Of a stretch of DNA of 36,859 nucleotides, positions 1-36,859 are shown piece after piece. A program made the position numbers and the translations under genes. This stretch comes from Desulfobacterales bacterium (lineage in GTDB: Bacteria > Desulfobacterota > Desulfobacteria > Desulfobacterales > JAHDSC01). Numbering within the stretch: position 1 is the first letter of the stretch; each line of letters opens with the position of its first letter. The notes below the pieces were generated by a model. The model had not been told where the DNA came from. It did not search any database and saw only the letters and a list, made by a program, of their open reading frames with translations. The stretch lies in the NCBI GenBank assembly GCA_016931455.1, contig JAFGES010000121.1, forward strand, positions 1-36,859, given 5' to 3'.

Positions 1-1
1 A

Positions 2-58
2 CTGGTTGAAGCAACAGATGCTGTTGGTGAAAATACCACTGTATCGTCAACAACTTAA
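2..58 (+). CDS. C-terminal end of an unknown gene (partial at window start)
   Basis: Frame 2 is open from the window edge and ends in TAA at 56-58, giving 18 residues that finish with GENTTVSSTT. The run ATDAVGENTTV resembles the last strand of bacterial Ig-like (Big-type) domains, so the upstream gene may be an exported Ig-like protein rather than the ammonium transporter that often precedes glnB. With so few residues this is only a suggestion. The stop lies 36 bases before the glnB start, so the two could be co-transcribed. Confidence 0.35.
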   Translation: MVEATDAVGENTTVSSTT

Positions 59-433
<375 letters not shown>

Positions 434-637
434 AAAGGCTGTCGATCCGACAATGTAATTCTTCAGCAAAGCATATCTAATTCAAACATGGTGCGGTTTA
501 TCGTATCAGTGTTCCGACGACATGCAAAACTATCTAAAGTTTCAATAGTTGCAGTCCGAAAATTTAAAACAGATTCAACAAAAAAGAAGATTAAAATTTT
601 CAAAATTTGATTTTAAATTTTCTCGGGATAAACATAT

Positions 638-1060
638 ATGAGCACGAACCATTTGGAAAAATTTGAAAAGATATGCAAACAGATATCCTTGAATCTATCC
701 CCATCATCTAAATGGAGGTGGGACAGTGAATTTAATCTCGCTTCAGTCGTATTTGATCATGAGGATGCGGATTTGATTTACTTTCCGCTTTCAGATGAAT
801 TTGATAAGAAATGGGATTACTTAACTATCGAAAGTTCTTCACAACCGATTAATGATTATATTAATTCAATTTTCGGATTAGTGCCCGGACAAAAAATCTT
901 TACATCTACTGAGGATTCCGGGCTAACACTCTTTGCAGCCTGGTGGCCCTGGGGCGATGAAAGCAAGATATCTTTGCGTGTTGGAATGTTACCGTTAAAG
1001 GGGCAGGTACTTGATCAAAACGAAATCAAAAAGCTTTTAACAGATTGGTTTAATATATAA
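638..1060 (+). CDS. Hypothetical cytoplasmic protein, 140 aa
   Basis: I do not recognise this protein. It is acidic and rich in aromatic residues (KWRWDSEF near residue 25, FAAWWPWGDES near residue 100), with no signal peptide, membrane segment or Cys cluster. The pattern of alternating hydrophobic strands suggests a compact alpha/beta domain. The start ATG at 638 has no strong Shine-Dalgarno sequence, but no better start is in frame. It lies upstream of the retron block on the same strand with an 83-base gap that holds a possible promoter, so it is probably a separate transcription unit. Confidence 0.7.
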   Translation: MSTNHLEKFEKICKQISLNLSPSSKWRWDSEFNLASVVFDHEDADLIYFPLSDEFDKKWDYLTIESSSQPINDYINSIFGLVPGQKIFTSTEDSGLTLFAAWWPWGDESKISLRVGMLPLKGQVLDQNEIKKLLTDWFNI

Positions 1061-1073
1061 GGGTCTGGTCTAG

Positions 1074-1102
1074 TTGTTTTCTTACGGAATGACGGTTTAT
1101 AA
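1074..1102 (+). promoter_or_regulatory. Possible sigma70-type promoter for the retron block
   Basis: TTGTTT at 1074-1079 and TTATAA at 1097-1102 are separated by 17 bases, a fair match to the -35/-10 consensus. The site is about 40 bases upstream of the Tat/zinc-ribbon gene and would drive that gene, the retron RNA and the reverse transcriptase as one transcript. It is assigned by eye only, in AT-rich DNA where chance matches are common. Confidence 0.3.
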
Positions 1103-1143
1103 ATATACTGCAATTAGAATTAAAGATCCTCATCTGCTGAATT

Positions 1144-1542
1144 ATGAGCAACGAAATCACTAGAAGAAAATTTTTAAAAGATGTTTTTTCTCATACTACG
1201 GTTTTTAGTTTGGGGAGTGCGGGATTGGGCTTAGCTCAAGGGTTCAGGTTCAAGAAAACTATTCAATGCAAGAATTGTGGTTCTGATAATATTGTTATAA
1301 AACCGTATCTTTCCGTTCTCATTTTCCCGGATGATACTCTATATTGTTATGATTGCGGAATAAATTTAAATACCTTTGATTTCGATTTGATTGACGGGGA
1401 TTCCTGCCAGGGGTGTAAGAAAAAAATAACCGGCAAAAATAGATCTGACTCTCCTGTTTGCTGTCAGATTCCTTTTCCAAATCACAAGTATTTAAAAAAG
1501 ACAAAAAAACCTTGTTTTTCAATAAAAGACATCAAGTTTTGA
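1144..1542 (+). CDS. Tat-exported zinc-ribbon-like protein next to the retron, 132 aa
   Basis: The N-terminus carries a textbook twin-arginine motif (TRRKFLK, residues 6-12) followed by a weakly hydrophobic stretch to about residue 33, so Tat export is predicted. The mature part has CxxC pairs at C42/C45, C68/C71 and C88/C91 plus C106/C107, a layout suited to one or two zinc ribbons or another metal site. I know no named family for it. Its TGA stop (1540-1542) lies inside the first inverted repeat of the downstream retron RNA, so gene and RNA must share a transcript unless the RNA has its own promoter. It could be a retron accessory protein or an unrelated neighbour. A Tat signal would be odd for a retron effector, since known effectors act in the cytoplasm or inner membrane. 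Confidence 0.75.
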   Translation: MSNEITRRKFLKDVFSHTTVFSLGSAGLGLAQGFRFKKTIQCKNCGSDNIVIKPYLSVLIFPDDTLYCYDCGINLNTFDFDLIDGDSCQGCKKKITGKNRSDSPVCCQIPFPNHKYLKKTKKPCFSIKDIKF

Positions 1543-1674
1543 TACCGGAGCCATAAATTTTAGAGATTTTGTATAGTGTTACGCTATACATGCACGTTGC
1601 CTTGCTTCTCAAGGCTAAGACTTGGCCTTAGCCTGAGAATTAGATATCAAGTAAAATAGGGCTCCGGTATCAAA
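1538..1674 (+). ncRNA. Retron msr-msd non-coding RNA
   Basis: Bases 1538-1552 and 1660-1674 are a perfect 15-nt inverted repeat (TTTGATACCGGAGCC and its complement), matching the a1/a2 pair that bounds retron RNAs. Inside are two hairpins. The first, at 1570-1590, has nine pairs including one G-U and a TTA loop, as expected for msr. The second, at 1606-1639, has 13 pairs with one bulged A and a 7-base loop, as expected for the msd stem. The candidate branching guanosine is G1563 in TTTTAG (or G1565), soon after a1. The reverse transcriptase starts 19 bases after a2, the usual retron order. Predicted msDNA is roughly 60 nt. Exact msr/msd borders and the branch base are inferred. Confidence 0.85.
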
Positions 1675-1693
1675 TTTTTTATTTTGGCAGAAA

Positions 1694-2908
1694 ATGATTG
1701 ACAAAACTTTAGCCGGAAAAAAGCAAGAATGCATCAAGAACATCAGGTTTATCAATCAAAGGGCTGAGGTTGAACCTGAAATTCTTGATCTCATTGAAGC
1801 GTATGCCGGCTTGAGATTGGAAGAGGATAATGAAGTTCTTTTCTATGGTAACAAAATAACCGGTAAAAACAGAGAGCTCAATGAATTCATTGATAAGAAC
1901 AGGCACCTTGATCCCAGGGCACTGAACTTTTTAGCCTCTTATTTTCTTGAAATGAAGAAAAGGGGGCTTAAATGTATATTTAGCTCCTCCCATCTTTCCC
2001 ATTTTCTTAAAATATCTACAAAAAAATTGAACTGGTTGGCCAGCGACAAAGAAGATCATTATATCTCTTTTTCCGAGAAAAAAAGAGGTGGGGGAATACG
2101 ACAGATTTTCGCACCAAAGTCCACTTTAAAAGGGATCCAAAGACAAATTCTGGATTTTTTATTACAAAGCGTGCCGTTAAATTCCCATGCTGAAGGGTTC
2201 AGGAAAAAAAGATCTATTGTTACCAATGCCAAAAGACATATCGGCAAAAAAGTCGTTATAAAAATCGATGCAAAAAATTTTTTCCCCAGCATTACATTTG
2301 AAAGAGTATTGGGGATGTTTGTCTCGTTGGGTTATCCTCGTAAAGTTTCCCTGATGTTGGCAAAATTGACGACACATCAGGGAAGGTTGCCCACAGGCGC
2401 TCCAACAAGTCCTGCAATTTCCAACTTAATAAGTAGAAGACTGGACAAAAGACTTGCCGGGTTGGGAGAAAAAATGGGTTTTGATTATTCTCGCTATGCG
2501 GATGATATGACTATTTCGAGTAATAATAAAAATGCAAGCAGGATGATACCTTTTTTTAAGGAAATAATAAGAGAAGAGGGGTTTGAGAGCAATGAAGCAA
2601 AGCTGCGGATATTGAGGAGCGGAGGCCGGCAAAAAATAACCGGTATCGTGGTCAACCAAAAAGTGAATGTTGATAGAAAACAGATAAAAAAATTAAGAGC
2701 GACCATTTATAATTGCCGTCATAAAGACATAAAGCAAGAAATGATCAAGTGGGCCAAAAAGGAGAAAAATCTAAAAAATCCGTACGGATATACTTTAAAA
2801 GAATTTAGGGCTTCATTATTGGGGAAGATAAATTTTGTAAAATCGGTAAATGCAAAAGCAGGAAAAAAGCTTCTTAAACAACTTGATGAACTTTCGCTGA
2901 AAACATAG
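1694..2908 (+). CDS. Retron-type reverse transcriptase, 404 aa
   Basis: This enzyme should copy the msd part of the adjoining RNA into single-stranded DNA primed from the 2'-OH of an internal guanosine. RT motifs appear in order: GGGIRQIFAPK (132-142), RT2 IKIDAKNFFPS with catalytic D192, the QGRLPTGAPTSPAISN box (229-244), and YADD (268-271) with D270/D271. Two retron hallmarks are present: NAxxH as NAKRH (178-182) and the VTG motif as ITG (315-317) followed by IVVN. No maturase, endonuclease or fused effector domain is visible. The region before the fingers is about 100 residues, longer than in many retron RTs, and its role is unknown. The start ATG follows the a2 repeat directly, with only a weak GGCAG upstream. 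All catalytic residues seen are intact. Confidence 0.93.
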   Translation: MIDKTLAGKKQECIKNIRFINQRAEVEPEILDLIEAYAGLRLEEDNEVLFYGNKITGKNRELNEFIDKNRHLDPRALNFLASYFLEMKKRGLKCIFSSSHLSHFLKISTKKLNWLASDKEDHYISFSEKKRGGGIRQIFAPKSTLKGIQRQILDFLLQSVPLNSHAEGFRKKRSIVTNAKRHIGKKVVIKIDAKNFFPSITFERVLGMFVSLGYPRKVSLMLAKLTTHQGRLPTGAPTSPAISNLISRRLDKRLAGLGEKMGFDYSRYADDMTISSNNKNASRMIPFFKEIIREEGFESNEAKLRILRSGGRQKITGIVVNQKVNVDRKQIKKLRATIYNCRHKDIKQEMIKWAKKEKNLKNPYGYTLKEFRASLLGKINFVKSVNAKAGKKLLKQLDELSLKT

Positions 2909-2976
2909 AGAAACAAAGGTTATGCAAAGCTCTTATACTTAATGATCAAGTTATAAACACATAGACAAATAAAGCA

Positions 2977-3771
2977 ATGATCAAGAATTTCAGAAGAGGA
3001 TGTTTAGCGCTGTTCATCATCTTCATTTCAATAAAATCCACTTTCGCTGATGTTGGAATAATCGTTGGCTTAAATTCAAGTTTGAAACAATTAACAAAGA
3101 ATTTGAGGATAGCAAAGATTTCCCGGAAGGCCGGGCGACAATTTTATTCCGGCCGGATAAATGATGTCCAGGTAGTTCTTGTCAGGTCTCCCATGGGCAA
3201 AGTGAACAATGCCATAACCGCACAACTCCTTTTATCTCATTATTCTATCCAATCCGTAATATCCATAGCTCCCGCAGGGGCGTTAAGCAAAAAACTAAAT
3301 ATTGGTGACGGCATTATTGCAACAAAATTGTATCAACATGACTTTGGCACTGTCAAGCGCTACGGCTTTATCTGGAACAGAGTGCCGGATGGGACAAATT
3401 GGGATGTAACAGGCTACAATGAGGCCGATAAAAAGCTCAGGGAATCAGCTCTTCTTTATCCAACATACCAGCACGGAAATAAAATCCTAGAAGGAATTAT
3501 GGTAACGGGAGATCAGTTTATATCTTCTCCTGACAAAAGTGATTGGCTTTTTAAAAAATTCAAGGCGATCGGTGTAGATATGGGAGCTGCAGCCATTGCT
3601 CAGGTCTGTTTCGCAAACCAGGTACCGTTTTGTATAATGAGAATCATTACGGATAAAGCTGGAATAACTTCCCGTACTGATTTTGAGAGATCTATCCCAG
3701 TGTATCGATCCGATATAAATATTTCTGAATTTGTGGCAAATTTTCTCGATCAAATAAAAAACAAAAGATAA
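2977..3771 (+). CDS. Exported phosphorylase-superfamily (MTAN/PNP-like) protein
   Basis: 264 residues with a signal peptide (basic NFRR, hydrophobic CLALFIIFISI, likely cleavage after TFA at about residue 24), so probably periplasmic. The nucleoside phosphorylase/nucleosidase fold is shown by GxVNNAITAQLLLSHY, SIAPAGALSKKLNIGDGII (about 96-114), VTGDQFISS (176-184), DMGAAAIAQVCFANQVPF (201-218) and ITDKAG (224-229). The conserved second Glu of the usual MEAAAIA motif (ribose-binding in MTAN) is Gly203, and the N-terminal AMEEE acid patch is replaced by GLNSSL. The catalytic-type Asp (D226) remains. It may therefore bind purine nucleosides without normal catalysis, or use another substrate. 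It starts 68 bases after the retron RT with no terminator seen, but its exported nature fits better with the genes downstream. Confidence 0.8.
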   Translation: MIKNFRRGCLALFIIFISIKSTFADVGIIVGLNSSLKQLTKNLRIAKISRKAGRQFYSGRINDVQVVLVRSPMGKVNNAITAQLLLSHYSIQSVISIAPAGALSKKLNIGDGIIATKLYQHDFGTVKRYGFIWNRVPDGTNWDVTGYNEADKKLRESALLYPTYQHGNKILEGIMVTGDQFISSPDKSDWLFKKFKAIGVDMGAAAIAQVCFANQVPFCIMRIITDKAGITSRTDFERSIPVYRSDINISEFVANFLDQIKNKR

Positions 3772-3814
3772 CCCGTGGATGCTTTGGGTTTTTATCCGGT
3801 CAAATGGTTCTGTT

Positions 3815-5515
3815 ATGAAGAAGAATATAATAAACAGTCTGTTAGTGTTGGTTATTTTTTTAATCTCCGCCGGAGATAGTTTCGCCTTCGAAAAATACTA
3901 CCTTCTGAAAAAAGGCAGTATTGCCGCGGATCAAGGCAGAATTGAGGACGCCCTTTCTCATTACCAGGAATATATTGAATCCCATCCAGCCACAAAAGGT
4001 GACTGTTCTTCTCAATACAATGAGAAAAAACAATATTACATAAAAAATCTGCTCACAGCTTATTCAAATTTACTCGATATATACAGACAAAACGGGGAGA
4101 TTGATGAAATTGACAAATGGATCCAAAAATTAAAAGAGGTTTTTTTAAGAACTAATTTCGGATCCAAAAATATGTATAATCTTGCCGAAATTTACATTGA
4201 TAACAATCTTTCAGAAGATGCAACCGTTCTTTTTAAGCGGATAATCAAAGAACAAAAAAATAATTATAAGCCCTACAACAACAAAGTTACTCTGAGGGCA
4301 TATTCAAAGCTGTTAAATAGATATGAATCTCAAGGTGAAAATGAAAATGTAATACAACTGATTGACACATTAAAATCAAGCTACCCTGTGTCTGATTTTG
4401 ACCTGAAAGATGAATACAGACTTGCTATGTTATATCTGAAGTACGGATCAGAGACCGATGGAGAAGAACTGCTGAAACAAATAATCGATGAAACCGCCTC
4501 TGAAATTAATTCTTCCAATGAAAACACGCTGGTAAAAACCTACTCTAAACTATTAAAGATTTACCAAAAGAGAAAAGATAAAGATGGTATTGATTTCCTG
4601 ATCGAACAAATATCTCAAAAATACTTTATTGAGAGTCTTTCTCCCGGAAACCTGTATAAACTCGCTGTGACCTTTTTGAAATGTGGAAAAAAAGAAGAAG
4701 GCTCAAAACTTCTTGAGAAGATAAGTAATTATTATTCATATTTAATATATGGACGTAAGGCTCTATTCCTATTAGGCAGAACATCCCAGATCCATGAAGA
4801 TTGGGATTCGGCGATAAAATATTTTTCAGAATACATAGAAAGATATCCGGATCCGCTCTTTTTTGCCCTCAAGGCATATTCAAGATTGATTGATTCTTAC
4901 TGGTCAAGGGACGCAAATCTAGAATTGGCACAGGAGGAAACAAGAAAACTTGCTGACATCGTCAATGATATATCAGACTTCGAAACCCAGTTGAATCTTG
5001 CCAGGGACTTAAAATTCAAAGGGATGAATGAACTTGCGTCAGCCACTTTCGACCTCGGCTTATCTTCTGCTGAAAATTTTATTTCAGAAAATCAAGATAC
5101 ATACCAGGCCTTAAGGGCGTATTGGATCATAGAAAAATATGCCTATGCCCTGGAAAAATTTGATTGGGTTGAAGAGAACGCCAATAGTATTTTGGAGATT
5201 GTCGATCAATTAAAAAAAACGCCGGCGGAATCCAAGAATCTTGAAAAGATTGAATATATAAGATCACAGACATACCTATGGCTTGCAAAGGTATGTAGAA
5301 AGAAAAAAAACTACCTTGAATCAGAAAAATTTTTAAAAAAGTTTATTAAAAACTATCCGAACGATAAGGAGATTGATTATGTCATGTATGAATTGGGATG
5401 TGTTTATGAGGATGGAATGCAGCAAGAGAGAGCCATAGAGGCATATCGGAAAGTTGGAAACGGTATGTGGAAAAATAAAGCTGAAAACAGACTATCAGAG
5501 TTAGGCTTCTTCTAA
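3815..5515 (+). CDS. Exported TPR-repeat protein, 566 aa
   Basis: A signal peptide (MKKNIINSLLVLVIFLISAG, cleavage near SFA) precedes an almost wholly helical protein of repeated 34-residue-like units: LKKGSIAADQGRIEDALSHY near the N-terminus, LLGRTSQIHEDWDSAIKYFSEYIERYP in the middle, and FLKKFIKNYPNDKEIDYVMY then LGCVYEDGMQQERAIEAYRKV at the C-terminus. These are tetratricopeptide repeats, a protein-protein interaction scaffold resembling periplasmic YbgF/BamD-like or outer-membrane assembly proteins. I chose the ATG at 3815 because it begins the signal peptide; an in-frame ATG at 3779 would put 12 extra residues in front. The next gene begins 4 bases after its stop, so they are co-expressed. 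The partner is unknown. Confidence 0.85.
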   Translation: MKKNIINSLLVLVIFLISAGDSFAFEKYYLLKKGSIAADQGRIEDALSHYQEYIESHPATKGDCSSQYNEKKQYYIKNLLTAYSNLLDIYRQNGEIDEIDKWIQKLKEVFLRTNFGSKNMYNLAEIYIDNNLSEDATVLFKRIIKEQKNNYKPYNNKVTLRAYSKLLNRYESQGENENVIQLIDTLKSSYPVSDFDLKDEYRLAMLYLKYGSETDGEELLKQIIDETASEINSSNENTLVKTYSKLLKIYQKRKDKDGIDFLIEQISQKYFIESLSPGNLYKLAVTFLKCGKKEEGSKLLEKISNYYSYLIYGRKALFLLGRTSQIHEDWDSAIKYFSEYIERYPDPLFFALKAYSRLIDSYWSRDANLELAQEETRKLADIVNDISDFETQLNLARDLKFKGMNELASATFDLGLSSAENFISENQDTYQALRAYWIIEKYAYALEKFDWVEENANSILEIVDQLKKTPAESKNLEKIEYIRSQTYLWLAKVCRKKKNYLESEKFLKKFIKNYPNDKEIDYVMYELGCVYEDGMQQERAIEAYRKVGNGMWKNKAENRLSELGFF

Positions 5516-5519
5516 GTAA

Positions 5520-7190
5520 ATGTACAGACTAAGAATCAACTTCATTTTAATGCTATTATTGTCAATGATAATAATAGGATCGTTATCTTCAAATGGCTGT
5601 ACATGGGAATGTAATGTAACTCTGGACGGTCCGGATAGTATAGAGGTCGGCCAGTTAATAACTTTGTCGGCTTTAGGTGCCCCGGAAGGTGGTTCCTATT
5701 CCTGGTCCAACACACCTAATCTTGTACCTTATGGTGCGACAGCGGTACTGAGAGGGTTTAATCCTCAATATTCGGAGCATATTTGGGTCACCGTTACATA
5801 TACCAGCCCGAAAGGTAAAAAATGTTCCGACACAAAGGAAATATGGGTTTGTGATTGTCACATAGAAATAAACGGTCCTACCGATGTTAAGGTTGGCGAT
5901 ACGATTACTTTAATCGTTACAGGAGAAATATTGGGTGAAAATTATGAGTGGTCTGTTGTCCCCGGATTGGTGCCGAACGGCTCAACTGCCCGGTTTACAG
6001 GTCAGACGCCGGGTGATGCAGACATTCAGTTTACCTATACAAATCCTGACGGTAAAACATGTTATGACATCCATACCATTACTGTAAAACAAGAATGTTC
6101 AGTGACCCTGTCAGGCCCCTCAGTAGTGGGGATTGGTAACGATATTACACTTACTGCATGTGGCAATCCACCAGGTGGGAGATATATCTGGAAGGAGATA
6201 CCGGGTTTAGTTCCGAGTATAGACTCAGCCCTATTTTTTGGGAAAAGCCCTGGAAATACAACCATTGAAGTCAGCTATATTCCTCCCGGCAGTGATGAGC
6301 CGTGTACGGCTATCCACGATGTTACTGTTTTCGGCGTGGATTTAATAGAGGCTTCTTGTGTTAAATCAGGATCAACAGTGAGCAGGGAAGATTTAATCAT
6401 CTTTACCACTCCCGCCGGGTTTGAGGATTTAGTTACAGTACGTCCCCTTACCTTCAGTACGTTATTCCAGACTGAAGAGGCAACAATAACAGCCTATAGT
6501 GGAACGAGTATGGACTCGGATGAGAAATCAACAACGATTACGGTTGTCAACAGTGATTTAAAAAATAGTATAGGTCTTTCTTTTGAAATACCTAATTATT
6601 TTAATCAGGTATTGAGTACAATAGGTCTTGGAGACAAAACAGAACTTTCTGTTGGAAGTAGTTTTAAAAAATGGAAGGAATGTTGTAATTTTGGTGTCGG
6701 ATCATTAGTGAGCGGGGAGATAACCGGTAATCTGTCTATAGGCGCAGAATCTTTTACCATCATAGGTATTCCTTTGCCGTCCAGAGTTAAAAAATGGGTT
6801 TCAGCGGATCTGCTGAATGTTTCGCTTTCAGGAGAAGGAAGTATGGCGATAGATGGGAGCTACAATGCCTGTGAAGACAAAACGCAGTGGAGCGGAGGAG
6901 GCAATCTTACCGTCGCGGTTAAGCTGGGAGGTGAGCTGAAATTAATACTATCCCATGTTATTATAATAAAACAAGAAATAAAGGGATGTACAAGTATATC
7001 TGAAAATTTTACAGCAGAACTAACAAAGTTAAATGTTAGTAATAATTGGAGTGGACTGACAGGAATGATTGCTGGTACTATTGAAATTTATAGAAGAACA
7101 TTTATAAGCTTTAAAACAAAAAAAACTTATTTTGAGAAGGGAAATATTTTACCGGTAACAATTTCGCTTCCCTCTTTGAAGGAAGAATGA
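5520..7190 (+). CDS. Exported protein with three tandem Ig/PKD-like domains
   Basis: 556 residues. A hydrophobic signal (residues 8-25) ends at NGCTWEC; the Cys is not in a canonical lipobox, so lipoprotein status is open. Three tandem repeats of about 80 residues follow (about 31-110, 112-190, 193-271). Each starts with C-x-V/I-x-L/I-x-GP, has G-x-x-ITL, a central YxW followed by P-x-LVP, an AxFxG-type strand, and ends with C-[ST]-D/A and a V-x-V strand. The paired Cys in each repeat could form a disulfide in the periplasm. Residues 280-556 are beta-rich with a KKWKECCNFG segment and have no family I recognise. The role is probably a surface or envelope structural protein working with the adjacent TPR protein. 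Confidence 0.8.
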   Translation: MYRLRINFILMLLLSMIIIGSLSSNGCTWECNVTLDGPDSIEVGQLITLSALGAPEGGSYSWSNTPNLVPYGATAVLRGFNPQYSEHIWVTVTYTSPKGKKCSDTKEIWVCDCHIEINGPTDVKVGDTITLIVTGEILGENYEWSVVPGLVPNGSTARFTGQTPGDADIQFTYTNPDGKTCYDIHTITVKQECSVTLSGPSVVGIGNDITLTACGNPPGGRYIWKEIPGLVPSIDSALFFGKSPGNTTIEVSYIPPGSDEPCTAIHDVTVFGVDLIEASCVKSGSTVSREDLIIFTTPAGFEDLVTVRPLTFSTLFQTEEATITAYSGTSMDSDEKSTTITVVNSDLKNSIGLSFEIPNYFNQVLSTIGLGDKTELSVGSSFKKWKECCNFGVGSLVSGEITGNLSIGAESFTIIGIPLPSRVKKWVSADLLNVSLSGEGSMAIDGSYNACEDKTQWSGGGNLTVAVKLGGELKLILSHVIIIKQEIKGCTSISENFTAELTKLNVSNNWSGLTGMIAGTIEIYRRTFISFKTKKTYFEKGNILPVTISLPSLKEE

Positions 7191-7207
7191 ATATTTGGAG
7201 GAACTCT

Positions 7208-8038
7208 ATGAAAATAAAAAATATAATAAATAGCAATGGTGCAATAATATATATTTTTTGTTCAATTATTTTTTTTAACATAGGACTTAGTTATGCTGAA
7301 GAAGAAAAATACCCTGTGAGGGTAGAGGTTGTAGAAAAAAACCAGGCAAAATATGATACTCCGGAAAATACCTTTGCGGCTATCTGTTCTGCTTTAATAA
7401 AAAAAGATTTTGAATGGGCTAATGAAACGCTTACTGAAGAATCAGCAGAAGAATACAAGAGACTCCATGAAGAGGCTGGAATTGATTCTAATAAAATGTT
7501 TGAATTGGGAAACGGCATAATAGATACATTCATAATTGCTAAAAAAGAACATAAAGATGGTATTTTATTAGTTATCAAGGATTACTACAAAGATGGAACT
7601 ATTATCAAATCTCCAATAACCTTTGTAGTTGAAAACGGTAAATGGAAACAAACCAATAAATTTAAGGATGATGAAGAATTGTGGAATTATACAGACAATT
7701 TTCCACCACTCTTTGACGGCAAGGGGCAAAGACCGGCAGATGTCAACACCTTTCTTGCCTATGCCAATCCCACCCAGATAGAAACGGAGCTTCCCGTGGG
7801 TACCAGTAAATTTTCCCTTCATATTTTTTACGGAGAGACCATTGATCCGGCCACCTTTAAAGCGGAACTGAACAACCAGGATATAAGCTCTCAATTTGAT
7901 CCAAAACCCGTAGGTGATCAGACTGTGGAACTGGGCTTGAAAAAAGGGCGGAATGTTTTGACCTTGTCCATCGAAGGAGAAAGAGAAGACAAAAAGAAAT
8001 CTAAAGATAAAGACAGGTTGGTCTTTATTGTTCCGTAA
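7208..8038 (+). CDS. Exported protein of unknown function, 276 aa
   Basis: A signal peptide (MKIKNIINSNGAIIYIFCSI, ending near LSYA) precedes a soluble charged protein. The first half begins DTPENTFAAICSALIKKDFE and has the look of an NTF2-like/lumazine-binding cystatin-type fold, with a VVENGKWKQ strand. The second half (from about PTQIETELPVG) looks like an Ig-type beta domain and ends in a KDKDRLVFIVP strand. I do not recognise a named family. The start is the ATG at 7208, because GGAGG sits 6 bases upstream; the in-frame ATG at 7187 overlaps the previous stop and lacks a site. It is the last gene of the exported four-gene block. Confidence 0.8.
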   Translation: MKIKNIINSNGAIIYIFCSIIFFNIGLSYAEEEKYPVRVEVVEKNQAKYDTPENTFAAICSALIKKDFEWANETLTEESAEEYKRLHEEAGIDSNKMFELGNGIIDTFIIAKKEHKDGILLVIKDYYKDGTIIKSPITFVVENGKWKQTNKFKDDEELWNYTDNFPPLFDGKGQRPADVNTFLAYANPTQIETELPVGTSKFSLHIFYGETIDPATFKAELNNQDISSQFDPKPVGDQTVELGLKKGRNVLTLSIEGEREDKKKSKDKDRLVFIVP

Positions 8039-8078
8039 AAAACAGCCTTGTCCTATAGGCGTACCAAAGCCTTTTATT

Positions 8079-10664
8079 TTAACGAAAACACAGCACTTTT
8101 TGTGAGATGATGTCTGCTATGATCTTGAAATTTTCTCCTTGAGCGTCATAAACCTGCACAACATCTTTATAACTGCTGTACGATGGAATAAGTTCCGTTA
8201 AAATATTCGGCAACCGATTTAATTCCTTTAGATTATAATAAACATCTTTTTCACCGGGAAAAATAGCCACATAAAAAATTTTTGTTTCAACCAAATCATT
8301 GAAGAAATGAGTTCCAAAAGAAAGTTCCGGCATCAAATCACCGCTCACATAGGCAATTTCCCCTAAAACAGTGATCTGATTGATTTCCGAAAAACTAACC
8401 GGCACGCCCAATGAAGGTGTCGTAGATCCCCACCTCCCAGGACCCAACAACATGGTGGGAAGTTCTTCTTTATTTACAATCTGCCGGTTTAATTTTCCTA
8501 TAAGTCGGGCCACATCATATTTTTTGGACAACGGCATTTGAATATACTGTTGAGGATCAACATAAATAATTCTACGAATAGGCTGAGAAATACTTCCACC
8601 GAAAAAATTTCCTTCAAACTCAAAAAGAATTCTATTTTTTTCCACATTTTCGGGGAATTTTACCTTCTTTCCCAATCCTATTGTCTGAAGTGGTCTACAT
8701 TGTAACAGATTAATATGGAACTGCCCCTCTTTGGTAAAATTTACCGTAAATTCCGTATCGACGGGATAGCTGTAAATCGTTTCCAGTTTTTTCAGAAGCT
8801 TGTCCATTATCTCGGCAAAAGAGGTGGTGGATAACAACTTGTCAAATGTAACAATCCATGCTTCTTTGCCTTTGATGCCGAGCTCACGCATTTTTCTGTT
8901 CGTCTCATGATCCTTTATGCCGATATAATCCATTTTGATACCGGGTTCTGCGCTCATCAATTCCGTAATTGAAACGGTTTCCAGCCTATTTTCTTTTATA
9001 TTGAGCACATCCACATCGTGTTGCGAAAATCTTCTCGTATCTTCTATACCGCCGTGCGGTTTACGCGAGGGAGCGTCCAGGGCAACCATACGCGGATAAT
9101 CACCTTCAACACGGTTAACGGCGCGTGTTCCAAGGCCTAAAACCAATCTCAGCATACCGGCCTTTGGATCCATGTCCTTTTTCCAAATAAAGGTGTTTTG
9201 AGAGACGCCGACTCCGGCAGCATCCGGAAAGAAATAATAATTACGGTGTAATCCTGAAACCCTTTGAATCAATAGGGCCATTTGTTCATCAGCTTGTCCA
9301 AGCCCTCTTTGCAAGCGATAGGTTAAAGCATCTTCATTCATTGTGCTGGCATAAATTTTCCGGATTGAATCTTCCAACTGCGCATAACGCTGTTCCGGAG
9401 GACCCTGATTGACTAAAAAAATTGTCTTATATTTGCCGGCAAAAGCATCTCCGAATGAATCTTCCAGCAAGCTGCTGGAACGAACAATAATGGGAGATTG
9501 ACCAAAATATTCTATTAATTGTAAAAGCTGCTCTTTAATTTCATCCGGGAAAATTCCTTTTTCCATTTTGTCTTTCAGAATGCCGGCTGCCTCAAAATAG
9601 CCTTCTTTGGTCTTCTGCTTCATACGCAGTTTCCATAAGCCGTTTTGTATTAAATAAGTATAATAGACATCTGCGCCGACATAGAAGGAATCATGAGGTT
9701 CCAACAGCTTTTGCCAATCAATATTTTGATCTTTCATCAAAATTTTTCTGGCAAGAAGCATTCCGGCCGCTTTGCCGCCGATAAATCCGGTGCCGATCAA
9801 CCTTCGATAAATATTTAATAAATCTTCAAGCGAAAAATTTTCTTTGACCAGCGCCAACATTTTCGGATCACGGGTAATCATTATCCGGCATAACTGGTCA
9901 ACTATCTTTTGACGCTTTTCCGGATCGGATTGATCCGAAAGTAAGTCTTCCGCCTCTAAAAATAGACGATTCCAATAATCTAGATTTCTTTTGGATTGTT
10001 TGGATTGTTTTTCAAATAAGGGATAAAACAGCTTTGTCGTATCCAAGCTGCTGGCAATCGGAGTAAAACGTTGTCCTTCCTTTACATGCGGCAAAAACAT
10101 CGTAGGCGAGTATCGTTGCCATACTTTTAAGGGGTGAACGTTGAAACCGTCTTTATAGTTGTGAACATCTATTAGAACTTGGGTAATATCCCGGATACGG
10201 GCAACGGTTTGAAAGGAATGCCGATCTCTGATAATCGAAAAATATGCCACGGTCTCCAATTCAAAAAGATAAGGACAGGTGATCAAAAAGAAATTTCCAA
10301 TCATCAAATCGTTTGCCCAGGCAGATAACAAATCCGATAGACAATCAAAAACATAATACACACCCTCACCTTCCCGAGTCACAATTTGGTGCACCTGGGT
10401 CGAAAAGGATTCAAAACCACTTTGGGCATCTAAATAATAAATGATAACATTATGTTGTTTTTCGATTAACGGTGCATGATCAGCAAACCGCATATAGACT
10501 ACTTTATGGTTATCTTCCAGCGCCTTGCCGACATAAAAATCAACAAGATATTTATAATCTGCAATATCATCCACCCGCCAGACAACATTATCACCGACCC
10601 GCAAATCATCGATGATCTCATCCAACCCTTTCAAACCGGTACTGACACGAGCCGCTGATTTCAT
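8079..10664 (-). CDS. KaiC-like domain fused to PEP synthase/PPDK N-terminal domain, 861 aa
   Basis: Residues 1-220 resemble a KaiC/RecA-like ATPase (STGLKGLDEIIDDLRVGDNV), but the P-loop is absent: the place for GxxGxGKT reads VVWRVDDIADYKYL. A Walker-B-like strand YYVFDCLSDLL (103-113) remains. Residues 290-760 form a pyruvate phosphate dikinase/PEP synthase ATP-binding domain, with GTGFIGGKAAGMLLARKIL (291-309), PIIVRSSSLLEDSFGDAFAG (391-410) and KYKTIF. I see no swivelling phosphohistidine domain (TGGxxSHAA) and no C-terminal PEP barrel, so it is not a complete PEP synthase. It may transfer phosphate to or from a separate partner, or act as a sensor. The start has GGAGG 6 bases upstream. 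It is in line with gdhA and pyrG on the minus strand. Confidence 0.85.
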   Translation of the reverse strand: MKSAARVSTGLKGLDEIIDDLRVGDNVVWRVDDIADYKYLVDFYVGKALEDNHKVVYMRFADHAPLIEKQHNVIIYYLDAQSGFESFSTQVHQIVTREGEGVYYVFDCLSDLLSAWANDLMIGNFFLITCPYLFELETVAYFSIIRDRHSFQTVARIRDITQVLIDVHNYKDGFNVHPLKVWQRYSPTMFLPHVKEGQRFTPIASSLDTTKLFYPLFEKQSKQSKRNLDYWNRLFLEAEDLLSDQSDPEKRQKIVDQLCRIMITRDPKMLALVKENFSLEDLLNIYRRLIGTGFIGGKAAGMLLARKILMKDQNIDWQKLLEPHDSFYVGADVYYTYLIQNGLWKLRMKQKTKEGYFEAAGILKDKMEKGIFPDEIKEQLLQLIEYFGQSPIIVRSSSLLEDSFGDAFAGKYKTIFLVNQGPPEQRYAQLEDSIRKIYASTMNEDALTYRLQRGLGQADEQMALLIQRVSGLHRNYYFFPDAAGVGVSQNTFIWKKDMDPKAGMLRLVLGLGTRAVNRVEGDYPRMVALDAPSRKPHGGIEDTRRFSQHDVDVLNIKENRLETVSITELMSAEPGIKMDYIGIKDHETNRKMRELGIKGKEAWIVTFDKLLSTTSFAEIMDKLLKKLETIYSYPVDTEFTVNFTKEGQFHINLLQCRPLQTIGLGKKVKFPENVEKNRILFEFEGNFFGGSISQPIRRIIYVDPQQYIQMPLSKKYDVARLIGKLNRQIVNKEELPTMLLGPGRWGSTTPSLGVPVSFSEINQITVLGEIAYVSGDLMPELSFGTHFFNDLVETKIFYVAIFPGEKDVYYNLKELNRLPNILTELIPSYSSYKDVVQVYDAQGENFKIIADIISQKVLCFR

Positions 10665-10798
10665 ATAGGTCCTCCATAATTATTGCTGTTTATAAGCTCC
10701 TTGGTTCTCAGGGGCTATACGTCTTTCCATCTGAGTGAAAGATGCAGATACGTTGTTTAAATTTTTTCCAATATCGCCGTCTATCGTAGTTTTGATTG

Positions 10799-10841
10799 CC
10801 TGTCTGCGTGCAAAAAAATCGAATACAGGCACGCAGACAGG
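10799..10841 (-). terminator. 13-bp perfect inverted repeat downstream of gdhA
   Basis: CCTGTCTGCGTGC (10799-10811) is the exact complement of 10829-10841, with a 17-base loop that includes a run of seven A on the plus strand. It lies 17 bases after the gdhA stop on the minus strand. No T-tract follows the stem on that strand, so it is not a classic intrinsic terminator. It may be a processing or stabilising hairpin, or an operator. Confidence 0.45.
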
Positions 10842-10857
10842 ACATATACATATATGG

Positions 10858-12207
10858 TTAAACTAACCCTTGGTCCATCATGGCGTCAACCACCTTGACA
10901 AAACCGGCAATATTCGCGCCTACTACATAGTTGCCCGGTTTGCCGTATTGTTCGGCGGTATCCAAACTGGTTTTGTGAATACTTTGCATGATCATCCGCA
11001 AACGGTTATCCACTTCTTCACGCGTCCATGAAAGACGCATACTGTTTTGAGTCATTTCCAGGCCGGATACCGAAACACCGCCTGCATTGGCCGCTTTGCC
11101 CGGTCCATAAAGGATACCTTTATCAATAAAAATATCGACACCCTCCGGAACAGTCGGCATATTCGCTCCTTCAGAAACCACCTTAATCCCATTATCAACC
11201 AGATTTTGGGCATCCTTGGCATTGACTTCGTTCTGGGTGGCGCTGGGAAATGCGCAATCGGCTTTATGCCTCCAAAGAGGGTTGTAATCCAGTGCCGGAT
11301 CAACCGGAGTATAAACGGCTGTCGGATACTTGTCCGCATATTCTTTGATACGACCCCTTTTGATGGTTTTCAGCGTCTTTACAAACTCCAGTTTTTCTCT
11401 GTCAATTCCGCTTTCGTCGTAGATATATCCGGAGGAATCGGAAAGGCTCAATACTTTGGCTTTCATATCCAGCAGTTTTTCCACAGTATACTGAGCAACG
11501 TTTCCTGAACCTGAAACCAAGCAAGTCGCGCCTTCCAGGCTTTTATTTTTTGTAGCCAGCATTTCAGCCGCAAAGTAGACGCACCCATAACCGGTGGCTT
11601 CCGGACGAATAAGACTCCCACCCCAGTTGAGGCTTTTGCCGGTTAAAACACCGGTAAATTCATTACGCAATTTTTTGTACATTCCAAACAGATAGCCGAT
11701 CTCGCGACCGCCTACACCGATATCGCCCGCCGGCACGTCGGTATTGGGACCGATATAGCGAAAGAGTTCGCACATAAAACTTTGGCAAAAGCGCATGACT
11801 TCATTATCTGATTTACCTTTGGGATCAAAGTCCGATCCTCCTTTTCCACCGCCCATCGGCAGAGTGGTCAGAGCATTTTTAAAAACCTGTTCAAATGCTA
11901 AAAACTTGAGAATTCCCAGATTAACGGATGGATGAAATCGCAGTCCGCCTTTATAAGGCCCAATTGCGCTGCTCATTTCAATACGGAATCCCCGGTTGAC
12001 TTGAATCGTACCCTGATCGTCCAGCCAAGGTACCCTGAATAAGATTACACGTTCCGGTTCGACGAGTCTTTCCAATATCTTGGCATTACCGTATTCCGGA
12101 TTTCGATCCAGAACCGGTTTGACGGACTCCATCACTTCTCCGACTGCTTGATGAAATTCTTTTTCTGTTGGATCTTTGCTCTTTACAATTTGAATAATGT
12201 CAGACAT
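10858..12207 (-). CDS. gdhA: NADP-type glutamate dehydrogenase
   Basis: 449 residues, the length of the hexameric bacterial enzyme. It catalyses reversible reductive amination of 2-oxoglutarate with ammonia to glutamate, linking carbon and nitrogen metabolism in the cytoplasm. Key segments are GPYKGGLRFHPSVN (83-96), catalytic-lysine motif PMGGGKGGSDFDPKG (117-131, K122), VPAGDIGVGGREIG (158-171) and the dinucleotide-binding turn VSGSGNVAQY near residue 232. The start has AAGGAG 8 bases upstream. Cofactor choice (NADPH) is inferred from overall similarity to the GdhA class. A 285-base gap upstream should hold its promoter. Confidence 0.96.
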   Translation of the reverse strand: MSDIIQIVKSKDPTEKEFHQAVGEVMESVKPVLDRNPEYGNAKILERLVEPERVILFRVPWLDDQGTIQVNRGFRIEMSSAIGPYKGGLRFHPSVNLGILKFLAFEQVFKNALTTLPMGGGKGGSDFDPKGKSDNEVMRFCQSFMCELFRYIGPNTDVPAGDIGVGGREIGYLFGMYKKLRNEFTGVLTGKSLNWGGSLIRPEATGYGCVYFAAEMLATKNKSLEGATCLVSGSGNVAQYTVEKLLDMKAKVLSLSDSSGYIYDESGIDREKLEFVKTLKTIKRGRIKEYADKYPTAVYTPVDPALDYNPLWRHKADCAFPSATQNEVNAKDAQNLVDNGIKVVSEGANMPTVPEGVDIFIDKGILYGPGKAANAGGVSVSGLEMTQNSMRLSWTREEVDNRLRMIMQSIHKTSLDTAEQYGKPGNYVVGANIAGFVKVVDAMMDQGLV

Positions 12208-12381
12208 TTCGTTTTCTCCTTCTAAAATAATAAATTTACCCGCTCCTTAGTTTCGGCCAAAATGTTATAGCAAATTAAATGCCAAAAAAATAATATCTCA
12301 ACTGTATAACCGTATAACAAACTAATTTATTTATATTATATTGAAAATCTATTTTAGAAGGCGATAAATAAATAAAAATAA

Positions 12382-12430
12382 ATCCTACAATCCGGTGTTT
12401 TTTTTCATTTTTCCCACCTCAATGTAGGAT
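12382..12430 (-). terminator. Terminator-like hairpin after pyrG
   Basis: ATCCTACA (12382-12389) pairs with TGTAGGAT (12423-12430), and inside this GGTG (12394-12397) pairs with CACC (12415-12418). On the minus strand the stem is followed by TTTATTTTTATTT. It lies about 60 bases past the pyrG stop and upstream of gdhA, so it probably ends the pyrG transcript and separates it from gdhA. The long A-rich loop makes it imperfect. Confidence 0.5.
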
Positions 12431-12492
12431 AAATCTTATAGGCCCCTCCCGATACCCGCCTTTATCAACAGGCTTTTTCCTCCTTCACGACT

Positions 12493-14450
<1,958 letters not shown>

Positions 14451-14605
14451 ATGAATCAAATTCAATATATTTCCGACGAAAACAACAACCAAACATAACA
14501 GGGGGTATCCTATTGGAGCTAAAAGGAAAAGGCAAGGATATCATCTGGAAGGGACTTAATGTAAAGAATTATATTGATGAGGAAAGATCATCATGGAATG
14601 GATAA
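14451..14605 (+). pseudogene. Frameshifted antitoxin remnant
   Basis: The ATG at 14451 opens MNQIQYISDENNNQ, a typical start for a small antitoxin (compare xxVQYITDENGNxT), but TAA at 14496 ends it. Shifting frame near 14491-14495 gives ITGGILLELKGKGKDIIWKG and then LNVKNYIDEERSSWNG, ending at TAA 14603-14605. The joined product would be about 50 residues. The last 13 bases overlap the toxin start at 14593, as in type II toxin-antitoxin operons. Family assignment is by pattern and partner, and one sequencing error could also explain the break. Confidence 0.55.
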
Positions 14606-14850
14606 ATGAATTACGTGGAAAAACGGTAGGCCTTGATACCGCACCGCTGATTTACTTTATTGAAGAAAATCCCGCGCGTACATCGAGACGGTAAAACTTT
14701 TCTTTGAAGCAATGGACAGAGGAGACTTTTGGGTTGTCACTTCAACAGTGACCTTACTTGAAGTGCTGGTGCATCCTTTACGCAGCAATAACAGAGAACC
14801 TGCAACGGAATACCGGGACATCCTATCCCTTATCACATTTGCAATTCATT
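14593..14850 (+). pseudogene. Broken PIN-domain (VapC-like) toxin
   Basis: The ATG at 14593 starts MEWINELRGKTVGLDTAPLI followed by YFIEENP, the first strand of a PIN-domain RNase with its metal-binding Asp. The frame stops at 14692-14694. A second frame from about 14676 continues the same protein: AYIETVKLFFEAMDRGDF then WVVTSTVTLLEVLVHPLRSN with the conserved Glu, and EYRDILS. Homology fades after about 14840 and the later PIN acidic residues are missing. It is therefore frameshifted and 3'-truncated, the cut lying next to a 27-nt repeat (14857-14883). It is presumably non-functional. Confidence 0.7.
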
Positions 14851-14856
14851 ATAAAC

Positions 14857-14883
14857 CAATAATACAATGGACGTCCCCTAAAA
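14857..14883. repeat. 27-nt dispersed repeat, copy 1
   Basis: This stretch, containing GGACGTCCCCTAAAA, is identical over 27 bases to 25396-25422 in the same orientation. It sits directly after the truncated PIN toxin and 31 bases before the 3' end of the next gene. A shared mobile-element end is the simplest reading, but no transposase is attached to either copy. Confidence 0.75.
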
Positions 14884-14913
14884 TTCCCTTGGCATTTACC
14901 TACTTTCCATAGG

Positions 14914-17523
14914 CTATGGAATAACCACCATTATCTTGAAAGAAAACACATTATTGGTCAAAGGTGTTAACGGATTATTACCGCTATCGAGTAACCCGTA
15001 TTCCACCTGAAATTCATGAATCCCTTCAGCTGCCGATACAGAAACCTGGATGGTATAAGATATCCAAAGTTCAGTAGCAGACGTCCATCCAATACCTGTT
15101 CTGGTGTAGGTTATACCTGTTGGCAAATCGGTGACGGACTCAGTAAAATAGGCCACCTCGCTGAGGAGTTCCTCCGCGCCTGTTATCGAGCGCGTGTCAC
15201 TAATGGAACTGCCTTTACTGATTTCATAATCCGCGCCTTCATCCAAAAGCACGGTGATGGTGTGCGAGTGAGATAAATTATCCGTATTCATGGCTGTCGC
15301 GGTAATGGTATTTGATCCTGAAACAAGGGGCACTCCGGCAGCCACAAAGTTTCCTTCAGCAATGATCGCACTGATGCCGTTTACCGTAACCACTGCAGCG
15401 CTGTCGTTGATCGTACCGGAAACATCGATGGGAGAACTTTCTATAGTAGCGCCATCAGCCGGTGATGTAATGACGAGTGTGGGGGCTGAAAGGAGCGCCG
15501 GTATGGTGGCTGCCGATTTCATATGAACCAGATAGGCTTCACTGTTAAAGATATTGAATTGTACACCCGATGGAAAACCGCTGTCATTAACCGTCGTTTC
15601 AAATGCACCGGTTGACTTGTTAAACCGCTGGATACTGACGGCCTCGATTCCGCTGCCGATATCGCTGAGCAGATCATATGAAGAATAGCCATTGGGCATG
15701 CAGGAGATCGATACAATATTAAACCCTTCGGAGAGTGAAACAGGATTAATGCTGACAGGGCCCGTGATAGAGACGGTTTTATCCGCATTCATGTAAACGA
15801 TATATCCTTCGCCATCCGTGATAGTGAATTCATCACCACTTGCCGCTCCGTTTTCATAATAGGTCGTTTCGTATATACCTGTTGCAGTGTTATATCTCTG
15901 GATGCTTACGATTTCCGTTTCATCGCCTAATTCGTTTAAAAGATCGTAAGACGTATATCCTGTGGGGACACTCACCGGATAGCCGACAATATTTATCCCT
16001 TTTGTCAGATGGACATCCGGCGCCATCGGGTCTGTACCGCCATCAAATTCTCCCTGGTTGGTAATGCCGTCAAAATCCATATCTTCAAGATTGTCCGGAA
16101 TTCCGTCTCCGTCGGAATCAGCAGAAAGTGGATTGGTTCCTAAGGTATTGATTTCATAATCATCGGTAATTCCGTCATTATCATCATCATCGTCACAGGC
16201 ATCACCCCACTGGTCACCGTCGGTATTGATCTGATCGGAATTGGGAATATCCGGGCAATTATCAGAGAGATCTGGGACTCCATCGCCATCGGTGTCTGTT
16301 TCCAGCATGGATGTGTAGATAGCCAGTATGGAAACGGCTGTGTCATATGCATTATTATTCCAACTGCCGTTTGATTCCTGTTGGGACAGCAGATAGGCAA
16401 GGGTATTCTGCACCTCCGTGGCTGAAAGCTCTACATTGGCGATGGCCGTGTAAACCAGGGCTGTTTCATAAATGGTACTGGTTCCTTCAGAGCCAAATCC
16501 ATTATCTGCATTTTGCTGCGTTTTGAGCCAGGCAATGCCGTTGCCAATAACGGATTCCAGATCAAAGCTTTCCGCGGATGTTTCCAGGGCCATAAGAACC
16601 CTAGCTGTCAAGTAAATATTGCTGTCCGACCCTTTGCTCAGTCCCCATCCACCATCAATATTTTGGGCTGCTATAAGATAAGCAACTGGATTTACAAGGG
16701 CAGATGAATCATATCCACCTGATGTGAGTGATATCTGTAAGGAATAGGTGCTTGTTGCGTTGCCGTATATTTGAATTCGTCTTATACCGGGTTCAATCGT
16801 AATTCCCTCTGCGTTTAGGTATGTGGACGATGCGATGGGGCCCCATGTATAATACGTCGATGAATCATTTGGAAAAAGAATGAAGTTAATGCTGCCGGAT
16901 ATATCTGAAACAAGTATTTGGAAGTTTGAAGCATCTGCCGGATAATCAAGAGAAAATTCCTGGGTTTCACCGGCAGTTATGGTTTTATTAAGGATAAGCA
17001 AACCCTTTGGAACGGACGTAAAGCTCATCGCATTTAGTGCCAGTGATGTATCAAGGCAGTTAGTGGAATAGCCTTCTGCCGGCCCCCATCCGCCTTCAGG
17101 ATAATTGGGGGTAGTATTGTCAGTTTCACCTGGATTCTGTCCAGCCAATAACTCATCTATCAGTGAAGTAACATCAGATCCTTCCTGAGCGAGTACAGCT
17201 ATCTTTCTGGCCAGATAATCATTATTTGGCGTTGTGGTATTGTTTAGAAAACTGATTGCATTGTTATATTTATCGCCTAACGAGGAGACCTTTTTTAAAA
17301 TATCAGCTACAACCGTAGTATCTCTGAGTTCAGTATTTTCGGAATTCCCCCAGCTGCCGGATGGATTCTGATTTGACATCAGCCATGAAATGCCGTTATT
17401 TATTTCCTCCATTTGGGCAGATGCCGTGAACGGCGAAAATGACAGGAGGATTGAAAAAAATAGGACAGCGGTGATGCTTATAGCCCTGGAATGTGCTGTT
17501 CTATCTGATATGTTATTTTTCAT
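14914..17523 (-). CDS. Exported protein with cyclase-fold repeats, TSP3 repeats and paired GxN[IL]V domains, 869 aa
   Basis: A signal peptide ends near TASA (residue 36). Residues 37-405 hold repeated alpha-toroid units with QW-like motifs (WLMSNQNPSGSWG, LIAAQNIDGGWG, WLKTQQNADNGFG, LLSQQESNGSW), as in the terpenoid cyclase/prenyltransferase fold; no cyclase DxDD motif was seen, so this is likely a binding scaffold. Residues 411-500 are Asp-rich calcium-binding TSP3-like repeats (DTDGDGVPDLSDNCPD). Two copies of an about 80-residue domain follow (GINIVGYP near 508, GFNIVSIS near 597), each with SYDLL and SIQR[YF]. An Ig-like segment starts at TSPADGATIESS (about 683). The C-terminal about 100 residues are beta-rich. 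It is secreted or surface-bound; the function is unknown. Confidence 0.85.
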   Translation of the reverse strand: MKNNISDRTAHSRAISITAVLFFSILLSFSPFTASAQMEEINNGISWLMSNQNPSGSWGNSENTELRDTTVVADILKKVSSLGDKYNNAISFLNNTTTPNNDYLARKIAVLAQEGSDVTSLIDELLAGQNPGETDNTTPNYPEGGWGPAEGYSTNCLDTSLALNAMSFTSVPKGLLILNKTITAGETQEFSLDYPADASNFQILVSDISGSINFILFPNDSSTYYTWGPIASSTYLNAEGITIEPGIRRIQIYGNATSTYSLQISLTSGGYDSSALVNPVAYLIAAQNIDGGWGLSKGSDSNIYLTARVLMALETSAESFDLESVIGNGIAWLKTQQNADNGFGSEGTSTIYETALVYTAIANVELSATEVQNTLAYLLSQQESNGSWNNNAYDTAVSILAIYTSMLETDTDGDGVPDLSDNCPDIPNSDQINTDGDQWGDACDDDDDNDGITDDYEINTLGTNPLSADSDGDGIPDNLEDMDFDGITNQGEFDGGTDPMAPDVHLTKGINIVGYPVSVPTGYTSYDLLNELGDETEIVSIQRYNTATGIYETTYYENGAASGDEFTITDGEGYIVYMNADKTVSITGPVSINPVSLSEGFNIVSISCMPNGYSSYDLLSDIGSGIEAVSIQRFNKSTGAFETTVNDSGFPSGVQFNIFNSEAYLVHMKSAATIPALLSAPTLVITSPADGATIESSPIDVSGTINDSAAVVTVNGISAIIAEGNFVAAGVPLVSGSNTITATAMNTDNLSHSHTITVLLDEGADYEISKGSSISDTRSITGAEELLSEVAYFTESVTDLPTGITYTRTGIGWTSATELWISYTIQVSVSAAEGIHEFQVEYGLLDSGNNPLTPLTNNVFSFKIMVVIP

Positions 17524-17589
17524 GTTTTTTGTCTCTCGTCCTGATTAGAATTTATGAATAATTGTTAATTATTTTATTATTTATAAAAT

Positions 17590-17623
17590 CGTAGGTTGGG
17601 TTGAGTGAAACGAAACCCAACAA
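17590..17623 (+). repeat. REP hairpin 1
   Basis: GTAG at 17591-17594 is followed by GTTGGGTT, then GA, then GT-GAA-AC, then GA, then AACCCAAC to 17621. The 8-bp stem, tandem GA and inner 2-bp stem form a hairpin with a GTAG foot, the layout of RAYT-associated REP elements. It lies at the 3' end of the RAYT pseudogene. Confidence 0.85.
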
Positions 17624-17627
17624 ATCC

Positions 17628-18166
17628 TTATTCCTTTCCAACCGTTTTATCAAAAATTACATCCCGTCCAGCACCTCAATTCGCATCATATTTACCGTCA
17701 CGAACATATCGGTGAAAACTCGAATATTCCTAATCCGTTGGCACTTTTAACAAGCCATGTTTTACAGGATTATAATGGATATACTCCACATGTTTGATAT
17801 AATCCTCATCATCCCGAATAAGGTGTTCCCAAAATCGACGTTGCCAGACAGACTGTTTTTTTCGCTTTCTTGATTCCCAAGGTGTATGTTTAAATTTTAA
17901 TCACACTTTCTTGTGAAATAGCTTTTTACAAGTCGCCACAATTTTGAAAAATCCCGATCACCCTCGGGTAATGTCCATATGAAATGCAAATGGTCCGTCA
18001 GTAGCACAAAAGCGTCGATCTCAAAGGGATGTTGTTCCATTACCCGTTTAAATGCATCCCGTAGTAGTTTTACATTTTTAGGTCGTGTTAGAATTTTTGA
18101 CCTTTTTAAAGAAGCAACCGTGAAAAAATACGTATCTCCTTTTGTTAGTGCCTGGTGGTATCGCAT
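17628..18166 (-). pseudogene. Decayed REP-associated tyrosine transposase (RAYT, IS200-like Y1)
   Basis: The N-terminus MRYHQALTKGDTYFFTVASL is that of a complete RAYT. The HUH motif appears as DHLHFIW and the catalytic Tyr in VKSYFTR. The frame then ends at TAA just after KCD (17897). In another frame the protein continues KFKHTPWESRKRKKQSVWQR, FWEHLIRDDEDYIKHVEYIH and YNPVKHGLL, then meets TAG at 17730-17732 (expected Trp in DWEYSSFHRYV) and TGA at 17676-17678 (again an expected Trp), and ends at 17628. One frameshift and two nonsense codons make it dead. RAYTs mobilise REP hairpins; matching hairpins flank it. Confidence 0.85.
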
Positions 18167-18208
18167 TTCGTATTATTCAATTCGCCATACGTGCCAGCCT
18201 TAGCCATT

Positions 18209-18244
18209 CGTAGGTTGTGTTGAACAGAGTCAAACTCAACAAAA
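18209..18244 (+). repeat. REP hairpin 2 (diverged)
   Basis: A CGTAG foot, then GTTGTGTT-GA-AC-AGA-GT-CA-AACTCAAC. The outer stem has a mismatch compared with the other copies, but the inner pairs AC/GT remain complementary. It lies on the 5' side of the RAYT pseudogene. Confidence 0.7.
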
Positions 18245-18344
18245 CCGGTTAATTATTGGGAATAAATCAAATTACTTCGTACTTGGATTCTTCTCGTAAA
18301 ACCAGTTTAAGTTATCACTCAAAGCCCATCACCAATCAATGGTT

Positions 18345-18449
18345 GTTGGGTTGAGCTCGGTTCCATGTTCGCAATCATCGTTTTCACTAGACATCATATG
18401 CCGATGAATGATCCCGAGTGTGCGATTAACTCGCTTAACCCAACCTACG
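18345..18449. repeat. Inverted pair of REP half-sites
   Basis: GTTGGGTTGAGC (18345-18356) and the inverted copy GCTTAACCCAACCTACG (18433-18449), with a complete GTAG foot on the second, bound about 76 bases of unique DNA. They match the REP arm seen at 17590 and 30579 and may be a REP split by insertion or two partial REPs. The surrounding 18167-18516 gap holds no gene. Confidence 0.6.
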
Positions 18450-18516
18450 CCGCTCCGCCGCTCCGTAGCCATATTGTCAAGAATGAACATCTGATTCTTT
18501 CCCATTTATAGATAAA

Positions 18517-19194
18517 TCAATTAGCAATTCCCCAAACGCTACTTTCATTACTTTTAAAAAAAGTAAACCTTTCACCATCAAGATTCACTTTAACCTCCCA
18601 TCCCTCCTCCCTTTTCTTTATTGAATCGATTCTCAGTGAAGATTCGGCCAGTTTGACAATATAAGGCCGTCCTAGTATTTTGGGTATAGGTATCACGGAA
18701 GGGTCGGAGGATATCAAACCGGTTTCTTTCTTTTTCTCAGTACCTATCGTTTCACCGACAGACGTCGTTAAATCTATTTCAAAAAAGCGTATGCTGAATC
18801 CTTCAACATAAGCAAGCGCAACAATCTTGCCTGATATCTCATCTGAAAAAATAAATCCTTTGGGAAATTGTTGCGGTGAAATTATTTTAACGGACTTTTC
18901 CCAGACGCGGTAAGTCTGATTGCTTTTTATACTCATTACATCTAAAAAAAGTGTCATATCGAATATATGCTTTTTATCCCTATCAGGCGTATCTTCAAGT
19001 GATTTAATTATTCGTTTTAGACTTAAGATTCTTTCCTTACTTATTTTTTTAGTAGTATATTCTTCAATCATGTTTTTGCCTTGTACGTCTGAGGAAGAAA
19101 AACCAGAATCAATAAGTATGATAAAATGAACATAACAGATTATGAAAGATAAAAATAAAAGCAATTTGAATGTACGCATATCCAAATTCTCCAT
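18517..19194 (-). CDS. Small membrane-anchored or exported partner of the giant upstream protein, 225 aa
   Basis: I recognise no family. An N-terminal hydrophobic segment (FKLLLFLSFIICYVHFIILI) is a signal peptide or signal anchor; the rest is soluble and charged, with a beta-rich C-terminal half ending in VWGIAN. The ATG at 19194 overlaps the stop of the upstream 1931-residue gene by one base (TAATG), so translation is probably coupled. A second ATG at 19179 has GGAG 9 bases upstream and gives the cleaner signal sequence MRTFKLLLFLSF, so the protein may be 220 residues. Position and coupling make a dedicated partner role likely; immunity, chaperone or anchoring are all possible. Confidence 0.75.
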   Translation of the reverse strand: MENLDMRTFKLLLFLSFIICYVHFIILIDSGFSSSDVQGKNMIEEYTTKKISKERILSLKRIIKSLEDTPDRDKKHIFDMTLFLDVMSIKSNQTYRVWEKSVKIISPQQFPKGFIFSDEISGKIVALAYVEGFSIRFFEIDLTTSVGETIGTEKKKETGLISSDPSVIPIPKILGRPYIVKLAESSLRIDSIKKREEGWEVKVNLDGERFTFFKSNESSVWGIAN

Positions 19195-22100
19195 TATGGG
19201 ATAATAAATGTTGTTTCTATTACAGCAGGGTTATTTTTCTTGACGAACCAAGCTGAGGTCCCCATGTATGTGCCAGCAGTCGCAAAGCCGTCCAAAGAGT
19301 TGTTCTCCCATGAGGCTTGATCGGCAAAAGGTCCTGTACCGTATGACGGGTCATAGTAGTTACCACCCCAAAGAACTATGAAATGATTGTAGAAGGCATC
19401 TGGCGGATCAGGGTTGCCTTGACCAGGGGCTCCAGACTGATCGTTTGCATCTGTGTACATCACGTAAACATACGGCGCAGTTCCGGGGGATACACCAGTT
19501 CCGATAAATATCCAATTTTTTACAAGAAATAGGTCGGTCATTGGGCTTGTTTTTTCTACAATCGTTATTTTATTTGACCCCGTGATGCGTTGTACTTTCA
19601 GACAATCGATAAAAAACTCAGCCCAAGAGCCGCACTGCCCGTTGCCATCTTTCAATAAATCTGCGGTATTGGTCGCCGTTGCCGATTGAGGCAGCCAATA
19701 TTTCAATTGGGTTCCGTCTATTCGTTTTACGATACGGTCTGAGAATTCGGCCCATATCCCAGTGACGACATCGCTACTTGGAGTACCGTCTTTTCCGCGT
19801 GCTTTGTCACAGCCGATATGAACAACTGTATGAAAAACGGTAACCGACGGATCAGGATCATTGAGGGTAACATAAACCTGGTGTTTTGTCGTTCCAACCT
19901 CAAGAAAATTCGCAGCTGAATTTGGTGCAACATACCAAACGAGATCCAAAGTGCTGGTTACTGTCGAATCGAAGATATCGATTTTATTGACAAAGGCATC
20001 GGCAGCCTCAACGCTAATTATAGTCAGCTCATTTCCTGACAGGTTCGCTGTGGTCTCTGGAATATCCAGGCTACTGTTGCCGTCCCCTTTAATTTTTACC
20101 GAACCGGTAAACGCCGACGGCGGGTCAACGATCATCTTGACCGAGACTTTCATTCTGGTATTCCGTGTAAAACAAACAGGGTATTTGTTATCACCGGAAT
20201 CGTCGTTATCCCCGTCAAGCGGCGAAGAATTGTCTTCCCAATGCGGGTTAGTCAGTGGGTTATTGGTGTAGTTGCCGCTTCCATCATCTTTGGCGATAGG
20301 ATGATAATTTGTGCCACCGAACCATACTGCCTTAAGTTGGACCTGAACGACTGTCACCTTAACCTGGAAATGATCCGTGCTTCCAGAGGAGGGCAGGACC
20401 CTGACCACGATCTCCCCAGGCGTATCCTTCTTTATTTGAGCTGAAAGTTTTCCAGATGTTCCATCCAGATTCAGAGAGCCTGATACCTTCTCAATTATCC
20501 AATCTGAAGGTAAGTCGCTCTCTGAAACGCTGGGATTCGTTTCAACAGTTATATTGACAGTGCCGGTATCTTTTCTGTACACATAAAGCGTCTTAAGATT
20601 AGCTTCAATGGTTTTATCACCATCTTCAACAAAATTAGCGGCATCGTCGCTATCTCCCGCTTTAATGGAGACTACTCCCACAACAACCTCCACTTCATAT
20701 TGGACTTCTCCAGATTCCAAACTCCCATTATTATCAACATCTGTTCCAGCCTTAACAACAAACTTCCTATCCGGATTTTCTGCGGTGGGCGCCAGGGTTA
20801 TGTCAATATTGCCCATCTCAAATGTGCCACTTAAATTTGTTGCCGCGTCTCCCGTGACCGTCCATAATACATGCTTTCTAAACTTCGGTTTATCATTATC
20901 TATATCAGGATCTAATGTAATCACAGTACTCCCTAATGTATTCTCAATGATCCACAGTTTGTAAGAAGGGGTCGATTCGTTCACGGTGACAGAGACGGAC
21001 GAGTTGTTCTTATCGGATACTTTAAGCTCATCAAATTCGATGAAGTGTACGTTCAGCTTGTGCGTAACTTCACTGCTTCCGAGGGATCCATTGTCGTCTT
21101 GGTCTACTCCTGCTTTTACAACAAAATTGTTATTTCCTAAAATGTTGGATTCGTCGATCGTGACATTGACCATAGCACTCGATCCGAAATCTCCATTGCT
21201 CGGGATAGCGTCATTGCCGTCGATTTCCCAGTAGACGCGTGCACGCTCAGCAGCAGTATCCGGATTTATGGTCGCAGTGATCTCAAGGTTCGCTTCGTGC
21301 GCAGATGTTTCACCGACATAAAGATCAGGCACCGTGCTTATATCCGTTGCGGTTTCCGTGTTTGCCGGATGATTTTTATCGCGGACCTCAATTTGCTCCA
21401 ACCCGACAACCACAACCTTAATCTCAAAAGACTTTGAATAACCGGCGCATGGCATCATCTCAACAATCAGCTCACCAACTATATCTTTCTTAACAGTCGC
21501 AGAAAGTTTTCCGGTCGAAGCAAGCGTCAATGATCCAGATCCGGCTCTCTTCCTAATATTGTCCCAACTTGCCGGCAGTTCGGCTACCGAAACTGATGGA
21601 TCTGTCTCAACGGTTATATCTACAACCCCGGTATCACTTCTTGCCACATAAATCGTGTTTGTGCCCGTGACGGACGAGCTTGGATCTACGTCTTCCTTCT
21701 CATTCGAGCCGTCTTCTGCTTTGATGCTCTTAACGTCAATGACCTTCAAACATTTCTTGGCATCGGTGGAACCGTAGGTATTTGTTACCTCCACCTTACT
21801 CGCCAGATCTCCCCCAACTGTTCCCTTGAATTCCGTACTGGCTGCATTGTCTGGAGTATAGGTTCCGTCTCCGCTTCCAAAAAGGCATCCCATGCTCCAG
21901 GATTTTTCCCATTTATAAGTTGCTGATGGTGGTGCACTAGGCGTAAATTTGGTTTCCAGTGTGATGGTGTCACAATCTGCGATACATTTTTCACCATCAG
22001 GAGTGTCTATCTCAACCTCAAATACAACAAATTTCCTTTCCGGATTATTGTCCGCACCGGCATAGAAACTGTAGTCACCTGCGGAATAGGGGTAGGCCCA

Positions 22101-24989
22101 CCAGTGCGGCCTGAAAATCCGTCTATCGGGTGTCGGTGATGTGCTACCATCCTCGTAGGTTAATGTGTATTCAACCTCGAACCAAAGCTGTGGCGAGTTA
22201 TACGGGAAATATTCATAGTCCTTATCTGGCCTGCTGATAAATGCTGTAATACCTGTTATTTTCTTGAGGCTAAAAAACCAAGCTGTCCAGGTATCTACCG
22301 TGGCGCCCCCCGCATGACCACCGGAAATGATATATCCTGCAGCGCCTGTCGCGGGATTCATGTCAATGTAGCCGGTCCCGGTCCACTCCAAATAGGTAAT
22401 ACTGTCTCGCGGCACCGTCACTTCATGCCCATTAAGAACAGCATTGTATATGGCGTGCTCTACAGACGAGGAAAGATTAAGCGAGCTGTAAATCGTTCCG
22501 ATGTTGCCGCTGTTAAACACGAAAATCGGTATTCCCGCATCACTTGAAAGCTCAAGGATTTTAATTGTGGAAACCGCTTCTTCATTATACATGTCTTCAA
22601 ATATTCTGTTCTCTGATATCGAACCATCAGCGCCACTAAGCACCATGAACTTCTTATTTTTGCTATCATCACCGTTTACCGCAAAAGGCCCCACAATACA
22701 GCGATCAGCATCAACTACGAGACCTTTTGGTTCGAAGGTGTTCGGGGTACCAAAAGAAAATGTTACCAGGATAGTATCTTCAACAATTGCCTCTGAAACG
22801 TCCTTGGTAACGACCATCTGCATGGTCTTAGCCACCTCTTCATCGTACTGTTCTATCCGGCTCAAATAACCCATAGCCGTTTGCCAGAGCCTACCACCGT
22901 ACCAATCATCAGTTGTGGGTGTGCCTGCGGTAGAGATAGGCTCAAAAATGTCGGAACTAATTCGTCCGGTATCAACACCCACCGCCTGATAGGTTCCGGC
23001 AATGATCGAATTGCTGACCACCGGCATCTCATTTGTTTCACCACCGGGAGTCGTAAAGTGCATATCAGAGCTGTGAGTGACCCCCATTCCGATGCTGCCT
23101 ATTCCGACGGCCATGTCAGTTCCATCAATCTTCAGTACCGGCTTTAAATTGACCAGATATGGTGGGGTATCATAAAGGTCACCATATGAGTCAATCACAT
23201 CCTGGTCGGCTTGGGTGGCGGCAATATAGGATATCGTTATTCGTTTTCCTGCAATCTCGGGAAGGTTGGCGATGTAATCGATAAATGTGGTACCACCGTT
23301 GTAAAGGTGAAAGCGCATTTTGTAGCGTTTATTGTCCGGTATTTCGGCAAAATCATCGTCGATGGTAAGGATTTCAAACGGAAGTGATCCGGGAATAAAT
23401 CCTAGATCTTCGGTCAGGATCTCCCGTGTTCTTACAATGTCTTCATAGGCCATTTCAGGATAATTGATGGTCAGATAGTCCTGTATTTGCTGCATCATAA
23501 GCTCCACCGGGCTGGGCTCATGAAAATTCGTGATATAATCATCAATAAAGGCCTCCGGATCAAAACCCATCTCTTTCAGGATATCCAATCCGGTTTGATA
23601 GGTATAGCTCTTAAAACTGGGGTCCATGGGCACCCACATTTTGCCGGTGTTATCTGCCGGGATACCCCTATAATTGGTGTAGGGGATATAGGCTTCCACC
23701 CAGACGTGTTTGAACCGGACGGCGACTACCCCGCCGTCATCCATAATATTGACTCCTTCCATACCCACCGTTGTCAGAATACTTCCAGCTGTAGCAGCGT
23801 CTTCCACGCCAAGCCAATTCATGGCTTTATTCACCGGCAGTTCAACTGTACCTCGAACATATCTGGCAGGAATATTTGCAGCCCGGAGCAATGCAATAAG
23901 AAGGGAGCTTAGGTCATAATCATTCCCCGATTCCTGGTTCAAGGTTTCCTGTGAGCCCTTTCGGGACCCCAGATACGGCTCAAAATCCATGTTGTTACGA
24001 ACATATTGATAAATTTTAAGTGGTGAATTATTAAGGTCGGCAGCAAGGTCGATAATTTCCTGAGTGATCTGAACATCAATTGTTGGGTCGAGATCTTCAG
24101 TAGTCGGCGGGCCGGAAACAGCCATGGATGTGACGACACTTTCTTCCACACCTAAGTTTGCTGCAGATGGGGCTGATTTTATAATGGTTTTCCAATCCTG
24201 TTTTTCCATTTTCGTCGGTGCCATGGATGGGACTACTTTTGTATCCCTCTCCAGGGTTGGGGCTTCTAATATCCTCATACCATGAGGCAATGCATTGCTA
24301 AGCAAAGGTGGTTCTTTAATGGTTTTATAAGTCTCAAGAAAATCGCTAATTCGCTGCATTAAGGCTGGGACTTCTTCCAATGCATTTTCTTGAACCAATT
24401 GCGCTAATTCATCAAAATATTCCAATAAGATACGGACATTTTTATTATGACCTTCCACCATCCTGTTATGCCGTTCCAAAATGGTATTTGAAAAGCCTTC
24501 GCTTTTGCATCTTTGCTCTGTTTCTGAAAAAATGAGTTGAAGTGCCGCATCCGATTCTTCGATCAGCCTTTTTTTGTCCAGGAGATCTGCAAGTTCCTCT
24601 GAAAAGGCCTGACCTTGCTGCTGTTTTTGTGAAACCTTTTGGGCGAGATTCTCAGCAGCATGAACAGCATGGGCAAAATCTTTTTGAACAGCATATTTCT
24701 TTTTATCGCCCTTGTTTTTTTTGAGCCATCGTTCCGAAGGAGTTTCCGTCAATCCAGCCTTGATCTGATCCCGCATTTGACGGGTCAATCGGTCAATTTC
24801 CTCCTTTGACCTCTTTCCGCCGGACTTTTCAGTAAGTTCCGTGACTGATATGCTTAGATTATCCGCATAAAGAAGGTTAGGTGCCATGAATCCAATGAGG
24901 GTAAAAACATGCAGTAGAATTAAAAGAGGAGAGGTTTTTATTTTGGACATTCGATTGCTTAGTCTTGAGAGTTGGTGCCAAGTTTCCAT
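19194..24989 (-). CDS. Giant exported protein with two transglutaminase-fold domains and Ig-like repeats, 1931 aa
   Basis: A signal peptide ends near LLYA. Residues 45-250 are helical and Gln/Glu-rich. A transglutaminase-like domain (about 320-470) has LLIALLRAANIPARYVRGTV, then HVWVEAYIP and WVPMDPSFKSY, but the usual catalytic Cys site reads GNDYD, so it lacks the nucleophile. Beta-rich Ig-like repeats follow: type A (about 1090-1200), type B twice (about 1200-1438, each with a DxDxNGSL calcium-type loop) and type A again (about 1440-1550). The C-terminus (about 1775-1931) is a second Cys-protease/transglutaminase-like fold with GNGQCGSWAEFFIDCLK, NHFIVLWGG and YYDPSYG supplying Cys, His and Asp. 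I chose the ATG at 24989 because GGGAG lies 5 bases upstream; a GTG at 24995 touches that site. It is probably surface or secreted. Confidence 0.85.
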   Translation of the reverse strand: METWHQLSRLSNRMSKIKTSPLLILLHVFTLIGFMAPNLLYADNLSISVTELTEKSGGKRSKEEIDRLTRQMRDQIKAGLTETPSERWLKKNKGDKKKYAVQKDFAHAVHAAENLAQKVSQKQQQGQAFSEELADLLDKKRLIEESDAALQLIFSETEQRCKSEGFSNTILERHNRMVEGHNKNVRILLEYFDELAQLVQENALEEVPALMQRISDFLETYKTIKEPPLLSNALPHGMRILEAPTLERDTKVVPSMAPTKMEKQDWKTIIKSAPSAANLGVEESVVTSMAVSGPPTTEDLDPTIDVQITQEIIDLAADLNNSPLKIYQYVRNNMDFEPYLGSRKGSQETLNQESGNDYDLSSLLIALLRAANIPARYVRGTVELPVNKAMNWLGVEDAATAGSILTTVGMEGVNIMDDGGVVAVRFKHVWVEAYIPYTNYRGIPADNTGKMWVPMDPSFKSYTYQTGLDILKEMGFDPEAFIDDYITNFHEPSPVELMMQQIQDYLTINYPEMAYEDIVRTREILTEDLGFIPGSLPFEILTIDDDFAEIPDNKRYKMRFHLYNGGTTFIDYIANLPEIAGKRITISYIAATQADQDVIDSYGDLYDTPPYLVNLKPVLKIDGTDMAVGIGSIGMGVTHSSDMHFTTPGGETNEMPVVSNSIIAGTYQAVGVDTGRISSDIFEPISTAGTPTTDDWYGGRLWQTAMGYLSRIEQYDEEVAKTMQMVVTKDVSEAIVEDTILVTFSFGTPNTFEPKGLVVDADRCIVGPFAVNGDDSKNKKFMVLSGADGSISENRIFEDMYNEEAVSTIKILELSSDAGIPIFVFNSGNIGTIYSSLNLSSSVEHAIYNAVLNGHEVTVPRDSITYLEWTGTGYIDMNPATGAAGYIISGGHAGGATVDTWTAWFFSLKKITGITAFISRPDKDYEYFPYNSPQLWFEVEYTLTYEDGSTSPTPDRRIFRPHWWAYPYSAGDYSFYAGADNNPERKFVVFEVEIDTPDGEKCIADCDTITLETKFTPSAPPSATYKWEKSWSMGCLFGSGDGTYTPDNAASTEFKGTVGGDLASKVEVTNTYGSTDAKKCLKVIDVKSIKAEDGSNEKEDVDPSSSVTGTNTIYVARSDTGVVDITVETDPSVSVAELPASWDNIRKRAGSGSLTLASTGKLSATVKKDIVGELIVEMMPCAGYSKSFEIKVVVVGLEQIEVRDKNHPANTETATDISTVPDLYVGETSAHEANLEITATINPDTAAERARVYWEIDGNDAIPSNGDFGSSAMVNVTIDESNILGNNNFVVKAGVDQDDNGSLGSSEVTHKLNVHFIEFDELKVSDKNNSSVSVTVNESTPSYKLWIIENTLGSTVITLDPDIDNDKPKFRKHVLWTVTGDAATNLSGTFEMGNIDITLAPTAENPDRKFVVKAGTDVDNNGSLESGEVQYEVEVVVGVVSIKAGDSDDAANFVEDGDKTIEANLKTLYVYRKDTGTVNITVETNPSVSESDLPSDWIIEKVSGSLNLDGTSGKLSAQIKKDTPGEIVVRVLPSSGSTDHFQVKVTVVQVQLKAVWFGGTNYHPIAKDDGSGNYTNNPLTNPHWEDNSSPLDGDNDDSGDNKYPVCFTRNTRMKVSVKMIVDPPSAFTGSVKIKGDGNSSLDIPETTANLSGNELTIISVEAADAFVNKIDIFDSTVTSTLDLVWYVAPNSAANFLEVGTTKHQVYVTLNDPDPSVTVFHTVVHIGCDKARGKDGTPSSDVVTGIWAEFSDRIVKRIDGTQLKYWLPQSATATNTADLLKDGNGQCGSWAEFFIDCLKVQRITGSNKITIVEKTSPMTDLFLVKNWIFIGTGVSPGTAPYVYVMYTDANDQSGAPGQGNPDPPDAFYNHFIVLWGGNYYDPSYGTGPFADQASWENNSLDGFATAGTYMGTSAWFVKKNNPAVIETTFIIP

Positions 24990-25275
24990 TATCACTCCCG
25001 TTTTATCTTGTAATTCAGTTTTCAGGCAATGGCTGGAGCCGTTATTTAGCTATAAAAATAATTAGTTGGAAACCGCCAAAATTTTAGCACGGTGGTCTTG
25101 CTGGAATAAAAAACTCCCGGCAGAAGAAAGATTCCCTCTCAGAGGTTGAGATTGCAGTACTTGAAATTTTATGCCGTGGTGTCATTGCCAAGCAAGGATG
25201 TTTTTAAAAAAGCATGGTTAGTAAAAAACAAAAAACAACTCTAAAGTCAATTGAAAAATAGGCCTTGAAAAAGAT

Positions 25276-25401
25276 ATGTTGGCAAATGCGTCGGATTTTT
25301 TCGTAGAGTGGAACCGTTCTTTTTTATTTACGACTTTTTTTGTTAAACAACAAATTGCCCAAGATTTGGGATTGAGTTTTCGAGATCTACTCAAACAATA
25401 A
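25276..25401 (+). other. Possible gene remnant, 41 codons
   Basis: ATG to TAA encodes MLANASDFFVEWNRSFLFTT followed by FFVKQQIAQDLGLSFRDLLK and Q. The composition looks protein-like but there is no ribosome binding site and no recognised family. The stop lies inside the 27-nt repeat. It may be a C-terminal relic of a lost gene or a chance frame. Confidence 0.2.
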
Positions 25402-25422
25402 TACAATGGACGTCCCCTAAAA
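25396..25422. repeat. 27-nt dispersed repeat, copy 2
   Basis: Identical over 27 bases and in the same orientation to 14857-14883, about 10.5 kb away. Flanking DNA on both sides differs, so the shared part is confined to this unit. Confidence 0.75.
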
Positions 25423-25494
25423 CACATCCGTTGTCGCCAAGGGGGCGAAGTAGATCGCTTAGATAACCACTGGAATTCAGGTTCAATCAGATGC

Positions 25495-25526
25495 AAAAAG
25501 GCAGAACCTTTCCAGGTTCTGCCTTT
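25495..25526 (-). terminator. Intrinsic terminator of the TPR-like gene
   Basis: A perfect 13-bp stem (25497-25509 with 25514-25526, AAAGGCAGAACCT and its complement) has a 4-base loop. On the minus strand it is followed by a short T-run formed by the A-run starting at 25495. It lies 53 bases after the stop of the gene at 25579. Confidence 0.85.
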
Positions 25527-25578
25527 ATCATTTAACAATATAAACAGCGATTATCTAATTTTTAAATATTTTTAAAAA

Positions 25579-26115
25579 TTATCTCTTACGCCATGGCCCT
25601 GAGGGATCATCATCCATTATGACCGATTCCTTCATTTCCGGTTGCGGAACAACATCCGGATTGCGCATTTTGATGCGGGCGCAGGTATTCCAGCGCAAAA
25701 TTGCATCCTGATTGTTTTCGGGGCGACCTAAATCGATGGCTTTCTCAAATGATTCCATCGCCTTGGTAAACCAATGGTAAGCCAAATGCCCCGCTCCCGG
25801 CGCACTTTGCTTAAGATAGGCTTTCGCACGGCGTTCATAAATGATACCGGCATAATACATTTTGCTGTAATCATCTTTCAATCGTGAGAGTGCCTCCTGG
25901 GCCTGATTAAATGCATTCGGATTACCGCTGTGTTCAAACTGATCCGTCAACGATAGTATCAAAGTGATAATAGCCTTTTGGTTCTCCGGTTCGGATTCAA
26001 GGATATCAAGACAGATGCTCTCCGCTTCCACAGGTTCTTTTAAAAAACGGTAGCGCTCCGCTTTTTCGAGAGCGCCGGGAATGGCCTCTTTTGACAGGGA
26101 TTTAAGTTCAAACAT
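25579..26115 (-). CDS. Cytoplasmic TPR-like protein, 178 aa
   Basis: No signal peptide. Helical, with TPR-type units: ALEKAERYRFLKEPVEAESI and CLDILESEPENQKAIITLIL near the N-terminus, RRAKAYLKQSAPGAGHLAYH and WFTKAMESFEKAIDLG in the middle. The C-terminal tail is polar and acidic (VIMDDDPSGPWRKR). It probably mediates protein contacts; the partner is unknown. The start is the ATG at 26115, because GGAG lies 6 bases upstream; the ATG at 26121 directly touches that site. It is a single-gene unit with its own terminator. Confidence 0.8.
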   Translation of the reverse strand: MFELKSLSKEAIPGALEKAERYRFLKEPVEAESICLDILESEPENQKAIITLILSLTDQFEHSGNPNAFNQAQEALSRLKDDYSKMYYAGIIYERRAKAYLKQSAPGAGHLAYHWFTKAMESFEKAIDLGRPENNQDAILRWNTCARIKMRNPDVVPQPEMKESVIMDDDPSGPWRKR

Positions 26116-26696
26116 ATTCATCTCCTTTTATCACAAATTCTATGCCTTGAAAGAGTTAATAATCACTTGCTCAAACACCTGTTATGCAAAAACCAAGACA
26201 ATACTTCTCCTTCACTTCACTTTCGTTATTTGAATAATAAAAAACAGGATTACTTTTGTCCATGGGGGCAACGGCTCATTTTGATAGGGGAAATCCCTAT
26301 TTATCAAACGCCAACCACACAATAATATCCAAAAATCGAAAAAATGCAAAACTATCTTCTCAGAGGTGAAAAATTCTGATTTTTTTTATTGACATGTATT
26401 CATAAAATTGAATAGCATAGTCGCAGAATTCAATTCAAAGAAGGCGGCGATTTCGCCTCGCAATGAAAAGGGTTTCCTAATACTCAATCAATTGCCCTGT
26501 TCGAATTTTTACATCAAAAATACCAACCGCTCCAGAAAGCCGCCATCAATTACAATATAGAGGGGGGTCTTCAGTAACCCAATCGAACAATAAGCAGCCA
26601 TCGGGAAAAAGCTATTGATTGAGCCTTTCTTCTCATAAAAATAATTCCCCAGCCCCATACCGGTCCATCAAACACGGTATATAAGGAGAAAATACC
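26116..26696. other. 580-base intergenic region with divergent promoters
   Basis: This separates a minus-strand gene from a plus-strand block, so both promoters should be here. No gene or structured RNA was recognised. The DNA is AT-rich in the middle and includes a T-run near 26380. Confidence 0.5.
26389..26418 (+). promoter_or_regulatory. Possible sigma70 promoter for the cohesin-like gene
   Basis: A perfect -35 TTGACA at 26389-26394 is followed after 18 bases by TAGCAT (26413-26418), a 4/6 match to the -10 box. It would leave a leader of about 270 bases before the ATG at 26697. Assigned by eye. Confidence 0.35.
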
Positions 26697-28067
26697 ATGT
26701 CAAGACTGAATCGGATGATCCACGGAATTTCCGTTAAACACCTTTGGTCCACCATCTTATTCATCTTCTGTATGTATCTTTCGACCTCTTTGTCTCTATC
26801 TGCCGACGTCGATGTCTACGGCAACGGCACCTATACGGCAGACCGCCTTATCGTCCTAATCTATGCTGATATTTTCCAGAATAATACGGACAAAAGTCTG
26901 CTCAGTTTCGGGGTCAAACTAACCTATAATGCCGCAAATCTCACGGAAACGCAAACCCAACTAAATGATGCCATCTGGTATTTCGGTAATACAACTCTCA
27001 AACACCCCTGTCCCAATTGCATCCAAAAAACAAATGGTGAAATTATCATTCTTGGGGGAAAACTGGACACCGGCAATCCTATCGAGGGAGTCAGGGGATC
27101 AAAAATTCTTCTAGGAAGCATCACTTTCGATAGTAGCAATACTACGGAACCATCACTGGCCCTCGGTTTCGGAAAAGGGGGAAACTACAAAAATTTCGTG
27201 GCGACAGACGGCAGCATTCTAGATGATATCACCCAGCCGGAATCAGGAGTTGCCTTCGGCGAGATCAATCTGTCCCCGGAGATCGATAGTGATGGAGATG
27301 GCCTGCCTGATTCAGTGGAAATTCTCGGAGGCACCGATCCCAACCTTGCAGACACCGATAGCGACCGTATTCCCGACGGCTTGGAAGATACCAATCACAA
27401 CGGCGGATTCGATGCCGGTGAAACCGATCCCCGCAAAAAAGATACGGACGGCGACGGCTTTGAAGACGGCATTGAAGACGCCAACCAGAACGGTATAGTA
27501 GATGCGGGGGAAACAGATCCCACAGACCAGTCGAACCATCCGGCCGCATTTATTGAGCTTGGGAAAGGATTCAATATAGTTTGTATTCCCAAGGACCTCT
27601 CGAATACAACTGCCGAAGCCTTTCTTAAGGAGTTCGGAACCTCCGAAGAAATAGAGCGTGTCATGGTCTGCGATGATGAAGCCGATCTTTTTACTATTTT
27701 GATTCCGGAAGCGGTAAACCCCAATCCCGATTTTATCAAAGGAGATGGCCAAATCGTGCTTTCAAAAACCCACAAGGTTTTGCTGTACCTCAGCCAAATG
27801 ACTTGTACAAGCCTAAACCTGCATAGCGGCTTTAACTTGGTAGGAACCACGGGAACAAATATCCCGCAAGGATACAGCGCTTACGACCTCTTGAGCGCTT
27901 TGGGAAGTGAGAAGATCAAAAGCATTCAGCGATATGTTTCCGAAACGGGTTTATTTGAATCCGCCGGATTCGATCAGGATGGAAATGTCACAGGTATAGA
28001 CTTCCCAGTGACTCCTGGTGAAGGATATTTCATCTTCATGGCTCAGGATGGAACTTTAAACTTTTGA
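26697..28067 (+). CDS. Exported cohesin-like/TSP3 protein with paired GxN[IL]V domains, 456 aa
   Basis: A signal peptide ends near SLSA (residue 36). Residues 37-190 form a beta-sandwich-like region (LIVLIYADIFQNNTDKSLLS, FGVKLTYNAANLT, KILLGSITF) resembling cohesin or CBM-like domains, with a CPNC pair at 105-108. Residues 197-280 are Asp-rich TSP3-type calcium repeats (DSDGDGLPDSVEILGGTDP, DTDGDGFEDGIEDANQNG). Two copies of the shared about 80-residue domain follow: GFNIVCIP (291) with EEIERVM, and GFNLVGTT with YSAYDLLSALG and IKSIQRY. The start has AGGAG 8 bases upstream. The next gene encodes a dockerin-bearing GH17 protein, which makes the cohesin reading attractive. The cohesin call is by pattern only. 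Confidence 0.8.
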   Translation: MSRLNRMIHGISVKHLWSTILFIFCMYLSTSLSLSADVDVYGNGTYTADRLIVLIYADIFQNNTDKSLLSFGVKLTYNAANLTETQTQLNDAIWYFGNTTLKHPCPNCIQKTNGEIIILGGKLDTGNPIEGVRGSKILLGSITFDSSNTTEPSLALGFGKGGNYKNFVATDGSILDDITQPESGVAFGEINLSPEIDSDGDGLPDSVEILGGTDPNLADTDSDRIPDGLEDTNHNGGFDAGETDPRKKDTDGDGFEDGIEDANQNGIVDAGETDPTDQSNHPAAFIELGKGFNIVCIPKDLSNTTAEAFLKEFGTSEEIERVMVCDDEADLFTILIPEAVNPNPDFIKGDGQIVLSKTHKVLLYLSQMTCTSLNLHSGFNLVGTTGTNIPQGYSAYDLLSALGSEKIKSIQRYVSETGLFESAGFDQDGNVTGIDFPVTPGEGYFIFMAQDGTLNF

Positions 28068-28069
28068 CA

Positions 28070-28092
28070 ACCATTTTAGCTTGAAATGGTTA
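28070..28092 (+). other. Intercistronic hairpin
   Basis: AACCATTT (28070-28077) pairs exactly with AAATGGTT (28085-28092) across a 7-base loop, starting 3 bases after the cohesin-like gene. No T-run follows, so it is more likely an RNA processing or stability element than a terminator. Confidence 0.4.
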
Positions 28093-28135
28093 TCAAATAG
28101 CCTTTAGAACATAGCCTTTAATAGTAGAGGAAAAA

Positions 28136-30541
28136 ATGAAACAAATTAGAATTCTACTTGGCGTAGTTTTTACAATGCTCTTCCTGTCGGTTAACATAGT
28201 TGAGGGTGAGGATGTACTCTATAAAACTCACGGAATGAATTTTAGTCCTTACATCGATGCTGGTGAAGATCCCGAGAAAGGAGGTACGCAAATTACTGAT
28301 CAGGAGCTGGAAGAAAGGCTGAATATTGTTGTTCCTTTTACAAAATGGATTCGGACATATGGGTGCAATGATGATCTGAAAGAAGCAGGTCAATTTTCCC
28401 ACGCCAAAGGTCTCTCGGCGGCTGTTGGAGCCTGGCTGAGCACTGATTTAACAGAGAATCAGAATCAGATTGACTGTCTTGTTGAAGCTGCGAAAGCCGG
28501 TCATGTGGATCTGGCTGTTATCGGGTGTGAAGTTTTGCTCAGGGGTGATCTAACTGAAGAACAGCTCATATCTTACATCAGACAAGTAAAAAACAGACTG
28601 GCTGAAGATCCCACTGTAGACATCCCGGTAACAACGGCCGATGTATATGGAGTTCTTCTCGCCCACCCTGCATTATTTTCCGAAGTGGATATTGTCTTTG
28701 TGAATTATTATCCTTATTGGGAGGGCTGTAAAATAGACTTAGCCATTGCTCATTTGCATAGATGGCATAATCAGATGACAAATGCAGTGGGCGGCAAAGA
28801 AGTGATCGTTTCAGAAACAGGCTGGCCAAGCTGCGGAGAGCAGATCGGTGAAGCAGTGCCTTCCCCGGAGAATGCCGGCTTCTATTTTCTGAATTTTGTA
28901 TCCTGGGCGCGTGCGAATTCGGTGAAATACTTCTATTTTGAGGCCTTAGATGAAAAATGGAAGACAAAACACGAAGGTCCCCAGGGCGCATGCTGGGGCA
29001 TTTGGGACAAAGATGGGAATTTGAAGCCGGGTATGCAGGATGTATTCGATAATAAGACAATGGGTGATAATTGGAGTAATCCTATTCCTGAAACTCCCGT
29101 CATCGATTTTCGGGCCCTCCCTGAACGAATAACGACGAATATCTCAACCTTTATCGTCGCCGGTTGGACAGATCCCAATAACGAAGTTAGACTCAATAAT
29201 ATTCCACTGCCACCTGGGACTATGGACAAAAAAGGAAATTTTGCGCTCCCTGTACCGCTTGATGAAGGTGATAATCTTTTAAACTTGGAGATTGAATCGG
29301 TGGACGGAGAATTTTTAGAAACCATTGGTAAAATCGTCTACTTTAACCAAGATCTCTCCACACGTGATAAAAGGCTCTTATACGTGAATGCGGTTTATGG
29401 GGGTGACGGCGTGCCTTCCCTGCCCGGAACGATTGTCATTGACTTGGATGGAAATACCCTCCTTGGTTTGATCAAAGACCAATATGCCGTTAATATTGCA
29501 CCGGATGGCAGCACTCTCTACATGAGTGACAAAACGGCAATGAGCACCGCTACGCATCGAGAACTGAGGTCTTTGCCTTTTTCCCAGGATATTCCCTATA
29601 ACGGCGTTATCGTTTCTCCCGATGGCTCTTATCTCTATTCTCGAAACCAGAGGCTTGATGTATCGTCAAATACCCTTTTGGAAAATTTGCCGGTAAATAT
29701 TCTGACAGGCAGTTCCTTTTCCGGAGCACCGATCCCGGGGGGTCCCTTCATTTCTGAGAACGGGAATAAAATATACTGCCGAAACAACATCATGATGATC
29801 GATACACTCGAGAATACAGCGGTTAATTTAGGTATCAGCGGGTATTTTATGAGTGATATTGCTCTCACACCGGACGGTAAAAAAATTCTTGTTATAGAGT
29901 ACAGTGATGCCGATGGCAGGGTCGACATGTATGATGCCGGTACCTACAAGTTGATAGTAACGCTGTCCGGTTTGGGTGACTTTGCGGGTGAAATGGTTTT
30001 TTCAAAAAATGGAAAAATGGCGGTTGTAGGTAGTGCTGGTAATCCTGCTTCGGCCACCAACGGTCGGATTACCGTTATAGACATTGAAAAGATGCAAAAG
30101 GTTTCACAAATCAATGTTCCTCTCGCTGATAATCTTACAACATCAGGGAATAATGAATTTTTCGTTTCTTCCGGAGAGAATGATTTATTTAGACGGTTGG
30201 GTATCGATGTTTATGTTTTGGAATCATCGGGAAATTTAAAAAGAATAAAGAGTTTCTTTTTAGGGATCAACGGTTTTATACCGTCCACCGGAGAGCCAAA
30301 GAACGATCAGATTCGGCGAATATTGTTCAAGCCTTCTGCCGGCCCGTCCGTCTGTGAAGGAGATTTTGACGGGGACAGCGATGTGGACGACTCGGACCTT
30401 GCGGTTTTTGCAGCGGATTTTGGCAGGACGGATTGTGAAACCGGAGATATCTGTGAAGGCAACTTTGATGGCGATAACGATGCAGACGGATCAGATTTAA
30501 CGATATTTGCGGCCGATTTTGGGCGTACGGATTGTCCGTAG
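28136..30541 (+). CDS. Exported GH17 beta-1,3-glucanase-like protein with beta-propeller and dockerin, 801 aa
   Basis: A signal peptide covers about residues 1-25. Residues 30-305 form a GH17-type TIM barrel: HGMNFSPYID opens it, E132 in DLAVIGCEVLLRG is the expected acid/base, VFVNYYPYW (188-196) follows, and E227 in VIVSETGWPS is the nucleophile, with the YFEALDEKWK strand after. It should act on beta-1,3-glucans outside the cell. Residues about 320-395 look Ig-like. Residues about 395-735 form a YVTN-like beta-propeller (GTIVIDLDGN, IALTPDGKKILVIEY). Residues 740-801 are two dockerin-type calcium loops (GDFDGDSDVDDSDLAVFAAD and GNFDGDNDADGSDLTIFAAD). The start has GAGG 5 bases upstream. 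It probably forms a unit with the preceding gene. Confidence 0.85.
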   Translation: MKQIRILLGVVFTMLFLSVNIVEGEDVLYKTHGMNFSPYIDAGEDPEKGGTQITDQELEERLNIVVPFTKWIRTYGCNDDLKEAGQFSHAKGLSAAVGAWLSTDLTENQNQIDCLVEAAKAGHVDLAVIGCEVLLRGDLTEEQLISYIRQVKNRLAEDPTVDIPVTTADVYGVLLAHPALFSEVDIVFVNYYPYWEGCKIDLAIAHLHRWHNQMTNAVGGKEVIVSETGWPSCGEQIGEAVPSPENAGFYFLNFVSWARANSVKYFYFEALDEKWKTKHEGPQGACWGIWDKDGNLKPGMQDVFDNKTMGDNWSNPIPETPVIDFRALPERITTNISTFIVAGWTDPNNEVRLNNIPLPPGTMDKKGNFALPVPLDEGDNLLNLEIESVDGEFLETIGKIVYFNQDLSTRDKRLLYVNAVYGGDGVPSLPGTIVIDLDGNTLLGLIKDQYAVNIAPDGSTLYMSDKTAMSTATHRELRSLPFSQDIPYNGVIVSPDGSYLYSRNQRLDVSSNTLLENLPVNILTGSSFSGAPIPGGPFISENGNKIYCRNNIMMIDTLENTAVNLGISGYFMSDIALTPDGKKILVIEYSDADGRVDMYDAGTYKLIVTLSGLGDFAGEMVFSKNGKMAVVGSAGNPASATNGRITVIDIEKMQKVSQINVPLADNLTTSGNNEFFVSSGENDLFRRLGIDVYVLESSGNLKRIKSFFLGINGFIPSTGEPKNDQIRRILFKPSAGPSVCEGDFDGDSDVDDSDLAVFAADFGRTDCETGDICEGNFDGDNDADGSDLTIFAADFGRTDCP

Positions 30542-30578
30542 ATGGACAAAAAACAACTTTTTTTTAAAGGCTGATATT

Positions 30579-30683
30579 ATGTTGGGTTTCGCTGTGCTCA
30601 ACCCAACCTACGATGTGTAAGCTATGGACATTTTTAATTGTGGGCACTTGGTAGGTTGGGTTGAATGCAATGAAACCCAACAT
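30579..30683. repeat. Two REP hairpins in opposite orientation (BIME-like)
   Basis: One REP lies on the minus strand (30579-30612; inner pairs GC-ACA-GC) and one on the plus strand (30651-30683; inner pairs AT-GCA-AT). Both have the GTAG foot, 8-bp stem GTTGGGTT/AACCCAAC and tandem GA seen at 17590. They fall between the GH17 gene and the glycine-rich gene and could also end the first transcript. Confidence 0.85.
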
Positions 30684-30773
30684 GCGAACTATTATCAGTT
30701 GTAGATGAAATTATACGGCACGCAGAGGATAGGTGCGCGCGCAAAAGAACATAGAAGCAGAGGAGAATTTGAA

Positions 30774-32039
30774 ATGAATATAAGGAGTTTTCCACGCCAA
30801 AAACAAACCCAATTTTTATTTCTGCTCAGCCTGCTGATCCTGCTTTTGGGGGTGCTGCCGGTGCATGCGGCCATAACGGTTCCCGGCGCCGATGGTTCCG
30901 ACGGTGTGCTGCACATCACCGAAAACACCGTCATTGCTCTGTCTGAAGCTGCAGACGGCGATTGGGATACCGACAATACCGCAAACGCAGGAAAAGGTAT
31001 TTATGACCCGGAAAAATGGGCAGTGGTATTTAAGTACTCCAGTGTCACCGTGGATGAAGGGGCAATGCTATCCTTTTCCAACCATCCCTCCAGAGCTCCG
31101 GTGGTCTGGCTAGTCAGCGGCGATGTAACCATTAACGGTACGGTGAGTCTGAATGGGCAGAGTTACCAGTCTGCACCGGCAAATTCGGAACCCGGTCCCG
31201 GCGGATTCAGAGGCGGCAGCGGCACCTATACCATAGACGTGACCGGAGGAGCCGGATTTGGACCTGGCGGTGGTGGACGCCAATATGGTGGAAGCTATGG
31301 AACAGAAGGGGACGGAGGTCCGTCACGATATGGAAATCAATCTCTGATACCTTTGGTTGGGGGATCAGGGGGTGGGGGGAATGCCACTTACTCTGCAGGT
31401 GGTGGTGCCGGCGGCGGAGCGATCTTGATCGCATGTCAAAACACGCTTGCAGTGAACGGTCTACTTCGTTCCAATGGCGGTTCAGGAGCTTCTAATCTAA
31501 TTCACGGTGGCGGCAGTGGCGGAGGTATCCGGTTGATCGCCGATACCCTTACGGGTAGCGGAACCCTCAATGCGCTAGCCGGCGGTGGTAGTAGATCTGG
31601 TGGATTAGGTCGAATACGAATAGAGCGGGTCACCAATGATAATACACTAGTGGTGATCCCGGACCCCAGCCTCGTGAATTTGGCGACAGAAACGACCGCG
31701 GTGTTGTGGCCCCCCGCTGATGCGCCGTCGGTAAAAATCGTTTCCATTGGTAGTGAAAACAGCCCTGATGATCCGCGGGCTTCATTCGGGACATTTGGCG
31801 CGGACATCGTGTTGCCCGAGCCCGAGGTTTCCACCACCCAAGTGGTGATTGAAACGACCAACGTGGAAGAGGCATCAATTGTCGAGGTGAGGGTGACACC
31901 CCGATTCAACGCCAGCTATACCACCGTAAACGCTACGGTCGACACCATTAGCACCAACCCGCTTGTCATACGGTGGACCGCGGATATTCCCGTTGCCATC
32001 GGTTATTCTGCGGTGCAGGTAAAGGTCGTTCGCCCTTAA
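30774..32039 (+). CDS. Exported glycine-rich protein, 421 aa
   Basis: The start at 30774 has AGGAG 8 bases upstream and opens a clear signal peptide (MNIRSFPRQKQTQF, then a Leu-rich core, cleavage near VHA). A frame extending back to 30705 lacks a site. The mature protein begins AITVPGADGSDGVLHITEN. A beta-rich part with VVWLVSGDVTINGTVSLNGQ follows. A Gly-rich region with repeated GGG runs (GFGPGGGGRQYGG, YSAGGGAGGGAILIA, HGGGSGGGIRLIADTL) alternates with short strands, as in right-handed beta-helix or adhesin-type surface proteins. The last 130 residues lack Gly repeats and look Ig-like. The function is unknown; a cell-surface structural role is plausible. Confidence 0.75.
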   Translation: MNIRSFPRQKQTQFLFLLSLLILLLGVLPVHAAITVPGADGSDGVLHITENTVIALSEAADGDWDTDNTANAGKGIYDPEKWAVVFKYSSVTVDEGAMLSFSNHPSRAPVVWLVSGDVTINGTVSLNGQSYQSAPANSEPGPGGFRGGSGTYTIDVTGGAGFGPGGGGRQYGGSYGTEGDGGPSRYGNQSLIPLVGGSGGGGNATYSAGGGAGGGAILIACQNTLAVNGLLRSNGGSGASNLIHGGGSGGGIRLIADTLTGSGTLNALAGGGSRSGGLGRIRIERVTNDNTLVVIPDPSLVNLATETTAVLWPPADAPSVKIVSIGSENSPDDPRASFGTFGADIVLPEPEVSTTQVVIETTNVEEASIVEVRVTPRFNASYTTVNATVDTISTNPLVIRWTADIPVAIGYSAVQVKVVRP

Positions 32040-32096
32040 TACCCTCCATACGGCCTCTGTAGAAGATAGTGTATTTGAAAAGGGTGGAAAGGGGCA

Positions 32097-32129
32097 GCCT
32101 TATTGTATTACGCCGTGAACCAATAAGGC
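32097..32129 (+). other. 9-bp inverted repeat between exported genes
   Basis: GCCTTATTG (32097-32105) pairs with CAATAAGGC (32121-32129) across 15 bases. There is no T-run, so its role as terminator is doubtful. It lies 58 bases after the glycine-rich gene and 39 before the next start. Confidence 0.4.
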
Positions 32130-32168
32130 ATCCAAAAATATGATCTTTAAGACGAGAGAGCCATACCC

Positions 32169-35100
32169 ATGCGTCAGTATCTAATCATTGCATATATCAC
32201 CTCTTTGATCTGCTTAGGGCTATTGACGCCCGCACTTGGGGACATGGGACCGGTGTTTATAAAAGAGGTCATGTCCCGTGAAGTGTCGATTCAGGTAGGC
32301 GGGATCCAACCATCCGGCATCAAGGAAGTCTTTTCCCGCGAAGCGTCAATATTCATCAACAACGGCCCTGTAGATGCTTTCACTCAGGGAATTTCCCGGG
32401 AGCTAAGTATCGTTGTCACATCGATCCCTCCGCCGCATCAAATTACCGTACTCCAGGTGAGTCTATCTCCGACTGGAGACCGTGCTACGCTGGATTGGAG
32501 CGCCTATAACCAGTGGGCCGAAATGGACATTGTCCGTTTCGATATTTACTACACCGCTGAAGCTCCCTTTGACACCGTTCCAGCAGCAGGCTTGCAAATG
32601 ATCAGTGTACCTGGCGGAAGTACCTCGGCAACCATCGGAAACCTGCCTGAGTTCACCGATCACTATTTCGCTGTTGTTGCCGTCGACGCGCTGGGAAACT
32701 TTAATCCAGCCGTTACCTACGCTGCCGGCTACGTGTTTTCACCGGAAGTCGTCTCTCGCGAGGTTTCGCTCTTTGTTGAAAACGGATCCTACGAACAGCC
32801 GTACGCCCAATCGATTTCGCGGGAAGTATCGATATTAATAGATGTGACCCCACCTGTACCCCCCACCAACTTTTCGGCAACAGCAACGTCTACAGATGTT
32901 CGTCTGAACTGGACGCATTCGATTTCGCCGGACATCGATGCCTATCGGATTTACTGGGACAACGGGTCCGGGGTGATAAATTACAGCTCACCCTACGCGA
33001 CGGTATATTATCCGGAGAGCAGCTTTAACGCAAGCTTTTACTCGGAAGGAACCTATAAGTTCGGGATTCGGGCCGTAGACCAGGCCGGCAATGAAGAGCC
33101 GAACACCGACGTGGTGGTGACGTTTACTGTTACCGGTTTTAATCTGACGGTGAGTGTTGAGTACTCATCTTATGATCGAGGACAAAATGTCCCCATTAGC
33201 GGGACGGTCAAGTCTCAAACCGACAGCCCAATCGTAAATGTCCTTGTGGTCCTTGATGTTGAAAGAAATGGATACCGCCGTTCCTATCAAGCCTACACCA
33301 ATGCCGGCGGGCAGTTTAGTTATATTTTTCAGCCCCTTTCCAATGAGGCCGGCAGCTACACGGTTAGGGCCAATGTGTTACATGAAGGCTTGGAAAAAAA
33401 TGCAACCACCGGCTTTAACATTTTGGGTCTAATGGTTCAGCCCTTGACTTTTAACCTTTCCATGTCCATGAATTCCTCCAGGACAATTGACCTCACACTT
33501 AAGAATATAGGAAATACAGACCTGACCGATATTCAGATGGAGATTGTGGATCAAAATGCTCAGGATCCGTTAACCGGAAATATCATCGGCACTTGTCTGC
33601 TTGCCGGGCTTAACCCCGGTGCATCGGTAATTATTCCGGTTATGATTCATTCGGACCCCGGAAATCCACCCACTACCACGTCGATTCTCACATTCACCGC
33701 AAACTCTGCCGAAGGGTCCGTTGAAAGCGCAAATATTCGCGTGGACCTACATGAGGCAAAAGCCGCGCCGACCATATCTCCGGATCCGCTGATGATCGGA
33801 TTGAGCCCCCTGGATCAGATGACTAAAACAGTAACCCTAAAAAACGAAGGGTTTGCATCCATGGAAAATACCGTGGTTAGCATCGCCAACCCTGCCGTTT
33901 ATAACTGGATCTCGATTATCAACGGACAGATAGGTGTTATTGACCCTTCGGAAAGCAAAGATTTCCAGATCTTTCTTGATCCTCCCGATGATATTCAGTA
34001 CGGCATTTACGATATCCAATTGAACCTGCAATACAATGGTGAAATAATACCGATCATCCTTTCCGTGGCCATAACCTCAGCCACTGAAGGAAGTGTAGCA
34101 TTCCAGGTGTACGATGACAGAGCCAAAGCTGTAGCGGATGCCGAGGTCAACCTGATCAGCAAAGTGTTTCATGTCTACCAGACTCCTGACGGCAAAAAGG
34201 AGTATAATGACATTATTACCGCGAGAACCGATGCCGACGGCTATGTTCTTTTTGAAAGTGTGCCCACCGGCCAATATCGATACCTCATTAATGCACAAGA
34301 GCATGATCCCGGCAAAGGAGAGCTTACCGTGGAACCTGGAACCAACCAGTCTATTGAGGTGATCCTGGTGACCAATCTGGTCGGCATAGATTTTTCAGTT
34401 GTTGAAACCACTATAGAGGATGAATATAATGTAACGCTGCAAATCACTTACACTACGGATTTAATCAAACCCACCCTTTACGCCGAACCCTCATCGATAA
34501 ACCTGTCATTTTACCCGGATGAAATCTATGAAGGAACACTGACGATCACCAATACCAGTAACCACGCGCCGGTACGCGATATTCTCTTTGATGCGACGCA
34601 ACTCGACCTTGTGGATCAGGAGGTGGAGTTGGTATTTGAAAATGGAACCAAAACCTTCACGGTTGCTGAAATCGGCCCAAAAGAAAGTGTACAGGTAGCT
34701 TTTCATGCCTCCATTCCGGATGGGCCAAATGCCAGGCTTAACAGCAGGTATATGGGAAATATCCTGGTGTCCGGTAATTATACCTTTACATTGGAAGGTA
34801 AAGCCTATGAGAGCATCACCAAAACTCCTGTCCCGGTCTATTTCTGGAAACCTCAGGAGCTGAAGCTGCCTTATCTGTCTTTTGTCAACGATGAAACAGA
34901 CGGCAACCTGAACGACCTCGAGTACCGCGGGACAAGCTACAGACTCACCGTGCAGAGCAATCGAAACGAAACCTTTACATTTGACAAAGTCCCCGAAACC
35001 AATACGGATCTGAAAGCGGTGAGTCACATTATAGGTGGCTTGGATTCGCATCATATCATCAATCAGAATGAGGCCTTCTGGACGGCGGACTTTAACAGCA

Positions 35101-36859
35101 CCACACCGTTTAAGCTCAGAGGAGATTCAACGACCTTTGATATCATCGGTCTCCAAGAGGCCTTGGAAGCCAAGCTGGTAAGTGATCGAAGTGCTTTTCT
35201 CAGTTCTTCCCATTATATTGGATTTTTCGGACAGTGGGCGGACAGAGCCTATCAGGATGCTTATCTTGTGCCCATTTCCATTACCACAATCAAAGATACG
35301 GGCTATTATGGTGATTTCCCGCCTCCTGGAGGAGGCAGGGGGGGCGGCTACCCACCACCTCCTTCTCTAAACGAACATGGCGAAGTGAAAATCGAGATAG
35401 ACCAGAAGATTACGATGGAGCGGCAGGCCTTTAACGCCACCTTGAATTTGGCACCAAACGTTGATGAATTAGAAAACGTTACGGTGAATCTTAATATTCA
35501 AGATACCGGCGGAGCCGATGCCAGTTCGCTTTTCTTTGTGATCGTCACCCGCAAATCGGGAATTTCAACACTGGATGGAACCGCCGGTCTTAGCGATGCT
35601 GCCGAGATCTGTTGGCAGATCATTCCAAGCAGTGAGGCGGGAGGGGATTTGCCCGAAGGTCTGGATTATGAAATTTCCGCAACCATCGGCTATATATATG
35701 ACAGCGAATCTTTCAGCTATGAGGTTGCACCGGAAACCGTCAGGGTCCAGCCCATGCCTAAACTCATTGTGGATTATTATCTTCCCTTTGTCGTTATGGC
35801 GGATAAACCCGGCAAAATAAAAGTACACATTACCAATACAGGTGCCGGGCCTGCTAATAAACTGTTGATCTCTTCGGCACAGCCGAGGATTGTCGAAAAC
35901 TTCAATAACCTTCCCATCGACTTTGTGATCAACGGATCATCCTGCACGGCTGATGAAAGCGGCTATCAGGATGCAGTGTTGGGCATCGATTTTGGAGATT
36001 TGCAGCCGGCAGGTCAAGCCGAGGGATACTGGCTCCTTACCACCAACAGGGATGGGTTTTATATTGAATTTAATGCGGCATTTAGCCACAAAAGCTATCT
36101 CGGCATTCAATTGGATCCATTAATTCAGGAGGTGAACACGCACTTCGTGCCGGCTATCGGCGGCCGGATTACTCAGGGGGGACTCTGTTCATCCGAGGGA
36201 TATAGTGTTGAAGTTCGACAAGACCAAGAACTCAAGGGAAAAGATATCGTCAATGCCTCCGGAGCTTATTTTATTTCGGATCTTGAGGCCGGTGATTACC
36301 TTTGGGTGGTAAAAGATGCAAGCGGGACAACTCTGACGAGCAGAGACATTACGGTTGTAAAAGGCCAGCCGACAGCAACTATCAACGAAGATATTTTTTA
36401 TGATACCGAGCCGGACGGTTTGCGTGATTGCTGGGAGCAGAATTGGTTCAAAAATCTGGACCAGGGACCGGATGATGATTATGACAATGACGGTCTCACC
36501 AATAAACAGGAACATGACCTGCTTCCAAACGCGACCGATCCCACAAAGGCCGATTCTGACGGGGATACGTATAGTGACGGAGATGAGGTGGCGGCCGGTA
36601 CTGATCCTTTGAACAGGTTCTCATATCCCATTCACTTGAAAAAAGGTTATAACCTGATTTCTATTCCTGAAGATGTGTCAGACCTGCCGGATCTCAAAGA
36701 CTGGCTGCCGATCATAGGAGACAGCAGTGAAATAGAAAAAGTAATGGGGTACAATCCTCAAACGGGAAAATATATCACCCTATTTCCTGAATCTTCGGAA
36801 AATCCTCAATATGTTTTGCAAGGCGGAGAGGGGCTTATTGTGTATGCAAAACAGGATAA
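32169..36859 (+). CDS. Very large exported FN3/SREVS-repeat protein (partial, runs off window end)
   Basis: The frame is open for 1563 codons without a stop and continues past the last base, so it is 3'-truncated by the window. A signal peptide ends near PALG (residue 24). Five SRE[VLA]S motifs start at residues 36, 56, 76, 196 and 217; the first three are exactly 20 apart. Fibronectin type III-like domains follow (LDWSAYNQWAEMDIVRFDIY; RLNWTHSISPDIDAYRIYW with GIRAVDQAGNEEPN). The middle is a series of Ig/CARDB-like beta domains and a carboxypeptidase-regulatory-like stretch (RTDADGYVLFESVPTGQYRY). Near the end are Asp-rich TSP3-like repeats (DADSDGDTYSDGDE-type; seen as DSDGDTYSDGDEVAAGTDP) and one GYNLISIP domain copy with EIEKVMGYNPQTG. 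It is probably cell-surface or secreted. Confidence 0.85.
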   Translation, partial: MRQYLIIAYITSLICLGLLTPALGDMGPVFIKEVMSREVSIQVGGIQPSGIKEVFSREASIFINNGPVDAFTQGISRELSIVVTSIPPPHQITVLQVSLSPTGDRATLDWSAYNQWAEMDIVRFDIYYTAEAPFDTVPAAGLQMISVPGGSTSATIGNLPEFTDHYFAVVAVDALGNFNPAVTYAAGYVFSPEVVSREVSLFVENGSYEQPYAQSISREVSILIDVTPPVPPTNFSATATSTDVRLNWTHSISPDIDAYRIYWDNGSGVINYSSPYATVYYPESSFNASFYSEGTYKFGIRAVDQAGNEEPNTDVVVTFTVTGFNLTVSVEYSSYDRGQNVPISGTVKSQTDSPIVNVLVVLDVERNGYRRSYQAYTNAGGQFSYIFQPLSNEAGSYTVRANVLHEGLEKNATTGFNILGLMVQPLTFNLSMSMNSSRTIDLTLKNIGNTDLTDIQMEIVDQNAQDPLTGNIIGTCLLAGLNPGASVIIPVMIHSDPGNPPTTTSILTFTANSAEGSVESANIRVDLHEAKAAPTISPDPLMIGLSPLDQMTKTVTLKNEGFASMENTVVSIANPAVYNWISIINGQIGVIDPSESKDFQIFLDPPDDIQYGIYDIQLNLQYNGEIIPIILSVAITSATEGSVAFQVYDDRAKAVADAEVNLISKVFHVYQTPDGKKEYNDIITARTDADGYVLFESVPTGQYRYLINAQEHDPGKGELTVEPGTNQSIEVILVTNLVGIDFSVVETTIEDEYNVTLQITYTTDLIKPTLYAEPSSINLSFYPDEIYEGTLTITNTSNHAPVRDILFDATQLDLVDQEVELVFENGTKTFTVAEIGPKESVQVAFHASIPDGPNARLNSRYMGNILVSGNYTFTLEGKAYESITKTPVPVYFWKPQELKLPYLSFVNDETDGNLNDLEYRGTSYRLTVQSNRNETFTFDKVPETNTDLKAVSHIIGGLDSHHIINQNEAFWTADFNSTTPFKLRGDSTTFDIIGLQEALEAKLVSDRSAFLSSSHYIGFFGQWADRAYQDAYLVPISITTIKDTGYYGDFPPPGGGRGGGYPPPPSLNEHGEVKIEIDQKITMERQAFNATLNLAPNVDELENVTVNLNIQDTGGADASSLFFVIVTRKSGISTLDGTAGLSDAAEICWQIIPSSEAGGDLPEGLDYEISATIGYIYDSESFSYEVAPETVRVQPMPKLIVDYYLPFVVMADKPGKIKVHITNTGAGPANKLLISSAQPRIVENFNNLPIDFVINGSSCTADESGYQDAVLGIDFGDLQPAGQAEGYWLLTTNRDGFYIEFNAAFSHKSYLGIQLDPLIQEVNTHFVPAIGGRITQGGLCSSEGYSVEVRQDQELKGKDIVNASGAYFISDLEAGDYLWVVKDASGTTLTSRDITVVKGQPTATINEDIFYDTEPDGLRDCWEQNWFKNLDQGPDDDYDNDGLTNKQEHDLLPNATDPTKADSDGDTYSDGDEVAAGTDPLNRFSYPIHLKKGYNLISIPEDVSDLPDLKDWLPIIGDSSEIEKVMGYNPQTGKYITLFPESSENPQYVLQGGEGLIVYAKQD

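Follow-up and report, generated by a model that had tools for sequence, protein, structure and literature searches.

The locus examined here raises the question of whether a cohesin-like protein and its dockerin-bearing neighbour, encoded outside a classical cellulosome, act as a pair, and what such a pair would hold and where. The window is the whole stretch of DNA that was analysed, the 36,859 nucleotides of contig JAFGES010000121.1 (assembly GCA_016931455.1, Desulfobacterales bacterium). A sequence-only reading had pointed out the two adjacent genes and interpreted them as a minimal two-part system holding a beta-1,3-glucanase on the cell surface; the observation is confirmed, with both ORFs (P0001 and P0002) on one strand and separated by a short gap (Table 1), and the interpretation is partly supported. 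The two products are probably exported, co-transcribed partners in a non-cellulosomal cohesin–dockerin pair, with the GH17 enzyme held via the tail of P0001. P0001 would then be a one-cohesin receptor (a 'mono-scaffoldin') into which the dockerin tail of P0002 plugs, so that the GH17 domain, a predicted beta-1,3-glucan hydrolase or transglycosylase, would be held on the ligand of the P0001 TSP3 repeats and C-terminal modules.

Table 1. Positions in the window of P0001, P0002 and their parts, with the basis of each assignment.
Feature	Position	Strand	Content or basis
P0001	26697..28067	+	456 aa: signal peptide, predicted cohesin domain, TSP3 repeats, two ~85-aa modules
P0001 putative Sec signal peptide, residues 1-36	26697..26804	+	Sequence and hydropathy
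P0001 predicted cohesin-fold domain, residues ~37-193	26805..27275	+	Fold prediction, Foldseek/VIA, Pfam matches of relatives
P0001 TSP3 calcium-binding repeats, residues ~197-282	27285..27542	+	PF18884 over cut-off; extent by eye
P0001 two ~85-aa modules, residues 286-456	27552..28064	+	Recurrence in other ORFs
Intergenic gap P0001/P0002	28068..28135	+	68 bp; no terminator-like site listed
P0002	28136..30541	+	801 aa: signal peptide, GH17, beta-propeller, dockerin
P0002 GH17 catalytic domain, residues ~30-305	28223..29050	+	PF00332, 4wtp alignment
P0002 beta-propeller region, residues ~405-735 (outer limits approximate)	29348..30340	+	1l0q, propeller families
P0002 two-repeat dockerin, residues 740-800	30353..30535	+	Family profile; repeats read directly

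Inspection of the putative P0001 signal peptide by eye revealed no lipobox. The domain that follows it is predicted to adopt the nine-stranded jelly-roll fold of cohesins. The best AF2 model (mean pLDDT 69.4, pTM 0.70), the one good model of five with the remaining four averaging pLDDT 39-45, contains nine strands of at least three residues each. A Foldseek search of the PDB with this model placed cohesin or cohesin-complex entries in all of rows 1-29 (lead E value 1.0e-6), and the top VIA hit is likewise a cohesin (6kgc, Z 10.3), with non-cohesin folds scoring up to Z 8.9. The fold clearly unlike cohesin that had been named in advance as refuting the proposal was looked for in the model and not seen. 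Homology at the sequence level is reached through relatives. By itself P0001 matches neither Pfam Cohesin (PF00963) nor any other curated cohesin model, and a PDB sequence search with it gave no match, whereas PF00963 matches the corresponding N-terminal domains in the related genomes G038 (30.6 bits, above the cut-off) and G136 (22.1 bits, below it) and four of the nine cohesin family members at E <= 1 (best 2.5e-7); the cohesin family profile matches PDB cohesins weakly (E 0.07). The suggested profile check of residues 37-190 against cohesin families is positive for the relatives and negative for P0001 alone. Neither Pfam Cohesin nor Pfam Dockerin had a match in the window genome, which taken alone would be adverse to the finding but is overturned by the matches of the relatives and of the family profiles.

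Downstream of this domain, the calcium repeats of the earlier description are recognized as TSP3 repeats; the adhesin families CglD and MtsD match this stretch alone and were therefore not accepted as homologous to P0001 as a whole. The two C-terminal modules are common to ORFs 14914-17523(-) and 32169-36857(+) and to contig 123, and modules of this type also occur mid-protein in other proteins of the window genome. They yield a predicted fold (pLDDT 72.8, pTM 0.52) that has no Foldseek match at E <= 0.001 and no clear VIA match (best Z 3.8), so that the 'probable anchoring module' previously assigned to P0001 is left without support though still conceivable, the sole element of its description not confirmed. 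Hydropathy analysis of the C-terminus shows neither a hydrophobic or membrane segment nor a recognisable anchor, a PEP-CTERM family search of P0001 gave no match, and exosortase (PF09721) has no matches in the window genome (G000, 97% complete) and is present in all four relatives tested (G038, G136, G193 and G249). Exosortase anchoring of P0001 is thus rejected, and because no exosortase was found and P0001 carries no recognisable anchor, the claim that the enzyme is held on the cell surface goes unsupported in this genome; the mid-protein occurrence of the modules likewise lends it no support.

The composition proposed for the second gene holds throughout. P0002 matches PF00332 (GH17) with an E value of 3.9e-9 (37 bits, cut-off 28.2) and the glucanosyltransferase 4wtp, presumably from Rhizomucor, with an E value of 2.2e-31 over residues 57-300; Glu132 and Glu227 align with the conserved catalytic glutamates of 4wtp, from which P0002 differs in being a bacterial, multidomain protein with a propeller and a dockerin and in having an activity that is predicted from sequence. 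The propeller is indicated by the S-layer protein 1l0q (E 7.2e-12, residues 448-592) and by weak matches to propeller families. The C-terminal dockerin is predicted to be of type I, with two calcium-loop-plus-helix repeats in about 60 residues, each repeat flanked by cysteines. Pfam Dockerin_1 (PF00404) does not match the P0002 copy alone and matches 16 of the 18 members of its family at E <= 1; a profile of these 18 sequences matches solved dockerins (2y3n_B, E 2.3e-11) and the P0002 copy (E 2.1e-23), the latter being itself one of the 18 profile rows.

Cellulosomes are built on a scaffoldin with several cohesins and carry cellulases. The window genome has one cohesin match, that of P0001, and two dockerin matches, and a typical cellulosome is rejected on these counts, in agreement with the placement of the genes outside a classical cellulosome: no scaffoldin with several cohesins was found and, in place of many dockerin-bearing plant-cell-wall enzymes, the dockerin matches belong to two reading frames, that of the GH17 protein and one with an M28-like peptidase region. 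The second dockerin, recovered by the genome search for further copies that had been recommended, follows the M28-like peptidase reading frame on contig 58, and for this reason 'two-part' is too narrow a description. Single-sequence searches of 297 genomes found the cohesin in four, the dockerin in 12 and both in four, an overlap with a hypergeometric probability of 1.6e-6, or 3.9e-5 without the window's own genome, in a calculation that ignores genome kinship. Among 146 relatives the cohesin occurs in 15, the dockerin in 45 and both in 14, many of these through cohesin-dockerin fusions. No dockerin match was found in G341 or in the genomes with weak cohesin-profile matches G120, G185 and G209, and G297, the sole genome marked 'same family', has neither a cohesin nor a dockerin match.

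Including the window, 21 loci were compared: nine encoding a cohesin with a PEP-CTERM-like tail (cohesin-PEP), eight a cohesin-dockerin protein and four others. This count leaves out weak matches in G209, G120, G399, G363 and G341 as well as locus L071 (G185), which has two weak cohesin-like domains and neither a PEP tail nor a dockerin on its 3.9-kb contig. In every one of the nine cohesin-PEP loci a non-cohesin dockerin ORF lies no more than 10 kb away, the nearest being 46-958 bp from a cohesin gene (chance expectation 0.21, over the eight of known genome size). Each distance is measured to whichever cohesin gene of the locus is closest; for L072 (380 bp) and one L042 ORF this is a cohesin-dockerin fusion, and from the cohesin-PEP gene of L072 the nearest dockerin ORF is ~1.2 kb away. 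For L111, L123 and the upstream ORF of L072 the dockerin match is either weak or half-length, and five of the nine loci (L109, L111, L120, L122 and L123) lie outside the rows of both profiles. Among the PEP tails, those of L041 and L042 (8128) exceed the TIGR02595 cut-off, that of L070 falls below it, that of the second L072 protein weakly matches other PEP-type models only and the remaining five were assigned by eye and hydropathy. Of the eight cohesin-dockerin loci, two have a separate dockerin ORF no more than 10 kb away, as does one of the four others, the window itself; at least L113 and L043, which have no PEP-type cohesin, are cut by contig ends. One related class of cohesins thus has a strong tendency to adjoin dockerin genes, and this context supports the predicted pairing of P0001 with P0002. 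In the cohesin tree P0001 groups with the cohesin-dockerin fusions rather than with the cohesin-PEP proteins (98/93 branch, with three long branches), and the P0002 dockerin resembles the dockerins beside the cohesin-PEP genes; judged from these sequence affinities, the two modules may therefore have separate histories. What counts against a simple pairing is this placement of the P0001 cohesin, among fusions that seldom adjoin cargo genes, together with the lack of such a cohesin in most of the dockerin-bearing genomes sampled.

The same survey bears on the possibility that the modules are real and do not bind one another, P0001 being a separate adhesin that neighbours P0002 by chance and the dockerin-like tail a C-terminal domain that calcium stabilises and that the cysteines on either side may clasp. 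This would accord with the differently associated subgroups of the two modules, with the large share of dockerin-profile genomes that have no match of the P0001 cohesin family (27/32 and 31/45 in two sets of searches) and with the dockerin-bearing genomes G414 (84% complete, two strong dockerins, no cohesin match) and G294 (24 dockerin matches, no cohesin-profile match, best Pfam Cohesin E 0.004). However, the spacing of less than 1 kb in every cohesin-PEP locus, the co-occurrence in both genome samples and the detection of a single cohesin in the window genome make it unlikely. An engagement of the P0002 dockerin or the P0001 cohesin with a module on another cell is improbable: a local pair suffices, and the cargo is an enzyme, not an adhesin. 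In its favour, two reports propose cohesin/dockerin adhesins for methanotrophic archaea and sulfate-reducing partners (PMC10553843, PMC9012536), and the same two modules occur in a locus of G038, which is only suspected of being such a partner.

Somewhat unlikely, too, is that P0001 and P0002 bind as a free secreted complex away from the cell, with the tail on an extracellular polysaccharide or matrix. The features of the tail described above (no C-terminal membrane segment, no lipobox seen, no exosortase detected and modules that also occur mid-protein) agree with this arrangement, but the organism's own cell surface is equally possible as the ligand, and the free complex overlaps the favoured cohesin-dockerin pair, in which the tail ligand stays unspecified.

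The favoured pair has counterparts among known systems. It shares with the clostridial cellulosome (type I cohesin/dockerin, e.g. 1ohz and 2vn5) the two folds and the logic of a dockerin-plugged enzyme, and differs in its single cohesin, two dockerin matches and GH17 rather than cellulases. Cellulosomes also include adaptor scaffoldins and anchoring scaffoldins with SLH domains. An analogous arrangement may exist in relatives, where in L042, L070, L072, L109 and L111 a cohesin that ends in a membrane-sorting-like tail has a cohesin-dockerin protein as its neighbour; these tails are of exosortase type instead of SLH, each protein has one cohesin and the order of binding is putative. The pair also resembles the non-cellulosomal pairs attributed to Peer et al. 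(2009) in PMC9012536 and PMC5244752: no multi-cohesin scaffoldin was found in the window genome, and the P0001 model resembles the Archaeoglobus fulgidus cohesin 2xdh (Z 9.1, rmsd 3.5 over 122 residues). Distinctive here are the TSP3 repeats and locally common modules of the receptor and its GH17-propeller-dockerin neighbour. According to PMC10553843, cohesin/dockerin modules occur in the syntrophic sulfate reducers Hot-Seep1, Seep-SRB1g and some Seep-SRB2, and adjacent cohesin and dockerin domains, side by side as in the window, are among the genes possibly important in the Hot-Seep1 partnership. The main text of that paper never mentions PEP-CTERM or exosortase, and the window version lacks a PEP-CTERM anchor. 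Within the literature searched, no paper joins PEP-CTERM with dockerin, alone or with cohesin; the only match for exosortase and dockerin, an archaeal methanotroph paper, treats them as separate traits.

A broader reading, plausible but held tentatively, is that Gram-negatives of the Deltaproteobacteria type display proteins by socket and plug using one-cohesin proteins, and that the window pair is an exosortase-less derivative. In the recurrent form, a cohesin with a PEP-CTERM-like tail, sorted by exosortase and often accompanied by a cohesin-dockerin adaptor, would receive dockerin-tagged cargo encoded next door, such as proteases, beta-helix-like proteins, propellers or GH17. In the window lineage, with no exosortase detected, the cohesin carries a different tail; on this reading the receptor would have been re-equipped with TSP3 repeats and with a cassette of modules that other secreted proteins of its genome share.

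Counts of cohesins and dockerins outside cellulosomes exist for many genomes, with the ligands and attachment of these modules mostly conjectural. The P0001/P0002 pair would be a variant of the non-cellulosomal systems for which an adhesin role in syntrophic sulfate reducers has been put forward (PMC10553843 and PMC9012536). Together with the recurrent exosortase-tailed version, this locus of one receptor and one tagged enzyme provides a short list of cohesin-dockerin pairs for binding tests and a concrete hypothesis for the way in which anaerobic Gram-negatives retain extracellular enzymes or adhesins; if true, it would link a sorting pathway to the cohesin/dockerin adhesins proposed for syntrophic sulfate reducers.

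The two genes P0001 and P0002 lie on the same strand, separated by 68 bp in which no terminator-like site is listed, so the adjacency of a cohesin-like and a dockerin-bearing gene noted in the sequence-only reading stands. The calcium repeats described in P0001 are TSP3 repeats matching PF18884 above the cut-off. In P0002, both the GH17 enzyme (PF00332 above the cut-off; match to 4wtp at 2.2e-31) and the beta-propeller, which is related to the S-layer protein 1l0q (7.2e-12), were recovered. The conserved 4wtp positions correspond to E132 and E227 in the P0002 alignment; the related entry 4wtr has an alanine at the second glutamate position and we take it to be a nucleophile mutant. Judged from GH17 homology only, beta-1,3-glucan is a plausible substrate.

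Features of the window and of related loci
Feature	Location	Strand	Length	Description
P0001	26697-28067	+	456 aa	Putative signal peptide, beta domain, TSP3 repeats, an ~85-residue module present twice
P0002	28136-30541	+	801 aa	Putative signal peptide, GH17, propeller, two dockerin repeats at the extreme C-terminus
Reverse transcriptase gene	1694-2908			RVT_1
Cassette ORF	14914-17523	-		TSP3-plus-module cassette as in P0001
Large protein near the cohesin locus	19194-24995	-	1933 aa	Transglutaminase-like core
Intergenic repeat after P0002	30542-30704			A GGTTGGGTT-type repeat in inverted orientations, seen by eye; perhaps a REP-like element
Cassette ORF	32169-36857	+		TSP3-plus-module cassette as in P0001
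L002, second dockerin of the window genome	contig 58, 135-1244			Downstream of a peptidase frame, in a different reading frame
L041, locus of genome G038	5426-17298			One gene for a cohesin with a PEP-CTERM-like tail, then seven dockerin-bearing ORFs

No cohesin model matched P0001 alone, and a Pfam Cohesin search of the window genome found nothing. When the beta domain was used to search 297 genomes from the phylum, relatives turned up in three other genomes. In separate Pfam Cohesin searches of 12 dockerin-positive genomes, the best match (G038, 30.6 bits, above the cut-off) and one of two matches tied second at 2.1e-4 (G136, 22.1 bits, below the cut-off) are the same genes as found with the P0001 beta domain; the other tied match sits elsewhere in G038. 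PF00963 was matched at E <= 1 by four of nine cohesin family members. The best predicted model of the beta domain, from a three-row alignment, has pLDDT 69.4 and pTM 0.70 (the other four average 39-45). Cohesins occupy the first 29 rows of the Foldseek results and the first 19 of the VIA results (6kgc, Z 10.3, rmsd 3.3 over 126 residues). A different fold was looked for, and the highest non-cohesin VIA row is an adhesin domain at Z 8.9. We regard the cohesin fold as established, with moderate confidence in the model.

The window copy of the dockerin alone did not match Pfam Dockerin_1. A profile of 18 related segments matches solved dockerins (2y3n_B, 2.3e-11), its top rows being 8x39 and 8x3a (about 8e-12, named serine protease), and bears out the two-loop dockerin. 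PF00404 was matched at E <= 1 by 16 of the 18 members. The family spans everything between the window type, in which cysteines border each repeat, and classical type I dockerins. Among the repeats recognized by the search pattern, Ala-Ala or Ser-Ala occurs at repeat positions 17-18, which we take to be numbered as in type I dockerins, in 25 of 39 cargo repeats versus 2 of 18 in cohesin-dockerin fusions, and a cysteine precedes the loop in 32/39 versus 4/18. By its sequence, the P0002 dockerin belongs to the class common on cargo genes.

Single-sequence queries found the cohesin in 4 and the dockerin in 12 of the 297 genomes, with both in all 4 cohesin genomes; profiles found 8 (E <= 0.01) and 32, with both in 5, the three cohesin genomes lacking a dockerin being weak matches. 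Among 146 closer relatives, the counts are 15, 45 and 14 (hypergeometric 1.6e-7; the genomes are related to each other), and many of the 14 have a dockerin at the end of the cohesin protein itself. Association is better judged by physical linkage. Of 21 loci, nine carry a cohesin with a PEP-CTERM-like tail (cohesin-PEP), eight a cohesin-dockerin fusion only and four, including the window, neither. A separate dockerin ORF lies within 10 kb in 9/9 cohesin-PEP loci (about 0.21 expected, for the eight of known genome size), in 2/8 fusion-only loci and in 1/4 of the remainder, namely the window itself. In the cohesin-PEP loci, five of which are not among the rows of either profile, 46-958 bp separate the nearest such ORF and a cohesin gene of the same locus; L111, L123 and the closest ORF in L072 give weak or half-length dockerin matches. 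Adjacent fusion and cohesin-PEP genes with dockerin cargo occur in L042, L070, L072, L109 and L111. In L041 one dockerin ORF is only 63 aa, one other ORF is interspersed, and three dockerin ORFs are alike and, by eye, repeat-rich and beta-helix-like.

Several observations complicate a simple pairing. In the tree, the nine cohesin-PEP domains split from 17 other rows (98/93; three long-branch rows), and the P0001 cohesin groups with the latter. Closest to it by path is L115, whose 20-kb stretch contains no separate dockerin ORF. Since the P0001 cohesin falls outside the PEP group and the P0002 dockerin is of the cargo class, the window joins a cohesin from one subgroup to a dockerin that normally accompanies another. 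Moreover, 27/32 and 31/45 dockerin-profile genomes in the two samples have no match of the P0001 cohesin family, including G294 with its 24 dockerin matches, and the single genome marked 'same family' matched neither module. Overall, we regard pairing of P0001 and P0002 through cohesin and dockerin as moderately likely.

The proposed two-part surface display system is supported in part, as regards this likely pairing and not as regards attachment to the cell surface. P0001 has no C-terminal membrane segment, which all nine cohesin-PEP proteins have, and inspection for a lipobox or PEP-CTERM revealed neither. No exosortase was found in the window genome (97% complete); it is present in 4/4 tested relatives with related cohesins. 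The TSP3-plus-module cassette recurs in two further window ORFs, the N-terminal domains of all three ORFs being unrelated, and the ~85-residue module also on contig 123 (L006), with unrelated partners (a squalene-cyclase-like domain; fibronectin and carboxypeptidase-regulatory domains). As a terminal sorting signal the cassette is ruled out in an 869-aa protein because ~190 residues follow it. The module has no reported Pfam match, and its predicted model no clear fold match; the P0001 tail may have a ligand in the envelope or matrix. Elsewhere in the window, which also encodes a reverse transcriptase, an Rfam search returned no family at gathering score and no group II intron RNA was recognized.

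Searches of the 3.38-Mb assembly found one cohesin and two dockerins, the search for further dockerins having added the one on contig 58. The reading frame ahead of it is presumably an M28-like peptidase, and the shift between them is a frame break or an assembly error.

Cohesin/dockerin proteins of non-cellulosomal type are already known. They are discussed as potential mediators of contact or attachment in methanotrophic archaea (PMC9012536; PMC5244752) and, in the sulfate reducers that partner these archaea, as candidate adhesins (PMC10553843). Neither PEP-CTERM nor exosortase occurs in the main text of the last, a 2023 paper, and the literature searched on dockerins with PEP-CTERM/exosortase, or on cohesin and dockerin in sulfate reducers, did not connect cohesins with exosortase tails. 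As far as these searches go, the window pair is thus a new form of a known type.
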